64,000 nucleotides of DNA from Spongiibacter marinus (GTDB taxonomy: Bacteria; Pseudomonadota; Gammaproteobacteria; Pseudomonadales; Spongiibacteraceae), in the NCBI RefSeq assembly GCF_016906995.1, contig NZ_JAFBBD010000006.1, forward strand, positions 62,001-126,000. Direction: 5' to 3'. The position numbers and the translations under genes were made by a program. The notes beneath the pieces were generated by a model. The model did no database searches and was not told the DNA's origin. It was given only the letters and a program-made list of their open reading frames with translations. Positions 1 through 64,000 of this stretch are shown here, one piece after another (within the stretch, counting starts at the first letter, position 1; every line of letters starts with the position of its first letter).

Positions 1-1
1 A

Positions 2-1042
2 GCCGACGGTGTGTTGAAGGAAATTATCAAAAATGAAGGCGACACGGTATTGAGCGACGAAGTCGTGGCCGTGTTTGAAGAGGGCGCCGCAGGGGAAGCC
101 CCCAAAGCGGAAAGCGCGCCCGAAGCAGCGCAAGCACCTGCCGCCAGTGAAGATCTGAAGATCAGCCCGGCGGCGCGCAAAGCGCTGGAAGAAAAGGGCA
201 TTGATGCCAGCGCCGTAAAAGGCACCGGCAAAGGTGGCCTGATCACGAAAGAAGATGTGATGAATTACCAGGCGCCAGCTGCCAAACCGGCCGCTGCAGC
301 ACCTGCACCCGCAGCCGAGGTAGATGTGCCTGCCGGTGAGCGCGTAGAAAAACGTGTGGCGATGACCCGCCTGCGTAAGCGCATTGCCGAGCGTCTGCTT
401 GAAGCCAGCCAGACCACAGCGATGCTCACGACCTTTAACGAGGTCAATATGAAGCCAGTGATGGAGCTGCGCAAACAGTACAAAGACCTGTTTGAAAAGA
501 GCCACAATGGCACGCGCTTGGGCTTTATGGGTTTCTTCGTTAAGGCAGCTTGCGAAGCACTGAAACGCTTCCCCGCGGTGAATGCTTCGATCGACGGCGA
601 CGATATCGTTTACCATGGTTACCAGGATGTTGGTGTGGCGGTTTCGACCGATAAAGGTCTGGTAGTGCCGGTATTGCGTGATGCCGACCACATGAGCCTG
701 GCCAAGATCGAAGACAAAGTACGCGACTTCGGCTTGCGCGCTCGCGATGGCAAGCTGGGTATCGAAGACATGACTGGTGGAACCTTCACCATTACCAACG
801 GTGGTGTGTTTGGTTCGCTGTTGTCGACGCCCATTCTGAATCCGCCGCAAACGGCCATTTTGGGTATGCACAAAATCCAGGAGCGCCCGATGGCTGTGAA
901 TGGTCAGGTTGAAGTGCTTCCCATGATGTACTTGGCGCTGTCTTACGATCACCGCTTGATCGACGGCAAAGACGCCGTGCAGTTCCTGGTCACCATTAAG
1001 GACCTTATCGAAGATCCTGCGCGCATTCTGCTTGAGGTATAA
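2..1042 (+). CDS. sucB: Dihydrolipoyl succinyltransferase, E2 of 2-oxoglutarate dehydrogenase (5' end missing)
   Basis: The E2 core of the 2-oxoglutarate dehydrogenase complex transfers succinyl groups from its lipoyl arm to CoA in the TCA cycle. The reading frame is open from the first bases, so the start lies upstream. What remains is the end of the lipoyl domain, an Ala/Pro-rich linker, the E3-binding domain ([15 protein letters not shown]) near bases 170-270, a second linker, and the catalytic domain ending with the DHRLIDG active-site motif near base 950. lpdA follows after 53 bases and sucCD after that, the usual suc operon order. The order, and not the sequence alone, decides SucB over AceF. 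Confidence 0.95.
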
Positions 1043-1077
1043 GACCGCTGCTAGCGTCAATGGAATCCATGGTTTAG

Positions 1078-2532
<1,455 letters not shown>

Positions 2533-2545
2533 ATTTGCGGTAGTT

Positions 2546-2581
2546 CGCAAAATTCGGGAAAATACTGACCCGAATTTTGCG
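2546..2581 (+). promoter_or_regulatory. Perfect intergenic hairpin between lpdA and sucC
   Basis: Two 13-base arms (2546-2558 and 2569-2581) are perfectly complementary around a 10-base loop, and no T-run follows. This is more likely an mRNA processing or stability element, or a partial attenuator, than a true terminator, because sucC is normally co-transcribed. The function is inferred. Confidence 0.6.
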
Positions 2582-2670
2582 GCGTGCCGCAATGTGCAGA
2601 GGGAGCGGGCCATTCACTGACAGCGTATTGCCCGCTTAACACTTCCACAGACCGAGATGGTAAATCCAAC

Positions 2671-3837
2671 ATGAACCTTCACGAGTACCAAGGCAAACAA
2701 CTGTTTGCTGAATACGGGCTGCCTGTGTCTAAAGGCTGCGCCTGTGATACCCCGGAAGAGGCCGCTGCTGCGGCTGAAAAAATCGGCGGAGACAAGTGGG
2801 TTGTAAAAGCTCAAGTCCACGCTGGTGGCCGTGGTAAAGCTGGTGGCGTAAAGCTGGTCAGCAGCACCGACGAAATTAAGGCGTTTGCAGAGCAGTGGCT
2901 GGGCAAGAACCTGGTTACCTACCAAACAGACGAAAATGGTCAGCCAGTTTCTAAAATTCTGGTTGAGTCTTGCACCGATATCGACCAGGAATTGTACCTG
3001 GGCGCCGTGCTTGACCGCGGTACTCGCCGTATCGTCTTCATGGCCTCTACCGAAGGCGGTGTTGAAATCGAGAAAGTTGCCGAAGAGACTCCAGAGAAGA
3101 TTCTCAAAGCAATCATCGATCCCCTGACTGGCGCTCAGCCTTACCAGGGCCGTGAACTGGCTTTCCAACTGGGTCTGAACCCCACTCAGGTTAAGCAGTT
3201 TGTAAACATCTTCCTGGGTCTGGCTAAGCTGTTCCAGGAAAAAGATCTGGCGCTGCTGGAAATTAACCCGCTGGTTATCACCACTGAAGGCAACCTGCAC
3301 TGCCTGGACGCCAAAGTGGTTATCGACGGCAACGCGGTATACCGCCACAAAGACCTGCAAGCCATGCACGATCCTTCACAGGAAGACGAGCGTGAAGCAC
3401 GTGCAGCAGAGTGGGACCTGAACTACGTTGCCCTGACCGGTAACATTGGTTGCATGGTAAACGGTGCCGGCCTGGCGATGGGCACTATGGACATCGTATC
3501 TCTGCACGGCGGTTTCCCTGCTAACTTCCTCGACGTAGGTGGCGGCGCGACCAAAGAGCGCGTTACCGAAGCCTTCAAAATCATCCTCGAAGACAGCAAC
3601 GTTAAAGCCGTATTGGTTAACATCTTTGGCGGTATCGTACGCTGTGACCTGATCGCCGAAGGTATTATCGGCGCAGTGAAAGAAGTGGGTGTGAGCGTAC
3701 CTGTAGTTGTGCGTCTCGAAGGTAACAATGCCGACCTGGGCTCTAAGTTGTTGTCAGAGTCTGGCTTGGACATCATCGCGGCAACCAGCCTGACCGACGC
3801 GGCTCAGCAGGCTGTTAAAGCAGCGGAGGGTAAATAA
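2671..3837 (+). CDS. sucC: Succinyl-CoA synthetase, beta subunit (ADP-forming)
   Basis: This is the nucleotide- and succinate-binding subunit of the TCA-cycle enzyme that makes ATP (or GTP) from succinyl-CoA. The start at [17 protein letters not shown] gives 388 residues, exactly the usual length. The frame stays open 29 codons upstream, but that part is not conserved. The N-terminal ATP-grasp domain has the [15 protein letters not shown] motif. The C-terminal ligase domain carries [15 protein letters not shown] and [10 protein letters not shown]. The stop codon overlaps the sucD start by one base, which implies translational coupling. Confidence 0.97.
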
Positions 3838-4709
3838 TGGCTATTCTGATCAATAAAGACACCAAGGTTATCTGCCAGGGTTTCACCGGTGGTCAGGGTA
3901 CCTTCCACTCTGAGCAAGCGATTGCCTACGGCACGAAAATGGTTGGCGGTGTTACGCCAGGCAAAGGCGGCACTGAGCACCTGGGCCTGCCCGTGTTCAA
4001 TACCGTTAAAGAAGCCGTAGAAGCGACTGGCGCAGAAGCGTCTGTTATCTACGTACCTGCGCCATTCTGCAAAGACTCCATCCTGGAAGCGGCAAACGCA
4101 GGTATCAAGCTGATCGTATGTATCACCGAGCACATCCCCGTACTGGACATGCTCGAGTGTAAAGTGAAGTGTGACGAGCTGGGCGTTCGCCTGGTTGGCC
4201 CTAACTGCCCAGGTGTTATCACTCCGGGCGAGTGCAAAATCGGCATCATGCCTGGCCACATTCACTTGCCGGGTAAAGTAGGCATCGTATCGCGCTCCGG
4301 TACACTGACCTATGAAGCGGTTAAGCAAACCACTGATTACGGTTTCGGCCAATCTACGTGCGTAGGTATCGGTGGTGACCCGATCCCGGGCTCTAACTTC
4401 ATCGACATTCTGGAAATGTTCGAGAAAGACCCCGGCACTGAAGCGATCGTTATGATCGGTGAAATCGGCGGCACTGCAGAAGAAGAGGCGGCAGCCTACA
4501 TCAAAGCAAACGTAAGCAAGCCAGTGGTTTCTTACATTGCCGGTGTGACTGCACCTCCAGGCAAACGTATGGGCCACGCTGGCGCCATCATCTCGGGCGG
4601 TAAAGGTACTGCCGATGAGAAGTTTGCTGCACTTGAAGATGCAGGCGTTAAAACCGTGCGCTCACTGGCGCAAATCGGTGATGCACTGAAAGAAGTTACT
4701 GGCTGGTAA
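3837..4709 (+). CDS. sucD: Succinyl-CoA synthetase, alpha subunit
   Basis: The alpha subunit binds CoA and carries the phosphohistidine intermediate. The protein has 290 residues, a typical length. It shows the N-terminal CoA-binding Rossmann fold ([15 protein letters not shown]), the SRSGTLTYE segment near residue 150, and [17 protein letters not shown] near residue 245, whose His is the phosphorylated residue. It overlaps sucC by one base and is followed by a strong terminator, so it is the last gene of the suc operon. Confidence 0.97.
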
Positions 4710-4730
4710 GTTCGGCCGTAACGCTAAGAG

Positions 4731-4752
4731 GGCGGCTTCGGCCGCCTTTTTT
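4731..4752 (+). terminator. Rho-independent terminator of the suc operon
   Basis: GGCGGC, a TTCG tetraloop and GCCGCC are followed directly by six T residues, 21 bases after the sucD stop. Confidence 0.92.
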
Positions 4753-4813
4753 GTGTCTGCTTATTTTGCGGCTTGAATCCGACGCATCGTCTTCAAGTCG
4801 TGCTTGTGTTAAA

Positions 4814-4833
4814 AAGTGAACTATGATTCACTT
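4814..4833. promoter_or_regulatory. Candidate TetR-family operator
   Basis: The dyad AAGTGAA-N6-TTCACTT is perfect over both 7-base arms and sits 20 bases before the start of the TetR gene. TetR proteins commonly repress their own promoter through such dyads. The AGTGAAC half-site resembles operators I recall for fatty-acid-related TetR regulators of Pseudomonas. The assignment to this regulator is inference. Confidence 0.65.
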
Positions 4834-4852
4834 CTTGTGGTGAGACAGTGTT

Positions 4853-5452
4853 ATGGCTTACAGAGAAACGCCACCTATCGCCAAACGTAAGGCCGAATTG
4901 CGTGAGCGGCTGCTGAAAAGCGCCGAATCATTGGTAAGGGAAGGGGGCTTTAAAGCGCTGACCATTCAAGCCCTCGCCGCCGATGCGCAGGTTAGTGTGG
5001 GGTCGGTCTATCGGTATTTCAAAAACAAGGACCAACTGGCGACGGAAGTCTTCTCCCATGCCAGCCGCCGCGAAGTGCGGGCCGTTGCCGACGCCCTGGA
5101 GGGCGTTGGCGATGCAAGGGGACAGATCGTCGCCGGCACGCGTTGTTTTGCCGAGCGCGCGTTTATGGCGCCCCAGTTTGCCTGGGCGTTGATCGCCGAG
5201 CCGGTCGACCCAGCCGTGGATGAGGCACGTATTAATTTTCGCCGCGACTACACTGCGCTGTTCGAGAAAGTGGTCAAACGCGGGGTTGAGAGCGGAGAGT
5301 TTTGCCAACAACCAGCGGCGCTGGTGGCACCCGCACTGGTTGGTGCACTGGCAGAAAGTTTGCTCGGGCCGTTGGCAGAGTCCGAGCGCAGTAGCGACAT
5401 GATTGATGAACTTTGCCTGTTCTGCTTACGAGCGGTGGGGGCGAAAGACTAG
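4853..5452 (+). CDS. TetR/AcrR family transcriptional regulator
   Basis: The 199-residue protein has a TetR DNA-binding domain at residues 14-60 (LLKSAESLVREGGFKALTIQ, then VSVGSVYRYFKNKDQLATEVF). The C-terminal ligand domain is variable and its ligand cannot be told from sequence. A palindrome just upstream is a likely autoregulatory site. The stop is 8 bases before the ATG of the acyl-CoA dehydrogenase and the next gene's Shine-Dalgarno overlaps this gap, so the two genes are probably co-transcribed. The regulator plausibly controls that enzyme in response to an acyl-CoA or fatty acid. Confidence 0.93.
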   Translation: MAYRETPPIAKRKAELRERLLKSAESLVREGGFKALTIQALAADAQVSVGSVYRYFKNKDQLATEVFSHASRREVRAVADALEGVGDARGQIVAGTRCFAERAFMAPQFAWALIAEPVDPAVDEARINFRRDYTALFEKVVKRGVESGEFCQQPAALVAPALVGALAESLLGPLAESERSSDMIDELCLFCLRAVGAKD

Positions 5453-5460
5453 GAGGGCTT

Positions 5461-7146
5461 ATGGAGCCGTTGAAGAATCAAAATCCCAGTAGCGATGACG
5501 CCAATAACACAGTGAATACCCATTCGGTGTTCAACCAATCTCAAGCGCTGGAAAACACCAACCTCTTCGACGACGACATCGCCCTGCAGCAGGCGTTGAC
5601 CAGCTATGCGCCAGGCGCTGCTCTCGATGCGCTACGCGACTATGGTCAGCGCTGTGGCAGCGCTGAGGTGATTGCCTGGGGCTTTGACGCCAATGAGCAA
5701 AAGCCCCAGTTCGACAGCCATGACCGCTTTGGTCATCGCGTGGATGAGGTGCGTTTTCACCCCTCGTATCACAAACTGATGAAAATGGCCTTGGAGCAGG
5801 GCATTCACGCGATGCCCTGGCAGGGCGACATTGCTCAGGCCCACACACAGCGCGCTGCGTATAGTTATATGCAAAGTCAGGTTGAAGCCGGACACGGCTG
5901 CCCGTTGACCATGACCTTTGCCTCAGTACCCACCTTGAATCTCACGCCGAGTATCGCCAAGCAATGGTTGCCCAAAGTGCTGGCGCAGGGCTATGAGCCC
6001 GAGAACAAGCCCTATTTTGAAAAGCAGGCCGTCACCATTGGCATGGGTATGACCGAGAAACAGGGTGGCAGTGATGTGCGTGCCAACACCTCGGTCGCTC
6101 GCGCTGTTGGCGCTCAGGGCCCGGGTGAACTCTACGAAATTACCGGCCACAAGTGGTTTTTATCCGCACCGATGTGCGATGCCTTTTTAATGCTGGCGCA
6201 GTCGGCGGGCGGCTTGAGCTGCTTTCTGGTGCCGCGCTGGCGATCGGATGGCGAGAAGAACTCGTTGTTTGTACAGCGCCTAAAAAACAAGATGGGCAAC
6301 GTTTCAAACGCCTCCTCAGAGGTCGAAATGCGCGCTGCTCAAGGTTGGATGGTCGGGGAGGAAGGCCGGGGCGTTCCCGCCATCATAGAAATGGTCGCCT
6401 TGACCCGCTTCGACTGCATGGTGGGCTCTACCGCGGGCCAGCGCCAAGCCGTTGCCCAGGCCGCGCACCACGCCAGCCAGCGTGAAGCCTTTGGCAAGCG
6501 CTTAATCGAGCAGCCCCTCATGCAAAACGTGCTGGCAGACCTGCAGTTGGAGGTGGAGGGATCGTTGGCCATGACCCTGCGCATGGCTGCCGCGCTGGAC
6601 GCTAAGACCGACGACGAAAAGCTGCTGCTCCGCTTGGGTTGCGCGGTAGGCAAATTTTGGATCTGCAAACGCACACCCGGCCATGCCTACGAGGCCATGG
6701 AGTGCCTCGGCGGCAACGGCGTCATCGAGAATTGCATTATGCCGCGTTTGTACCGCGAGGCGCCGATTAATGCGATATGGGAAGGCTCGGGGAATATTCA
6801 GGCGCTGGATGTGCTGCGCGCCTTTAACAAATCGCCCGAGGTTCAGCAGCGTTGGTTTGCTGAATTGGAACAGGTTCGCGGTCAATCGGCAGTGCTGGAC
6901 CAGGGTATCGATGCGTTGCGGCAGTCGCTGGCGGATCGCGATGGCGTTGAATACGCCGCCCGTCGCTTGGTTGAGCAAATGGCGCTGTGTCTGCAAGCGG
7001 CGCTATTGCTAAAAAATGGCGACCCTGTGGTGGCCGAGGCCTTTATCGCCTCGCGTTTGCAGCAGCCCCACGGCGTGTATGGTTGCCTGCCCAAAGGCGT
7101 GGATATGGCACATATTGTTCGGCGTATTTTACCCGAACGTCTGTAA
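5461..7146 (+). CDS. aidB: AidB-type acyl-CoA dehydrogenase
   Basis: This 561-residue flavoprotein is of the AidB branch of acyl-CoA dehydrogenases, longer than the usual 380-400. AidB of E. coli belongs to the adaptive response to alkylation, and its true substrate is uncertain. The N-terminus has the branch signature THSVFNQSQALENTNLF, followed by QVEAGHGCPLTMTFA, the FAD-site stretch IGMGMTEKQGGSDVRANT near residue 195, and YREAPINAIWEGSGNIQALD near residue 435, all typical of AidB. The ATG at 5461 has an AGGAGG three bases upstream; the 16 further in-frame codons belong to the end of the TetR gene region. No ada or alk genes are nearby, so a role in fatty-acid metabolism under the upstream TetR is equally possible. 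Confidence 0.9.
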   Translation: MEPLKNQNPSSDDANNTVNTHSVFNQSQALENTNLFDDDIALQQALTSYAPGAALDALRDYGQRCGSAEVIAWGFDANEQKPQFDSHDRFGHRVDEVRFHPSYHKLMKMALEQGIHAMPWQGDIAQAHTQRAAYSYMQSQVEAGHGCPLTMTFASVPTLNLTPSIAKQWLPKVLAQGYEPENKPYFEKQAVTIGMGMTEKQGGSDVRANTSVARAVGAQGPGELYEITGHKWFLSAPMCDAFLMLAQSAGGLSCFLVPRWRSDGEKNSLFVQRLKNKMGNVSNASSEVEMRAAQGWMVGEEGRGVPAIIEMVALTRFDCMVGSTAGQRQAVAQAAHHASQREAFGKRLIEQPLMQNVLADLQLEVEGSLAMTLRMAAALDAKTDDEKLLLRLGCAVGKFWICKRTPGHAYEAMECLGGNGVIENCIMPRLYREAPINAIWEGSGNIQALDVLRAFNKSPEVQQRWFAELEQVRGQSAVLDQGIDALRQSLADRDGVEYAARRLVEQMALCLQAALLLKNGDPVVAEAFIASRLQQPHGVYGCLPKGVDMAHIVRRILPERL

Positions 7147-7150
7147 AGGT

Positions 7151-7178
7151 CTTGAAATTGGACAGCCTGTCCCCATAA
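7151..7178 (+). promoter_or_regulatory. Sigma-32 heat-shock promoter of htpG
   Basis: CTTGAAA (7151-7157), a 13-base spacer and CCCCATAA (7171-7178) match the sigma-32 consensus CTTGAAA-N11-15-CCCCATNT almost exactly. The element lies about 50 bases before the htpG start, and htpG is a classical member of the heat-shock regulon. Confidence 0.9.
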
Positions 7179-7230
7179 AGCTTACACGTCCCGCTGGGCG
7201 AACGATAAATTAGCTTTACAGGTGATAGGC

Positions 7231-9132
7231 ATGTCCACAGCAGAAAAAGAAACTCTGGGATTTCAAACCGAAGCGAAGCAAATGCTTCAGCTGATGATCC
7301 ACTCCATGTACAGCAACAAGGAAATTTTCCTTCGCGAGCTGGTTTCTAATGCTTCCGATGCGGCTGACAAGCTGCGCTTTGAAGCGCTTTCCAATGACAG
7401 CCTGTTTGAAAACGACCCCAATCTTCGTGTGCGTGTAGAGGCCGACAAAGAGGCCGGCACGGTTAGCATTAGCGATAACGGCATTGGTATGAGCCGCGAG
7501 GAAGTGGTGGCCAACCTCGGCACTATCGCCCGTTCAGGCACCGCAGAATTTTTGAAAAACCTCAGCGGCGACAACAAGAAAGACTCGCAGCTCATCGGTC
7601 AGTTTGGTGTGGGTTTTTACTCGGCCTTTATCGTTGCCGAGCGCGTGGAAGTATTCACCCGTCGCGCCGGCGCCGATGCCTCGGAAGGTGTGCACTGGGA
7701 GTCGACTGGCGAAGCCGACTTCTCCATTGAAAGCTGTGAGCGCACTGAGCGTGGTACCAAGGTGGTACTGCACCTGCGCGAAGAAGACAAAGAATTTGCC
7801 GATGATTGGCGACTGCGTTCCATCATCAAGAAATACTCTGATCACATCAGCATTCCCGTAGAAATGCTAAAAACGGTTACCGCGGAAGAGGGTGAAGAGG
7901 CCCCCGAGCCGGAGTTTGAAAGCATCAACTCCGCCACCGCGCTGTGGACGCGCCCGCGCAACGAAGTGAAGGACGACGAATACCAGGCCTTCTATAAGCA
8001 CGTGAGCCACGACTTTGCTGAGCCGCTCACCTGGAGTCACAACAAGGTTGAAGGCAAGCTGGAATACACCAGCCTGCTATACCTGCCATCGCAGCCACCG
8101 ATGGATATGTGGAACCGCGACGCGGCGCGGGGCGTTAAGCTCTATGTGCAGCGCACTTTCATTATGGACGACGCCGAGCAATTCCTGCCGCTGTACCTGC
8201 GCTTTGTAAAAGGTGTGGTGGACTCTAACGACCTGTCGCTCAATGTATCGCGCGAAATTCTTCAGCAAGACCCCGCTGTGGATGCAATGAAAACGGCACT
8301 GACCAAGCGTGTGCTGGACATGTTGGGCAAGCTGGCGAAGAACGATACTGAGAAATACCAAACGTTCTGGAAGGCCTTTGGTCAGGTATTGAAAGAAGGC
8401 CCGGCTGAGGACTTCAGCAACCGCGAAAAGATTGCCAAGCTGCTGCGCTTTGCCACCACCCACGATGACAAGGCCGAACAGCTGCACTCGCTGGAAGATT
8501 ACGTAGCACGCATGAAAGAGGGGCAGGAGAAAATCTACTACGTGGTGGCTGAAAACCATCGCACTGCGTCCAGCAGCCCTCACCTGGAAGTGTTCCGCAA
8601 GAAAGGTATTGAAGTCTTGCTGCTTTCTGACCGCGTCGACGACTGGCTGATGAATCACCTCGCTGAGTTCGATGGCAAAGCCTTCCAGGATGTTGGCCGC
8701 GGCCAGCTGGACCTTGGTGAGCTGGAAAACGAAGAGGAGAAAAAAGCGCAGGAAGAACTGGCTGAAGAGCACAAAGACCTGATTGAGCGCGTTGCCAAGG
8801 CGCTGGGTGAAAAGGTTGAAGAGGTGCGCGCGACGAGCCGACTGACCAGTTCGCCGGCGTGTCTGGTAGTGGGTGACCACGATATGGGCGCGCAGATGCG
8901 GCGTATTCTTGAAGCCGCTGGCCAGGCGCTGCCCGAGTCCAAGCCGATTTTCGAGCTGAATCCAGAGCACCCGCTGGTGCAAAAACTGGACAAAGAGCCC
9001 GATGAAGACCGTTTTGCCGACCTTGTCGACATTCTCTTTAATCAGGCGCATTTGGCCGAGGGCGCGCAGCTGGAAGACCCTGCGGACTACGTTAACAAGC
9101 TGAATAAACTGCTGCTGGAACTCAGCGCCTAG
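7231..9132 (+). CDS. htpG: Molecular chaperone HtpG (Hsp90)
   Basis: This is the bacterial Hsp90, an ATP-dependent dimeric chaperone of the cytosol. I place the start at [17 protein letters not shown] (633 residues) because the AGGTG at 7220 is correctly spaced for this ATG; a GTG nine bases earlier is less likely. The GHKL ATPase domain shows [16 protein letters not shown], the DNGIGM motif and [11 protein letters not shown]. The middle domain carries the conserved arginine loop ([12 protein letters not shown]), and a C-terminal dimerisation domain follows. There is no eukaryotic MEEVD tail, as expected. It is monocistronic, between a heat-shock promoter and a terminator. Confidence 0.97.
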
Positions 9133-9159
9133 CGTAAGCGCAAGAACCACAGTGAATAG

Positions 9160-9186
9160 AGCGGCGCTTCGGCGCCGCTTTTTTTT
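9160..9186 (+). terminator. Rho-independent terminator of htpG
   Basis: AGCGGCGC, loop TTCG and GCGCCGCT are followed by seven T residues, 28 bases after the htpG stop. Confidence 0.93.
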
Positions 9187-9251
9187 CGACGCCGTTCTTC
9201 ATCGCCGCAGCGCAATGATAAACTGCATGAAAAACAACAAGCGGAGCCGCA

Positions 9252-10274
9252 ATGACGGACAAGCATAAAGTAGCCATAGTGGGTGGGGGCAGTTTCGGTA
9301 CGGCAATCGCCAATATTGTTGCCGATAACGGCCATGATGTGTGCCTGTGGATGCGTAACGCCGAGCGCGTCGCCGAGGTGAACGAGCAGCACAGTAACAG
9401 CGCCTACCTGCCCGATATTTCCCTGAACCCCGCCCTGCGCGCCAGTACCGATCTGGCCGAAACCGTAACGGGCTGCGATGTGGTCTTCGTTGCCGTGCCC
9501 AGCAAGTCTTGCCGCGATGTGGCTCGCCAACTGGCGCCGTTATTAGCCGACGGCACTATGGTGGTCAGCACGACCAAGGGTATCGAGGTCGACAGCAATG
9601 AACTGATGAGCGAAGTTTTGCGAGAAGAGCTGGGCAACGTCAGCATCGGCGTGATGAGTGGGCCAAACCTTGCCAAAGAGCTGGCAGCGCGGGAAATTAC
9701 CGGCACGGTTATCGCCAGTGCTGATGAGCGGCTAACCCAGTGTATTCAAGACCTGCTGCAGTGCTCGTATTTTCGTGTATACGCCGGAAGCGATATCTAC
9801 GGGGTGGAGCTGGCCGGTGCCCTGAAAAACGTCTACGCCATCGTCGCGGGTTTGGCGGCGGCACTGGGCGTGGGGCACAACACGATCAGCATGCTGGTTA
9901 CCCGCAGTCTGGCGGAAATGAGTCGCTACGCCGTGCAAAAGGGCGCCGACCCCTTAACCTTTTTGGGCCTGGCCGGTGTGGGCGATTTATTCGTAACCTG
10001 TACCTCGCCACTGAGCCGCAACTACCGCGTGGGTTATGCGCTGGGGCAGGGGCGGGATCTGAACGAGGTCGTCGCTGAGCTTGGGCAGGTGGCGGAAGGG
10101 GTGAATACCCTCAAGCTGCTCAAGCAGCAATCTCAGCAGCTGGATATTTACATGCCGTTGGTCAATGGTTTGTACGCCATCATTTACGAGGGCAAAACCG
10201 TGCAAGAAGTGATTGGCGATATGATGTGGGCGGAGCAAAACCGCGACGTTGAATTTGCAGTGCAGAAAAGCTGA
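9252..10274 (+). CDS. gpsA: Glycerol-3-phosphate dehydrogenase [NAD(P)+]
   Basis: The enzyme reduces dihydroxyacetone phosphate to sn-glycerol-3-phosphate for phospholipid synthesis in the cytosol. The 340 residues match the family length. The N-terminal Rossmann motif is GGGSFGTAIANI, the substrate segment is GVMSGPNLAKELA, and the catalytic Lys lies in GALKNVYAIVAGLAAALG near residue 190. GGAG precedes the ATG by seven bases. The stop codon overlaps the start of sixA by one base, so the two are translationally coupled. Confidence 0.97.
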   Translation: MTDKHKVAIVGGGSFGTAIANIVADNGHDVCLWMRNAERVAEVNEQHSNSAYLPDISLNPALRASTDLAETVTGCDVVFVAVPSKSCRDVARQLAPLLADGTMVVSTTKGIEVDSNELMSEVLREELGNVSIGVMSGPNLAKELAAREITGTVIASADERLTQCIQDLLQCSYFRVYAGSDIYGVELAGALKNVYAIVAGLAAALGVGHNTISMLVTRSLAEMSRYAVQKGADPLTFLGLAGVGDLFVTCTSPLSRNYRVGYALGQGRDLNEVVAELGQVAEGVNTLKLLKQQSQQLDIYMPLVNGLYAIIYEGKTVQEVIGDMMWAEQNRDVEFAVQKS

Positions 10275-10750
10275 TGGAAATAGTCTTAATTCGCCATGGC
10301 GCGGCATCGTGGGATGCCGCTACCGATATGGAGCGCGAACTCACCGAGCGCGGTATTGCCGAAGTTGAAGCCGCGGCGCAGTGGCTTGGCCAGCAAGATT
10401 GGCGCCCCGAGGAAATCTGGGTAAGCCCTTACCGCCGCGCCCAGCAAAGCGCCGCCATTATCAATGCCGATTGGCAGCTACCCCAGCGCAATAAAGCCTG
10501 TCTGACCCCGGATAACCGACTCGAAGACCTCGATACCATGCTGTCGACGTTTCGCGGTCAGCGCCTGCTGCTAGTGGGGCACAACCCACTACTCAGTAAT
10601 GCGCTGGCTCACTGGCAGGGCGAGTCACAATCCTATTGGGGGCTGCAAACTGCCAGTATGGCTCGTGTTGACGCCGAGGTGTTCGCCCCGGGCTGTGGCA
10701 ACTTGCAATGGCTGCGTCACTTTCCGAACTACGCTCACAATGGCCGCTAG
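10274..10750 (+). CDS. sixA: Phosphohistidine phosphatase SixA
   Basis: This small histidine-phosphatase-fold enzyme (158 residues) removes phosphate from phosphohistidine, in E. coli from components such as NPr and ArcB. The catalytic LIRHGAASWD motif is at the N-terminus. The second catalytic region SPYRRAQQSA is near residue 58, and VGHNP near residue 105 holds the second His. It is coupled to gpsA by a one-base overlap, a pairing seen in several gammaproteobacteria. Confidence 0.92.
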   Translation: MEIVLIRHGAASWDAATDMERELTERGIAEVEAAAQWLGQQDWRPEEIWVSPYRRAQQSAAIINADWQLPQRNKACLTPDNRLEDLDTMLSTFRGQRLLLVGHNPLLSNALAHWQGESQSYWGLQTASMARVDAEVFAPGCGNLQWLRHFPNYAHNGR

Positions 10751-11624
10751 TACTATGACGACTGTCTCTGCAGAATCGCTCAGCTTTGAGGTGGAAGGTC
10801 TGCACATAGCCGCGCAAGCCTGGGGCCAGGCCGATGGTATTCCAGTGCTTGCCCTGCATGGTTGGCTGGACAATGCCGCCAGTTTTGCCGCTATAGCCGA
10901 GTATCTCCAGCAGCAGGGCAACCCGCTGCGCATTGTTGCGCTCGATCTGCCCGGCCACGGGAATAGCGATCACAAACCGCCGTCGGGTAACTACGCCATT
11001 TGGGACGATCTGCGAATTATCTGCGGTGTGGCCGAACAACTCGGCTGGTCCCAATACAGCCTGTTGGCCCACTCACGCGGCGCGATGATCGCGGCGCTGC
11101 TGGCGTCGGCTATGCCAGACAATATTCGCGCGGTCGTCTGCATCGACGGTTTGCTGGCCGACCCGCAAGCGGGTGAAGAATTCCCCAAACAGCTGCAGCG
11201 CTATCTAAACGGATTTTCCAACCAAGGGCGACCGCCACGCGCGTTTGATACCCTGGAAGACGCCGCCGCCGCGCGTATTAAAGTAATGCCCATGAGCAAG
11301 CGCTCGGCTCGTGCCATTGCCGAGCGCGGTACCTATCAGGGTGACGACGGCAAATTTTATTGGCGCAGCGATCGCCGCCTTGCACTCGCCTCCCCGCATA
11401 AACTGACCGCAGAGCAATGGCGGGCCGTGCTGCAAGGCATTCACGCGCCGCTGCTGTTTATTGCCGCCAAACAGGGCTTTGGCCAGGAAATACTCGCACT
11501 AAGCGACGCCAGACCGAAGGCCTTTAGCACACTGGATGTTGATGGCGACCATCACTGCCATATGGATAGCTGCGTTGAGGAAGTCGCTGAGGCGGTTGTG
11601 GAGCATTTTCTGTCGCAGGTTTAA
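10740..11624 (+). CDS. Alpha/beta hydrolase
   Basis: This 294-residue alpha/beta-hydrolase-fold protein has the oxyanion segment LALHGWLDNAASF, the nucleophile elbow AHSRGA (Ser in H-S-R-G) and a C-terminal DGDHHCHMD that can supply the catalytic His. The HGWLDNAASF form is typical of the serine-hydrolase-like (SERHL) branch, whose substrates are mostly unknown. Two starts are possible: 10740 (overlapping sixA by 11 bases) and 10755. Neither has a clear Shine-Dalgarno, consistent with coupling to sixA. The open frame extends further upstream inside sixA, but that part is not conserved. Confidence 0.88.
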   Translation: MAASTMTTVSAESLSFEVEGLHIAAQAWGQADGIPVLALHGWLDNAASFAAIAEYLQQQGNPLRIVALDLPGHGNSDHKPPSGNYAIWDDLRIICGVAEQLGWSQYSLLAHSRGAMIAALLASAMPDNIRAVVCIDGLLADPQAGEEFPKQLQRYLNGFSNQGRPPRAFDTLEDAAAARIKVMPMSKRSARAIAERGTYQGDDGKFYWRSDRRLALASPHKLTAEQWRAVLQGIHAPLLFIAAKQGFGQEILALSDARPKAFSTLDVDGDHHCHMDSCVEEVAEAVVEHFLSQV

Positions 11625-11739
11625 CCATCGTCTTTCCTATTAGCGGGGTTGGCTCCAATAGCAGGGGAGAGTGCGCCCACGTATTTGATCTTTAGCGTGG
11701 TCTGGCTGCTGTCCAGCTCAATAATTAGGGGCACTTATC

Positions 11740-12048
11740 ATGGAAGATTTGCTCTACGAGATATTTCTAGGTTGGCCAAGCGCAGTACTTGGGCTTTGTG
11801 CTCTGACTGCTGGTGCGGTATCCGGCAGAGTTTCAATTAGTACAATTGGCGCAATGTCAGCTACGGGCTTCTGCCTGTATGTAAGTATGTATGTTTTCCC
11901 TTTTTCACTATTATTACTGCTGGTCCTGATTACAAACTGGATCAGCGTTTTCTACGTTTCAAAAGGCAAACGCGCTGTTGCCATGGCTTTTGTCTCACCG
12001 TTAGCGATTGAATGTTTGGCGCTAGGCTATTTGGTTTTTGCTCAGTAG
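11740..12048 (+). CDS. Small integral membrane protein of unknown function
   Basis: I do not recognise this 102-residue protein. It has about three hydrophobic segments (residues 12-28, 36-64 and 80-101), so it is an inner-membrane protein with no obvious catalytic residues. An AGGGG lies about ten bases before the ATG. Its base composition is more AT-rich than the neighbouring genes, which may mean late acquisition. It is a single gene between the hydrolase and the convergent PLP-enzyme gene. Confidence 0.6.
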   Translation: MEDLLYEIFLGWPSAVLGLCALTAGAVSGRVSISTIGAMSATGFCLYVSMYVFPFSLLLLLVLITNWISVFYVSKGKRAVAMAFVSPLAIECLALGYLVFAQ

Positions 12049-12104
12049 TGTCAGAAATCACCGCGGTCGCGCTGTTGATTAAAAATCAGCGAGTCCTCGG
12101 CCCC

Positions 12105-13184
12105 CTAATCCCGGCTTCGTTCAAGTACCCCGTCAACCGGCCGCGAATTAAACGTGTGCCAGTAAAGCTGCACATCAGTGCTTTGCCTTGCGGCGTCTAA
12201 AAACGCGGCCGCGGCTTTGGCGGTATAGGTTTGATCCAGGGTAATACCGCACTCGGCGAATTTTTCCGTGGCGCTGCTTCCCGCTTTGGTGGCCACGCCG
12301 TAGCCATCGCCATAGTAACTGTCGACCAGTTTGGCGGTGGGTATTGTTGGCGGTGAGAGGCCTGCTTTTGTCAGCGCGGCGCATGTTTGCCTGATGAGTT
12401 GATTCACTGTGGCAGGGGTGCAGGTGGGAATGATGCCCAAGTGGGAAGGGGCGACCCTTATGCCAATAATATCGCTTTCTAAGCCTGCTAGCGCAGCGCC
12501 AATGCTTAAGCCGGCAAGGGTAGCAGAGGAGCCAACGGGCACGAATATCTGGCTGGGCAATGGGCACTGGCCGGTGTCGATTTGCTGCCTTAACTCAAAT
12601 GCTGCGTTGATAAAGCCCATGGTTCCGGCAACATTGGAGCCGCCAGCAAACAGAAAGTAGTGCCGGCGTGACAGGCGCTTGGGGTGAAGGTAGTAATGCC
12701 GCACGGTATTGGCGAGTGAGCCACAATATTGTAGCTCGGCGCCAAAGTGTCGCATTCGCGCGAGGTTGTCGCGCACGGTGGTAGAGGGCGGTTGTTCAAA
12801 TAGCAGCACCGTGCAGCGCAGGCCCAATTGTTGGCACAGCATGGCGGTGGCAACGCCGTGGTTGGTGCCCGTGGCGCCGAAGGTGATTACATGCGTTTTG
12901 CCACGCGCCAGAACATCGGCCAAAATAAATTCCAGCTTGCGGAGTTTGTTGCCGCCATACACCGCGTGGGAAAGGTCGTCGCGTTTAATCCAGGCATTGC
13001 TGCCAATTCCGGATACTGGTTCAACTGGCGTGGGTAGGTCAGCGAGGGGGAGCCAGGGTAGGGCGCCGCTCAGTTGCGGGTAGCTGTCGAACAAGGGCCT
13101 TGTCCTGGTCACGTCATTTATGTCTCGTTCTGGGGTGGTATACAAGACAGAGGATAGCTGTTTGGCTCCGTCGCGGCGACGCAT
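12105..13184 (-). CDS. PLP-dependent enzyme, ACC deaminase/D-cysteine desulfhydrase family
   Basis: This is a fold-type II PLP enzyme of 359 residues. The motif WIKRDDLSHAVYGGNKLRKLEF near residue 65 holds the PLP-binding Lys. TFGATGTNHGVATA supplies the substrate-binding loop, and the phosphate-binding region is VPVGSSATLAGL near residue 215. The family includes 1-aminocyclopropane-1-carboxylate deaminase and D-cysteine desulfhydrase, and sequence alone does not settle which. It reads away from folE on the same strand. The last 37 bases before 12105 hold no other gene. Confidence 0.85.
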   Translation of the reverse strand: MRRRDGAKQLSSVLYTTPERDINDVTRTRPLFDSYPQLSGALPWLPLADLPTPVEPVSGIGSNAWIKRDDLSHAVYGGNKLRKLEFILADVLARGKTHVITFGATGTNHGVATAMLCQQLGLRCTVLLFEQPPSTTVRDNLARMRHFGAELQYCGSLANTVRHYYLHPKRLSRRHYFLFAGGSNVAGTMGFINAAFELRQQIDTGQCPLPSQIFVPVGSSATLAGLSIGAALAGLESDIIGIRVAPSHLGIIPTCTPATVNQLIRQTCAALTKAGLSPPTIPTAKLVDSYYGDGYGVATKAGSSATEKFAECGITLDQTYTAKAAAAFLDAARQSTDVQLYWHTFNSRPVDGVLERSRD

Positions 13185-13212
13185 ACCGTAATTTGGTCAA
13201 TGATGTGGCAAT

Positions 13213-13236
13213 AAAAAAGGGCTATTTCGGCCCTTT
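13213..13236 (-). terminator. Rho-independent terminator of folE
   Basis: Read on the minus strand, AAAGGGC, a 7-base loop and GCCCTTT run into a further T-run, 37 bases after the folE stop. Confidence 0.85.
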
Positions 13237-13272
13237 GATTTTCCTTGTTGCCCAGCGGGCCAAAGCAACGCT

Positions 13273-13812
13273 TTATTTGATCAGCGACATAAACTCTGCC
13301 CGCGTGGCGGCGTTGTCTTTAAACACGCCCAACATGGCGCTGGTGCGCATAACGGAGTTTTGCTTTTGCACGCCGCGCATCATCATGCACATATGGCGGG
13401 CTTCAATGATCACGGCAACGCCTTCGGCGCCAGTCACTTGTTGCACGGTGTTGGCGATCTGCGTGGTCAGGCCTTCTTGAATTTGCAGGCGGCGAGCGTA
13501 GAGGTCGACAATGCGAGCCACCTTAGACAGGCCCAAAACTTTGCCGTTGGGAATGTAGGCAACGTGGCATTTGCCGATGAAGGGTAGCAGGTGGTGCTCG
13601 CAGAGCGAGTAGAGTTCGATGTCGGAGACCACGACCATTTCGTTGGCGTCGGATTCAAACAGTGCGTCGTTCACGACTTCGTCAACACTGCGACGGTAAC
13701 CCTCGGTAAGGAACTCAAAGGCTTTTGCCGCGCGTTTTGGCGTGTCGAGTAAGCCGTCACGCTCAAGGTCTTCACCAATTTGTTTGATGATCTCTTCGAA
13801 TGCTTTTTCCAC
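13273..13812 (-). CDS. folE: GTP cyclohydrolase I
   Basis: FolE converts GTP to 7,8-dihydroneopterin triphosphate, the first step of folate synthesis and also the entry to the queuosine pathway, for which queF lies at 30.5 kb. The protein has 179 residues. The zinc-binding and catalytic motif [11 protein letters not shown] is near residue 70, followed by [20 protein letters not shown] and [14 protein letters not shown] with the third zinc ligand Cys. It has its own terminator downstream and is divergent from prmB. Confidence 0.97.
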
Positions 13813-13962
13813 CAGCTTCTCTTTTATGTCCTATAAACGAGCCGCAATGGTATCAGAGCCCTTACGCTTTCCCAAGCATGCTGGGCAGCGCTTTGGGGGC
13901 AGTGTAAACTTCGCGCTGGTTATTATTGCTTGCTAAAAACGGGTTTATAGAAGGGCGCTGCG

Positions 13963-14874
13963 GTGGCACACAACAATGAGATTTGCCAACACCTGACCAC
14001 GGTTCGGGACTACATTCGCTGGGGCCTGAGTGAATTCAGCCGCGCTGGATTGTTTTTCGGTCACGGCACCGATAATGCCCTGGACGAGGCCCGGCTGCTG
14101 GTGCTTCACGCCCTAGAGTTACCCTTCGATAGCTCGGACGCGTTCCTGGATGCCACCATACTGCCCAGTGAGCGCGAGCATATTGTGCAGCTGCTACAGC
14201 GCAGAGTGGAAGAGCGTTTACCCGCCGCTTACTTAACCCATGAGGCGTGGTTTGCCGGGCTGTCATTTTATGTGGATGAGCGAGTATTGGTGCCGCGCTC
14301 GCCCATTGCAGAACTGATCGAAAACGGTTTTGAACCGTGGTTAGCGAGCGAACCCCAGCGCATATTGGACCTCTGCACCGGCAGCGCTTGTATTGGTATT
14401 GCCTGCGCCTACGCCTTTGACGATGCCGAAATAGATGTTGCGGATATTTCCGACGATGCGCTGGATGTCGCCGGCATCAATATTGCCCGCCACGAACTCG
14501 GCCACAGGGTGAAGGCTATTCACTCCGATGTGTTTAGCGGCTTGAAGGGGCAGCGCTATTCCCTGATCGTTAGCAACCCGCCCTACGTAGACGCCAGAGA
14601 CCTCGCGGAAATGCCCGCGGAATATCATCGCGAGCCCGCGCTGGGGTTGGCGTCGGGGGAGGACGGCCTGGACCTGACTCGCCGCATCCTGCGCGACGCG
14701 GCCGACCATTTGGAAGAGGGTGGTTTGCTGGTAGTCGAGGTAGGCAATAGCTGGGTGGCACTTGAGCAGGCCTACCCGACATTGCCATTTACCTGGCTGG
14801 AGTTCGAGCGCGGCGGTCACGGCGTGTTTGCGCTGACCCGAGAGCAGTTGGTAGAGGCCGCGGATAGCCTCTGA
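13963..14874 (+). CDS. prmB: 50S ribosomal protein L3 N5-glutamine methyltransferase
   Basis: PrmB methylates a glutamine of ribosomal protein L3 using SAM. The 303-residue protein starts with GTG. It has the SAM-binding motif [16 protein letters not shown] near residue 130 and the glutamine-methylase motif SNPPYVDAR near residue 203. The N-terminal helical domain is of PrmB type, with [17 protein letters not shown] leading into the catalytic domain. aroC follows, as it does next to prmB in many gammaproteobacteria, which supports PrmB over its paralogue PrmC. Confidence 0.95.
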
Positions 14875-14893
14875 CTCAGACGCCGCTTTCACG

Positions 14894-14899
14894 TATAAT
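14894..14899 (+). promoter_or_regulatory. Candidate -10 element of aroC
   Basis: A perfect TATAAT lies 102 bases before the aroC start in the prmB-aroC gap. No convincing -35 hexamer is visible 17 bases upstream, so the assignment is tentative. Confidence 0.4.
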
Positions 14900-15000
14900 T
14901 CAGGCGCTGTTTGTTCGGCACTGTTTTTCGCGCTTTGTAGAGTAATGATTTACGGCCAGGCAGTTTTGCCAGCCCTATTGTCCCAACGCAGGATTGTTTC

Positions 15001-16098
15001 ATGTCAGGTAACACCATCGGTAAGTTGTTCACCGTCACCACCTTTGGCGAAAGCCACGGCCTTGCCTTGGGCGCAATTATCGATGGCTGCCCGCCGGGGC
15101 TGGCAATTTCCGAGAGTGATTTGCAGCGCGATTTAGACCGCCGCAAGCCTGGCACCTCGCGCTATACCACCCAGCGCCGTGAAAACGATGAAGTGAAAAT
15201 TCTGTCTGGAGTTTTCGAGGGGGAGACCACCGGTACCTCTATTGGGCTGTTGATTGAGAACCAGGATCAGCGTTCGAAGGATTACAGCAAGATCAAAGAC
15301 CGTTTCCGCCCTATGCATGCCGACTACAGCTACGAGCAAAAATACGGTCAGCGTGACTACCGCGGTGGTGGCCGTTCGTCGGCGCGCGAAACCGCGATGC
15401 GAGTCGCTGCCGGGGCAATCGCCAAAAAGTACCTGGCAGAGCATCACGGCGTGCAGGTGAGGGGATACTTGTCGCAGCTGGGGCCGATTAAGGCAGATAA
15501 GCTCGATTGGGACATTGTTGAAGAGAATCCTTTCTTTTGCCCGGACGCTGATAAAATTTCCGAAATGGAAACCTATATGCAGGCGCTGCGTAAATCCGGC
15601 GATTCTGTAGGGGCCAAAATTTCGGTGGTGGCCAGCGGAGTGCCAGTAGGCCTGGGCGAGCCAGTTTTCGATCGCTTGGATGCCGATATCGCCCATGCCC
15701 TGATGGGGATTAACGCGGTGAAGGGGGTTGAGATTGGCGCAGGCTTTGACTGCGTAGATGCCCGCGGCAGCGAACACCGAGACGAGCTCACTCCTGAAGG
15801 CTTTACCTCAAATAATGCCGGTGGCGTGCTGGGCGGAATTTCCAGTGGGCAGGATATTGTCGCCCATATGGCGCTGAAGCCGACATCGAGCATTTTGATT
15901 CCTGGCCAAACCATTAACCAGCAGGGCGAGGCTGTGGACGTGATAACCACTGGCCGCCACGACCCCTGCGTGGGCATTCGCGCGGTACCTATCGCCGAGG
16001 CGATGCTGGCGATTGTGCTGATGGACCACCTGTTGCGTAACCGTGGCCAAAATGCCGATGTTCAGTGCCAAACACCGGTGATTCCGGCGCGCCGCTAG
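15001..16098 (+). CDS. aroC: Chorismate synthase
   Basis: AroC performs the last shikimate-pathway step, turning EPSP into chorismate with reduced FMN. The 365 residues show all three family signatures: [19 protein letters not shown] at the start, the [19 protein letters not shown] stretch near residue 123, and [18 protein letters not shown] near residue 317. The ATG gives the expected N-terminus [10 protein letters not shown]. The MFS gene follows after 11 bases. Confidence 0.98.
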
Positions 16099-16109
16099 GT
16101 TAGGCGGCT

Positions 16110-17264
16110 ATGGCGCAGGCAGTGCCGTATTGGCGGCTTTCCGCCTTTTATTTCTTCTACTTTGCCCTGCTGGGCACGTGGTTGCCATATTGGTCGCTGT
16201 ACCTGAAGTCGCTGGGATATTCCTCTGGCGAGATCGGGATTCTCTCGGCGCTGGTGATGGTCACCAAGGTACTGGCGCCCAACTTATGGGGCTACCTGGC
16301 TGACCGCTATGACTGCCGCACGCGAATTATTCGCCTGGGGGCGCTGCTGGCGGTTATCGCCTTTGGTGGAGTGTACTTCCGGCAGGACTTCTACTGGCTC
16401 GCCGCCGTGGTGGTGGGCTACAGCTTCTTTTGGAATGCGGTACTCTCGCAGTTCGACGTGCTAACGCTCAGCCATTTGAGCGGTCAGCATGGCCGCTATT
16501 CATTGATCCGTTTGTGGGGCTCGATTGGTTTTATCGCCGCGGTATTGGCGGTGGGTGCGTGGCTGGACCACCACCCCATTGTGCATCTGCTGTACATCAT
16601 TACTGCATTGTTGTCGGCTATCTGGCTGGGTAGCTTGCTGGTGGCAGAAAACCCCGAGGGCTTAACGCGGGGTGATCGCAGCCCCGGTTCGCTGATGCGA
16701 ATATTAAAGCAGCCAGCGGTGATTGCCTTCTTTGCCACCAGTTTTCTGCTGCAATTCTCCCACGGGCCGTACTACACCTTTTTCAGTATTCATTTGGAAG
16801 CGCAGGGCTATAGCAAGTCGGCAACGGGGATGTTGTGGTCGCTAGGGGTGTTCGCTGAAATGTTGCTGTTTATGGGTATGCACCGGCTGCTGGAGCGCTT
16901 TAGTCTGCGCCAGATTTTGATCGCCAGCCTGGCGCTAACGGCGTTGCGCTGGTGGTTAATTGCTGAATTTGTCGAGTCAGTGGCCATTTTGGTGTTTGCC
17001 CAGTGTTTGCACGCGGCCAGTTTTGGCAGTGCTCACGCTGCCGCCGTCGAAACGATACGGCGGTTTTTTACCGCTCACCACGGCCAGGGTATGGCGCTGT
17101 ACAGTGGCTTGAGCTTTGGCGCCGGTGGTGCGTTGGGCGCGGTGCTGAGTGGTTACGCCTGGGACATCAGCCCGGCCCAGTGTTTCTGGGTGGCCAGCGG
17201 CGCCGCAGCACTGGCGGCGATAATTGCCTGGCGCTATTTTGAGACGCCGGACACGCCTCGTTAA
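16110..17264 (+). CDS. MFS transporter, phenylpropionate-permease-like (HcaT group)
   Basis: This 384-residue inner-membrane carrier has about 12 hydrophobic helices. It starts with a compact YWRLSAFYFFYFALLGTWLPYWSLYLKSLG-type first helix pair (split here for brevity), typical of the MFS_1-like/HcaT group. The loop GYLADRYDCRTRIIR between helices 2 and 3 is the MFS motif A equivalent. The substrate is unknown; HcaT homologues next to aroC are often annotated as 3-phenylpropionate transporters without proof. It is probably co-transcribed with aroC. Confidence 0.88.
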   Translation: MAQAVPYWRLSAFYFFYFALLGTWLPYWSLYLKSLGYSSGEIGILSALVMVTKVLAPNLWGYLADRYDCRTRIIRLGALLAVIAFGGVYFRQDFYWLAAVVVGYSFFWNAVLSQFDVLTLSHLSGQHGRYSLIRLWGSIGFIAAVLAVGAWLDHHPIVHLLYIITALLSAIWLGSLLVAENPEGLTRGDRSPGSLMRILKQPAVIAFFATSFLLQFSHGPYYTFFSIHLEAQGYSKSATGMLWSLGVFAEMLLFMGMHRLLERFSLRQILIASLALTALRWWLIAEFVESVAILVFAQCLHAASFGSAHAAAVETIRRFFTAHHGQGMALYSGLSFGAGGALGAVLSGYAWDISPAQCFWVASGAAALAAIIAWRYFETPDTPR

Positions 17265-17326
17265 GTGTGTCGTCGCGTCGGCGTCATTGCAGCGGTAGAC
17301 TGAAAGAAAAAGTCGGAAGATCAACT

Positions 17327-17758
17327 ATGGCTCAAGAATCCGTCGTTTACGGCTGCATTACGGATATGTTGTTTGTGCGAGACGGTGTCGATTTGCAGGA
17401 ACGCCGCGAGGTGAATCAGCAAATTACTGATACCTTACCCTCGGCCGAAGACTGGCCTTTGCTGTGTCGGGAAATGTTTTCCGTGCCGCGCCGCGCCGTG
17501 GAGTTCGGCGACTGCCAAACCGATGTCATTCACTTTGGCAGTTCCTACAAGGCGATAGAGCACGAGTGGGATGCATGGCTGCGTTTATTTGAGAAAATGC
17601 TCAGCAAAATGTATTGGGTGTCGGCAACGGTGCACCTGCAAACGGCCTATAACGGTACACATACCTTTGTATGGCAAGCCGAAGGGGATTACCATGCCCC
17701 CGGAGATGACTCCGGTCGCTTGCGTTGTGAGTGGCTGCGAGAGGACAGTTTTGCTTAA
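17327..17758 (+). CDS. Conserved hypothetical protein
   Basis: I do not recognise this soluble 143-residue protein. The start MAQESVVYGCITDMLFV is preceded by a GGAAG, and the frame is open 20 codons further upstream without conservation features. It is rich in Trp and aromatic residues (EHEWDAWLRLFEKMLSKMYWVSATVHLQ) and has no signal peptide. It lies between the MFS gene and a two-helix membrane protein. Confidence 0.65.
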   Translation: MAQESVVYGCITDMLFVRDGVDLQERREVNQQITDTLPSAEDWPLLCREMFSVPRRAVEFGDCQTDVIHFGSSYKAIEHEWDAWLRLFEKMLSKMYWVSATVHLQTAYNGTHTFVWQAEGDYHAPGDDSGRLRCEWLREDSFA

Positions 17759-17778
17759 GCGAAGAGGGTTTGCCGAAG

Positions 17779-17985
17779 GTGGCTGAGTGGTTTGTGCTGT
17801 TTAAACGCTACCGTACGCCGGTGCTGGCGGTGCTGGCAACAGTGATGCTGGTGTGTTCAGCGGTGTGGAGTTTTGATGTACCGTGGCGGGAAGTGCTCGG
17901 CTATTTGCTGATGTGCATGCTCGGTGTTGTGGTGATCGTCGCGGCGGCGACCGCGACGGTGTTTGTGATGAAAAAATTGCGTTGA
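17779..17985 (+). CDS. Small two-helix membrane protein
   Basis: The 68-residue reading starts with GTG (MAEWFVLFKRYRTPVLAV). It has a charged N-terminus and two hydrophobic helices, at about residues 14-30 and 38-60, ending in MKKLR. A GAAGAGGG lies ten bases upstream. An earlier GTG at 17731 would overlap the preceding gene by 28 bases. No family is recognised, and the function is unknown. Confidence 0.55.
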   Translation: MAEWFVLFKRYRTPVLAVLATVMLVCSAVWSFDVPWREVLGYLLMCMLGVVVIVAAATATVFVMKKLR

Positions 17986-17995
17986 GCGGCCGTTT

Positions 17996-18520
17996 CTAGG
18001 CGCGCTCAATATCGATATCGACGCTCAGCTGTTCGGCAATCTCTTCCAGGGCGTCGTTCAATTCGTCCAGGTCGCAACCGGCGGGTAAGTCCGCTTTCAC
18101 GTGGGCGTCGAACAGCGCCTCGCCACTCATCGGCGCACTGGTGATATTCGAGCTGAGTTCAGTCACATTGATCTGGCGATCTTTCAAGGCGCGGCTCACT
18201 TCCCGCACGATTCCCGGCCGGTCGTTGCCCAAAATATGCAGTTGGCAGCCGTGTTGTTCGGCGCTGCCGTCGCTGGTATTGGCGCTGTCATCAATGGTGA
18301 CTTGAATGCCATCGGTGCTGAGCGCGCGCAGGGCGCTGATCAGGGCATCGCGCTGATCGCCTGCCACATTTACGCGGCCGATGCCGGCAAACTGGCCCGC
18401 CAATTGTGTCATTCGGCTTTCCTGCCAACTTCCACCGACACTGGCAATGGCGCTGGAAACCAATTCAACCAACCCGGGTCGGTCCTTGCTGATAAAGGTA
18501 AAAACAACAGACGTATTCAA
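17996..18520 (-). CDS. GcvR-like ACT-domain protein
   Basis: The protein contains two ACT domains: FTFISKDRPGLVELVSSAIA near the N-terminus and LHILGNDRPGIVREVSRALK near residue 95. This layout is that of the glycine cleavage repressor GcvR, which acts by binding GcvA. I place the start at a TTG (18520, 174 residues) because an AGGA is seven bases upstream, and the first ACT domain begins three residues later. An ATG at 18583 has no Shine-Dalgarno. No gcv genes are visible, so the regulated target is unknown. Confidence 0.85.
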   Translation of the reverse strand: MNTSVVFTFISKDRPGLVELVSSAIASVGGSWQESRMTQLAGQFAGIGRVNVAGDQRDALISALRALSTDGIQVTIDDSANTSDGSAEQHGCQLHILGNDRPGIVREVSRALKDRQINVTELSSNITSAPMSGEALFDAHVKADLPAGCDLDELNDALEEIAEQLSVDIDIERA

Positions 18521-18624
18521 TGGTAAATCCTGTAAGTATAGAGACACGTTATAGCAGTAACGATACGATATCTGCTTGAACATATCATCAGCGATGGCTG
18601 CTGAGTAGGCCGGTGGGTTAAGAA

Positions 18625-18933
18625 ATGCATGTACATGTGGAACTCTGTGTAATACCGCTCAATGTCGGCGAGTCGCTGTCACCGTATATTGCCGAGTGTC
18701 AGCGAATTTTTGATGACAGCGGCCTGACTTACCAGCTGCATGCCTTTGGCACCAATGTCGAAGGTGAGTGGGAGGCAGTCATGGCGGCGGTGAAGCTGTG
18801 CCATATGCGCATTCACGAGATGGGGGCGCCGCGTATCCACAGCCAGTTAAAAATTGGCACGCGGGTAGACAGAGAGCAGAACCTACAAGATAAAATTGAC
18901 AGTGTTGCCGGCTTTCAGGGCAGTGAGTGCTGA
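18625..18933 (+). CDS. MTH1187-type thiamine-binding protein (UPF0045)
   Basis: This 102-residue cytosolic protein belongs to the MTH1187/YkoF-like fold. The segments VELCVIPLNVGESLSPYIAECQ, LTYQLHAFGTNVEGEWE and the DREQNLQDKIDSV tail are typical. Members bind thiamine or related pyrimidines; the physiological role is not known. It begins a run of short genes with yheU and tusA, and is divergent from the ACT-domain gene. Confidence 0.88.
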   Translation: MHVHVELCVIPLNVGESLSPYIAECQRIFDDSGLTYQLHAFGTNVEGEWEAVMAAVKLCHMRIHEMGAPRIHSQLKIGTRVDREQNLQDKIDSVAGFQGSEC

Positions 18934-18953
18934 GCAGACTTAACGAGGTTGGA

Positions 18954-19175
18954 ATGGCAGATTATTTGGAAATTCCCTGGCAGAAACTGAGCGAGGATGC
19001 CTTTCAGGGCATGCTGGAGGAGCTGGTTAGCCGCGACGGCACTGACTATGGCGAGCGCGAGCTGAGCCAGGAAGAAAAAATCGCCCAACTGCGGGCGGCA
19101 TTAAAAAGTGGCCAGGCGTTTATCGCCTTCTGCGCCGAGACCGAGAGCTGGTCTATTTTGCCGCGCCGCCCCTAA
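18954..19175 (+). CDS. yheU: YheU family protein (UPF0270)
   Basis: This small protein (73 residues) matches YheU of E. coli: EIPWQKLSEDAFQGMLEELVSRDGTDYGERE, then a segment rich in E, K and Q, and a short ending SWSILPRRP (the long stretch is given in two parts: EIPWQKLSEDAFQGML and EELVSRDGTDYGERE). Function is unknown. The ATG at 18954 has a GAGG five bases upstream; an earlier start overlapping the preceding gene is less likely. Confidence 0.85.
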   Translation: MADYLEIPWQKLSEDAFQGMLEELVSRDGTDYGERELSQEEKIAQLRAALKSGQAFIAFCAETESWSILPRRP

Positions 19176-19249
19176 GCCGCGTGTTGATTTTTAGGGCCAC
19201 GCCGCCACAATACCTCGCCCGTTTGCCCGCATACAGAGTTGAGTAAGTC

Positions 19250-19492
19250 ATGACGAAGGTCGATCACAATCTGGATACCAGTGGTTTAACCTGCCCCGAG
19301 CCGGTAATGATGCTGCACAATAAAATTCGTGATATCGCGGCTGGTGAGGTGCTGGAAATTCTGGCAACAGATCCGGCCACGACCCGCGATATTCCAAAAT
19401 TCTGCGCCTTTCTCGGTCACGAGCTTATCGACCAGCAACAGGAAGGCGAGCACTACCGCTATTGGGTGCGCAAAGCCGCTCCTAGTGCTTGA
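19250..19492 (+). CDS. tusA: Sulfur carrier protein TusA
   Basis: TusA takes sulfur from the cysteine desulfurase IscS and hands it to TusBCD for 2-thiouridine formation in tRNA. The 80 residues contain the signature [19 protein letters not shown], with the active Cys in CPEP. The other relay genes tusD, tusC and tusB are at 36.0-36.9 kb. The last 11 bases overlap the convergent gene on the other strand. Confidence 0.95.
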
Positions 19493-20162
19493 TCAGGCTG
19501 TGTAACGCGCGCGCCGTCATTTCGCCGCCGCGTTTTATTTGATTGGCGATATGGTATTGGAAGTAGTAGCGCAGGCCTTCGGCTTCGGTTGCCGGGTACA
19601 GGCAGGGGTCGCCGGGCAGCACCGGGTGTTGGGTGATTTTTTCAGGGTCAGCGATCATCGCCTGCAGACGACCGCCAGCGAGCAACTGCCAACTCACTAC
19701 CGGCTCTAATTGGAATTCGTGGCCTTCGTTCAGCAGAGCGGCATGACTGCCTATCAGGTCGGGAATTTCTTGAATCACGCAATTATCGCTAGACGCCTGT
19801 TTGGGGCACAGGCTGTCCAGTATGGCGCTGTGGTGGGCGGGCATCACATCAAAGCGCTGCTCTGCAATAGGGTCAAAGTAACCCTGAGATAAACCCGTTT
19901 GGGCATCGTTGAGCTCGCTGCAGCGAGCAACACGGTCGAGCCAGGGCACCAAGGCCACGTCGTCGCCGTTATCAAGCCGTGCCCAGCATAAGATGCGCAG
20001 GGCATAGAGTTTGTCTGTGGACAGTGCGTGATGAGCGTATAACAGGCAATAGCCTTGAAATTCCGGTGATACCGCGACGATGCTCGGCTCGGTGCGGGCG
20101 GCGTTGGTAGGGAAGGGCAAGATCTGCGCCGAGGGGGTATTGCCTAGGTTACGTGTAGCCAT
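19482..20162 (-). CDS. Conserved hypothetical protein
   Basis: I do not recognise this 226-residue soluble protein. It has no signal peptide or membrane segment. Notable segments are [38 protein letters not shown] and a C-terminal [19 protein letters not shown]. The sequence is not repetitive, uses the same codon style as its neighbours and ends 11 bases inside the tusA 3' end. Confidence 0.65.
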
Positions 20163-20285
20163 GATGCATCCTCACGTAGCGGGGGCGATCACTTAGCGGC
20201 TGACGCGCCAAGCGCGGTGCTATCCCTTTCTGATAAAATTACCTGTAGTTTCCCCTTTTGCCAAGTTTTTCTGGATAGTCTTGCA

Positions 20286-20783
20286 GTGAGCAGTTGTTAC
20301 TACTTCGCCTATGGCTCAAATATGAACCCGGCTCGAATGCGAGCCAGGGGGCTTGATTTCCTTACTGCTGAGGCGGCGCGCCTGACGAATTTTGTGCTGT
20401 GTTTTAACAAGGAAGCGCACAATAACCCCGGTGTTGCGTACGCCAATGTGGTGCCTGCCCACGACCAACACGTTGAAGGGGTGCTGTACCGTTTACGGGG
20501 CCAGGACGATATTGCCCTGATGGATCACTACGAGGGGACGCCTGTACGGTATAGCCGCGAGGTGCTGAGCGTGCAGACCATTGAGACAACGCAAAACGCG
20601 TGGGTGTATATGGCGAATCCGGCTTACATCACTCGCGGCTTGCTGCCGCAGAGCCGCTATATTCAACACCTGCTTGCCGGCGCTGAGTTTTTGAGCGAAG
20701 GCTACCTGGAGTGGCTACAGCAACAGCCTTGCCATCAAGTAGAGGACGGCTGCCCACAGCGCGGCTTGCAATATAATGACTGA
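20286..20783 (+). CDS. Gamma-glutamylcyclotransferase family protein
   Basis: This is a GGCT-fold protein of 165 residues from a GTG start. The substrate-loop motif YYFAYGSNMNPARM is at the N-terminus, and the likely catalytic Glu lies in MDHYEGTPVRYSREV near residue 85. Members remove 5-oxoproline from gamma-glutamyl compounds. The frame is open 23 codons upstream, but GTG at 20286 places the motif at the usual distance from the N-terminus. It overlaps epmC by 8 bases, so the two are probably co-transcribed. Confidence 0.85.
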   Translation: MSSCYYFAYGSNMNPARMRARGLDFLTAEAARLTNFVLCFNKEAHNNPGVAYANVVPAHDQHVEGVLYRLRGQDDIALMDHYEGTPVRYSREVLSVQTIETTQNAWVYMANPAYITRGLLPQSRYIQHLLAGAEFLSEGYLEWLQQQPCHQVEDGCPQRGLQYND

Positions 20784-21348
20784 GCGGGCCATACACGCGG
20801 CTGCCGTTGCACCCGCAGCAGATCAGCGTATCGCCGAGGTGTTTGCCAGGTGCTTTGCTCGCGGCGAAAACTGCCTGCTGTGCGGCGGCGCGGATGAGCC
20901 CCTATACCAGCCAGCGAGCGGGGAGCAGGCCAACACGATTTTTTACCGCGACGATTTTGCTCGCAGTGCCCTCCATGAAGTCGCGCACTGGTGCATTGCC
21001 GGCGAGCAGCGCCGAAAACTGCTGGACTATGGTTATTGGTATGAGCCCGATGGCCGAAGCGCTGAGCAGCAACAGCAGTTTGAGTTAGTAGAGCGCAAAC
21101 CCCAAGCGTTAGAGTGGTTCTTTTGCTTGGCCTCTGGCCTGCCTTTTGCGTTGAGTATTGATAATTTAGATGCAGCGCCGGGTGATAATTTTTCCTTTGC
21201 CCTGGCCGTGTGGCAGCAAGCGCGTAGGTATTTGCGCGAGGGTTTGCCCGGTCGAGCGGCAAGCTTTCAGCAGGCGTTAGCCATTGAGTTTGGCGGGATC
21301 GGGGCGCCGTCTGAGCGCGATTTACCCTTGGCGGCACTGTGGCGATGA
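20776..21348 (+). CDS. epmC: Elongation factor P hydroxylase
   Basis: EpmC hydroxylates the beta-lysylated lysine of EF-P. The 190-residue protein closely follows the E. coli YfcM pattern: DEPLYQPAS, the metal-binding SALHEVAHWCIAGEQRRKL near residue 75, DYGYWYEPDGRSAEQQQQFE and VERKPQALEWFFCLASG. The epmA and epmB partners are not in the window. The stop overlaps the xni start (ATGA), so the genes are coupled. Confidence 0.93.
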   Translation: MTERAIHAAAVAPAADQRIAEVFARCFARGENCLLCGGADEPLYQPASGEQANTIFYRDDFARSALHEVAHWCIAGEQRRKLLDYGYWYEPDGRSAEQQQQFELVERKPQALEWFFCLASGLPFALSIDNLDAAPGDNFSFALAVWQQARRYLREGLPGRAASFQQALAIEFGGIGAPSERDLPLAALWR

Positions 21349-22244
21349 CGGCGCGTCTCTACTGCCTGGATGCATCGATCTATATCTTTCGCGCTTACTT
21401 CTCTCAACCAGCGCAATTTTATAGCGAGCAGGGTTACTCGTTGCATGCGGTGCAGGGCTATTTGACGTGTTTGCTGCGGTTTTTGCATGCCGAGCAGCCG
21501 AGTCGGGTGCTGGTGGCCTTTGATGAAAGCCTGGGGCAGGGCTTTCGTGAGGCCTTGTATAGTGGTTATAAGTCGCAGCGGGCACTGCCGGACGACGAGC
21601 TGGCGTTTCAACTGCGCTGTTGTCGCGCCGTTTCGGAGGCGCTGGGTCTTGCCTGCTGTGCTGATGAGCAATTCGAGGCAGATGACCTGCTAGCGACTGC
21701 GGCGAGCGCCGCGCAGCAGCGGGGCGACGCGGTAACGGTGTTAAGTCGCGATAAAGACCTGGCGCAAATTCTTCGCAGCGATGCTGATCGCCTGCAGGAT
21801 ATTGGTCGCGATGCGAAGACTCGCCTGGGGTGGCAAGCGGAAAAAGGCGTGAATTGCGAGGCCTTAGCCGATTATCTGGCGGTGGCGGGCGATCGTGTCG
21901 ATGGTATTCCCGGTTTGCCAGGGGTGGGGGAGGGAACCGCGAAGGTGATATTCCGGCATTTCAGCTCACTCGAGGCGATTTTTAACAACCTGGATGCGCT
22001 GGCCAGCTTGCCCGTGCGTGGTGCCAAAGGCCTTGCTCAGCGATTTTCGCAACATCGGGACGCGCTGTTTCTCTACCGTCAGCTCACGCGGCTGCGCCGC
22101 GATGTGCCACTGGACGAGCGCTGTCTGCAGGGGCTGCGTCATCCGGCAGAGGTATCCGCAATTGGCGCGGCCAGCGGCGGTTTGCCCGAGGCGCTTATCG
22201 AACGTTTACTGGCGCGGTATTCACGCGCTTTAATTTGGGGATAG
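21345..22244 (+). CDS. xni: 5'-3' exonuclease / flap endonuclease Xni-like
   Basis: This stand-alone 5' nuclease of 299 residues is related to the N-terminal domain of DNA polymerase I and to ExoIX. It carries the acidic metal site (YCLDASIYIFRAY, then EADDLLATAA and LSRDKDL) and the helix-hairpin-helix GIPGLPGVGEGTAKVI near residue 190. The ATG at 21345 overlaps the epmC stop as ATGA, preferred over a GTG six bases earlier. It is followed at two bases by pdxB. Confidence 0.9.
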   Translation: MTARLYCLDASIYIFRAYFSQPAQFYSEQGYSLHAVQGYLTCLLRFLHAEQPSRVLVAFDESLGQGFREALYSGYKSQRALPDDELAFQLRCCRAVSEALGLACCADEQFEADDLLATAASAAQQRGDAVTVLSRDKDLAQILRSDADRLQDIGRDAKTRLGWQAEKGVNCEALADYLAVAGDRVDGIPGLPGVGEGTAKVIFRHFSSLEAIFNNLDALASLPVRGAKGLAQRFSQHRDALFLYRQLTRLRRDVPLDERCLQGLRHPAEVSAIGAASGGLPEALIERLLARYSRALIWG

Positions 22245-22246
22245 TT

Positions 22247-23389
22247 GTGCTGCCACTCAAGATATTGGTCGACGAGAATGTGCCTTACGCTGACTCCATG
22301 TTCGCGCCCTTTGGCGAGATTCACCGTTTTGCAGGGCGCACGCTCTCTGCGGCGGAGCTCGGAGACGCCCAAGCGTTGATTGTGCGGTCAGTCACCAGGG
22401 TTGACCGCGCTTTGCTTGCCGGCAGTCAAATTAAGTTTGTTGGCTCCTGCACCATTGGCGCAGATCACCTGGATATGGACTATCTGGCGCGTAGCGGCAT
22501 TGCCGCTTATACCGCCCCCGGTTGCAATGCCAATTCGGTGGCGGACTATGTCATCAGCGTTATTTGTGCCTGCGGTGATCGCCTGGAGGTATTGCGACAC
22601 GGCGGACGAGTCGGCCTTGTTGGGTTTGGGAATGTGGGGCGAACGGTTGCTGAGCGTTTGGCGCGCCTGAGCATCGATAGCGTGGCTTACGACCCCCTGC
22701 TGGTCCAAGACAGCGATCCACGCCTGAGTACACTCGACGAGGTACTGCGGTGCGAGGTGATGAGCGTGCACGCGCCACTGACTTCCGGCGGTAACTACCC
22801 GAGTTATCATATGCTTACGGCAAAGCAGCTGAGCGGTTTGCCGAACGGGGCGTTATTGATCAGCGCTGGTCGCGGCGGAGTGATTGCAACTCACGATTTG
22901 TTGGCCCTTAAGCAGCAGCGCCCGGATATTCATTTGGCAATGGATGTCTGGGAGGGCGAGCCCAGCGTCGATAAGCGCTTGGCGGATTTATGCTTGATCG
23001 CAACGCCGCATATCGCGGGTTACAGTCTCGACGGTAAAGTGGCTGGCACGCGTATGATTGCCGAGCGCTTAGCAGACTATGTGGCAGATAGTGGCAGTGG
23101 GGAACTTGCCCTGCCTGGGGTAGCGCTACCGCGCCCGAGTATTGGTTTGAAGGCCGAGGGTGACAACGCGCTGCTGCGCGAAGCAGTTGCGGCGGTGTAC
23201 GACGTTTGCGCCGACGACAAACGATTTCGAGAGAGTCTACTGACGGAGAACCCCGCCAAGCAATTTGATGCGTTACGCAAACACTACCCGGAGCGCCGGG
23301 AGTTTGCGTATTGCGATTACCAGGGAGTGGGTAAAGCGCTGAGCGCAGCGCAGCTTAACTTGCTCGCTGCTTTGCAAGGTAGCAAATAA
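22247..23389 (+). CDS. pdxB: Erythronate-4-phosphate dehydrogenase
   Basis: PdxB oxidises 4-phosphoerythronate in DXP-dependent pyridoxal phosphate synthesis. The protein is 380 residues from a GTG start (MLPLKILVDENVPYADSMF), the usual length. It shows GSCTIGADHLDMDYL, GCNANSVADYVIS, the NAD-binding GLVGFGNVGRTVAERL near residue 120, and catalytic region TPHIAGYSLDGKVAGT. A C-terminal dimerisation domain completes it. It is two bases after xni. Confidence 0.95.
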   Translation: MLPLKILVDENVPYADSMFAPFGEIHRFAGRTLSAAELGDAQALIVRSVTRVDRALLAGSQIKFVGSCTIGADHLDMDYLARSGIAAYTAPGCNANSVADYVISVICACGDRLEVLRHGGRVGLVGFGNVGRTVAERLARLSIDSVAYDPLLVQDSDPRLSTLDEVLRCEVMSVHAPLTSGGNYPSYHMLTAKQLSGLPNGALLISAGRGGVIATHDLLALKQQRPDIHLAMDVWEGEPSVDKRLADLCLIATPHIAGYSLDGKVAGTRMIAERLADYVADSGSGELALPGVALPRPSIGLKAEGDNALLREAVAAVYDVCADDKRFRESLLTENPAKQFDALRKHYPERREFAYCDYQGVGKALSAAQLNLLAALQGSK

Positions 23390-23555
23390 ATTCGTCGTCG
23401 CTGCCGCTGAGTGCATCGAGGCAGGATTCAACTTTGTGAGCGTCGATGGGGATTTCCCGGCCGTTATCATCGATCAACCACGCGCCGTAGCGTTTTTCAA
23501 AGCGCTCCTGAGCGGCGTGGCTTGGCGAGCTTGCTGTTGGGTTGTGTCTGGACAT
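23355..23555 (-). CDS. Small conserved hypothetical protein overlapping pdxB
   Basis: The 66-residue polypeptide includes RFEKRYGAWLIDDNGREIPI, a pattern I have seen in short Pseudomonas-type hypothetical proteins, without a known role. An AGGA is eight bases before the ATG. The last 35 bases overlap the 3' end of pdxB on the other strand. No membrane segment or signal is present. Confidence 0.65.
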   Translation of the reverse strand: MSRHNPTASSPSHAAQERFEKRYGAWLIDDNGREIPIDAHKVESCLDALSGSDDEFICYLAKQRAS

Positions 23556-23692
23556 ATCGAAAATCCTAAACGTTTATTCCAAGGTTAGTTCTACCGAGGG
23601 TAAATGCAAATTATGACCGCTATGCTATGGCGCTGCCGTATTGGCTGTCTCTAAGTATTGGCCGCAGATCGCGGCAGAAGTTGAGGTATTAG

Positions 23693-24826
23693 ATGTTTAA
23701 GCTGGGCTTGATCGTTAACCCCTACGCTGGATTAGGAGGCCCTGAGGGCTTAAAAGGCAGCGATACACTGCCCGACGGGCTGCGCCAGTCGGTGGCTGAA
23801 GAAATGGCGAATAGCCGTTCGCTGCCAAGAGCTGTGCGCTGCTTGGCTGCGCTAGCACCCGTGGCGGAACAGCTTGCGGTGTATGGCTTTGATGGTGCCA
23901 TGGCTGAGCAGGCGTGCCGCGAAGCGGGTCTTACATTTACGTCGGTTGGCCGCGCCGAGGCGCTGAGCTCAGCGGAAGACACGCGCCGCGCCGCCCAGTG
24001 TTTACGAAGCGAACAGGTCGATATTGTGCTGTTTGTTGGCGGCGATGGCACCGCCAGAGATATTTACAGTGCCGTGGGGGAGAGCCTGCCGGTATTGGGC
24101 TTGCCAGCAGGAGTGAAAATGCATTCGGCGGTCTATGCCGTTAACCCTCAGGCAGCGGCGGCGATATTGCGGGCGCTGATCGATGGTGATTTGGTGGATA
24201 TCGGGCTGCAGGAGGTCAGGGATATCGACGAGGCCGCCTTCGCCCAGGGGCGAGTACGTTCACGTCACTACGGCGAACTGATGGTGCCGCGCTTGGGTGG
24301 TTTTCTGCAGCAAGTGAAACAGGGCGGCCGGGAAGTTGAAGAATTGGTAATCGCCGATATCGCAGATGAATTAATGGAAAACTATGATGAGGACTGCCTT
24401 TACATCGTCGGCCCGGGCAGTACCACAACCGGGTTTATGGAGGCACTGGGTCTACCCTATACCTTGCTCGGTTTTGACCTGGTGCGCGGCGGTGAATTGC
24501 TGCAGGCCGATGCCAATGCTCAGCAAATTAGTGAGGTGATGGATCATCACCAGGGGCCGATAACCGTGCTGATTACCGCGATAGGTGGCCAAGGGCATAT
24601 CTTAGGGCGGGGCAATCAGCAGCTCACTCCTGCGCTTATTCGCCGGATTGGTCGAGACAATTTTCAGGTGTTGGCGAGCAAGGGCAAGCTGAGCGGATTG
24701 GCGGGGCGTCCGCTGCTGGTTGACAGCAACGACGCCGCGCTAGATGCGCAGTGGCAGGGCTTTATTGCGGTAACCACGGGCTATCGCGATCAGGTGATGT
24801 ACCGCGTTAGTGCCGGTGAGGCGTAG
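23693..24826 (+). CDS. ATP-NAD kinase family protein
   Basis: This 377-residue protein is of the long ATP-NAD kinase/AcoX-like family rather than the essential NadK. It starts with GLIVNPYAGLGGPEGLKGSD, has the diagnostic VLFVGGDGTARDIYSAVG near residue 118 and LGLPAGVKMHSAVYAVNP near residue 140, and ends with a segment including ITAIGGQGHILGRGNQQ. It presumably phosphorylates a dinucleotide or a small polyol, but the substrate is unproven. The methyltransferase gene follows after four bases. Confidence 0.88.
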   Translation: MFKLGLIVNPYAGLGGPEGLKGSDTLPDGLRQSVAEEMANSRSLPRAVRCLAALAPVAEQLAVYGFDGAMAEQACREAGLTFTSVGRAEALSSAEDTRRAAQCLRSEQVDIVLFVGGDGTARDIYSAVGESLPVLGLPAGVKMHSAVYAVNPQAAAAILRALIDGDLVDIGLQEVRDIDEAAFAQGRVRSRHYGELMVPRLGGFLQQVKQGGREVEELVIADIADELMENYDEDCLYIVGPGSTTTGFMEALGLPYTLLGFDLVRGGELLQADANAQQISEVMDHHQGPITVLITAIGGQGHILGRGNQQLTPALIRRIGRDNFQVLASKGKLSGLAGRPLLVDSNDAALDAQWQGFIAVTTGYRDQVMYRVSAGEA

Positions 24827-24830
24827 CGTG

Positions 24831-25772
24831 ATGGCCGAGCGGGTAGAGGTAAATGTTGAGGGCTTATTGAGCCTGGCAAAACTTGAGCAATGGCCGCAGC
24901 GCTGCGCAGACGGTGAAAGCCGGCGTTTGTTTCACGGTCGCGGGCAATGCTATCCCGGCTACGAGTGGTTGACGGTGGATTACTTCTCTCCACTGCTGTG
25001 GATCGTGCTGTATCGCGAGCCACCTGGGAATTTTTGGGCTGGTTTCTGCACGGCTCTTGCGGAGACGCTGGCGCCACATTTTACCGCGGCGATAGTGCAA
25101 CATCGCTATCAGCGCGATGCTGATCTGCAAACTCTCTGGGGCGACGTGCCGAGCCCAATGTATGCCGTGGAGGATGGTTTACGATTCGCGCTGCAATTGG
25201 GCGGACGGCAGAACATTGGTTACTTTATGGATATGCAGCCGGCGCGGCGCTGGCTGACGGCGCGGGCAGATGGCCGTCGGGTACTGAACTTATTTTCCTA
25301 CACCTGTGCTTTTTCGGTCGCGGCCAGCAAGGCCGGAGCGAGCCAGATCGTCAATATCGATATGAGTAAATCGTCGTTGCGCACCGGGCGGGAGAACCAT
25401 CGCCTGAACGACGCCGACAGCGGCGCGCCGGTGTTTCTCGGTCACGATATTTTTAAGAGCTGGGGAAAGCTAAAAAAACTCGGCCCCTATGATGTGGTGA
25501 TCTGTGATCCGCCATCGCGGCAGGCCGGCAGTTTTGATGCGGCGCGAGATTACGGGCGTCTGCTGTCGAGGATGGGCAGTCTCTGCGCGCCGGGGGCGGA
25601 TGTGCTGATCTGTTTGAATTCGCCGCTGCTGGGTGAGGCTTTTCTTCACGACCGCGTTGCAGAATATTGGCCGGAGGCACAGTTTTGTGAGCGTTTGGCA
25701 GGGCGAGCAGATTTCCCTGAGCGCGACACGGATGCCGCCCTCAAGGTGCTTCACTATCGCGCGCCTAGCTAA
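24831..25772 (+). CDS. Class I SAM-dependent methyltransferase (RlmI/RlmK-like domain)
   Basis: This 313-residue protein resembles the catalytic half of the 23S rRNA methyltransferases RlmI and RlmL. It has GGRQNIGYFMDMQPARRWL, the SAM motif VLNLFSYTCAFSVAASKAG near residue 155, and the substrate motif VVICDPPSRQAGSF near residue 227. The target RNA or protein is unknown. The ATG follows the preceding stop by four bases, so they form an operon. Its 3' end overlaps the alaA 3' end by 8 bases. Confidence 0.87.
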   Translation: MAERVEVNVEGLLSLAKLEQWPQRCADGESRRLFHGRGQCYPGYEWLTVDYFSPLLWIVLYREPPGNFWAGFCTALAETLAPHFTAAIVQHRYQRDADLQTLWGDVPSPMYAVEDGLRFALQLGGRQNIGYFMDMQPARRWLTARADGRRVLNLFSYTCAFSVAASKAGASQIVNIDMSKSSLRTGRENHRLNDADSGAPVFLGHDIFKSWGKLKKLGPYDVVICDPPSRQAGSFDAARDYGRLLSRMGSLCAPGADVLICLNSPLLGEAFLHDRVAEYWPEAQFCERLAGRADFPERDTDAALKVLHYRAPS

Positions 25773-26997
25773 CGGCGCGGAGTTTTTTGCGGTACCCCTG
25801 GAGGAATCGGCCAAAGCGCTCAATGGCGTCTGCCAGATCAAGCTTATTCGGCAGGAAGACGATACGCAGGTGGTCCGTGGTGTGCCAGTTGAAACCGGTA
25901 CCCTGCACCAGCAGTATTTTTTCCTGATTCAGCAGGTCGAGCACCAGTTGCTCGTCATTGGCCACCGGGTAAACCTCGGGGTCCAGCTTGGGGAACATGT
26001 AGATAGTGCCGGCGGGCTTGGTGCAACTGACGCCGGGAATATCGTTGAGCATCTGCCATGCGAGGTCGCGCTGTTCAAGCAGGCGCCCACCGGGAAGGAT
26101 CAACTCGTTAATACTCTGATAACCGCCCAATGCCGTTTGTATGGCGTGCTGAGCCGGTACGTTGGCACACAGCCGCATTGACGACAACATATCTAAACCT
26201 TCGATGTAATCGGCGGCGCGGTCTTTTGCGCCGGACACCACCATCCAGCCGCTGCGGAAACCCGCCAGTCGATAGGCTTTGGACAAGCCATTGAAGGTCA
26301 GGCATAGCACGTCGCGGCTAATGCTACCCAGAGGAATGTGCACGGCATCATCGTAGAGAATTTTGCTGTAGATCTCGTCGGCAAAAACCACCAGATTGTG
26401 TTCTTCTGCAATATCGACCAGCGCTTCGAGCATCTCCCGGCTATACACCGCACCGGTGGGGTTGTTCGGGTTGATGATAACGATGGCGCGGGTTTTATCG
26501 GTGATTTTTGCGCGAATATCGTCAAGTGACGGCTGCCAGTCATTCTCTTCGTCGCAGAGGTAGTGAACCGGCTTGGCACCACTCAGAGATACCACCGCTG
26601 TCCACAGAGGATAATCGGGGGAGGGGATAAGCACCTCGTCGCCGATATTTAACAGCGCCTGGGTTGCCATGGTAATTAGCTCACTACAGCCGTTGCCCAG
26701 GTAGATGTCATTAACCTCAACACCGGGAATACCGATTTTTTGGCATTCCTGCATGATGGCTTTCCGGGCTGAGTACAAGCCTTTAGAATCGCTGTAGCCC
26801 TCACTCTCCGGCAGCAGCCGAATCACGTCTTGAATGATCTCTTCTGGCGCGTTGAATCCAAATGCCGCCGGGTTGCCTATATTGAGCTTGAGGATGCGAT
26901 AGCCCTCCTCTTCCAATTCATTGGCGCGGTGCAAAACCGGGCCGCGAATGTCATAACAGACGTTCTGAAGTTTGCTGGATTTGTAATAATGGCTCAT
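25765..26997 (-). CDS. alaA: Glutamate-pyruvate aminotransferase AlaA
   Basis: This is the major alanine-forming aminotransferase, a fold-type I PLP enzyme. The 410-residue protein starts with MSHYYKSSKLQNVCYDIRGP, close to E. coli AlaA (about 405). It shows LNIGNPAAFGF, the NPNNPTGAVYS motif near residue 185, FADEIYSKI with the PLP-contacting Asp, and the PLP Lys in FNGLSKAYRLAGFRSGW near residue 250. It is divergent from msrB. Confidence 0.95.
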   Translation of the reverse strand: MSHYYKSSKLQNVCYDIRGPVLHRANELEEEGYRILKLNIGNPAAFGFNAPEEIIQDVIRLLPESEGYSDSKGLYSARKAIMQECQKIGIPGVEVNDIYLGNGCSELITMATQALLNIGDEVLIPSPDYPLWTAVVSLSGAKPVHYLCDEENDWQPSLDDIRAKITDKTRAIVIINPNNPTGAVYSREMLEALVDIAEEHNLVVFADEIYSKILYDDAVHIPLGSISRDVLCLTFNGLSKAYRLAGFRSGWMVVSGAKDRAADYIEGLDMLSSMRLCANVPAQHAIQTALGGYQSINELILPGGRLLEQRDLAWQMLNDIPGVSCTKPAGTIYMFPKLDPEVYPVANDEQLVLDLLNQEKILLVQGTGFNWHTTDHLRIVFLPNKLDLADAIERFGRFLQGYRKKLRAVS

Positions 26998-27100
26998 GGC
27001 GATCTTCTAATGGTAAGTGATTGGTGCTGGCGGAATTGCCTCGCGATCAACAGTTAGCAACAGTATACGTCTTCAAAGGCTTGCAAGTGGAGTGATATTG

Positions 27101-27499
27101 ATGGAAAAAGTCGTAAAATCCGCGGCGCAGTGGCGGGAACTTCTCAGCCCGGAGGAATACCATGTATGTCGCGAGAAGGGCACGGAGCGCGCGTTCACCG
27201 GTAAATACTATAAAGAGTCTGCCGAAGGCGTATACCGATGCCGTTGCTGTGGTGAGGCGCTGTTCTCGTCAACAACGAAATACGACTCCGGCTCAGGTTG
27301 GCCGAGCTTCTACCAGCCAGCCGACGAAGGCGCTCTCGGAATCAATCGCGATACCAGTCATGGCATGATCCGCGAAGAGGTCGTTTGCGCTCGCTGCGAT
27401 GCTCACCTGGGGCATGTGTTTAGTGACGGGCCGGCGCCCACAGGGCTGCGGTATTGCATCAACTCGGTGTCGCTAACTCTAGATAAATCAGAAGCTTGA
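27101..27499 (+). CDS. msrB: Peptide-methionine (R)-S-oxide reductase
   Basis: MsrB reduces the R-epimer of methionine sulfoxide in damaged proteins. The 132 residues contain both zinc-binding CxxC pairs ([11 protein letters not shown] and [13 protein letters not shown]), the substrate segment [11 protein letters not shown] and the catalytic Cys in [11 protein letters not shown] chose the ATG at 27101 with GGAG upstream; the 28 earlier in-frame codons are not conserved in type. Confidence 0.96.
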
Positions 27500-27545
27500 C
27501 CGATTTCTGCGCAGCTTGAATAAAAAATCGACAGAATTACTGAAA

Positions 27546-27565
27546 AAACGCATTATTTTGCGTTT
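27546..27565 (+). terminator. Possible weak terminator after msrB
   Basis: AAACGCA, a 6-base loop and TGCGTTT form a hairpin 47 bases after the msrB stop, but the T-run is only three bases long. Confidence 0.35.
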
Positions 27566-27580
27566 GCGGTAAATTCAGGC

Positions 27581-27609
27581 TTGACGGCAGCGAGCAGGCT
27601 CCCTAAAAT
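27581..27609 (+). promoter_or_regulatory. Promoter of the first tRNA-Glu gene
   Basis: TTGACG (27581-27586), a 17-base spacer and TAAAAT (27604-27609) form a strong sigma-70 promoter. The G+C-rich stretch just after the -10 is typical of stringently controlled stable-RNA promoters. Confidence 0.85.
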
Positions 27610-27658
27610 TCGCGCCACTTTCAGGCAACAGTGACTCGCAGCCTGGAAGGTTTGCGGC

Positions 27659-27734
27659 GTCCCCTTCGTCTAGTGGCCTAGGACACTGCCCTTTCACGGC
27701 AGTAACAGGGGTTCGAGTCCCCTAGGGGACGCCA
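27659..27734 (+). tRNA. tRNA-Glu (anticodon TTC)
   Basis: The 76-base cloverleaf has a 7-bp acceptor stem (GTCCCCT with AGGGGAC), an anticodon loop CTTTCAC with TTC at 27693-27695, a T-loop GTTCGAGTC and an encoded CCA. It is identical to the second copy 251 bases downstream. Confidence 0.97.
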
Positions 27735-27832
27735 TTTATTTCGCCCTGTAGTGCTTGCACTGCAGAGCAGGGAAGAAAAGACCGGCCGTTTTTTCTTTCG
27801 CCAGAATGCGGTAATGACAGAGACTTGTCACC

Positions 27833-27861
27833 TTGACGCGCTCAAGGGCAACTCTTAAAAT
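27833..27861 (+). promoter_or_regulatory. Promoter of the second tRNA-Glu gene
   Basis: TTGACG (27833-27838), a 17-base spacer and TAAAAT (27856-27861) are the same hexamers and spacing as for the first tRNA-Glu copy, although the spacer sequence differs. A G+C-rich discriminator follows. Confidence 0.83.
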
Positions 27862-27909
27862 TGCCGCCGCTCTCGCTAAGGGTAGCAGCTCTAGTGAGAG
27901 GTTTGCGGC

Positions 27910-27985
27910 GTCCCCTTCGTCTAGTGGCCTAGGACACTGCCCTTTCACGGCAGTAACAGGGGTTCGAGTCCCCTAGGGGACGCCA
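27910..27985 (+). tRNA. tRNA-Glu (anticodon TTC), second copy
   Basis: The sequence is identical to the tRNA at 27659-27734, including the CCA. The identity extends a few bases beyond both ends of the gene, indicating a recent duplication or ongoing gene conversion. Confidence 0.97.
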
Positions 27986-28062
27986 TTTATTCTGCTTCAT
28001 CGGTTGTGAAATACCGGTGCGGTGTCGGCAAAATGACTTAAAGAGATTGCTCTAAGTCGCTG

Positions 28063-28091
28063 TTGACAAAAGAAAAAGGGAGAAATATTAT
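28063..28091 (+). promoter_or_regulatory. Promoter of tRNA-Gly
   Basis: TTGACA (28063-28068), a 17-base spacer and TATTAT (28086-28091) give a near-consensus sigma-70 promoter, with a G+C-rich discriminator and the tRNA starting 34 bases later. Confidence 0.87.
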
Positions 28092-28124
28092 TTCTCCGCT
28101 GCGCAGTAAGCGCAAAACAGATTT

Positions 28125-28200
28125 GCGGGAATAGCTCAGTTGGTAGAGCGCAACCTTGCCAAGGTTGAGGTCGCCGGTTCGAACCCGGTTTCCCGCTCCA
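28125..28200 (+). tRNA. tRNA-Gly (anticodon GCC)
   Basis: The 76-base cloverleaf has acceptor stem GCGGGAA with TTCCCGC, D-loop AGCTCAGTTGGTAGAGC, anticodon loop TTGCCAA (GCC), T-loop GGTTCGAACCC and an encoded CCA after discriminator T. Confidence 0.97.
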
Positions 28201-28207
28201 AAAAATT

Positions 28208-28237
28208 AAAAGCGAAACACATGTTTCGCTTTTTTTT
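28208..28237 (+). terminator. Rho-independent terminator after tRNA-Gly
   Basis: Arms AAAAGCGAAAC and GTTTCGCTTTT enclose the loop ACAT and run into a T-tract, eight bases after the tRNA. Confidence 0.93.
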
Positions 28238-28285
28238 CGTCTGTACTTTTTGCCCACGCGCGGTGGGCAGTGAGGGACTAAAGGG

Positions 28286-28684
28286 TTAATGCATGCCGAA
28301 TACCTTGGCACGCAAGTCCCGGTATTGACCGCTGTCTGCGCCATCCTCATACGCCGTAGCGGCGTGGTAGCGTTCCTCGAGCTGCTGATATTGCTCAAGT
28401 TCAGCGTCGCTGAGGTAGTGCAGGCAATCACCACCGAAATACCACAGCAGGTCGCGGTGCATCATCGGGGTGATGTCGGGGAAGTGCGCAATGATTTGGC
28501 ACAGCAGGGCCTGGCCTCGCGCCAGGGCATCGTCGCCGCTGAGTTGCTTTTGCAGTGACTCAAAGCCATTTAGTAAGTCGTCGACAGCGTCTTGTGTGTA
28601 GGCACCGTGGCCCTCCAGGCCGTTTTTGCAGGTTTGAAAGAGTTGGTCGAAGAGTTGGTGGAAATACAGCGATCGACTATTCAC
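28286..28684 (-). CDS. PA2817-like conserved hypothetical protein
   Basis: The 132-residue soluble protein resembles a Pseudomonas family I recall as PA2817, including LLWYFGGDCLHYLSDAELEQ and the ending DSGQYRDLRAKVFGMH. No function is known. A GTG start at 28684 is chosen because GGAG lies five bases upstream; the longer frame to 28819 has no Shine-Dalgarno. It is divergent from the ABC transporter genes. Confidence 0.72.
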   Translation of the reverse strand: MNSRSLYFHQLFDQLFQTCKNGLEGHGAYTQDAVDDLLNGFESLQKQLSGDDALARGQALLCQIIAHFPDITPMMHRDLLWYFGGDCLHYLSDAELEQYQQLEERYHAATAYEDGADSGQYRDLRAKVFGMH

Positions 28685-28784
28685 AGTGGCTCCGTAGCAA
28701 TGAATTCGGCGCGCCAGTGTATTCGATCTCTGCACCGTGGCAAAATACCGGCCCTTCTCACTATCTAAACGATGGGAAATCACT

Positions 28785-29699
28785 ATGAGCAAAGCCCTAG
28801 AAATACGAGGGTTACGCAAGGTCTACGACAATGGCTTTGAAGCACTGAAAGGGATCGATTTATGTGTTGAGGAGGGCGACTTCTTTGCTCTGCTTGGCCC
28901 CAATGGCGCAGGAAAGTCGACGACCATTGGCATTATTTGCTCGTTGGTAAAGAAGACGGCGGGCTCGGTGAGTGTGTTTGGCCACTCGATCGATAGCGAA
29001 TTAGCGCTCGCTAAGAAAGAGATTGGCATTGTCCCTCAGGAATTCAATTTTTCGAATTTTGAAAGCGTTTGGGATATTGTCGTTAATCAGGCAGGTTACT
29101 ACGGCTTGACCAGAGAGTTGGCCGAGCAGCGCGCCGAGACCTACCTTCGGCAGCTGGATTTATGGGAAAAGCGCAACACTGCCTCACGCATGCTGTCGGG
29201 TGGTATGAAGCGCCGCTTGATGATTGCTCGTGCGCTGGTACATGAGCCGCGCCTATTGATCCTCGACGAGCCCACCGCTGGGGTGGACATTGAGCTGCGC
29301 CGTTCGATGTGGGCCTTTCTGAAGGAAATCAACCAGCGCGGCACGACCATCATTTTAACGACGCACTACCTCGAAGAAGCGGAAAGCCTGTGCCGGAACA
29401 TTGCTATTATCGACAGCGGCGAAATTGCTGAAAACACGGCGATGAAGACACTGCTTAAGCAGCTTCACAGAGAGACCTTCGTGCTCGATACCAAAGAGCC
29501 GCTGCCCGATACCATTTCAATTGCGGGCTTTGAAACCCACAAAACGGATGAGCAAATGCTGGAAGTCGCGCTGGAGAAGGGCGGTTCCCTCAATGCGGTG
29601 TTTGCGGCCCTGAGTGAGCAGGGCGTTGAAGTTACCAGTATGCGTAACAAGGCGAATCGTCTTGAAGAATTATTTGTGTCGTTGCTAGCGAAGAGCTAG
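28785..29699 (+). CDS. yadG: ABC-2 type transporter ATP-binding protein (YadG-like)
   Basis: This 304-residue ATPase has Walker A LLGPNGAGKSTTIG near residue 40, the Q-loop GIVPQEFNF, the signature RMLSGGMKRRLMIARAL near residue 140, Walker B LLILDEPTAGVD and the switch His in LTTHYLEEAE. It pairs with the permease 26 bases downstream, matching YadG/YadH of E. coli, an exporter of unknown substrate. The start at 28785 has a GGGA upstream; 16 earlier in-frame codons are not part of the family. Confidence 0.93.
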   Translation: MSKALEIRGLRKVYDNGFEALKGIDLCVEEGDFFALLGPNGAGKSTTIGIICSLVKKTAGSVSVFGHSIDSELALAKKEIGIVPQEFNFSNFESVWDIVVNQAGYYGLTRELAEQRAETYLRQLDLWEKRNTASRMLSGGMKRRLMIARALVHEPRLLILDEPTAGVDIELRRSMWAFLKEINQRGTTIILTTHYLEEAESLCRNIAIIDSGEIAENTAMKTLLKQLHRETFVLDTKEPLPDTISIAGFETHKTDEQMLEVALEKGGSLNAVFAALSEQGVEVTSMRNKANRLEELFVSLLAKS

Positions 29700-29725
29700 C
29701 GCGGCTCACTACGAGGTTATAAAAC

Positions 29726-30499
29726 ATGACAACGCGTGAACAGTGGATCGCCTTTATCACAATTGTGCGCAAGGAGATCCGGCGGTTTTTGAGAATATGG
29801 ATGCAAACGCTGTTGCCGCCAGCCATTACCATGTCGCTGTATTTTATAATTTTTGGTGCCTTGATCGGCTCCCGCATTGGCGAGATGGGCGGCTTTACTT
29901 ACATGGAATTTGTCGTGCCTGGCCTGATTATGATGTCGGTAATCACCAATGCCTACTCCAATGTGGTGTCGTCGTTTTTCGGGGCGAAGTTTCAGCGCTT
30001 TGTTGAAGAGATTCTGGTATCCCCGATGTCCAACAACACGGTGTTATGGGGCTATGTGTTGGGCGGCGTGGCCCGGGGCTTGTTGGTCGGCCTGATCGTC
30101 ACCTTGCTGTCACTGTTTTTTACTCGCCTGCATATACAGCATATTGGCGTTACGGTTGGCATTGTGCTGATGACGTCCATCATGTTTTCGTTGGCTGGCT
30201 TTATCAATGCGGTGTACGCCAATAACTTTGATGATGTGTCGATTGTGCCGGTGTTCGTGTTAACGCCGCTGACCTACTTGGGTGGTGTTTTTTACTCGAT
30301 AGATTTGCTGCCAGAATTTTGGGCGGATGTGTCGCGTTTAAATCCCATGCTCTACATCGTGAATGCCTTTCGCTATGGGGTGTTAGGGGTTTCGGATGTG
30401 AATGTGGGCACCGCTTTCTTGATGGTGGGGGTATTTACGCTGTTGGCCTATGGCTACTGCATGTATCTGCTTAACACCGGTAAGCGCTTGCGCCAGTAG
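29726..30499 (+). CDS. yadH: ABC-2 type transporter permease (YadH-like)
   Basis: This 257-residue inner-membrane protein has six hydrophobic helices and the ABC-2 signature region (FVEEILVSPMSNNTVLWGYV, then FVLTPLTYLGGVFYSIDLLP and LNPMLYIVNAFRYG). It is the membrane half of the exporter encoded with yadG. queF starts 10 bases after the stop, so all three genes may be one transcript. Confidence 0.94.
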   Translation: MTTREQWIAFITIVRKEIRRFLRIWMQTLLPPAITMSLYFIIFGALIGSRIGEMGGFTYMEFVVPGLIMMSVITNAYSNVVSSFFGAKFQRFVEEILVSPMSNNTVLWGYVLGGVARGLLVGLIVTLLSLFFTRLHIQHIGVTVGIVLMTSIMFSLAGFINAVYANNFDDVSIVPVFVLTPLTYLGGVFYSIDLLPEFWADVSRLNPMLYIVNAFRYGVLGVSDVNVGTAFLMVGVFTLLAYGYCMYLLNTGKRLRQ

Positions 30500-30509
30500 T
30501 GGAGGCATT

Positions 30510-31331
30510 ATGGGCATTCACGGGCCGCTGGGCGCGCAGGTAGACTACCCGGAGCACTATGATCCCTCTGTGCTGCATCCCATTGCGCGCAGCGAGGGGC
30601 GCCAGCGCCTCGGCATTGACGGCGCGACTCATTTCTACGGGGTAGACGTTTGGAACGCCTTTGAGCTGTCGTGGCTAGACCACCGTGGAAAGCCCCATGT
30701 TGCAGTGGGAGAGTTTCATTTTCCGGCGGCGTCACCGTTTATTGTCGAGTCAAAGTCGTTCAAGCTGTACTTGAACTCCTTCAACCAAACCGCCTTTGAT
30801 TCAGAGCAAGCGGTGTTGTCGGCATTGACGGAGGATCTCAGTCAGGCCTGTGGCGCCGAGGTAAAGGTCATTTTGCACCGACCGGAGCACTGGGATAAAA
30901 CCTTATGTCCTGAGTCGATGGAAGGGCAGTGCCTGGATTCGCTGGATATCGACATCAGCGATTATCAGCCAAGCGCACAATTGCTGCGCTGTGAAGAAGG
31001 TGAGGTCGTCGATCAGCAATACTACAGCCACCTGTTGCGATCGCGCTGCCCGGTGACGGGACAGCCGGATTGGGCCTCCGTGAGCATTCGCTGCCGAGGC
31101 CCCAAAATCGATGAAGCAAGTTTGCTGCGGTATTTGGTTTCCTTTCGCCAGCAGAACGATTTTCACGAGCAGTGTGTCGAGCAGATTTTTTGCGACATTC
31201 AGCGAGCATGCCAAACAGAAACACTAACGGTCTTCGCGCGCTACTTGCGGCGTGGTGGTCTGGATATCAACCCTTGGCGGGGTAGTAGCGAACCGGCTGA
31301 GCCGCTTAATCCGCGGGCGTTTAGGCAGTGA
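30510..31331 (+). CDS. queF: NADPH-dependent 7-cyano-7-deazaguanine reductase
   Basis: QueF reduces preQ0 to preQ1 in queuosine tRNA modification. The 273 residues are the long gammaproteobacterial form, made of two tunnelling-fold halves. The N-terminal half contains VESKSFKLYLNSFNQTAF, the substrate-specificity motif. The C-terminal half holds the catalytic Cys in LLRSRCPVTGQPDWASV and the conserved NDFHEQCVEQIF. GGAGG lies six bases before the ATG. The GTP cyclohydrolase of the same pathway is at 13.3 kb. Confidence 0.96.
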   Translation: MGIHGPLGAQVDYPEHYDPSVLHPIARSEGRQRLGIDGATHFYGVDVWNAFELSWLDHRGKPHVAVGEFHFPAASPFIVESKSFKLYLNSFNQTAFDSEQAVLSALTEDLSQACGAEVKVILHRPEHWDKTLCPESMEGQCLDSLDIDISDYQPSAQLLRCEEGEVVDQQYYSHLLRSRCPVTGQPDWASVSIRCRGPKIDEASLLRYLVSFRQQNDFHEQCVEQIFCDIQRACQTETLTVFARYLRRGGLDINPWRGSSEPAEPLNPRAFRQ

Positions 31332-31421
31332 TCTTAGGCCGGTAAGTAAATGACCGGATAGTGGTTTTAGCCGCTAATAGCGACAATCGTGTCATCGCCA
31401 CAGGCCTTGTCAGGAGGTCAA

Positions 31422-31757
31422 ATGCTCATTGCCAGTTATCTCCTTGGTTACGACGACAAAGGAAACGTGAACCACCTGGGTGTGGATCATGTTTTTCCTC
31501 GCGTAATTGATGGTGCCTGCTTTGAGTTGCACAAAATCGTTGAGGATGGGCGGGTGAGCATTTACGACCTGCTGATCTTCTTCCCTCAGGGCGAAGAGCC
31601 CAAGGACATGCTCTGCCTGCCGGATCTCCCAGAAGCGGCCGTGGCAGTGCTGCTTCACGACATTCCCCTGCCGGTGGTTGATTTTGCCTGCGGGCGCAAT
31701 GTGCGCGTCGTGCTCGATTCGTCCAAGCCCACACAACACAAGCGCGACTGTGCCTAG
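31422..31757 (+). CDS. Hypothetical protein
   Basis: I do not recognise this 111-residue protein. A perfect AGGAGG at 31412-31417 sets the start at MLIASYLLGYDDKGNVNHL. It is acidic and soluble, with no membrane segment. The next small gene follows after eight bases with its own AGGAGG, so the two probably form an operon. Confidence 0.65.
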   Translation: MLIASYLLGYDDKGNVNHLGVDHVFPRVIDGACFELHKIVEDGRVSIYDLLIFFPQGEEPKDMLCLPDLPEAAVAVLLHDIPLPVVDFACGRNVRVVLDSSKPTQHKRDCA

Positions 31758-31765
31758 GAGGCCTC

Positions 31766-32005
31766 ATGTGGAAGCCTAACCGTGTGCGCAGTAAGCGCTA
31801 CACCATGCATGGCCCCAGTTCGTCGGTGATGATCTGGTCAGAGCCGCGGCGCTTGGTGTATGCCGCAAATTTTGCCGCACAGATCCCTGCTGTCATCCTT
31901 CCTCTGGTAGAGAGCGACGAGCGCGCCAGCCTCGACAGTGCGACGATGCGGCGCCTGCTCAATGCCTCAGAGACATTTCGAGAGCGCTGCATAGCCGCTT
32001 CGTAA
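31766..32005 (+). CDS. Hypothetical small basic protein
   Basis: This 79-residue protein is of unknown function and has a basic N-terminus (MWKPNRVRSKRYTMHG) and an Arg-rich C-terminal helix. An AGGAGG precedes the ATG by five bases. It sits between another unknown gene and the dUTPase. Confidence 0.62.
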   Translation: MWKPNRVRSKRYTMHGPSSSVMIWSEPRRLVYAANFAAQIPAVILPLVESDERASLDSATMRRLLNASETFRERCIAAS

Positions 32006-32059
32006 GTGCTCTTTTCCCATCAATTGTTTATGATGATCCCGTTTTTTAATTACGGGGAA

Positions 32060-32698
32060 ATGCTGGTGTCTACTCACGCTCAACAACAGGCTTTTTGTAC
32101 CATGCTTGCGATGCAAGACCGGATGAACCAGCGCGTGCATCCGCAGTGGATCGACCAGCAGTACGAGTGGTACCGCGCTGTTTGGATCGAGTGTGGTGAG
32201 TTGATGGATCACCAAGGATATAAGTGGTGGAAGAAACAGGACACGGATCTCGAGCAGGTTCAGCTGGAAGTTGTTGATATTTGGCACTTCGGTATGAGCG
32301 CCTTATTCGCCGCCGGAAAATCGCACGAGGCTATTGCCGCAGAGATGCTTGCAGAGCTTGAGAATAGCGAGCAAAAGTCGACTGATGTGTTAACCGCAAC
32401 AGAGGCGCTGGCCAGTCACAGCTTGGTTAGTCGTTCATTTTCGGTGGCCCTATTCAGGGATCTACTGCTGGCCGTCGGCTTGGATTTTGTCACCCTCTAT
32501 CGCCAATATGTTGGCAAGAATGTCTTGAATTTCTTCCGCCAAGACCACGGCTACAAAGACGGTAGCTACATAAAAACCTGGGCGGGCAAGGAAGATAATG
32601 TCCACCTCGTGGAAGTGCTGACTGAGTTAGATAGCGACGCGGCGGATTTTGCCGACCAGGTCTATGCGGCGCTGGCATCGCGTTACCCGGGGGCGTAG
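32060..32698 (+). CDS. Dimeric (all-alpha) dUTP diphosphatase
   Basis: This 212-residue protein is of the all-alpha NTP pyrophosphatase class, related to MazG. The metal-binding helices are seen as WIECGELMDHQGYKWWKK and LEQVQLEVVDIWHFGMSAL, the ExxE and ExxD pairs of dimeric dUTPases. It removes dUTP from the nucleotide pool. The ATG at 32060 sits close to a GGGG; a GTG six bases later has better spacing and is an alternative. The next gene, a putative HTH-nuclease, follows after three bases. Confidence 0.85.
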   Translation: MLVSTHAQQQAFCTMLAMQDRMNQRVHPQWIDQQYEWYRAVWIECGELMDHQGYKWWKKQDTDLEQVQLEVVDIWHFGMSALFAAGKSHEAIAAEMLAELENSEQKSTDVLTATEALASHSLVSRSFSVALFRDLLLAVGLDFVTLYRQYVGKNVLNFFRQDHGYKDGSYIKTWAGKEDNVHLVEVLTELDSDAADFADQVYAALASRYPGA

Positions 32699-32701
32699 AT
32701 C

Positions 32702-33535
32702 GTGAGTCAGGACGGCTTGTCGACTTCGGCCCTGGCGCGTCAGCTGGAGCTGCCCGTGCAGCAGCTGTTTGCCACGTTAAAGGACTATGGCTGGATACGG
32801 AAAATTGACGATGGTTGGGCACTGACCGCAAAGGGTGAATTTGAAGGTGGGCGTTACGTAAACAGTAAGCGTTATGGGCGTTATATTGTTTGGCCGCCGG
32901 CAATTATCGAACACCGCCTGTTTCAAGCGATGGAGAGTCAGCGTTTGCTGTCGGCGGCAGAGCTTGGCAAACCGCTGGGTATTTCCGCCAGGCAGACAAA
33001 CCGGCTGTTGTGTGCGCTCGGCTATATCGTCTCAGGTCGCCGTGGCTGGGAGGCAAGTGGCAGTGGTCAGGCATTGGGCGGGCAAACCTGTGATAGCCCG
33101 CAAAGCGGCCAAAGTTATGTGATGTGGCCTGAGGACATGCTGGCGCATCCACCGTTACGTGAGCTCCACCGGCGCAGTCAGCGCGGTGATGATTTGCTGA
33201 GTGAATGTCGCAGTGCTGATGGCCGTCAGTGCAGTAGCGATGCCCACCGCCAGGTTGCCAACTGGCTGTACTTTGCCGGTTTGCGCTACGCCAGTGGGCA
33301 GCCACTGGCCGCGCCAACGGCAGGCGATGTCGACTTTTTTCTACCGGAATACCAGCTTTGCCTAGAGGTGTGGGGGGGGACTGAGCACCCCGATGTGCTG
33401 TCTGCCAGAATGGCGCGTGCCGAGATTTGCGCGCAACGAGGCATGACCGTCATCGATATTCACCCAGAAGACCTCGATGCGCTGGATGAATATTTAAGCC
33501 GCCGTCTTATCGAGGCCGGCGTTCATGTGCTGTAA
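32702..33535 (+). CDS. Putative wHTH and PD-(D/E)XK nuclease-like fusion protein
   Basis: This protein of 277 residues starts with GTG. Residues 5-55 read as a winged helix-turn-helix (LSTSALARQLELPVQQLFAT, then WIRKIDDGWALTAKGEFEGG), and residues 70-112 as a second helix-turn-helix (LSAAELGKPLGISARQTNRLL). From about residue 185 a nuclease-like domain follows: SSDAHRQVANWLYFAGLRYA, then DVDFFLPEYQLCLEVWG with the D...ExW pattern seen in DUF559-type endonuclease folds, and ICAQRGMTVIDIHPEDL. The domain call is mine from pattern, not from a search. The gene is three bases after the dUTPase. Confidence 0.6.
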   Translation: MSQDGLSTSALARQLELPVQQLFATLKDYGWIRKIDDGWALTAKGEFEGGRYVNSKRYGRYIVWPPAIIEHRLFQAMESQRLLSAAELGKPLGISARQTNRLLCALGYIVSGRRGWEASGSGQALGGQTCDSPQSGQSYVMWPEDMLAHPPLRELHRRSQRGDDLLSECRSADGRQCSSDAHRQVANWLYFAGLRYASGQPLAAPTAGDVDFFLPEYQLCLEVWGGTEHPDVLSARMARAEICAQRGMTVIDIHPEDLDALDEYLSRRLIEAGVHVL

Positions 33536-33537
33536 AC

Positions 33538-33819
33538 CTAGACTTCCTTATCGATAGCGGCCGCTAAGGCAAGGTCGCGGGCGGTAAGGCCGCCAGCGTC
33601 GTGACTGGTCAGGGCAATATCGACGCGGTTGTAGCTATTGCTCCAGTCGGGGTGATGATCAATTTTTTCTGCTCGCAGGGCGACGCGCGTCATAAAGGCG
33701 AAGGCGTCGACAAAATGATTGAACTCCAGCTGGCGAGTGAGTTTATCGCCTTCTAATTGCCAATGAGGCAGCTGTTTCAATGCATCGGCGATTTCTTTAT
33801 CTGTCAGTTTGACGGTCAT
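33538..33819 (-). CDS. phhB: 4a-hydroxytetrahydrobiopterin (pterin-4a-carbinolamine) dehydratase
   Basis: PhhB recycles the pterin cofactor of aromatic hydroxylases. The 93 residues contain the family core [20 protein letters not shown] followed by [12 protein letters not shown], with the active-site His pair. I place the start at [14 protein letters not shown]; the frame continues upstream into the trmA end. No phenylalanine hydroxylase gene is in the window, so a separate moonlighting role is possible. Confidence 0.93.
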
Positions 33820-33854
33820 AATTGTCAGAATCCTTGTTGCTATTATTGGCGGCT

Positions 33855-34946
33855 TTACTGTCTTTGCAGAATCACGCCGCATTCCATGTGGTCAGTGTAG
33901 GGGAACTGGTCAAACAGCGCGAAGGCGATTGTGTGATGTGTGCCGCGTAATTGCTCTAGGTCTCTGCGCAATGTCTGCGGATTGCATGAAATGTAGATGA
34001 TGCGCTCAAAGCGGGCAATGAGCTCGCGCGTACCGGCGTCGAGCCCCGCTCTGGGAGGGTCGACAAGTACGCAGCCAATATCGTAGTCAGCGAGGTCTTT
34101 TCCTTCCATTCGCCGAAACTGCCGTTCACCATTGAGTGCGCTGGTAAATTCCTCACTCGACATGCGCAGAATATCGATATTATCCAGGCCGTTGTGAGCG
34201 AAGTTTTCCCTAGCGGCTTTTACTGAGGTTTTGGATATTTCTGTGGCCAAAACTTTGCGAAAGCTGCGTGAAAGCGGGGCAGTGAAGTTACCGTTGCCGC
34301 AGTAAAGCTCCAACAGATCGCGCTTTTCGTCGCCTTCGGCATGTGCGATGGCCCACTCGATCATTTTGCAGTTTACCTGAGCATTAGGTTGCGTAAAGCC
34401 GCCCTCGTATTGGCGATAGTGGTATTGGCTGTTGCCGATTGGGAGGGTCTCTTCCACATAGTCTTGGCCGATAACACACTTCTGTTTTCGGCTGCGGCCG
34501 ATAATGCTGATGCCAAGTTGCTCCGTTAAGGCCGTGGCGGCCGTCTGCCAGGCGTCGTCAAGCGGTCGGTGGTAAATTAGGCTGACTAGCATGTCGCCGC
34601 TGAGGGTGCTTAGAAATTCGATCTGAAACAGGCGGTGGCGCAGCACGGGTGCGTTTATGAGTTCGGAGCGCAGCACGGGCATCAGCTTACAGATCGCCTC
34701 GCTGGCTACGGGGAAGTCGTCGACACGCAGCGGTACTTTGGGGTCGTTAGGGTCGAACATGGCATAGAACAGGTCATCATTGTCATGCCACACACGAAAT
34801 TCAGCACGCATACGATAGTGCTTGGGGGAAGACGGAAAAACCTGAGGAGAGGGCAGGCCGAGATCGCCAAACAGGCTGCGACAAGCACTTACTTTTTCGT
34901 CTAATAAGTGTTGGTATTGCTCGGGCTGAATGAACTGGCTGGTCAT
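33855..34946 (-). CDS. trmA: tRNA (uracil-5-)-methyltransferase
   Basis: TrmA makes the ribothymidine at position 54 of the tRNA T-loop using SAM. The 363-residue protein starts in the TrmA manner ([19 protein letters not shown]) and has no N-terminal TRAM domain or Fe-S cysteine set, which separates it from RlmC and RlmD. Motifs are [19 protein letters not shown] near residue 215, [10 protein letters not shown], the catalytic Cys in [13 protein letters not shown] near residue 320 and the catalytic Glu in [10 protein letters not shown]. Confidence 0.96.
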
Positions 34947-34954
34947 ATTGGTGG

Positions 34955-35938
34955 TTATCCTAAACGGCTACGATTGCGCGCAGACCAGATCTCGGTGGCT
35001 TTTGCGTAGGCTGCATCGATGTCAAGTTGGGGAGTGCGAAGTTGCACGGCAATGGCAATGCTGCCTAATACGGCGTACTTGCCGTATTCACTGATGTTGT
35101 CGTCACACCACGCCTCGCGAAGGCACAGGCTGCTGAGCTCGGTTTGCCAGGTTTGGCGGCCGTCGAGCAGTTTTGGCCACTCTTGTTCGCCCAGTACGCC
35201 GTTGTGTACCGTTTTCACCTTGCAGATAGCCTCCGGCTTGCGCTCGGCCTCGCCGGCCTCGCCTTTAAATACTGCAGCATGGGGTTGCTGAAGCAGCGCA
35301 GCGGCCTGTTGGTGACTGTCGCTATAGGCGGGGTGGAAAATACTTTGCAGAGAGTGGGGCGCGGCGAAGGGGTTGATTAGCCTGGCGAGGCTATGAACCG
35401 GGGAGCGCAGTCCAAACAACTGGCGCATCTCCATCATCCGTTGCAGGCCCGGGCAGAATAAACGCAACGGCAGGTAGCAGAAATTACCTTGTTCAAGTGC
35501 CGTCGCACATTCTGAGAGGTCTTCTACCACAGGCTCGCCAAGTTCCCGCAAAAGTTGTTCGCTGTAGGCGCGGCCTGCTGTGTGGCCAGCTGCACCGTGC
35601 ATCACCGTGCGAACGCCGCTATCGGCCAGCGCCAGCGCCGCCAACAGATACCAGGCTTGCTGGCGCCGTTTGCCGGCATAACTTGCCCAGTCCAGGTCCA
35701 CGGAAAGTCCCGGCAAAGATAGACTGTCGCGCACCGCGTGGACGAAACCTGCAAGTTCCTCTGGGCTTTCTTCTTTCACTCGCAGCAGCATCAAAAACGC
35801 GCCGAGCTGGACGTCTTCCACCTCACCATTCAGAAGCATGGTCATGGCGCTACGCGCTTCTTCCAGCGTCAACGAGCGGGAGCCGGATTTACCCTTCCCA
35901 AGAATTCGCACATATTGTGCGAAGGGGTGTTCAGTCAT
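34955..35938 (-). CDS. ybiB: YbiB/TrpD2-type glycosyltransferase-fold protein
   Basis: This 327-residue protein has the fold of anthranilate phosphoribosyltransferase but belongs to the YbiB (TrpD2) branch, which binds nucleic acid and is not a tryptophan enzyme. Typical are LTLEEARSAMTMLLNGEVEDVQLGAF (given here as LTLEEARSAM and GEVEDVQLGAF), the glycine-poor HGAAGHTAGRAYSEQ, and VHSLARLINPFAAPHSLQ. The start is taken at MTEHPFAQYVRILGKG. It lies between trmA and tusB on the same strand. Confidence 0.87.
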   Translation of the reverse strand: MTEHPFAQYVRILGKGKSGSRSLTLEEARSAMTMLLNGEVEDVQLGAFLMLLRVKEESPEELAGFVHAVRDSLSLPGLSVDLDWASYAGKRRQQAWYLLAALALADSGVRTVMHGAAGHTAGRAYSEQLLRELGEPVVEDLSECATALEQGNFCYLPLRLFCPGLQRMMEMRQLFGLRSPVHSLARLINPFAAPHSLQSIFHPAYSDSHQQAAALLQQPHAAVFKGEAGEAERKPEAICKVKTVHNGVLGEQEWPKLLDGRQTWQTELSSLCLREAWCDDNISEYGKYAVLGSIAIAVQLRTPQLDIDAAYAKATEIWSARNRSRLG

Positions 35939-36013
35939 AACAGGCCTTTGTTTCCAGGGCGTGCGCTCATGGTGTGGGAGCCGCCCAGATGATGGTTGCA
36001 CAGAGGGGGAATT

Positions 36014-36256
36014 TTACCAGCTGAGGCAGTGTCTGTACCGGGTGCACAGTGTAACGAGTTGTGAATAGTTGATGCTTACCGCCTCTGGGTGGCCTTGATC
36101 GCCGAGTTGATAATGTTCTTGCGCGCGTTCAAGCCCGATAGATTGCGCATGTTGCGCCGCGAGAGTATTCAGGTAAACCACGACATCACCGCAGGCAATG
36201 CAGGGTAGGGCGCGTTCCAGGCTGTCGTTAGCCTGTAATAGGTGTAGCGTGGTCAA
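36014..36256 (-). CDS. tusB: Sulfurtransferase complex subunit TusB
   Basis: This is the smallest subunit (80 residues) of the TusBCD hexamer that relays sulfur from TusA to TusE for 2-thiouridine in tRNA. It starts LHLLQANDSLERALPCIACGD, typical of the DsrH/TusB family, and ends in a Trp. The start overlaps the tusC stop by four bases (ATGA). Confidence 0.87.
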   Translation of the reverse strand: MTTLHLLQANDSLERALPCIACGDVVVYLNTLAAQHAQSIGLERAQEHYQLGDQGHPEAVSINYSQLVTLCTRYRHCLSW

Positions 36257-36543
36257 AAGCTGAGTGCCTTTTCTTCACTGGCAATAAGGGTTTGCAGCGC
36301 CGAATCGCTCAGTGCGGTTACCTCAATGCCAGTCGCGTGAGTTGCGGTGGTCGTGGCGCCTGTGGTGTAGATGCGGGTGAGGCCGAATTCCTCGAGTTGC
36401 GAGCAAAGCAGCGGATTTGCGCAGAGCGAAGCGAAAGCATCAGGCCACAACACAAACTGAACGTCTTGGCCAAACACGAGGGCGGTGAGTGCCAAGTCGC
36501 AGGCGTGTTGAAGTGCGTGGTTTTGGCTCACTAGCAGCAGCAT
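36253..36543 (-). CDS. tusC: Sulfurtransferase complex subunit TusC
   Basis: The 96-residue DsrF/TusC subunit contains LALTALVFGQDVQFVLWPDAF and LEEFGLTRIYTTGAT in family order. It lies between tusD and tusB and overlaps tusB by four bases, so the three are one operon. It is on the short side for TusC (usually about 118), with a less conserved N-terminus. Confidence 0.87.
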   Translation of the reverse strand: MLLLVSQNHALQHACDLALTALVFGQDVQFVLWPDAFASLCANPLLCSQLEEFGLTRIYTTGATTTATHATGIEVTALSDSALQTLIASEEKALSF

Positions 36544-36546
36544 GGT

Positions 36547-36891
36547 CTACCCCGAAAATCGCAGACTGCGTTGTGCTCGGTTGTCTTGCTCGAGCCAGTA
36601 GGCCAGCCCGGCTATCGCACAGTGTTCGGGCAGCTTCTCGGGCGTCAATCCTCGTGCGCTCGCGCTATTGCTGCAAAGGCTGAGCTCGGTACCTGATCGC
36701 TCAGCGATGGCTTGCCACTGTTCTAGTTCTGAGGCCGAGTCAGGGTCGGAGATTGCCAGTGCAACACTCTCGCCACTGAAAAAAATACAGCCTAACTCAT
36801 GCCCCGCGGCAAGCAGCGCTTCGCAGAAGCCAATAGCGTGTGGGGTATTGCCCTTTGCGTTGACACCGTTGAGCATAATGGCAAAGCGCAT
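36547..36891 (-). CDS. tusD: Sulfurtransferase complex subunit TusD
   Basis: TusD (114 residues) carries the active-site Cys of the TusBCD complex, here in TELSLCSNSASARGLT near residue 72. The N-terminus MRFAIMLNGVNAKGNTPHAI and the GCIFFSGESVALA stretch are DsrE-like. It is first in tusDCB. No tusE (dsrC) gene is visible nearby, and tusA is 17 kb away. Confidence 0.92.
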   Translation of the reverse strand: MRFAIMLNGVNAKGNTPHAIGFCEALLAAGHELGCIFFSGESVALAISDPDSASELEQWQAIAERSGTELSLCSNSASARGLTPEKLPEHCAIAGLAYWLEQDNRAQRSLRFSG

Positions 36892-36920
36892 AGTAAAGAA
36901 TGGTCAGTTACTGAATAGAG

Positions 36921-36946
36921 ATAAGGCCCCACCTGAAAGTGGGGCC
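36921..36946 (-). terminator. Probable terminator of yccA
   Basis: On the minus strand, GGCCCCAC, a 6-base loop and GTGGGGCC are followed by TTAT. The stem is strong, but the T-run is short and interrupted. It lies ten bases after the yccA stop. Confidence 0.65.
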
Positions 36947-36956
36947 GAAACGGGGC

Positions 36957-37625
36957 TTAATCGTCGCCGCTGAATACACCCAGTAGGTGCAGCAGGTGTA
37001 CGAATAGGTTGTAGATATCCAGGTACAACGCAACGGTGGCGCGGATATAGTTTGTTTCACCGCCGTGGATAATACGGCTGGTATCAAACAGGATCAGGCC
37101 AGACATAATGAAGACGGCTGCTGCCGATATCGCCAAAGACGCCGCCGGCACCTGAAAGAAGATGTTGGCTATACTCGCCACGACAATAACAAGCAGGCCG
37201 ACCATCAGGAATCCGCCAAGGAAGGAGAAGTCCTTGCGGGTGGTCAGTGCATAGGCTGACAGGCCGAAAAACACCAGCGCTGTGCCGCCTAGGGCTTGCA
37301 TTACCAGCTCAGGGCCATTGGGAAGTGACAGATAGGCGCTGAGCATAGGGCCCAGTGCCGCACCCATAAGCGCAGTAAACACAAAGGTTGCAATCAAGCC
37401 CTTGCCGGAGTTTGCTGTGGCATTGACAACAAACAGCATTACCAGACCGCCAAGTGACAGGCCCAGGGCTGCACCGCGCCCAAGTTCCATAGCCATTGCC
37501 AAACCGGAAAACAGCGCACTATTGAGCAGGGTTAGCCCCAGCAACATATAGGTGTTGCGCAGAACCTTACTAACCTCAACGGCGGGGGCCGTGGTAGTGG
37601 ACTGAAAAACCGCTTTTTCTTGCAT
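36957..37625 (-). CDS. yccA: Bax inhibitor-1/YccA family membrane protein
   Basis: This 222-residue protein has seven hydrophobic helices, as in YccA, which modulates the FtsH protease in the inner membrane. Typical are EVSKVLRNTYMLLGLTLL at the N-terminus, YALTTRKDFSFLGGFLMVGL, and the ending ALYLDIYNLFVHLLHLLG. The ATG at 37625 has a GGAG seven bases upstream; an ATG nine codons earlier is less likely. Confidence 0.94.
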   Translation of the reverse strand: MQEKAVFQSTTTAPAVEVSKVLRNTYMLLGLTLLNSALFSGLAMAMELGRGAALGLSLGGLVMLFVVNATANSGKGLIATFVFTALMGAALGPMLSAYLSLPNGPELVMQALGGTALVFFGLSAYALTTRKDFSFLGGFLMVGLLVIVVASIANIFFQVPAASLAISAAAVFIMSGLILFDTSRIIHGGETNYIRATVALYLDIYNLFVHLLHLLGVFSGDD

Positions 37626-37918
37626 GATTAACTCCGTTGTTAAAAGCATCATCTCATCAAATGATACGCACTAGACACGACTTTGGAAACTCGAAACGCA
37701 GCTATTTTTGTACTTGATAGTGATTCGAGGCGAGGAGGGAGGAAATCCGTGCAACGTCTACGGCGGGACTGGCTTATTGGCTTGGTAAGCCATTGAAAAG
37801 CCTGTTTAAACGTCGTGGAATAGGATATTACTGAATGTTTTTATTCTCCAGCTAGCCCGCTGCCGCGAGGGTATAAATATCAGGCCATTGGTGCTGGGCT
37901 GTTGGTAAAAGCCACTTT

Positions 37919-38341
37919 TCATGTGTTTTTGTGAGCGTAGTAGACCGAGCGGTACCAAGCGACTATTGAGGCGGGAGCGGTGATAAGCCCATACTGCCAG
38001 GAAATGTCGTTAAACCCGCCTTCAAAAAATAACATTTCTAGCTCGATGGCCACGGCTTGAATGACGACAAAAAACAATAATAGCGATGCCGGTAGCCGCA
38101 GGGCGAATATGCCGCAAATCAGCAGTAAAATGGCCCCGCCAGCCAAGGCCGGGACTAGTGCAACCACAAAACTGAGCCCGGCTATATAGAGCAGCTCCAG
38201 CCCGATCGATCGTGCGGCGATGGCTACGAGACCCGCATGGGCAAACGCCGCGAACACCGCCGTAGCCATGGCCGCAGGGAAGAGTTGATGAAGGTATGAT
38301 GCCGTCAGGCCGACGGGCCTTTGTCCTTCACTCGAAATCAT
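37919..38341 (-). CDS. Hypothetical membrane protein
   Basis: I do not recognise this 140-residue protein. It has four hydrophobic segments, at about residues 22-42, 48-68, 70-98 and 118-132. An AAGGGA seven bases before the ATG supports the start. No catalytic motif is visible. The 260 bases between it and yccA hold no gene that I can support. Confidence 0.65.
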   Translation of the reverse strand: MISSEGQRPVGLTASYLHQLFPAAMATAVFAAFAHAGLVAIAARSIGLELLYIAGLSFVVALVPALAGGAILLLICGIFALRLPASLLLFFVVIQAVAIELEMLFFEGGFNDISWQYGLITAPASIVAWYRSVYYAHKNT

Positions 38342-38563
38342 CGTTGATTCCCTTCGTTAGCGTGTCGAGGCCCAGCGTTAACTGCTCTGCCTAATCGCCG
38401 GCAATGGCAGTGATGCTCGACACTACATTCGTTTGCTATGGTAGCGTCAAACATTGCTCGCGTCGCTGTCGGTCGTCTGTCGCGAGAGGCCGCCCGAATA
38501 GTCGAAAAGGCGGTTGGCCGGAAGTCGCTCGGTCTGGGCTGCGTAAAGGGGAGAGGTTGGTGG

Positions 38564-38944
38564 ATGAAATATTGTGTAATCGCGGTCGTATTGATGCTAG
38601 GAATGGCGTGTTATGCCGAGCCTATTTGTGATTTCCCGAAAGAGTATTGTGTGTCCCAGGCGGCGTTTGATGATGCGGAGTCGAGTCTAGCCGGTACCCT
38701 GACGTTGATTCAGGCGAAAATTGACGATAATGGCTTTGAGGATTTTTTAGTCGAACGAGATGAGATCAAGCACAGCCTAATTCAGGGCCAAGCTGCCTGG
38801 CAGAATTATCGGGACCAACATTGTGCAGCGGTCTTTCGGTTAATGAGTGGGGGTAGCTCCCGGCACGTGGACGAACTTAGTTGCCTGACAGACCTCACTA
38901 ACGCGCGGGTGCGCCAGCTGCAGGAGCTCTACGAAGTACAGTGA
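38564..38944 (+). CDS. Exported LprI-like protein (DUF1311 type)
   Basis: The 126 residues start with a signal peptide (MKYCVIAVVLMLGMACYA, then cleavage before EPICDF). The mature part is of the lysozyme-inhibitor LprI type, with paired cysteines and the typical AWQNYRDQHCAAVF plus DELSCLTDLTNARVRQLQEL. It should act in the periplasm; a lysozyme-inhibiting role is known for the Mycobacterium LprI family and only inferred here. The start follows GAGAGGTTGG. Confidence 0.78.
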   Translation: MKYCVIAVVLMLGMACYAEPICDFPKEYCVSQAAFDDAESSLAGTLTLIQAKIDDNGFEDFLVERDEIKHSLIQGQAAWQNYRDQHCAAVFRLMSGGSSRHVDELSCLTDLTNARVRQLQELYEVQ

Positions 38945-38967
38945 TAATAGGGTGATGTCGGGCAGCC

Positions 38968-39453
38968 TTATTTTGGCGTGTCGAGTACCTGCCATTTCTC
39001 CGTCGATGTAGCGCGTCGAACCTGCCAGTTTTCCCCATCCTGACTGCGGTAGGCCGCGTAAGTGGTGCAGCAGCCTCCTGCACCCAAGGCCTGCGTGCCG
39101 ATTTCAATTTGAATGTACTTGCCGTCAAACGCGAGTTGTTCTCTCACGCATTGTTGCGGCAAAAAATACGGGGCGGGTTTGAATAGCAGAGTCCAGTGCG
39201 GTGCTGCGCCCTCGGCGTCTGTCAGCCGGCATACCTTGCAGTCTTTTATGCCAAAAGACACGGCCTTGCCGTGCGCCAGAGGTAGCTTCACAGGCGGTGT
39301 CGTGAAGTTTGGCGTGACATTGACGCTGTGCGACGGCTCGCTATCTGGTGGTAGCGAAAACCCCAAACAGAGGGAGGAGAAAAGTGCAAAACCGAATGAT
39401 GTGACGCTGAGTGCGATCCAACGCGACTGAGCAAGCGATAGGGCGATTGTCAT
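38968..39453 (-). CDS. Hypothetical membrane-anchored or secreted protein
   Basis: The 161-residue protein has an N-terminal hydrophobic segment (IALSVTSFGFALFSSLCLGF) after 12 residues, either a signal peptide or an anchor. The rest is rich in Cys, with CKVC and GGCC pairs that could form disulfides outside the cytoplasm. No family is recognised. It is convergent with the LprI-like gene. Confidence 0.6.
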   Translation of the reverse strand: MTIALSLAQSRWIALSVTSFGFALFSSLCLGFSLPPDSEPSHSVNVTPNFTTPPVKLPLAHGKAVSFGIKDCKVCRLTDAEGAAPHWTLLFKPAPYFLPQQCVREQLAFDGKYIQIEIGTQALGAGGCCTTYAAYRSQDGENWQVRRATSTEKWQVLDTPK

Positions 39454-39498
39454 AGTTCCAGCTGCCTCAACGTTGAACGTTCTTGCACCGTGTTTCCT

Positions 39499-39767
39499 AG
39501 GGCCTGTTAACACTAATTAAGATGCACCTGCTGGAAGTCATTTTTGCCTCCAGCTCGGCGGAGGAAGTGAAGTTTGGTGGGCCCAAACAAGCGACCGACA
39601 ACAACGCTGGGGGAAAAAATGGCTCCAGCCCTCCGGGTTGTAGCTAAAAATCCACCACTCATCGCCATTCGTTGCTTATTTGGAATAAGCAAACTTCTCT
39701 TCTCACTCCTTGATTGGTGAATTTTTAGCCGCAACAGGCGTAACTTAATTAGTGTTAACAGGCCCTA
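39499..39767. mobile_element. Non-autonomous IS-like element (MITE) with 24-bp perfect inverted ends
   Basis: Bases 39499-39522 and 39744-39767 are perfect inverted repeats of 24 bp, beginning TAGGGCCTGTTAACACT. The outermost TA on each side may be the target duplication; CTA is also possible with a shifted boundary. The interior of about 220 bases has no transposase-like reading frame; the open frame inside looks accidental. The element lies 218 bases left of the prophage end. Such compact palindrome-ended units are usually mobilised by a full-length IS elsewhere in the genome. Confidence 0.75.
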
Positions 39768-39984
39768 ATGCGGCCAGTTTTGATCAGTCTACTTGCCCAA
39801 TGTGATTTTCGCGTCGATGGCGCGCTTTAATCGCTCAATGAGCGAATAAAGTATATCCGCAGAGGGTGTTAGTGCCGAGCTAAGTGAAAATGAAAAGCAC
39901 CCAGTTGCGCTGGGATGACATTCCAGGTCGGGCTTTCAGTGCAGGTACGGGAGCAGAAGAGGGCGGTGAATACTGAGAAAGAAA
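39768..39984. other. Non-coding chromosomal flank of the prophage
   Basis: These 217 bases lie between the IS-like element and the att fragment. I see no reading frame, RNA or repeat worth calling. They should be the original sequence downstream of the tRNA gene whose 3' end was captured. Confidence 0.5.
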
Positions 39985-40012
39985 TGGCGGAGGGGCAGGG
40001 ATTCGAACCCTG
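39985..40012 (-). other. attL: Left attachment site (attL): 3' end of a tRNA, probably tRNA-Ser
   Basis: On the minus strand these 28 bases read as a T-arm (CAGGG, TTCGAAT, CCCTG), the acceptor 3' strand CCCCTCC, discriminator G and CCA. Only this 3' portion exists; the bases to the right do not fold into the rest of a tRNA. This is the classical footprint of a tyrosine-integrase phage in a tRNA gene. Discriminator G suggests serine. The intact tRNA should be at the other prophage end, past the window. Confidence 0.8.
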
Positions 40013-40035
40013 TCGCGATGCGGCCTGCTCTATAT

Positions 40036-40547
40036 AAATCAATGGGTTACGACTGCAAATAGCAGATTCAAGGTGCCGGTTTAGTCCCGGAGCGGTCCCA
40101 GCATGCTGGTGACAGTATTCAGCGTGGGAGCAAAAGCCTCCCTGCGTAAGGGGTTCGCTCAGAATGTGTGGGGGGTTCGGAAAAGCGTAATTTCTGTAAT
40201 TTGAGCGCGAGGCCGCTTTATCTCGTTGTTTTTAAATGGAAAACTTGACTTAATGAATGTAATTATTGTGTTAAAAAACGTAATTTAGTTACAGTATTTG
40301 TAGTAATATTTCCAATAAATAATATCTATAAAAATCAATAAGTTATAAATTAATTACGTTTTGAGTTACGATAAATTACACCCTTTTGTAATTTTAAAAC
40401 CCTTTTAAAACAATGGGTTACGCATGATTGCGGGGGGTATTCATAGAAGTTACACTTTTCCGACACCCCCCCTGCTCCTCAGAGGCTGCCTGCTGTTATG
40501 GATTTCTGCATAGCTAGATAAATCTGCAATAAATCAGTGAGTTACGA
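40036..40547 (+). repeat. Four direct repeats, consensus AAATCAATGGGTTACG, probable integrase arm sites
   Basis: Copies start at 40036 (AAATCAATGGGTTACG), 40332 (AAATCAATAAGTTATA), 40407 (AAAACAATGGGTTACG) and 40531 (AAATCAGTGAGTTACG), all in the same orientation. They begin 24 bases from the tRNA fragment. Short direct repeats beside an att core are usually arm-type binding sites of the integrase or its excisionase; that role is inferred. Confidence 0.65.
40186..40394. repeat. AT-rich stretch with seven YGTAATT motifs
   Basis: YGTAATT occurs on the plus strand at about 40186, 40195, 40259, 40279 and 40387, and on the minus strand at about 40352 and 40374. The region is strongly AT-rich compared with its surroundings. 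It may bind a phage or host protein. Function unknown. Confidence 0.5.
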
Positions 40548-40624
40548 AATTTCCGCAAAGCTGCGCGGCAGCTAGTTCCCGCCTACTTATGCATCTGCAA
40601 AAAAACTAGGACATAAAGCGCGAA

Positions 40625-40643
40625 GGCGCGGCGGGGGGCGAAC
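40625..40643 (+). other. cos: Putative cos site of the P2-like phage
   Basis: GGCGCGGCGGGGGGCGAAC followed by TGCGCGC resembles the P2 cohesive end as I recall it (GGCGAGGCGGGGAAAGCAC followed by TGCGCGC): 14 of 19 bases plus the seven following are the same. It lies about 430 bases outside the Q stop, the place of cos in P2. G+C-rich dyads (about 40660-40692) follow, as expected for terminase binding. Confidence 0.75.
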
Positions 40644-40907
40644 TGCGCGCGCCGGGTGGCATGCCCCCCTGGGGGTGGCCCCCGGGGCAGGGTCGTCGGG
40701 ATGCTGCGAAGAATTTCCGCGCCGATCGTCGGGTGAGCTCGGGGGATCAGCCGCTGGGTGGGGTGGGTGGCCGCTGTCTATAGACAGGCGGGCTGAGCTG
40801 CGCAGGGTGATTGCTGTTGATAGGTGAGTAGGCCCAGTGATCAAGGGTGCGAGCAGTGAAAAAAATCATAAAAAACAATGTGTTGGAAAATTATTTTCGC
40901 GTATTTG

Positions 40908-40916
40908 TGGTATAAT
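40908..40916 (+). promoter_or_regulatory. Extended -10 promoter facing the Q gene
   Basis: TGGTATAAT is a perfect extended -10 (TGnTATAAT). It points right, towards the end of Q on the opposite strand, and would make a short transcript or an antisense RNA. No good -35 is present at 17 bases, as is common for extended -10 promoters. No convincing reading frame follows. Confidence 0.5.
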
Positions 40917-41005
40917 TTTAAAGCCTTTTGGTATAGGCGCCGCCTCGCAGAGATGCAGGCTTGTTGTGAAGGAAAACGTGGAAGCGCTACGTGCGACGCG
41001 GGGGC

Positions 41006-41030
41006 AAAAAAAAGCCGCGCTAGGCGCGGC
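41006..41030 (-). terminator. Rho-independent terminator of the P-Q operon
   Basis: On the minus strand, GCCGCGC, loop CTA and GCGCGGC are followed by eight T residues, 39 bases after the Q stop. Confidence 0.93.
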
Positions 41031-41068
41031 AACTGGGTGGTGGGGTGGAGCTATCTGATGCTGGCGAC

Positions 41069-42076
41069 TCAGACTTGGCTGATGCCTTCTATGGTGTAGG
41101 GGTTGAAGGTGATCACCTCTTCACCGAGCCAGTCATTTAGCTGTCGGTAGCGTTCCTGCGAGGGCTCTATTTCATTAGCGGCGAACACTCTGGCGGCAAC
41201 AGCGGGGTCGCTCAGGCCGCTGGTGTTGGTGGGAATTACACCCATGAGCTGAGGTGGTACGCGGTGGCCAGCCATCAGGTCGTCGCGGGTGACGTTTTTG
41301 ATGTTGAAGAACTCATCCTTGGCGCTGACTTCGCTGATGGGGATGATCTGCATGCCGTCTTTTTTGCCGTTGGGCGCGTACATGAACAGGTTCTTGAAGT
41401 TGCCGGGGCCTTTGCTTTCCTTCATCGCTTTGCGGATCGCGTCCACATCCTCGCCATTCTGGCTCGCGTCGGTCATGTAGAGAATGAAGCCTGCGTGGCT
41501 GCCGTTGTCGTAATACCGGCGGCGGAAGATAGTGGCGCTTTCGTTCAGCCAGGCGCTCTGCAGGCTGGACATGTATTCCGGCACGCCGTAAATCTCCTGG
41601 TTGATATCCGGCTGCAGTAGGTGGAATACCGATCCCGCCAAAAACTCGTGCGGGTTGCCAGCGTCATGGATAAACCAGTAGGTGTCGTCTTTGCCACGAC
41701 GGGTGTACTTACTCAAACTATGTCGCAGTCGAATTGGCGTGCCCAAGCGGCTGGTTTCACGCTCCAAGTAGGCATTGCCGAACACCAGGTCATCGAGGAC
41801 GAACTTTTCAAACTCCTGACGACTCAGCAGCGGGTGAGGGCGGAAGGTTTTCACCAACACATTTTTTTTCACCTGGATAGCACTGGAGTGGTGAGGGTTG
41901 GCCCGGTAGGTTTTGGCCAGGCCGTTGACTGATACCGGCGGCTCATACCATTTGCCGCTAAACCACGATTCGGTGTAGCCCAAGATATCCCGTGCGGCCA
42001 GCACTGGCTCGGCATCGCCAAAGGTGAACACCTCGGTTTTTTGCTTTTTGGCGGGTTTGGATTTCGCGGTGGCCAT
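41069..42076 (-). CDS. Q: Phage portal protein (P2 GpQ-like)
   Basis: The portal forms the dodecameric ring at one capsid vertex through which DNA enters. The 335 residues match P2 Q (344). Recognisable segments are ILGYTESWFSGKWYEPPVS, KVHPHHSSAIQVKKNVL-type entry (HHSSAIQVKKNVL), IYGVPEYMSSLQSAWLNESA and a C-terminal GHRVPPQLMGVIPTNTSG. It overlaps the terminase gene by one base and shares its leftward transcript. Confidence 0.93.
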   Translation of the reverse strand: MATAKSKPAKKQKTEVFTFGDAEPVLAARDILGYTESWFSGKWYEPPVSVNGLAKTYRANPHHSSAIQVKKNVLVKTFRPHPLLSRQEFEKFVLDDLVFGNAYLERETSRLGTPIRLRHSLSKYTRRGKDDTYWFIHDAGNPHEFLAGSVFHLLQPDINQEIYGVPEYMSSLQSAWLNESATIFRRRYYDNGSHAGFILYMTDASQNGEDVDAIRKAMKESKGPGNFKNLFMYAPNGKKDGMQIIPISEVSAKDEFFNIKNVTRDDLMAGHRVPPQLMGVIPTNTSGLSDPAVAARVFAANEIEPSQERYRQLNDWLGEEVITFNPYTIEGISQV

Positions 42077-43824
42077 TAGAACAACTCCAATATGCTGTTA
42101 TTGCCCGCGCTCTCATGAAGCGGGGCGTTGTCGAGTGCGTGCATTAGCGCCCAAGCCAAATCGGCGTGGCCGCTTTCGTTGGTGCGGCTGGCTTGGTAGG
42201 TCATCTGTCCGCCGCCGGCGGTCATGGTCCGCTTGATCATCAGCATGGCGTGCACCATATCCGTCCAGCCGTTATCAAACTCAAGGCGACCATGGGAAAT
42301 AATGTCCTTGGTCTTGAGCACCATTTGGGCCTTGATGGCAGGGTTGTAGTCGTAACCCACGGCGCGCGGGAAAAAGCGGCGCACCATATCAAACACACCG
42401 GTGCCAATCGCGGTTTTATCGATGCCGATATGGGTAACGTTATAGATTTCGGTCAGCCGCTTGATGCGCTCAGCCTGGTCGACAAAGTCCATGCCCACCC
42501 AGTTGAGCTTATCCAAAATGCGGTGCTTACCGCCCGGTACCGGCGAGGGCGCCACCACTACGCAACTGGCGTTGTCACTGGTGCGCGACGGGTCGTAGCC
42601 TATCCACACGTCGCGGTTGCCGATCGGGCGGGGTGCCAGTGGCTTGAAGTCATCCCACGCCACCCAGCTGTCCACCATGCAGGCGGTCAGCTCGGTAAAG
42701 GAAAACACCGAGAAGGTGTCGTCCACGAACTGGCACATAAAGAGGTTTTCCATTTCCTCTGGGCTGTACTCCAGCCGCAGCTGCTCAATATCAAACAGGT
42801 CGCAGCCTTTGGCCTCGGCATCCAGCAAGGTAACGATCTGCCGCCATTGGCCGTCCTCACACATGCGGCCGGGCGCCAGCTTTTTGTGGGAAACATCCAA
42901 CTGGATTTGGTCTTCTTTTTTGCGACCGCGGTTAAACAGTGCGCCGGTCCAGAATGGGTAGGCCTCGTGATTGACACTGGATGGCGTAGAAAAATAGGTC
43001 TGGCGCCATTTCTTGTGAGCGGCCATGCCCGAGGCCACTTTGCGCAGATTCTGAAACCGCTGAATCCAGAAATACTCATCCACATACAAGTGGCCGTGGT
43101 AACTCTGGGCCGTGTTGCTATTGGTCGAAAGGAATATCAGCTCCGCGCCATTGGGCAACACAATCGGGTCGCCGGTCAGCTCAACATCGGCCCATTTCTT
43201 TGCCGCCTGCACAACGTAATTCCTGAACACATGAGCCTGAGCTTTTGAGGCCGAGATAAAAATCTGGTTGTCGCCGGTAGTGGCCGCATCTACCAGAGCC
43301 TCATTAGAAAAATAGTAAGTGGCACCGATTTGTCGGCTCTTAAGAATATTGCGAATGCGGTGGAGGGTCTTTTTGTGCAGCCATTCCTTTTGGTAGCCGA
43401 ATATCTCATCCATGAACCCCTCTTTAATGCGGTCCAGTGCTTCCGGCGAGATATCATTCTTGATTTTTTTATTGCTGCGTCGCTTTCCCCTGTTGCGATT
43501 GCGAACGTTTGGGTTTAAATCTGCCTCGTTGCCGCCATCGTCATAGCGACGAATGCGGGCTGTGCGCTCAAGGCTTTTGGTCAGCACCTCAATTTCTTTC
43601 AGGTCCTGATCCGTTTTTTCATCTTTCTTCAGCAGCTGGCACAGCCGGGCATCGATAGATTGCTCAACCCGCTGCACCACGGGCGCACTGTCCCAATCGT
43701 CCCGGCGCTTCCAGCTGTGCAGGGTGGCGCCAGGCACAGATAAACGCCGAGTAATCTCGGGAATGCGGTAGCCCTGCCAATAGAGCAACCGCGCTTCTGT
43801 TCTGTCATCTGAGGCCGTTTTCAT
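42076..43824 (-). CDS. P: Terminase large subunit (P2 GpP-like)
   Basis: This ATPase-nuclease packages DNA and cuts cos. The 582 residues compare with 590 for P2 P. An N-terminal helix-turn-helix (residues 18-40, IPEITRRLSVPGATLHSWKR) is followed by the ATPase with LKSRQIGATYYFS near residue 162 and LYVDEYFWI near residue 250 as Walker A and B. The C-terminal nuclease shows WIGYDPSRTSDNASCVVV. It is divergent from the scaffold gene O, with a shared regulatory dyad between them. Confidence 0.95.
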   Translation of the reverse strand: MKTASDDRTEARLLYWQGYRIPEITRRLSVPGATLHSWKRRDDWDSAPVVQRVEQSIDARLCQLLKKDEKTDQDLKEIEVLTKSLERTARIRRYDDGGNEADLNPNVRNRNRGKRRSNKKIKNDISPEALDRIKEGFMDEIFGYQKEWLHKKTLHRIRNILKSRQIGATYYFSNEALVDAATTGDNQIFISASKAQAHVFRNYVVQAAKKWADVELTGDPIVLPNGAELIFLSTNSNTAQSYHGHLYVDEYFWIQRFQNLRKVASGMAAHKKWRQTYFSTPSSVNHEAYPFWTGALFNRGRKKEDQIQLDVSHKKLAPGRMCEDGQWRQIVTLLDAEAKGCDLFDIEQLRLEYSPEEMENLFMCQFVDDTFSVFSFTELTACMVDSWVAWDDFKPLAPRPIGNRDVWIGYDPSRTSDNASCVVVAPSPVPGGKHRILDKLNWVGMDFVDQAERIKRLTEIYNVTHIGIDKTAIGTGVFDMVRRFFPRAVGYDYNPAIKAQMVLKTKDIISHGRLEFDNGWTDMVHAMLMIKRTMTAGGGQMTYQASRTNESGHADLAWALMHALDNAPLHESAGNNSILELF

Positions 43825-43871
43825 GCGCTCAGATTACGGGCAAACCTGCCACCTCCTTATGTAGCCAAGGT

Positions 43872-43888
43872 GTAAAGCCCTCGTTTAC
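43872..43888. promoter_or_regulatory. Late-promoter dyad, site A (divergent P / O)
   Basis: GTAAA-N7-TTTAC is a perfect dyad in the P-O gap, followed by CTCCCGC on the plus strand and ACC on the minus strand. Related dyads lie before gene V and gene FI, exactly the units that have late promoters in P2. Being symmetric, it could serve both P (56 bases away) and O. Confidence 0.65.
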
Positions 43889-43982
43889 TCCCGCACCGCC
43901 TTGGCGTGCCAAAACAATTCCGCAACGCTACCGCTCAACAGCTGATTTCACAGCCCAACAGCCACCAAAGCGGATGCAGAAC

Positions 43983-44840
43983 ATGAAATCGAAATTTTTC
44001 CGAGTTGCCGTTGAAGGCCAGACCACCGATGGCCGCGCCATTACCCGCGAACAGATTGTGGACATGGGCAGCACCTACAACCCTGAAAAATACGGCGCCC
44101 GTATTTGGCTGGAACACTTGCGGGGCCTATTCGCCGAAGGTCCATTCCCCGCCTTGGGTGACGTGGTAGAAGTCAAAGCAGAAGAAATCAAAGAGGGCGA
44201 GTTGAAAGGAAAAATGGCCCTGTACGCCGCCATCGATCCGACCAAAGAGCTTATTGCGATTAACGAAAAGCGCCAGAAAATCTACACCTCTATCGAGTTG
44301 GACCCCGACTTTGCTGGCAGCGGCCAGGCCTATATGTACGGGCTGGGCATTACCGACAGCCCCGCCAGTCTGGGCACTGAGGCCCTGAAATTCTCGGCGG
44401 AGAAACCGGCAGAAGAAAAGCTGTTGGCCAGCCGCAAAGCCCGCCCCGAGAACCTGTTCAGCGCAGCGATGGAAGTCGACATTGTGTTTGAAACCGAAAG
44501 TAAGCCGGACTCAAAAACCGACGAAAGCGGGCTCTTTGCCAAGATCAAAGACATGTTCAAAAAGCAGTCTCGTGACACACGCGAAGAGTTCAGCACTGCC
44601 ATCGATACCCAAAACGACGCCATCACCCTGGTAGCGGAAGAGGTAGTCAAGCTGTCCAGCAGCCTGGCCGATTTAGCCGATATCGTGAAGGCCGGTGGCG
44701 ACACCAGCGAACTGCAAACCCAATTCACCGCCCTGCAGGAAGAGCTGACCACGCTCAAAACTCAGCTTGGCAAAGAACACCAACACAGTCAGCGCCCGCC
44801 CGCCACCGGTGGTGACGGCGAAGTCCTGGCAGATTGTTAA
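43983..44840 (+). CDS. O: Capsid scaffolding protein and protease (P2 GpO-like)
   Basis: GpO is scaffold and serine protease in one, processing the capsid, scaffold and portal proteins. Start is set at MKSKFFRVAVEG (285 residues; P2 has 284), since the ATG nine bases earlier lacks a Shine-Dalgarno. The expected catalytic residues are present: Asp16 in QTTDGRA, His45 in IWLEHLRG and Ser103 in YTSIELD. The C-terminal helical scaffold domain follows, ending in GGDGEVLADC much like the end of P2 O. Confidence 0.95.
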   Translation: MKSKFFRVAVEGQTTDGRAITREQIVDMGSTYNPEKYGARIWLEHLRGLFAEGPFPALGDVVEVKAEEIKEGELKGKMALYAAIDPTKELIAINEKRQKIYTSIELDPDFAGSGQAYMYGLGITDSPASLGTEALKFSAEKPAEEKLLASRKARPENLFSAAMEVDIVFETESKPDSKTDESGLFAKIKDMFKKQSRDTREEFSTAIDTQNDAITLVAEEVVKLSSSLADLADIVKAGGDTSELQTQFTALQEELTTLKTQLGKEHQHSQRPPATGGDGEVLADC

Positions 44841-44900
44841 CCCAACAACCCCGAAAGCAACAGGCCGATAGCACAAAGACTTTGATTAGGAGCAACTGGC

Positions 44901-45944
44901 ATGCGTAAAGAAACCCGCGAAAAATACAACGGCTATTTGGCCCAGCAAGCCACGCTGAATGCCATTGCGCTTGAAGATATCAAGGGGGGAACCAAATTCA
45001 GTGTTGAGCCCTCAATTTCCCAAACCTTGGAAGACCGTATTCAGGAATCCTCTGCCTTCCTGCAAAGCATCAACGTGGTGCCGGTCACAGAGCAAGAGGG
45101 CGAGACCCTTGGCTTGGGCACCAGCTCTACCATCGCCGGGACTACTGATACGGATTCAAATGATCGCGCCACCACTGACCCCACCGGGCTGAACGCGTTT
45201 GGTTACCGTTGCGAGCAAACCAACTTTGATACCCACCTGAAATATTCCAAGCTGGATATGTGGGCAAAATTCCCCGATTTTCAAACCCGCATCCGCGATG
45301 CCATTCTTCGCCAGATCGCCCGCGACCGCCTGATGATCGGGTGGAACGGTACCAGCCGCGCTGCCACCTCTAACCGTGGCACCAACCCGCTGTTGCAAGA
45401 CGTGAATAAGGGCTGGATTCAGTATGTGCGCGACAATGACGCCGCCCGCATTATGAGCGAGGTCGAAGCCGCCTCTTCCGCTGTTAACGTCGGCACCAAC
45501 GCCGGTTACGACTACCAGAACCTGGACTCACTGGTGTTCGATGTCGTCGAAAACCTGCTGGACGAATGGCATGCCGAAGACACTGGCCTGGTGGCGATCA
45601 TGGGTCGCCAACTGCTGGCGGATAAATATTTCCCGCTGATCGACGGCAACAACGTGCCCACCGAGAAAATTGCCAGCGACATTATTATTTCCAGTAAGCG
45701 TGTTGGTGGTCTGCCAGCGGTACGGGTGCCTTTCTTCCCGGCGCGCAGCATCGTGGTGACCACCCTGGATAACCTTTCCATCTACTGGCAAGAAGGCACC
45801 CGCCGCCGCACCGTGGTGGACAACGCCAAGCGCGACCGCGTGGAAGACTACCAGTCCATCAACGAAGACTACGTGGTGGAAGACACCGGTGCCTTCGCTG
45901 CGGTCGAGAATATCAAACTTTGGAACGGCACTGCCTACGCGTAA
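44901..45944 (+). CDS. N: Major capsid protein (P2 GpN-like)
   Basis: The 347 residues (P2 N: 357) form the icosahedral shell. The N-terminus RKETREKYNGYLAQQATLN, the EDRIQESSAFLQSINVVPV segment, TQFDTHLKYSKLDMWA-type core (NFDTHLKYSKLDMWAKFPDF) and RDRLMIGWNGTSRA are characteristic of P2-family capsids. An AGGAG lies before the ATG. O should remove a short N-terminal part. Confidence 0.95.
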   Translation: MRKETREKYNGYLAQQATLNAIALEDIKGGTKFSVEPSISQTLEDRIQESSAFLQSINVVPVTEQEGETLGLGTSSTIAGTTDTDSNDRATTDPTGLNAFGYRCEQTNFDTHLKYSKLDMWAKFPDFQTRIRDAILRQIARDRLMIGWNGTSRAATSNRGTNPLLQDVNKGWIQYVRDNDAARIMSEVEAASSAVNVGTNAGYDYQNLDSLVFDVVENLLDEWHAEDTGLVAIMGRQLLADKYFPLIDGNNVPTEKIASDIIISSKRVGGLPAVRVPFFPARSIVVTTLDNLSIYWQEGTRRRTVVDNAKRDRVEDYQSINEDYVVEDTGAFAAVENIKLWNGTAYA

Positions 45945-45998
45945 GCGTGGGCAGCTGTCGATTAGCTAAACCACCAACCAGCAACAAACGGGGCGAAC

Positions 45999-46649
45999 AT
46001 GACACCAGCAGAGCGGCACCGCCAGCGCATGGCGGCCAAAGTCGAGGCCGAGAAGAACGCCGACCCAGCCAACACCCAAAGCCACACCGCCTACGAGCGG
46101 CAGTTGGTTTTGCTGGCTGAGCACAAGCGTCAGCTCAAAAGCATTCAAAGCATCGAGAAGAAAATCGAGCTTAAAAAGCAGCTTATTCCTGAGTACGCAG
46201 CCTACATTGCTGGGGTTCTGGAAGCTGATGCCGGTGGCGCAAATGAAGTGGTCACCACGCTTTTGCTCTGGTGCATCGACGCCGGCTATTACGACGGTGC
46301 GTTGGAGCTGGCTGAATACTGCCTGCGTCACAACCTGCCCACGCCAGACGCTCACCAGCGCACCATGGGCACCGTGATCGCTGAAGAGTTTGCCGACTAC
46401 AGCCTGAAAGGGGCAGAGGGCATCACGCTGAACATGCTGCAGCAAGTTCAGGAGTTGACCAAAGAGCAAGACATGCCCGACCAGGTGCGCGCCAAGCTGC
46501 ACAAGGCCATCGGCTACTTGCTGCGGGAGACAGACAAACCCGCTGCCTTGATCGAGTTGCAACGCGCCCTTGAGCTGAATACCGCCGCTGGCGTGAAAAA
46601 AGACATTGAAAAACTGGAGCGGGAAATTAAAGCCGCTGCCAGTCAATAA
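45999..46649 (+). CDS. M: Terminase small subunit (P2 GpM-like)
   Basis: M recognises cos and hands the DNA to P. The 216 residues show MTPAERHRQRMAAKVEAEK with an Arg/Lys-rich N-terminus, a central helical DAGYYDGALELAEYCLRHNL, and a TPR-like C-terminal region (AIGYLLRETDKPAALIELQRAL). Position after N is that of P2. Confidence 0.93.
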   Translation: MTPAERHRQRMAAKVEAEKNADPANTQSHTAYERQLVLLAEHKRQLKSIQSIEKKIELKKQLIPEYAAYIAGVLEADAGGANEVVTTLLLWCIDAGYYDGALELAEYCLRHNLPTPDAHQRTMGTVIAEEFADYSLKGAEGITLNMLQQVQELTKEQDMPDQVRAKLHKAIGYLLRETDKPAALIELQRALELNTAAGVKKDIEKLEREIKAAASQ

Positions 46650-46755
46650 GAGGGTCGCCCCGCCGACGGAAGACCCGGCTGGAGGTTTTGAAATTGGTCA
46701 AAGCTGAAAGCCGGGCGCTTCTTAACGCAAAGGGCACATCAACATAGGTGAGATA

Positions 46756-47238
46756 ATGGGCAGTTTTATCCCCAGTGGCCAAGCATCCCCCAGCAACGAG
46801 CCCGACCTGCCCAACATCCCCTTTTTTCCACCGGTTAGCCCAACGCTGTTCCGCGATGCCATGGACGTAGACACCACCGTGTCTACCGAGCGCATCAGCA
46901 TGGCGCTGCAGCTCTCCCTCATGGAAGTCAATAACAGCCTGGCCGTGTGGTCTGCCGCGCAAATAGAACTGGGCAATGCCACCTTGGCCGCCACCAAAGA
47001 CACCGTCTATGGCGAGGGCGAAGCGGCTGTTAACCATCAGGAAAAGCTCTACCAGTCTGCCGTGTTCCACCTGGCCAAAGCCAGGGTGGTAGAGCACATG
47101 CGCGACTTTGACAGCACCGCCGCCGGTCACAACAAAGCCGATGAGCTCAGCCAACCCATTGACGACTTCAAACGCGAGGCTCGCCGCAATGTGCGGGCGA
47201 TTATGGGCCAGCCTGGCACCGTGGTGGAGCTGATCTGA
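46756..47238 (+). CDS. L: Head completion/stabilisation protein (P2 GpL-like)
   Basis: L closes the filled head and joins it to the tail. The protein has 160 residues. The segment NIPFFPPVSPTLFRDAMDVD and the helical RISMALQLSLMEVNNSLAVW with KLYQSAVFHLAKARVVEHMRDFDST (shown in part) follow the P2 L pattern. The stop overlaps the start of X by one base. Confidence 0.9.
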   Translation: MGSFIPSGQASPSNEPDLPNIPFFPPVSPTLFRDAMDVDTTVSTERISMALQLSLMEVNNSLAVWSAAQIELGNATLAATKDTVYGEGEAAVNHQEKLYQSAVFHLAKARVVEHMRDFDSTAAGHNKADELSQPIDDFKREARRNVRAIMGQPGTVVELI

Positions 47239-47444
47239 TGCGCCAGATCCGCACCTTGCAGGGCGACACCGCCGACCTGATTTGCTACCGGGAGCTGGGC
47301 CGCACCGCTGGGGTTACCGAGCAGCTGCTTGAGCTCAACCCACGGCTGGCCGACTACGGCCACATACTGCCCGCCGGGCTGCTGGTGAACCTGCCAGATA
47401 AGCCCGTGCAGGAAAAATCCAAAACCCTCAACGTGTGGGACTAA
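47238..47444 (+). CDS. X: Tail protein X (P2 GpX-like)
   Basis: This short protein of 68 residues has a LysM-like fold: GDTADLICYRELGRT, then LELNPRLADYGHILPAGL and the terminal LNVWD. In P2 X is an essential tail component at the baseplate. It is coupled to L by a one-base overlap. Confidence 0.92.
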   Translation: MRQIRTLQGDTADLICYRELGRTAGVTEQLLELNPRLADYGHILPAGLLVNLPDKPVQEKSKTLNVWD

Positions 47445-47446
47445 CC

Positions 47447-47914
47447 ATGAACGTAAAGCAGCTGTCTGAGCATATTGTTAAACCGGTACTCATGGCCCTG
47501 GGCATGTTCAGCGGCGAGGCGTTTCTGCTGCTGCTCGGGACTGCGGCCCAAGAGAGCGGGGGTTTTAATTTTATTCGCCAATTGGGCAGCGGACCCGCCC
47601 TGGGGCTGTGGCAAATGGAGCCCGCCACCCATGACGATATTGTCGAAAACTACCTGCGTTACCGGCCGGAATTGGCCAACAAGGTGCTGGAGCTGGCAGG
47701 CGTAACCGAATTTCACAGCCGCTATTTACTGATCAATTTGGCCTACGCCTGCGCCTTTGCCCGCTTGCACTATCGCCGGGTAAAAGAGGCCATCCCGCTG
47801 TCACTGGAGGGCCAGGCCCATTATTGGAAAGACCATTACAACACCCACCAGGGCAAGGGCCACCCGCAGGAATTTATCGACAACTACCAGCGATACGTAG
47901 CGGGGCAGGTGTGA
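47447..47914 (+). CDS. Phage endolysin (muramidase/transglycosylase-like)
   Basis: The 155-residue protein is in the lysis slot. GTAAQESGGFNFIRQLGSGP carries the likely catalytic Glu, and ALGLWQMEPATHDDI resembles lytic transglycosylases (GLWQMxP). No signal peptide is visible, so it depends on the holin for export. It differs from the P2 K lysozyme and is therefore a module swap. The stop overlaps the holin start. Confidence 0.8.
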   Translation: MNVKQLSEHIVKPVLMALGMFSGEAFLLLLGTAAQESGGFNFIRQLGSGPALGLWQMEPATHDDIVENYLRYRPELANKVLELAGVTEFHSRYLLINLAYACAFARLHYRRVKEAIPLSLEGQAHYWKDHYNTHQGKGHPQEFIDNYQRYVAGQV

Positions 47915-48411
47915 TGGACTGGAAGAGCGTAGGCCAGCGTGTTGCCAAAGCCGCGCCCCTGCTGGGAACCGTACTGGGAGGACCTGCTGGCGGTGCTTTT
48001 GGCGCTGTCGTTGCTGGCGCTCTCGGCGTGGATAATCAGCCTGATGCTGTGGCGGCTGCTATGGCGTCCCCTGAAGCGGTGGTTAAGCTCAAGCAGATTG
48101 AGTCGGATCATCGCGCCGAACTTGAGCAGATAGCCGCCAATGTCACATTGGCTGAACTCAAAAACCAGGAGCATGCCCGGGAGATTCACAAGCATTCGCC
48201 CATGCCGGCCATTGTTACCGGTGCGCTAACGGCCATGGTTGCAGTGGCGGGCTGGCTGCTGTTCCACGTTGAGATCCCGGCAGCCAACCGCGATGTGGCC
48301 TATATGCTGTTTGGGCAGCTGCTGGGCTTATGGGCTGCATCCGTTACGTATTGGGTAGGCACCACGCGCTCCAGCGCCGAAAAAACCCGTTTACTGAAGT
48401 CCGGGGCCTGA
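47914..48411 (+). CDS. Holin, 3-TM type
   Basis: The 165 residues contain an N-terminal Gly/Ala-rich hydrophobic segment (residues 14-38), a charged helical middle (EAVVKLKQIESDHRAELEQI) and two C-terminal helices (ALTAMVAVAGWLLFHVEI and LFGQLLGLWAASVTYWVGTT). This matches the 3-TM holin type found in gene-transfer-agent-like modules. It follows the endolysin with a one-base overlap. The role is inferred from the layout and hydrophobic profile. Confidence 0.8.
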   Translation: MDWKSVGQRVAKAAPLLGTVLGGPAGGAFGAVVAGALGVDNQPDAVAAAMASPEAVVKLKQIESDHRAELEQIAANVTLAELKNQEHAREIHKHSPMPAIVTGALTAMVAVAGWLLFHVEIPAANRDVAYMLFGQLLGLWAASVTYWVGTTRSSAEKTRLLKSGA

Positions 48412-48464
48412 CGCTGCGGCGTTGCGGTTGAATTATTGCCACCAGAAACAGTCAAGGATTAAGA

Positions 48465-48797
48465 ATGGCTGACGAATCACTGCACGTCGTTTGGAAGCGC
48501 TTAGATGAACACCGGCAAGCCATTAGCGACCTGGAAAAAAACGACGTGCGCCACGACACCCGGATTGCTGACATGAACACCAACATGAATGCAAAAATCG
48601 ACGGACTGGCCGCGCAGGTGGCCAGCTTTATGAGTGAGTCTAAGGCGTCTAACGATGCCACAGCGCATAAACTGGATACGGTCATTGCCAACCAGAATCA
48701 GAAATCCGGCGCCATTAGGGCGGCCGGTTATATCGTCGGTCTGATCTTGGCGATAACACCCATTGTGGTGGCCGTGGTCGCGGTCATGAAGAACTAG
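48465..48797 (+). CDS. Small coiled-coil, tail-anchored membrane protein of the lysis module
   Basis: The 110 residues have an amphipathic coiled-coil part (VVWKRLDEHRQAISDLEKN, DTRIADMNTNMNAKIDGLA) and a single C-terminal membrane helix (AAGYIVGLILAITPIVVAVV). This is an XhlA-like layout, so it may be a lysis accessory. No Rz/Rz1-type pair is seen. Confidence 0.7.
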   Translation: MADESLHVVWKRLDEHRQAISDLEKNDVRHDTRIADMNTNMNAKIDGLAAQVASFMSESKASNDATAHKLDTVIANQNQKSGAIRAAGYIVGLILAITPIVVAVVAVMKN

Positions 48798-48805
48798 GCA
48801 ACCCT

Positions 48806-49273
48806 ATGGAATTACTCGCCGCGCTGCGCAAGCACATCCTCACCAGTCCGCTTGATATCAAGGCCGACAACCTGGTCACCTTTGCTAAAGACGGCGAAAT
48901 CGTTAGCCACCAGGGCGACACCAACCAACATTTTGCCATCCGCTACGACGCCAACATCATTGTGGTGGACTACGGCAAAGCCCCTGACATGCTGTTTTAC
49001 ATTGTGCTCAACTGGCTAAAGGCCAACAATGCCAACCACCAGGCCAACGCCATCCGATTTAATGCCGATATCATCGACCACAAAAAAACCGATGTAGAAA
49101 TCATCGTCCAGCTCGAGGAGCTGGTGGGCGCCAACGAAGTCGAGGGCGGTATCCAGCTGGTACATAACGGCGTTGCGCCCATTGATGTTGTGCCCCTTAG
49201 TGCGGGGGAGTGGGAGCTTTACATCCCGCCAGATCCTGACCCCGTGGCCGACTGGATTGCCCAGGGCGAATAG
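48806..49273 (+). CDS. R: Tail completion protein R (P2 GpR-like)
   Basis: This 155-residue protein starts MELLAALRKHILTSPLDIKAD and contains the family segment HFAIRYDANIIVVDYGKAPDM and a C-terminal WELYIPPDPDPVADW. R and S act in tail completion in P2. The S gene overlaps its stop by one base with a GTG start. Confidence 0.87.
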   Translation: MELLAALRKHILTSPLDIKADNLVTFAKDGEIVSHQGDTNQHFAIRYDANIIVVDYGKAPDMLFYIVLNWLKANNANHQANAIRFNADIIDHKKTDVEIIVQLEELVGANEVEGGIQLVHNGVAPIDVVPLSAGEWELYIPPDPDPVADWIAQGE

Positions 49274-49728
49274 TGGCCGCCGAATATACCGACGCCACCC
49301 TCAACGACTGGCTCAGCGCCACCCTGGCGCCATTGTCACCGGCCAGCCGCCGCCAGCTTATGCGCGATATCGCCCTGTATTTACGCCAGTCCCAAAGCCA
49401 GCGCATTGCCGCCCAGCAAAACCCCGATGGCACCGCCTTTGAGCCCCGCAAAAGCCGTCTGCAGAAGCCCGGCATTCGTCGCCGTGCCATGTTTGCCCGC
49501 ATCCGCACCCGCAAGCACCTGCGCTACCGGGCCAGCGCCGATGAGGCCGCCGTGGGCTTCCGGGGCCGGGTGGCGGCCATTGCCGAGGTGCACCAACACG
49601 GCCTTATTGCCGAGGTAGAGCAGGGCGGGCCGCTGGTGAAATACGCCCAGCGGGAGCTGCTGGGTCTATCAGACACCGACATGAGCCACATCGACACCCT
49701 GGTTAGCAAGCACCTTTCTGGGCGGTAA
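49273..49728 (+). CDS. S: Tail completion / virion morphogenesis protein S (P2 GpS-like)
   Basis: The 151 residues start with GTG and contain RRQLMRDIALYLRQSQSQRIAA and NPDGTAFEPRKSR, followed by FRGRVAAIAEVHQHGL and KYAQRELLGLSDTD, all typical of GpS. It overlaps R by one base. The 95 bases to V hold the site B dyad. Confidence 0.9.
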   Translation: MAAEYTDATLNDWLSATLAPLSPASRRQLMRDIALYLRQSQSQRIAAQQNPDGTAFEPRKSRLQKPGIRRRAMFARIRTRKHLRYRASADEAAVGFRGRVAAIAEVHQHGLIAEVEQGGPLVKYAQRELLGLSDTDMSHIDTLVSKHLSGR

Positions 49729-49758
49729 AAGCCACCCCATAAAATACCCCGCCAAGCC

Positions 49759-49775
49759 GTAAACCCGCCCGTTAC
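49759..49775 (+). promoter_or_regulatory. Late-promoter dyad, site B (upstream of V)
   Basis: GTAAA-N7-GTTAC (one mismatch from a perfect dyad) lies 49 bases before the V start and is followed by ACC. It matches site A in arms and spacing. A TAAAT-type -10 candidate is near 49802. Confidence 0.55.
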
Positions 49776-49823
49776 ACCGCCGCAGCCACTACGCGCGCGC
49801 ATAAATCATCAACAATCACAGCC

Positions 49824-50465
49824 ATGACCGAACTCGAGCTCATCAGCGACCTGCAGCGCCGCATCGCCAATTTGATCACCCTGGGCATTGTGCACTCGGT
49901 GGACGGCATCTTTTGCCGGGTAGCGATTGGCGGTGATGCCAACAACCTCACCCCGCCCATCAAGTGGCTGGCAAACCGTGCTGGTGATGAAAAGAGCTGG
50001 TCCCAGCTCGACGTAGGAGAGCAGGTCATGCTGCTGTGCCCCTCGGGCGACCCCGGCAACGCCGTGGCGCTGCCCGGGCTTTACAGCGCCGCCAGGCCTG
50101 CCCCCAGCACTGACCCTGATGAAACCGTGAGTGTGCTGCCCGATGGCGCCGTGTTCAGCTACCACCACGGCAACCAGCATTTATCCGTCACGCTGCCAGA
50201 AGGTGCGACCACCGAACTGATTACCGACGGCGGCCTGCACATTGTGGGCGACACCGAAATCGACGGTAACGTGACCATTAACGGCACCACCCACAGCACC
50301 GGCGCTATCACCACCGACGACGACATGGCCGCCGCTGGCAGCGTCCATGCCGACGGCGACGTGTCCGACGGCACCCGCTCAATGGGCGCCGACCGCGATA
50401 TTTACAACACCCACACTCACCCCAATGGCGTAATGAACACCGAAGCGCCGAGCCAGCAGCAATGA
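49824..50465 (+). CDS. V: Baseplate assembly protein V (spike)
   Basis: The membrane-piercing spike of the contractile tail. The 213 residues have an N-terminal OB-fold-like domain (ANLITLGIVHSVDG, then GDEKSWSQLDVGEQVMLLCP), a beta-helical stem with repeats (TEIDGNVTINGTTHSTGAIT) and the C-terminal YNTHTHPNG whose His residues bind an iron ion at the tip in P2 V. It overlaps W by four bases. Confidence 0.93.
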   Translation: MTELELISDLQRRIANLITLGIVHSVDGIFCRVAIGGDANNLTPPIKWLANRAGDEKSWSQLDVGEQVMLLCPSGDPGNAVALPGLYSAARPAPSTDPDETVSVLPDGAVFSYHHGNQHLSVTLPEGATTELITDGGLHIVGDTEIDGNVTINGTTHSTGAITTDDDMAAAGSVHADGDVSDGTRSMGADRDIYNTHTHPNGVMNTEAPSQQQ

Positions 50466-50791
50466 ACGGCGTAAACGCAAAAACCGGCAAAGCGCTGAGC
50501 GGGGCAGAGCACCTGCGCCAATCCATTGCCGACATTCTCACCACCCCGGTGGGCTCCCGGGTAATGCGGCGGGACTACGGCAGCCTGGTCCCGTTGTTGA
50601 TCGACCAGCCCCTCAACCCCGCGACCAAGCTGCGGCTGTTTGCCGCCACGGCCCACGCCATTGCCAAGTGGGAACCGCGCTTTACGCTCACCAAGACCCG
50701 CTTTGGCCAGGCCGATACCGGCAAATTTGAGCTGCACGTTGAGGGCATTGATGAATCGGGCCAGCAAGTGCTGACGGGAGTGCCGCTGTAA
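50462..50791 (+). CDS. W: Baseplate assembly protein W (P2 GpW-like)
   Basis: The 109-residue wedge protein of the baseplate is a gp25-like lysozyme-fold protein. It contains LRQSIADILTTPVGSRVMRR, then DYGSLVPLLIDQPLN, the hallmark stretch of the family. It overlaps J by one base. Confidence 0.95.
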   Translation: MNGVNAKTGKALSGAEHLRQSIADILTTPVGSRVMRRDYGSLVPLLIDQPLNPATKLRLFAATAHAIAKWEPRFTLTKTRFGQADTGKFELHVEGIDESGQQVLTGVPL

Positions 50792-51693
50792 TGACCACCA
50801 CATTTTCCGCCATCGACCTGTCGCAGTTGCCACCGCCCAATGTGGTCCAGCCCCTGGACTACGAAACCATCCTGGCAGAAATGATTGCCGACATGCGCGC
50901 CCGCCACCCGGACTTTGACGCCAATGTGGAATCAGACCCGGCCTATAAAATTCTGGAGGTGGCCGCTGCCCGTGAGCTGAACATCCGCCAGCGGGTTAAC
51001 GACGGCGCCCGGGCGATTATGCTGGCCTATGCCACCGGCTCAGATCTGGACCAGCTCGCCGCCAACAAAGAACTCACCCGTTTTGTGCTCGACCCCGGCA
51101 ACCCCAACGCCATCCCCCCTGTGCCGCCCACCTACGAGTCTGACGCCGACCTCCGCCGCCGGGTGCAACTGGCTGACGAAGCTCTGACCACGGCCGGCAG
51201 TCGCGGCAGCTACGTGGCGCTCACACTGAACGCCGACGCCAGTGTTAAAGACGCCGACGCCGAAAGCCCAACCCCCGGCGAGGTGACCGTGTATGTGCTC
51301 AGCCGCACGGGTGACGGCACTGCCGACAGCGGCTTGATTGAGACGGTAGAAGGGGCGCTGAATGACGAAGACAAGCGGCCCATGACCGATAACGTCACTG
51401 TGTTGTCGGCCACCATCGCCACCTACGCCATCGAGGCCGTGCTCACCATCTACCCCGGCCCCGATGCCATGGTAGTGCAGGCCAACGCCATTGCCGCCGC
51501 CCAGGCCTACGCCGACAGCATCCATAAGCTGGGCTACGACATTAAATTGTCCGCCGTGTATGCCGCCTTGCATCAACCTGGAGTGCAGTCAGTTGATCTG
51601 GTCCAGCCCGCCGCCGATGTCGCCATCGACACCGGCGAGGCCGCGTATTGCACCGCCTTTGATATCACCGTGGAGGGCGAAGCCGGTGTCTGA
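50791..51693 (+). CDS. J: Baseplate assembly protein J (P2 GpJ-like)
   Basis: The 300-residue wedge protein shows IDLSQLPPPNVVQPLDYETI, RQRVNDGARAIMLAYATGSDL, DLRRRVQLADEALTTAGSRG and the C-terminal GYDIKLSAVYAALHQPGVQS. All segments match P2 J (302 residues). It overlaps gene I by eight bases. Confidence 0.95.
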   Translation: MTTTFSAIDLSQLPPPNVVQPLDYETILAEMIADMRARHPDFDANVESDPAYKILEVAAARELNIRQRVNDGARAIMLAYATGSDLDQLAANKELTRFVLDPGNPNAIPPVPPTYESDADLRRRVQLADEALTTAGSRGSYVALTLNADASVKDADAESPTPGEVTVYVLSRTGDGTADSGLIETVEGALNDEDKRPMTDNVTVLSATIATYAIEAVLTIYPGPDAMVVQANAIAAAQAYADSIHKLGYDIKLSAVYAALHQPGVQSVDLVQPAADVAIDTGEAAYCTAFDITVEGEAGV

Positions 51694-52273
51694 TACCAGC
51701 CTGCTGCCCAAAAACGCCAGCGACTATGAGCTGGCGCTGGAAGCCGTCACCGCCCGGATCGGTGAAGTGCCGGTGGTCATGCGGGAAGTCTGGAACCCCG
51801 ATACCTGCCCCTATGCGCTCTTGCCCTGGCTGGCCAGCGCCGCCTCGGTAGATGCCTGGGATGCCAACTGGACCGACGCCCAAAAGCGCGCCGCTATCAA
51901 GGCCTCACTGGCCGTGCACCGCCGCAAAGGCAGCATTGGCGCCGTCAAGCGCGCCCTCAATGCCATTGGCCTTGGGGTGAAAGTGCAGGAGTGGTTCAAC
52001 CAAGACCCACCCGGCGACCCTTATACATTCAACCTGATTTTTGAAACCGACCAGACCGGCATACGCTTTGAAGATATCGACAAAATTCTGGCCGTGGTCA
52101 ACAGCGCCAAAAGCCTGCGCTCACACCTGAACGAAATCATCCCCATTGTGATCAGCCGCAACCAGCCTGCGTTCGCCACCGTCAGCAACAGCGGCCATGA
52201 AGTCACCGTTAATCAATACGCCGACCCCATCGTTGTCATCAACGAGCTGGTTGTGCCCGTCACCGAGGCCTGA
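51686..52273 (+). CDS. I: Tail protein I (P2 GpI-like)
   Basis: The 195 residues start at a GTG inside the end of J. They contain LLPKNASDYELALEAVTARI, NPDTCPYALLPWLASAASVD, then HRRKGSIGAVKRALNAIGL and QDPPGDPYTFNLIFE, the GpI pattern of the baseplate and tail-fibre attachment. The reading frame is open further upstream inside J, but GTG at 51686 gives the family N-terminus. The tail-spike ATG follows after one base. Confidence 0.93.
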   Translation: MSDTSLLPKNASDYELALEAVTARIGEVPVVMREVWNPDTCPYALLPWLASAASVDAWDANWTDAQKRAAIKASLAVHRRKGSIGAVKRALNAIGLGVKVQEWFNQDPPGDPYTFNLIFETDQTGIRFEDIDKILAVVNSAKSLRSHLNEIIPIVISRNQPAFATVSNSGHEVTVNQYADPIVVINELVVPVTEA

Positions 52274-52274
52274 A

Positions 52275-54773
52275 ATGGAAGTTAAAAACTACTTCGCCTT
52301 CACCGCTGAAAATAAGCCCATCCGGTTCTGCACGGCTTACCTCTACGAAGCGGGCACCAGCAACCTGGTAACCGGGCTGACCGATAAAAACGGCAACCCC
52401 ATCGACAATCCCTTTCAGGCGGATAAAGATGGATTGGTGCAGTTTGCAGGCCCTAATGGCGTGTATGACCTGCGGTTTAAAAGCAGCCTGCGGGACTATC
52501 GGATACGGGTGAGTATTGTTGATACGCCAGCGCTTCTGGCGGCAGCAGCAACGGCGGCCGAGGCGGGCAGCCAAGCGGTAGAGAGCGCGGCATCAGCCAA
52601 GCGGTCAGAAGAAATAGCCCTTGATGCAAACCAGATTTATGACTCTACGGCCGATGCTTTGAGCAACGGGGTAAAAACGGTGGTAATCACAGCGCCGGGC
52701 TCTGGTGGTACAGACGGGCAATACATTGTGCCCGTTACGGGCACCACAGGGAGCGGTGGCCAGCTATTGGTTGTGGTGTCGGGGAATGCGTTGGCGGAGG
52801 CTTACGTTCTTACGCGAGGCACGAACTACACTGGACCGTTGAGCGCGGATATTGATACTGCAGCGGGGACCGCCGGGGCAGAAGTGTCGCTGACTTTGGC
52901 CGCGAACCGGGGTGTTGGTCAGCGGTTTTACATTCCCAGTGCTAGCGCTACCGGGTTTTATGATCGATACAAAGTGAATGCCGGCCCGGTGGCAGTGCTC
53001 GAAAAGACGCTGCCGGCGCAGGACTTAATCGACGATATTGTCGCCACGATCAACGATCGAGACGATGTTGACAGTCTGCTATCGATCAGCGATTTTGCCG
53101 GTCTCGTCGGGTTTTTAGTGCGACAGAACGGGTCAATATTGTCGCCGAGTTACAATATCGAGTCCGATGATGGTGGTGCGGGTGTGGTATTTGCCGACAA
53201 ATTCGGATTCGTCGGGTTTGAATTTTCACCAACTTTTGGCGCAGTTGCTCCAAAGTTTTCGGGGCTCGATTTTGACATTGAGTCGTCGCGCCATGTTGAT
53301 TTTGCAGTGCTCGATGGTTTTGGCTTTGTACTGTTTACGCCATCCGGATTTTCTGCGCCACCGAGCGACCCCAGCCAGCCAGCGGAAAACTATGAGGCTC
53401 GGAACGCGCGTAATTTAGCACTGAGCGCTGCCGTTGCGCGATCGTACAACGCATCGACTGCGTCGCTCAGCGCAAAATACAACCATTTTGTGTATTACGG
53501 GCAGTCTCTCTGTACGGGGTTTGAGGGTTGGCCTGCGCTATCAAAAACCGCTTATAGCGATTTGGGCAATCTAATGCTCGGCAATTCGACGCGACCGGAC
53601 GACAAATTTAGCGCGGATTTTACGCCCGTTGGCGTATCAACACTGCAGCCGCTCAAAGCGGTCGTGCAGAGTAATGATGGATCAACAATATTGTCTGATG
53701 CTGCCGTGGCTGCGCTGACGCCTGGCGCCGGCAACGAGGGCGAATCCCCGGATGTTGGGGCAATTAATTTCTCCCGCCGCCAGTTTTTGGATTATCACTC
53801 ATTGTCACAGGACGGAGAGCGGCGTTTTGTTGTCACTAACTGCGGGGTGGCGGGCCGGACAATTGCGGAGCTAAGCAAGGGGGCTGATCCCGAAATCTAT
53901 AACCGCACGGTCGATGCATGCACCGCAGTCAAATCTATCGCAGACAGCGAGTCTGCCGCGTATCAAATCCCAGCCATTATTTGGATGCAGGGTGAGTACG
54001 ATTACATATTTGATACCCCGCAAGCGACTTACAAATCAGATTTGGTTGCGCTTAGAAATGACATGATCGACGATCTGTGCAGTGGTATTGCGGGGCAGTC
54101 CAGGCCGCCCGCGTTTATCACTTATCAAACCGGTGCGGGTTATACGAAAGATGATCAAAATCTTGCGATCGGGATGGCGCAACTGGAGTTGTCAGAGGAG
54201 CAGGATAACTGGTACCTGGCGACACCGGTGTATCCATACACCGACAAAGGTGGGCATCTGGACCCAAACGGCTATCGCTGGGTTGCAATGCAGCTGGGCA
54301 AAGTCATCCATCGCGTCTGCACCCTGCGTCAAGGCTGGCGGCCACTGTCTCCGAACGGGCTCACAAGAGACGGTCGCGTAATTGTCATTGATTTTCACGT
54401 GCCTGAGCCGCCGCTTGTTTTTGATGCGCCCTATGTCGTGTTGTCGGCGACTAACTATGCAACAAAGGGGTTTCGGGTGCTGGTCAATAATGTATCTGCA
54501 TCAATTCTGTCGGTGTCTCTGCTGCATGACACGATGGTGCAGATAGAGCTGGTTAACGACGTGCCAGAGGGCGCAACCGTTGCTGTGCAATATGCGCCGC
54601 AGGCGGGCCACGGCGGCAATGGCAATTTGCGTGACAGCGATCCGACGATCGCGTCGGAAAACTACGAGTATTCAGCAGGTAATGGCCAGTACGCCGGGGC
54701 CAACATCCCGGCATTGGTCGACAAACCGTATCCGCTACACAACTGGTGTGTGGCATTTCATCTAGCTATTTGA
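52275..54773 (+). CDS. Tail spike with C-terminal SGNH/sialate-esterase-like domain
   Basis: The 832-residue protein starts with a short virion-attachment domain (MEVKNYFAFTAENKPIRF; residues 1-85), an Ala-rich helical linker (85-125) and a beta-rich middle. The C-terminal half reads as an SGNH hydrolase: GQS at 409-411 (HFVYYGQSLCTGFEGWP), WMQGEYDY at 570-577 and GGHLDPNGYRWVAMQL near 659-675, supplying Ser, the block III residues and His. It probably removes acyl groups from surface polysaccharide during adsorption. It is not a homologue of P2 H and is inserted between I and the collar-domain fibre gene. The base composition looks lower in G+C than its flanks. Confidence 0.82.
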   Translation: MEVKNYFAFTAENKPIRFCTAYLYEAGTSNLVTGLTDKNGNPIDNPFQADKDGLVQFAGPNGVYDLRFKSSLRDYRIRVSIVDTPALLAAAATAAEAGSQAVESAASAKRSEEIALDANQIYDSTADALSNGVKTVVITAPGSGGTDGQYIVPVTGTTGSGGQLLVVVSGNALAEAYVLTRGTNYTGPLSADIDTAAGTAGAEVSLTLAANRGVGQRFYIPSASATGFYDRYKVNAGPVAVLEKTLPAQDLIDDIVATINDRDDVDSLLSISDFAGLVGFLVRQNGSILSPSYNIESDDGGAGVVFADKFGFVGFEFSPTFGAVAPKFSGLDFDIESSRHVDFAVLDGFGFVLFTPSGFSAPPSDPSQPAENYEARNARNLALSAAVARSYNASTASLSAKYNHFVYYGQSLCTGFEGWPALSKTAYSDLGNLMLGNSTRPDDKFSADFTPVGVSTLQPLKAVVQSNDGSTILSDAAVAALTPGAGNEGESPDVGAINFSRRQFLDYHSLSQDGERRFVVTNCGVAGRTIAELSKGADPEIYNRTVDACTAVKSIADSESAAYQIPAIIWMQGEYDYIFDTPQATYKSDLVALRNDMIDDLCSGIAGQSRPPAFITYQTGAGYTKDDQNLAIGMAQLELSEEQDNWYLATPVYPYTDKGGHLDPNGYRWVAMQLGKVIHRVCTLRQGWRPLSPNGLTRDGRVIVIDFHVPEPPLVFDAPYVVLSATNYATKGFRVLVNNVSASILSVSLLHDTMVQIELVNDVPEGATVAVQYAPQAGHGGNGNLRDSDPTIASENYEYSAGNGQYAGANIPALVDKPYPLHNWCVAFHLAI

Positions 54774-54783
54774 GGGCGCAATT

Positions 54784-55539
54784 ATGGGTTTAGTTCTGCG
54801 AGTAAAGAATGCGGATTTTTCTGCTAGCGCGGTTGCAGTCGTTATGCCGGTCATGGACGACCTTGCGTATTGCAATTTTTTTGGCGGCAACGAGGCCAAT
54901 TTGGTGCGTAATCTGGCACCAAACGGCGAGCTGTCAATCGTGAGTGGTGCACCGCAGGTAAATGATAACAGTGTCGTGTTGGGCGGTGGCTATGGCTACA
55001 TACAAACGCAAGTGGATGACGACTCCGAGGTGTCAATTATCACCGTTGTGCGGGCGTTAGAAGATGTTGGCGGTGCAATCGTTGTCGGCAACACGTCATC
55101 GGCTAGCCAAGTGCACGCGGGCACGACACAGGGCACCGCGCTGTATTTTACGCAGGAGACCGCTGGTGACGGCGCGCTGGCTGCGCGATTTAACAGCGCG
55201 CAAACGGATGGATCGACCTCATCTGGCGTCATCGCGTCGTTGATTGGCGGAGTTACTGAGGATCAGTTTTGCTGCTTGGCGGCCAGCCGCAAGGCATCGA
55301 CAAAGGCCCGCACAGTAAAAAACCTGAGCACAGCCGCGCAGAATGTCGTCAACGGCTCGCTAGATCCAGATTACGGCGAGCAGTTCCGGATCGGCAGGGG
55401 ATACAACCTGTCAACATTCCCGGATGACGTTGAAGTCGCGTTTGTTGCAATTTATAAGCGCGCGCTGAGTGATGCCGAGTTTTCTGCGATGTATGACTAT
55501 CTTAAAGGTCTTTTCTCTTCAAAAAGCATTGAGATCTAG
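54784..55539 (+). CDS. LamG-like (concanavalin fold) tail-associated protein
   Basis: This 251-residue protein lies 10 bases after the tail spike. It reads as a concanavalin/LamG beta-sandwich: NDNSVVLGGGYGYIQTQVDD, VSIITVVRALEDVGGAIVVG, a central TALYFTQETAGDGALAARFN, and the closing VEVAFVAIYKRALSDAEFSA. Such domains bind glycans. It probably helps the spike in attachment. It shares the different base composition of the spike, so the two may be one cassette. Confidence 0.72.
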   Translation: MGLVLRVKNADFSASAVAVVMPVMDDLAYCNFFGGNEANLVRNLAPNGELSIVSGAPQVNDNSVVLGGGYGYIQTQVDDDSEVSIITVVRALEDVGGAIVVGNTSSASQVHAGTTQGTALYFTQETAGDGALAARFNSAQTDGSTSSGVIASLIGGVTEDQFCCLAASRKASTKARTVKNLSTAAQNVVNGSLDPDYGEQFRIGRGYNLSTFPDDVEVAFVAIYKRALSDAEFSAMYDYLKGLFSSKSIEI

Positions 55540-55549
55540 GTGGCCGTCC

Positions 55550-56944
55550 ATGCCAAACTTCAAAACCATCCACACCGCCTACGCCCTAGAGCGCCTTGCC
55601 GCCGCTGAAATCAGCGGCGAGCCCATCAACCTGGTGGAAATCGCCGTGGGCGATGGCAACGGCGTTGATGTCTACCCCGACGAAGGCCAATCGACGCTGG
55701 TTCGGGAGCGTTTCCGTGATGTGGTCAACCGGGTATATCAACACCCGGAAGACAACACCCGCTACACCGCTGAGCTGATTATTCCCGCCACGGAGGGCGG
55801 GTTTACCCTGCGGGAAATTGGGGTTTTTGACGACCAGGGCGGGCTGTTTGTGGTCGGAAATCTGCCGGAAACCTACAAGCCCACCGACGCCGATGGGGCG
55901 TTTTCAGACACCGTGGTCCGCGTTGAATTTGCCGTAAGCAATGCGGCGGTGATCACCCTGCAGGTCGACCCCAACGTGGCGGTGGCTACGCAAACGTGGA
56001 TCATCAATAACATCAAAATGGCTACGCTCACACCGGGCGGCACCACCGGCCAGGTGCTGCGCAAGCAGTCCAACACCGACGGCGATGTGGACTGGGAAGA
56101 CCCTGACGTGGCCAATATCACCGTGGACACTATTGAGGAAGAACAGACCCTGGCCGACAGCCAAACCCAGGTGGATTTGGCTGTGGTCAGCACCCGGGGG
56201 CTGGCGGTGTACATTGATGGCCAGCGCCTTTACCCCGGGGCAGGGGCCGACCAGTGGCAGAAAGCGGCGGCGCCCAATGATGAAACCCGGATCATCCTGG
56301 GCCAAAGCTACACCGCCGGCACAAAGATCATCTGCGCCCAGAACGAGCCCACCGGCAGCGCGCCTGCGCCACTGGAAAAGAGCAAAAATCTGTCTGATGT
56401 GGCCAACGTGGCAACCGCCCGGGCAAACCTCAGCGTATACAGCAAGGCTGAGGCAGACCAGAAGGCACCCCCGGGGCTGGTAGGCATGTTTGCCCGCAAC
56501 TCTGCACCCACGGGCTGGCTCAAGGCCAACGGCGCGCTGGTGAGTCGCACAGCCTATGCCAATCTCTTTGCTGCAATCGGCACCACCTTTGGCAATGGCG
56601 ATGGCTTTAACACCTTCGCGCTGCCGGATCTGCGCGGGGAGTTTATGCGCGGCTGGGATGACAGCCGCGGCATTGATTCCGGCCGGGCTTTTGGCTCAGC
56701 CCAAGGCTCAGATAACAAGGCCCACACCCACTTTTCGTTTACGTCAGACACCGGCTCAGTCAACCCCCAAAGCAGCCCCATTACCGCCAGCAACAGCCCA
56801 GTGCCAAAGAGTGCGACCGGGGGGGAGGCCAACGCCCATATTGCCGGTAAAGCGGCCACGCCATCGGTGGGGCTCACATCGTCATCGGGCGGCACTGAGG
56901 CGCGCCCGCGCAATATTGCCATGCTGGCCTGCATCAAGTATTAA
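55550..56944 (+). CDS. Tail fibre protein with collar domain (GpH-like)
   Basis: The 464 residues begin MPNFKTIHTAYALERLAAAE, the DUF3751-type N-terminus of P2-family fibre proteins (GEPINLVEIAVGDGNG and TLREIGVFDDQGGLFVVGNL). The C-terminus is a phage tail collar domain (APTGWLKANGALVSRTAYANLF, then GNGDGFNTFALPDLRGEFMR and RPRNIAMLACIKY). It should hold the receptor-binding tip. The base composition returns to that of the other tail genes. Confidence 0.9.
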   Translation: MPNFKTIHTAYALERLAAAEISGEPINLVEIAVGDGNGVDVYPDEGQSTLVRERFRDVVNRVYQHPEDNTRYTAELIIPATEGGFTLREIGVFDDQGGLFVVGNLPETYKPTDADGAFSDTVVRVEFAVSNAAVITLQVDPNVAVATQTWIINNIKMATLTPGGTTGQVLRKQSNTDGDVDWEDPDVANITVDTIEEEQTLADSQTQVDLAVVSTRGLAVYIDGQRLYPGAGADQWQKAAAPNDETRIILGQSYTAGTKIICAQNEPTGSAPAPLEKSKNLSDVANVATARANLSVYSKAEADQKAPPGLVGMFARNSAPTGWLKANGALVSRTAYANLFAAIGTTFGNGDGFNTFALPDLRGEFMRGWDDSRGIDSGRAFGSAQGSDNKAHTHFSFTSDTGSVNPQSSPITASNSPVPKSATGGEANAHIAGKAATPSVGLTSSSGGTEARPRNIAMLACIKY

Positions 56945-56955
56945 AGGAGCTGCGC

Positions 56956-57228
56956 ATGATCGTTTATCAACACGACGCCGCAGGGCTGTATCAGGGCGAG
57001 ACCGAAGCCGACGAATCACCGCTGGAAACCGGCAAGTTTTTATTGCCCGCTCGATGCACCGAAACACCGCCGCCGCCCGAGGTGCCCGAGGGCAAATGGC
57101 CGCGCTGGAATGGTCACAGCTGGGATCTGGTCAACCGGCCCGCCCAGTCAGAACCCGAAGACCCGGTGGCCAAGCTGCAGGCCTTTTTGCAGCAAAACCC
57201 CGACGTGGCGCAGCTCATTTCCCAATAG
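56956..57228 (+). CDS. Tail fibre assembly chaperone-like protein (GpG-like)
   Basis: The 90-residue protein shows the typical short chaperone layout: a start MIVYQHDAAGLYQGETEAD, a Pro run TETPPPPEVPEGKWPRW with WNGHSWDLV, and an ending DPVAKLQAFLQQNPDVAQL. It lies 11 bases after the fibre gene, with AAGGAG before the ATG, in the place of P2 G, which is longer. The family call is by layout. Confidence 0.72.
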   Translation: MIVYQHDAAGLYQGETEADESPLETGKFLLPARCTETPPPPEVPEGKWPRWNGHSWDLVNRPAQSEPEDPVAKLQAFLQQNPDVAQLISQ

Positions 57229-57247
57229 CCCACCATCTTACCCCGCT

Positions 57248-57264
57248 GTATAGCGGGGGTTTAC
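57248..57264 (+). promoter_or_regulatory. Late-promoter dyad, site C (upstream of FI)
   Basis: GTATA-N7-TTTAC (one mismatch) is followed by TCCTGC, very like site A (TTTACTCCCGC). It lies 77 bases before the FI start. It also overlaps a G+C-rich hairpin (CCCCGC, TGTATA, GCGGGG; 57241-57258) with a short TTT, which may end the preceding transcript. Confidence 0.6.
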
Positions 57265-57340
57265 TCCTGCCACTGCTTTAACGCGCATGGCAACCAGCGA
57301 AAAATGCGGGTAACGCAATCATTAATCGCTGGAGACCACC

Positions 57341-58846
57341 ATGTCTGACCAATATCACCACGGCGTCCGCATTATCGAAAAATCCGAAGGGGCGCGCCCA
57401 ATCCGCACCGTGAATACGGCGGTGATTGGTCTGGTGGGTACCGCGCCAGACGCCACCCCAGCGGTGGCCGCCACCGGCCAAATTGGTGTTGTCGCTTCAG
57501 ACACCGCCATCGCGCTCACCTCAGCACTGATCGGCCAGGCGGGCAACAGCGTTACCATTACCGTGATTGATACCGGCGAAGTGGACGAAGCGCTGGCCGT
57601 CGCCGTAGACGGCAACGACATTACCGTTACCCTGGCTACCGACGGCACCGGCGATGTCACCAGCACCGCCGCCGATGTGATTAACGAGCTCACCAGCGAG
57701 GCGTCCGCCCTGGTCACCGCCGTCAATGCCACCGGCTCAGACGGAACTGGCGTAATGATTGCCGAAGCGAAAGTCACCCTTACCGGTGGCGTGAATGAAC
57801 CTTTCCCACTCAATACTCCAGTTTTGGTACTGGGCAACCGGGCCAAAGCCGCCTTGCTCGATAGCACCGGCAAAGGCCTCGGCACCTTGCCTGCCGCCAT
57901 GACCGCCATCTTTGATCAGATCGGCGCCATGGTTGTAGTAGTGCGGGTGGCAGAGGGCATTGATGATGCCGCCACCACCACCAATGTGATTGGCTCGGTG
58001 GTAGACGGTAAAGCCACCGGCCTGCTGGCGCTGAAAGATGCCCAGGCCCAGCTGGGTGTTAAGCCGCGCATTCTGGGTGTGCCGGGGCTGGATCACCTCA
58101 CCGGCGTGATTGCGGCCATGGTGAGCGTGGCCGACGGCCTGCGCGCCTTTGCCTATGCCTACGTGAGCGCCGACACCATGGAGGCCGCTGTTACCGCCCG
58201 CGATAGCTACGGCTCCAAACGGCTTATGCTGCTGTGGCCTGAGTTCACCGGCTGGAACACCGCACTGAATGCCGAGGTCGCGCTTACCTCAACCGCCCGC
58301 GCATTGGGTGTGCGTGCCCGTGCCGACAACGAGGTGGGCTGGCACAAAACCCTTTCCAACATCGAGGTGAATGGCGTAACGGGCATTTCCAAATCGGTCC
58401 ACTTTGATCTAACCAACGTCAACACCGACGCCAACTACCTCAACGGCAACGAAATCACCACGCTCATTCGCAGCAGCGGCTTCCGCTTCTGGGGTTCGCG
58501 CACTTGCTCCAACGACCCGGTGTTTGCTTTTGAGTCGGCTGCCCGCACTGGCGACATTCTGGCTGACACCATTGCCGAGGCGCACATGTGGGCAATGGAT
58601 AAGCCCATGAGCAAGGTGCTGATCAAAGAGATTGTGGAGGGCATTAACGCCAAATTCCGCAGCCTCAAGGCCAGCGGCTACATCGTGGACGCCTATGCCT
58701 ACGTGGATACCGATCTGAACACCACCGAGCAGCTGGCAGCGGGCAAGCTCACCATCAGTTACGACTACACTCCCGTGCCGCCGCTGGAAGACCTCACGTT
58801 TATCCAGACCATTACCGACCGTTACCTGGTGCAACTGGTCGCCTAA
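57341..58846 (+). CDS. FI: Contractile tail sheath protein (P2 GpFI-like) with an inserted domain
   Basis: The 501 residues compare with 396 in P2. The N-terminus DQYHHGVRIIEKSEGARPI and the middle and C-terminus (ILGVPGLDHLTGVIAA, TLSNIEVNGVTGISKSVHFD, FRFWGSRTCSNDPVFAFES, LTISYDYTPVPPLEDLTF) follow P2 FI closely. About 112 extra residues (41-153) sit between APDATP and FPLNTPVLV. They resemble a beta-rich domain of other phage proteins (GQAGNSVTITVIDTG, then DITVTLATDGTGDVTSTAAD). Confidence 0.95.
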   Translation: MSDQYHHGVRIIEKSEGARPIRTVNTAVIGLVGTAPDATPAVAATGQIGVVASDTAIALTSALIGQAGNSVTITVIDTGEVDEALAVAVDGNDITVTLATDGTGDVTSTAADVINELTSEASALVTAVNATGSDGTGVMIAEAKVTLTGGVNEPFPLNTPVLVLGNRAKAALLDSTGKGLGTLPAAMTAIFDQIGAMVVVVRVAEGIDDAATTTNVIGSVVDGKATGLLALKDAQAQLGVKPRILGVPGLDHLTGVIAAMVSVADGLRAFAYAYVSADTMEAAVTARDSYGSKRLMLLWPEFTGWNTALNAEVALTSTARALGVRARADNEVGWHKTLSNIEVNGVTGISKSVHFDLTNVNTDANYLNGNEITTLIRSSGFRFWGSRTCSNDPVFAFESAARTGDILADTIAEAHMWAMDKPMSKVLIKEIVEGINAKFRSLKASGYIVDAYAYVDTDLNTTEQLAAGKLTISYDYTPVPPLEDLTFIQTITDRYLVQLVA

Positions 58847-58886
58847 GCGCGCCTGACGCCATCCACTCAATCACCGGAGAGCAACC

Positions 58887-59399
58887 ATGCTGCCCAAGAA
58901 ACTGAAGAACTTTAACCTGTTTGCCGACGGTGAAAACTTTGTTGGCAAGGTGGACGAAATTACCCTGCCCAACCTTGAGCGCAAGATGGAAGAAATGCGC
59001 CCCGGCGGCTTTAACGCCCCGGTCGACAGCGACATGGGTATGAACAAACTCACGTCGTCTTTCCGCCTGCACGAAATGGCCGCCAGTGTGCTTCGCCAGT
59101 TCGGTGTAACCACCGTAGACGGCGTGGCCCTGCGCTTTCTGGGCGCCGCTGTGAGCGACGGCGACGCCAGCCGCACCGATGCCATTGAAGTGGTTATGCG
59201 CGGGCGCTACAGCGGCCTGGAGCTGCCCAGCGGCTACAAAGCCGGGGAGTCCGGCATGCTCAACTGCACCGCCAGCCTCAGCTACTTCAAATATGTGGTA
59301 AACGGCGAAACGCTGATCGAAATCGACGTGATCAACATGATCGAAAACGTGGGCGGCACCGACCGCCTGGCAAGCCAGCGCAATGCGCTGGGTCTATAA
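58887..59399 (+). CDS. FII: Major tail tube protein (P2 GpFII-like)
   Basis: The 170 residues start MLPKKLKNFNLFADGENFVG and contain LERKMEEMRPGGFNAPVDSD with MNKLTSSFRLHEMAA, as in P2 FII (172). A GGAGAG precedes the ATG. The protein builds the inner tube around the tape measure. Confidence 0.95.
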   Translation: MLPKKLKNFNLFADGENFVGKVDEITLPNLERKMEEMRPGGFNAPVDSDMGMNKLTSSFRLHEMAASVLRQFGVTTVDGVALRFLGAAVSDGDASRTDAIEVVMRGRYSGLELPSGYKAGESGMLNCTASLSYFKYVVNGETLIEIDVINMIENVGGTDRLASQRNALGL

Positions 59400-59420
59400 A
59401 CGCGTAACAAGGGGCGACTT

Positions 59421-59744
59421 ATGAAAACGCAAGAAGTAGTACCGGCAGGCGTAGAGCAAGCGCCTGAAGCAGAGCAAAAGCAGACGCTTAATCCCGGCGA
59501 GATCCAGCTCAAAAAGCCGATAAAACGAGGCGATCAGGAAATTACCAAACTCACTCTGCGCAAGCCCAATACCGGCGCACTGCGTGGCTGCCGTCTTTCA
59601 CTGCTGCTGAACGCCGACGTCGACAGCCTGATCACGGTGTTACCGCGCATTACTGATCCCGCACTGACAGAAATGGAAATTACCGACATGGATGTAAAAG
59701 ACCTGGTGAGCTGCGCAGAAGAGGTGATTGGTTTTTTGAACTGA
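59421..59744 (+). CDS. E: Tail assembly chaperone E (P2 GpE-like)
   Basis: The 107-residue E is one of two products of this locus. It contains EIQLKKPIKRGDQEITKLTL, RKPNTGALRGCRLSLLLNAD and a C-terminal MDVKDLVSCAEEVIGFLN. It is the tape-measure chaperone of the tail. The gene ends over the T-TTT-TTG slippery site, so part of the ribosomes should continue into E' as an E+E' fusion of about 164 residues. Confidence 0.92.
   Translation: MKTQEVVPAGVEQAPEAEQKQTLNPGEIQLKKPIKRGDQEITKLTLRKPNTGALRGCRLSLLLNADVDSLITVLPRITDPALTEMEITDMDVKDLVSCAEEVIGFLN
59732..59738 (+). promoter_or_regulatory. Programmed -1 ribosomal frameshift site between E and E'
   Basis: T TTT TTG in the E frame (codons GGT TTT TTG AAC TGA) matches the slippery heptamer known from P2 E/E'. 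After a -1 slip, the frame runs with no stop from GAA CTG ATT to the TGA at 59912-59914, joining the E' sequence. Confidence 0.85.
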
Positions 59745-59791
59745 TTGGGCGGTCGGCAGGAATGCCACTGCCCGACCAGGTGGAAGACCCA

Positions 59792-59914
59792 ATGGCAAAT
59801 ATCGCTACCGTCTTCCACTGGCCGCCCTCAGAAATGGCGGCAATGCCCCTGGCCGATCTGGTCATGTGGGAGCAAAAAGCGCGGGACCGATCCGGCAACA
59901 CTAAACCCAACTGA
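59792..59914 (+). CDS. E': Tail protein E' (GpE family), made as fusion with E by -1 frameshift
   Basis: The 40 residues from the internal ATG (MANIATVFHWPPSEMAAMPL, then ADLVMWEQKARDRSG) match the short E' part of P2-family tail chaperones (pattern M-x-x-I-A-x-x-F-x-W-P-x-S-E-x). In P2 it is made only as an E+E' fusion. The E' frame is open back to 59738, so the fused part is about 58 residues. Start at 59792 is only a coordinate convenience. A TGA ends it 14 bases before T. Confidence 0.88.
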   Translation: MANIATVFHWPPSEMAAMPLADLVMWEQKARDRSGNTKPN

Positions 59915-59928
59915 ACCCGGTAACGCAC

Positions 59929-62337
59929 ATGAGCAATCTGGACACCGCGCTAACCCTCAAACTGGTCGACCAATGGAGCGGCCCCGCTAAAAAGCTGGCT
60001 GGCATCAACAGCGAGCTGGCCCAAAAACTCTCTGCCACCGGTAACGAGCTCAAAAACATTGGCAACCAGCGCAAAGCGGTGGCCCGCCTCAAAGAATATG
60101 AATTGGCATCCAGCAAGGCCAAAGAGGCCTCTGCCCAGGCGGCGGAGAAGGTCAAGCAGCTGCGGCTGGCGCGGGAGAAAGAAGCCGATCAGCTGAAAAT
60201 CACCCAGGCCAATCTGCGAAAATTGCAGGAACTCAAAGCCAGTGGCGTGAAAGTTGATGCCAAAACCATCAATAACCTCAAGCAACAGGCCAAAGAAAAT
60301 AAAACCCTGATCCGCGAGCATGAGCGCGCAGAAAAGGCGCTGGAGCAAACCACCAAACAGCGCCGCCTGGCGGTGGAGCGTGCCGCCCAACTGCGCAGCA
60401 AGCTGAAAGCTGAGGGCATAGAAACCCGTGATTTAACCGCCGCCCAGAATCGCTTGGGCGATGCCTATGCCCGCACCCAATCGCGAATAAAAGCCGTATC
60501 TCAAGCCCACGGCCAATTGGCAGCGGCAGAAGCCAAACACAACGAAACCCTGCAGAAAGCCGCGAATACCACCATCGTGGCGGCAGGGATGGACCGTGTT
60601 GGCCGGGGCGCGCTGAATTTTCTGCGTGGCCCCACTGATCAGGCCATCGCGTTTGAATCGGCCATGGCCGATGTGAAAAAAGTCGTGGAGTTTGATAACC
60701 CCGCCCAGTTTAAAGATTTTGCCGCCACCCTCCTGCAGATGACCCGCAGTATCCCGATTGCCAAAGAGGGGCTGGCCGCCATTGCTGCTCAGGGTGGGCA
60801 GCTGGGCGTGGAGCGCAGCGCGTTGCCGGGCTTTGTTGAAACCGCTGCCAAAATGTCCACGGCCTTCGATATGTTGCCCGATCAGGCCGGTGAGTCCATG
60901 GCCAAACTGAGCAATGTGTACCAGGTGCCGATCGCTGAAATGGGGCACCTCGGAGACGCAGTAAATCACCTATCTGACAATACCGCGGCTAAAGCCAAAG
61001 AGATTGTCGACGTGCTGCTGCGGGTAGGCGGCACCGCCACCCAGTTTGGTCTCACCACAGTGCAAACCGCTGCGCTGGGTGACGCCTTTGTGGCTCTGGG
61101 CAAAAAGCCCGAGGTGGCTGGCACTGCCATTAACGCCATGCTCAACAAGCTGCAAACCGCCACCAAGCAGGGGGCCAAGTTCCAAGGCGCGCTGGACGAA
61201 ATCGGCATCTCTGCTGACACCATGGAATCCATGATTGCCCAGAACGGGCAGGGCGCGCTGGACGAGTTTCTGGCGGCACTCTCACAAATCGACAAACAGG
61301 CTCGCGCCGGGGTGCTGACCGACCTGTTTGGCCTTGAATATTCCGATGATATTTCCCTGCTGGCGGGCAATCTGCAGGTGTACAAAAAGGCATTGGATAA
61401 AGTAGCCAACAGCGCAGATTTTGCTGGCAGCATGTCCAGAGAGGCGGAAAACCGCGCTGCGACTCGAGAGAGCCAATTAATCCTTCTGCAAAATCGCTGG
61501 GATGAATTTCAGACCAAGCTGGGTAATGAGCTGTTACCAGTAATCGATTGGGTTGCTGGTGCGGCTACGCGACTGATAGATGCCCTCGACTGGCTAACCG
61601 ATAAATTCCCCGGCGCCAGCAAGGTGGCCATGATTTTGGTGGGCGGCCTTGGGGCGCTGGCCTTAGCTGTCGCGCCGGTATTAGTGGCCATTGCCGCCCT
61701 TCGGGTGGCCATTTCCGGGCTGGGCGTGAGCGCTAAACGGGCAGCCCTGCAGAATGCGGCCGGGGGGCTCACTGGTCCCGCTGCTGTCGTGGCAGGCGGC
61801 ACCAAAGGCGGCAAAATTAAAAGCCTGCTGAAGGGGCTAGGCTCGAAGGCCGGGATAATTGGCGCCGGATTAAGCGCCCTGTCCATTGGCAGCACATTAA
61901 TGAGTGACGATCCCAATATCAACAAAGGGCTGGAGGTCTCCAAAGATCTCGGCGGCATGGGCGGCGCACTGGCTGGCGGTGCGGCCGGTGCCGCACTGGG
62001 CTCAGTTGTGCCCATTGTCGGTACCGCCATTGGCGGCCTGGTGGGCGCCATTGCCGGTGGCATGGGCGGCGAGTGGTTTGGCAACAAGGTGGGCGACTGG
62101 GTGTTTGGTAACAAGGGCGCTGATGTCGCCAAAGCCAGTGTGCCGGTCAGCAGCGGGGCCCCGGTGGTAGCCGCTGGGGCTGCCGGGGGCCAGAACTACA
62201 CCGATGCCAGCCAGTACACCATCAACGTGCACCAGCAGCCCGGCGAAAACGCCGATGCCCTGGTGAAAAAGACTATTGATGAAATTGACCGCCGCAAAGC
62301 CCGCCGCCGGGGCGGGGCATACGCGGACCACTCGTGA
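59929..62337 (+). CDS. T: Tail tape measure protein (P2 GpT-like)
   Basis: The 802 residues (P2 T: 815) set the tail length. The first 170 residues are helical and coiled (AGINSELAQKLSATGNELKN, KEADQLKITQANLRKLQELK). The TMP domain follows at about 210-370 (AIAAQGGQLGVERSALPGFV, LPDQAGESMAKLSNVYQVPI). A hydrophobic stretch near 560-590 (ASKVAMILVGGLGALALAVA) and a Gly/Ala-rich hydrophobic region near 665-720 could enter the host membrane. The C-terminus ends in HQQPGENADALVKKTIDEID. Confidence 0.95.
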   Translation: MSNLDTALTLKLVDQWSGPAKKLAGINSELAQKLSATGNELKNIGNQRKAVARLKEYELASSKAKEASAQAAEKVKQLRLAREKEADQLKITQANLRKLQELKASGVKVDAKTINNLKQQAKENKTLIREHERAEKALEQTTKQRRLAVERAAQLRSKLKAEGIETRDLTAAQNRLGDAYARTQSRIKAVSQAHGQLAAAEAKHNETLQKAANTTIVAAGMDRVGRGALNFLRGPTDQAIAFESAMADVKKVVEFDNPAQFKDFAATLLQMTRSIPIAKEGLAAIAAQGGQLGVERSALPGFVETAAKMSTAFDMLPDQAGESMAKLSNVYQVPIAEMGHLGDAVNHLSDNTAAKAKEIVDVLLRVGGTATQFGLTTVQTAALGDAFVALGKKPEVAGTAINAMLNKLQTATKQGAKFQGALDEIGISADTMESMIAQNGQGALDEFLAALSQIDKQARAGVLTDLFGLEYSDDISLLAGNLQVYKKALDKVANSADFAGSMSREAENRAATRESQLILLQNRWDEFQTKLGNELLPVIDWVAGAATRLIDALDWLTDKFPGASKVAMILVGGLGALALAVAPVLVAIAALRVAISGLGVSAKRAALQNAAGGLTGPAAVVAGGTKGGKIKSLLKGLGSKAGIIGAGLSALSIGSTLMSDDPNINKGLEVSKDLGGMGGALAGGAAGAALGSVVPIVGTAIGGLVGAIAGGMGGEWFGNKVGDWVFGNKGADVAKASVPVSSGAPVVAAGAAGGQNYTDASQYTINVHQQPGENADALVKKTIDEIDRRKARRRGGAYADHS

Positions 62338-62347
62338 GGGCTAAGCC

Positions 62348-62794
62348 ATGCTGATGTCGCTGGGCTTGTTTGTATTCTCCATAGACTCGCTGGCCTATGA
62401 CCGGCTGCAACGCAGCACCCAATGGCGCTGGGCGGCCAATAACCGGCTGGGTGAGCGTCCGGCCCACCAATTTACCGGCCCCGGTGAAGACCGCATTACG
62501 CTTAGTGGCACGCTGGCCCACGACATTACCGGCGACGGCCAGCGCCTGCAGGATCTGCGCGATCTGGGCGACAGCGGTAAAGCCTGGGTGCTTATGCAGG
62601 GCGACGGTGAGCACAAGGGCTTCTGGTTTATCGACTCGGTGGAGGAAAACGCCAGCTATTTTTTCCCCGACGGCACCCCGCGCAAAATTGAATTTACCGT
62701 GGTGCTCAATCGCAACAACGACGGCGAAACCGACACCATTGGCACCCTGGCCATGAATGGCACCGGCAACCCTGAAACGGCCCGTACAGCATGA
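62348..62794 (+). CDS. U: Tail protein U (P2 GpU-like)
   Basis: The 148-residue protein contains SLAYDRLQRSTQWRWAANNR, RPAHQFTGPGEDRITLSGTL, and the FWFIDSVEENASYFFPDGTP segment of P2 U. It caps the tail tube in P2 tail assembly. The stop overlaps the start of D by four bases (ATGA). Confidence 0.95.
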   Translation: MLMSLGLFVFSIDSLAYDRLQRSTQWRWAANNRLGERPAHQFTGPGEDRITLSGTLAHDITGDGQRLQDLRDLGDSGKAWVLMQGDGEHKGFWFIDSVEENASYFFPDGTPRKIEFTVVLNRNNDGETDTIGTLAMNGTGNPETARTA

Positions 62795-63771
62795 CACCCA
62801 TTGCTGCAATTACTGCCAACGGCGTCGCGCTGGCGAGCGAAGTGCAAAAGCGCATTATCAGCGTGAGTTACCACGACGCCAGCGGCACCACCGCTGACCA
62901 GTTGGTGCTGGAGCTGGACGACAGTGACGGTACCCTGAACATTCCCCCAAAGGGCGCGGTACTCAGCCTGCAGTTGGGTTTCCGGGACAAGGCCCTGCAC
63001 AACAAGGGCACATTTACCGTTGACGATGTGGAGCACGCGGGGCCGCCAGACAAGCTGATTATTACCGCCCGCAGCGCGAACTTCCGCGAAGAGTTCAAGT
63101 CCCTGCGCTCTACCCATTGGGAGCCTGGCACTACCTTGGGTGCGCTGGTGGCAACCATTGCCGAGCGCTACAACCTGGCGCCGAAGGTGGCCCCCGATCT
63201 GGCCGATGTCGCGCTGGCGCAACTCAACCAAACCGCTGAATCAGACAGCGCCTTTCTCAACCGCATTGGCAAACAGTTTGACGCCGTGGCCACCAGCAAA
63301 AATGGCTACCTGTTGTTTTTCCCCAAGGGGCAGGGCGCCACTGCCAGCGGCGCGGCCTTGCCAATGGCCACCATTACCAAAAACCAGACCACAGACCATC
63401 GCTACAAAACCGCCGACCGCAACAGCCGCTTCACCGGCGTGACCGCTCGCTGGTACAACAACGACACCGCCCAGACCGAGACCGTGACCGTGGGTGAGGC
63501 GGGCTACACCAAACAAATTCGCGACCCATTGCCAGATGGGCAGCAAGCGGGTGAGGCGGCAAAAGCCGAGTGGGCACGTATTCAGCGCGGCGACGCCACC
63601 ATGAGCATTACCGTGGAGCCAGGCCTCCCCGAGCTGGTAAACGGCCAACCAGTGGCGCTGAGCGGCTGGAAGGGGGATATCGACGCCCACAATTGGGTGA
63701 TCGAGGACTTAAACCACACCGTCAGCGACGGCGGGTTGGTCACGGCGGTGGAGTTGGTCACGAAGAGGTAG
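62791..63771 (+). CDS. D: Tail protein D, late gene D (P2 GpD-like)
   Basis: The 326-residue baseplate hub protein of P2 type has MTPIAAITANGVALASEVQK, ADQLVLELDDSDGTLNIPPK, NRIGKQFDAVATSKNGYLLF and a closing GWKGDIDAHNWVIEDLNHTV. It is the last gene of the FI operon. In P2 the ogr activator gene follows, but here the next gene is on the other strand. The nearby Ogr-type activator gene is thus missing or located elsewhere. Confidence 0.95.
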   Translation: MTPIAAITANGVALASEVQKRIISVSYHDASGTTADQLVLELDDSDGTLNIPPKGAVLSLQLGFRDKALHNKGTFTVDDVEHAGPPDKLIITARSANFREEFKSLRSTHWEPGTTLGALVATIAERYNLAPKVAPDLADVALAQLNQTAESDSAFLNRIGKQFDAVATSKNGYLLFFPKGQGATASGAALPMATITKNQTTDHRYKTADRNSRFTGVTARWYNNDTAQTETVTVGEAGYTKQIRDPLPDGQQAGEAAKAEWARIQRGDATMSITVEPGLPELVNGQPVALSGWKGDIDAHNWVIEDLNHTVSDGGLVTAVELVTKR

Positions 63772-63791
63772 TTTTTGTCAGGATCTTGACC

Positions 63792-63820
63792 AAAAAAAAG
63801 CCCCCTATGTTGGGAGCTTT
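63792..63820 (-). terminator. Terminator of the small minus-strand gene (and possibly of D)
   Basis: On the minus strand, AAAGC(T)CCC, a loop AACATA and GGG(G)GCTTT are followed by a run of eight T residues. The plus strand lacks a good T-run, so its action on the D transcript is uncertain. Confidence 0.8.
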
Positions 63821-63849
63821 CGTGAATATTCTATTTCTTTGAGAGCCTT

Positions 63850-63975
63850 TTATGCCGCAAGTAACTCTTCTTCGGCGGCGACAGTGGAAACAGCCTCGTT
63901 CCACATGTTGTCTAGCTCTTCAATAGCCTTAATGGCTTGGTTAAGAAGCTCTATGGTTTCAGCATAGTTACCCAT
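63850..63975 (-). CDS. Small acidic phage-encoded protein of unknown function
   Basis: A 41-residue reading frame (MGNYAETIELLNQAIKAIEE, then LDNMWNEAVSTVAAEEELLA, A) with an AGGAGG six bases before its ATG and a strong terminator just after it. It is very acidic, probably one helical hairpin, and ends before D on the opposite strand. No family is recognised. Position after D suggests an accessory or early gene. Confidence 0.65.
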   Translation of the reverse strand: MGNYAETIELLNQAIKAIEELDNMWNEAVSTVAAEEELLAA

Positions 63976-64000
63976 ATTTTGCCTCCTTGGCATTTCCCAG

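Follow-up and report, generated by a model that had tools for sequence, protein, structure and literature searches.

Introduction

Phages P2 and 186 transcribe their late genes under the activators Ogr and B, respectively, from promoters that in P2 are named pP, pO, pV and pF. According to the P2 record, a single activator site is common to pO and pP, and the centres of the annotated sites lie 55-58 bp from the marked transcription starts. TGT-N12-ACA is a loose label for such sites, since its strict form has no match in the stretches searched near the activator sites annotated in P2 and 186. The part of PMC5694545 that deals with phiRSY1 and phiRSA1 gives their late promoter motif as TGTTGT-N13-ACAACA and mentions early genes that come after a possible ogr homologue. 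For Smp131, the passage of PMC3931495 on its late promoters describes one site (nt 4381-4398) as TGT-N12-ACA-like and as serving both PP' and PO'. The open-licence literature, in the excerpts available, yielded no survey of Ogr sites across P2-like phages.

The DNA analysed here, a 64,000-nucleotide (64-kb) stretch of Spongiibacter marinus referred to below as the window, carries part of a P2-like prophage with the same late operons as P2 and 186. Dyads of the type GTAAA-N7-TTTAC lie 5' of its P/Q, O, V and FI operons, one of them being common to P and O, as in the P2 record and in the part of the Smp131 report just cited. Each stands at a fixed distance from a -10-like hexamer (+44 in four of four promoters, the starts being predicted), with the site centres about 56 bp from the predicted starts, and the prophage encodes an Ogr/Delta C4 zinc-finger protein. 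The core letters, however, differ from those of the P2 sites, which were not picked by our symmetry scan; by eye, pV of P2 reads TTGT-N11-ACAA with CAATCT at +44. The window dyads do not fit TGT-N12-ACA, and because of this the system is a variant, not a plain member, of the Ogr-activated P2-type late promoters. TGT-N13-ACA fits each dyad at 5 of 6 positions, and the O sites of two relatives, by eye, at only 4 of 6. This inner spacing is the same as in the motif reported for phiRSY1 and phiRSA1; compared with that motif as given in the cited part of the report, the window dyads lack the outer TGT/ACA triplets and have added TTT/AAA inner arms. As to gene order, ogr follows D in P2, whereas the Ogr-family gene considered below, Ogr1, is in the early region. 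A scan of Smp131 gave no dyad obeying the -10 rule in the V, FI and P directions.

Results and Discussion

Layout of the prophage

The prophage extends over about 38 kb, as judged from a 31-bp direct repeat that brackets it (39982-40012 and 77994-78024, in window coordinates continued along contig C6). The window stops inside it, and the remaining 14 kb or so lie past the window end. The repeat resembles the end of a tRNA gene; ARAGORN detected no tRNA in the stretches L018-L020. Q and P are read leftward, and the operons that begin with O, V and FI rightward. The assignments of P/O, V and FI, made in a preliminary description from the letters and their translations, were borne out by Pfam and PHROGs matches (Table 1). 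From the P start to the O start there are 149 bp, and the gap between the end of the preceding ORF and V is 95 bp, that before FI 112 bp.

Beyond the window end are repressor-like, Cro-like, CII-like, Ogr/Delta and DNA polymerase clamp-like genes, followed further on by a primase, a second Ogr-like gene and an integrase. The clamp-like protein (68128-69201) resembles the DNA polymerase III beta clamp (PF00712, PF02767; phrog_947, 156 bits). Part of an 858-aa protein of the tail-fibre region (52197-54773) resembles a carbohydrate esterase (PF03629, 25.8 bits, cut-off 24.8). Long palindromes of the form CAGTTG-N3/4-TCA-N-TGA-N3/4-CAACTG make up an array at window coordinates 74817-75034 and 75585-75611, in which the inner bases vary and are mostly still complementary; one copy lies within the gene adjoining the second Ogr-like gene. 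The array is present in the related genome G060, and its pattern was unmatched in the stretches fetched from G058.

Table 1. Late genes, dyads, -10-like hexamers and Ogr-family genes of the prophage, in window coordinates. Promoters are predicted.
Feature	Coordinates	Strand	Remarks
P, terminase large subunit	42076..43824	-	PF03237, PF17289, PF06056
O, capsid scaffold/protease	43974..44840	+	PF05929
V, baseplate assembly protein	49824..50465	+	PF04717, phrog_9992
FI, tail sheath	57341..58846	+	PF04984, PF17482
Dyad GTAAA-N7-TTTAC, perfect, GTAAAGCCCTCGTTTAC	43872..43888	.	Common to divergent P (leftward) and O (rightward) promoters
Dyad GTAAA-N7-GTTAC, one mismatch, GTAAACCCGCCCGTTAC	49759..49775	+	V promoter
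Dyad GTATA-N7-TTTAC, one mismatch, GTATAGCGGGGGTTTAC	57248..57264	+	FI promoter
-10-like hexamer TAATCT, P promoter	43831..43836	-	+44 from dyad centre; P ATG at +56
-10-like hexamer AACGCT, O promoter	43924..43929	+	+44 from dyad centre
-10-like hexamer AACAAT, V promoter	49811..49816	+	+44 from dyad centre; V ATG at +57
-10-like hexamer AAAAAT, FI promoter	57300..57305	+	+44 from dyad centre
Ogr1, Ogr/Delta family	67533-67757, continued past window end (C6:129533-129757)		PF04606, 58 bits (cut-off 26.3); phrog_603, 79 bits
Ogr2, second Ogr-like zinc-finger gene	75865-76176, past window end		phrog_603, 26.7 bits

Three dyads and their conservation

Direct reading confirmed the three dyads reported in the preliminary description, with their coordinates, their mismatch counts and the bases that trail them (TCCCGC at P/O, ACCGC at V and TCCTGC at FI). 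Within the 64 kb, GTAWA-N7-KTTAC occurs at these three sites only (four strand hits; shuffles gave a mean of 0.20 and at the largest 2). When one mismatch to GTAAA-N7-TTTAC was allowed, the window contained five sites against 1.18 expected, the two additional ones, at 14937 and 27569, both being outside the prophage. With the looser pattern GT[AG][AT][AG]-N7-[GT]TTAC the window total stayed at these three dyads, and the following 29 kb, a stretch that takes in the remainder of the prophage, contained no match. Frequent matches elsewhere in the phage had been named beforehand as an argument against a common function; there are none in the prophage DNA read. The genome-wide search for GTAWA-N7-KTTAC that had also been proposed did recover the three dyads, among 16 sites, and showed no enrichment: the reversed control had 26 strand hits and the pattern itself 24. 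Because there is no genome-wide excess over this control, the letters alone prove little: the pattern by itself is weak, and the case is made by where the dyads lie, by their conservation and by the hexamer downstream of them.

Dyads in all three gaps are kept in four distinct related prophages, namely UViG_2524614733 (judged from its identities to be the phage of genome G060), UViG_2788500315, UViG_3300045738_001973 and that of genome G058. The dyads, this conservation, the spacing to the -10 hexamer and the presence of Ogr1 are all observed in silico. At the O site both arms, GTAAA and TTTAC, are constant in the window and the four relatives, whereas the spacer, GCCCTCG in the window, reads CCGCCTG, CCGCCTC, CACGCTC and GCCCTTG in the relatives. 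The comparison with related prophages, suggested in the preliminary description, thus came out in favour of the dyads. The V and FI sites add little to it, since the V dyad is unchanged in three of the four relatives and the FI dyad in two; the most distant relative has GTAAG-N7-TTTAC at V and GTAGA-N7-TTTAC at FI. By eye, a fifth record (L109), whose terminase is 80% identical, has GTAAA-N7-CTTAC in the P/O gap.

The FI dyad overlaps a hairpin, CCCCGCT-GTAT-AGCGGGG (57241-57258, -14.1 kcal/mol), which may end the V operon; TTTT follows the FI-gap hairpin in the relative L035. This overlap is an argument for reading the dyads as RNA hairpins that terminate the preceding operons rather than as protein sites. 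We regard that explanation as extremely improbable: the FI hairpin, whose stem is distinct from the dyad, reaches a z-score of only -1.57, shuffles fold at least as well as the V and P/O dyad stretches (z 0.58 and 0.29), and the P/O dyad is located between divergent genes, where no operon ends.

A -10-like hexamer 44 bp from the dyad centre

The dyads were picked blind to the -10 element, which we represented by its two best-kept bases as NANNNT. The distance from the dyad centre to the first base of such a hexamer is exactly 44 bp in all four window promoters (P, O, V and FI; Table 1). In a first set of 17 phages with 62 promoters, NANNNT stood at +44 in 46; counting +45 as well raised this to 54, and every other offset from 14 to 89 had it in 0 to 7. 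To arrive at this set, 19 of 26 phages passed the dyad scan; L251, L257 and L273, which passed by one or two points with sites at unlike positions, were judged spurious and left out, L244 was removed as a near-duplicate of the window, and L266 and L267 were added despite failing the scan. The FI site was omitted in six of the 17 phages, its match being bad or weak. L249 (G009) was mis-centred at this stage and in the terminase correlation given below; its corrected centre was used in the preset-rule analysis and in the O-protein correlation.

Since the first 17 phages were partly chosen by dyad score, we repeated the analysis with a preset rule on 32 P2-like phages with O and V starts (the window, 25 viral records and six named phages); 11 terminase relatives (G028, G030-G032, G034-G040) went unscored, the stretch fetched containing no V or FI. 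The dyad shared by the O and V gaps scored above all 30 shuffles in 17 of the 32, and in these 17 phages NANNNT fell at +44 or +45 in 47 of 51 O, V and P promoters (40 at +44, 9 at +45, 2 at both). At other offsets the average was 1.57 of the 51 promoters and the highest count 6. The 15 phages that did not pass had it at +44 in 9 of 45, all nine coming from the window, the Mannheimia phage and L266. With two gaps, the O/V pair of the window only equals its best shuffle (14 vs 14); when FI is added, the window passes the scan (25 vs 23 for the best shuffle).

Seven named phages were scanned. In KS5, D14A and Mannheimia 2256AP1 the hexamer is at +44 in 12 of 12 promoters, FI included, and P2, 186, ENT90 and Smp131 did not follow the +44 frame under the dyad scan. 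A long symmetric dyad is not universal, because no convincing one was obtained from P2, 186, ENT90 and 9 of the 25 viral records under the preset rule, or from Smp131 in the scan of named phages.

The preliminary description had proposed that the dyads are activator sites of late promoters before P/O, V and FI, and this role is very probable, being well supported by their position, by the relatives and by the hexamer at +44. A dyad far 5' of the -10 element could in principle bind any dimeric regulator, including a host or phage repressor that silences the late genes in the lysogen, and the host genome does contain 13 more GTAWA-N7-KTTAC matches. Such operators are nevertheless very unlikely. 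The pattern counts in the host genome do not exceed the control, a centre about 56 bp upstream is the position of an activator, as in P2, and does not overlap the promoter, and other phages keep the spacing with unrelated letters, as is expected of phage-specific activators.

Predicted leaderless P and V messages

The ATG of V lies +54 to +58 from the dyad centre and that of P +55 to +59, each in 17 of 17 phages (transcription starts predicted). An ATG between +50 and +65 was seen for O in 1 of 17 phages and for FI in 0 of 11. The P and V messages look leaderless, because their start codons fall where transcription should begin. For V there is a precedent in the P2 record, where the transcription start is marked at the V start codon (10308), and a passage of PMC4633059 names phage P2 among the few leaderless cases. 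P of P2, on the other hand, starts at 3016 with its codon at 2993, a 23-base leader, compared with an ATG at +56 in the window prophage. The positions of the start codons suggest that both P and V messages are leaderless in this phage group, P unlike in P2 itself.

The candidate activator

Ogr1 is a protein of 74 aa with the motif CPHC...CKNPVC, encoded in the early region of the same prophage, 3.5 kb past the window end. From the divergence of the dyads from the P2 type, the preliminary description had concluded that a different activator is at work. This is half right. A different kind of activator is not supported, since the prophage encodes a protein of the Ogr/Delta family (PF04606); the activator is very probably a member of that family that prefers other DNA letters. 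PF04606 matched in 36 of 40 related viral records, 31 of them over the cut-off, and some of the weak matches are short and unlike Ogr. A strong dyad occurs in the record G014 (L254), although its 30.8 kb, perhaps a fragment, contain no PF04606 match, and the Ogr model search found none in the Mannheimia phage.

We favour, with a probability of nearly nine in ten, the reading in which the late activator that binds the dyads is Ogr1, the Ogr-family protein of the prophage itself. Among relatives with the same dyads, Ogr1 is 100% identical in G060 and 92.5% in G058, and it is 82% identical in the most distant relative; it was not seen in G003, a truncated record. Ogr2 might bind the dyads instead, as it is encoded in the same prophage, is 36% identical to Ogr1, keeps the four cysteines and matches phrog_603. 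This is unlikely. The Ogr2 alleles of own/G060 and of G058/G003 are only 41-45% identical, though the dyads are the same; in addition, Ogr2 has no Pfam family at E 0.001. Ogr1 is the better candidate, since it is near-identical (92.5-100% in own, G060 and G058) across relatives among which Ogr2 occurs in unlike alleles. In G058 and G003 the Ogr2 gene is located to the left of Q.

If Ogr1 is the binding protein, as we infer together with the start sites in this phage, it would bind an inverted repeat whose centre lies about 56 bp 5' of the transcription start, and would bring the polymerase of the host to a weak -10 element beginning 44 bp from that centre. The divergent P and O promoters would share one symmetric dyad, V and FI would have one dyad each, and the P and V messages would start at, or a few bases from, the start codon. 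The geometry of this model and the leaderless V are by analogy with established work on P2, the starts being those marked in the P2 record.

Many dyads in one frame

The dyads of the other phages differ widely in their letters. Those shared by the O, V and FI gaps, with scores of 29-30 of 30, are GTTCTG-N11-CAGAAC, GTTCTAT-N9-ATAGAAC, GTTGTG-N11-CACAAC, TTGTGCC-N7-GGCACAA and GTGTCGC-N8-GCGACAC; those shared by the O and V gaps, at 18 of 18, are GATGAT-N9-ATCATC, GTTAGA-N9-TCTAAC, GTTACA-N9-TGTAAC and GTTGGA-N10-TCCAAC, the last of which, from L265, does not obey the -10 rule. Many of them fit a loose GT(T)...(A)AC frame, and the window group keeps GT..AC at the place of TGT-N13-ACA. To judge from these sequences, many lineages may each have a signal of their own, with its distance to the transcription start unchanged. 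On balance we lean towards a radiation of the P2-like phages into many private late-promoter codes, in which the specificities of the Ogr family would have diverged from lineage to lineage and the promoter frame (44 bp between dyad centre and -10, leaderless P and V) would have stayed fixed nearly to the base.

Many private dyads in one rigid frame are the result that deserves follow-up. The combination of a shared dyad, NANNNT at +44 and an ATG of P and V at about +56 is a sequence rule by which late promoters can be found in P2-like prophages whose site letters are unknown. About a dozen different dyads, most of them paired with a short Ogr protein, also form a set on which a recognition code for this zinc finger could be tested. 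If private codes are real, they would insulate co-resident prophages from each other and would govern which helpers a given P4-like satellite is able to switch on.

Each private dyad is likely to match the Ogr of its own phage, a match that Mantel tests do not separate from kinship. Dyad similarity correlated with Ogr similarity (r 0.526) and more strongly with kinship of the O protein (r 0.633, partial 0.454). With O taken into account, Ogr retained a partial correlation of 0.203 (p 0.036) over 17 phages and of 0.163 (p 0.124) once near-duplicates were removed; with the terminase as the measure of kinship it was -0.109 (p 0.81). Among the records whose Ogr is nearest to that of the window, a relative of O was present in 16 of 18 and a relative of V in 1 of 6, and the two-sided dyad rule, applied to 17 loci of such records, gave one weak match. 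One case, G061, points toward dyad-Ogr matching. Its Ogr, 54% identical, is the nearest outside the close group, and its O, at 35%, is the most distant of 16. The O and V gaps of G061 alike contain TGTAAA-N7-TCTACA, with NANNNT at +44 and +45 for V and P but not for O, and this dyad is the nearest to that of the window outside the close group, by a slim margin over KS5 (distance 0.34 vs 0.36).
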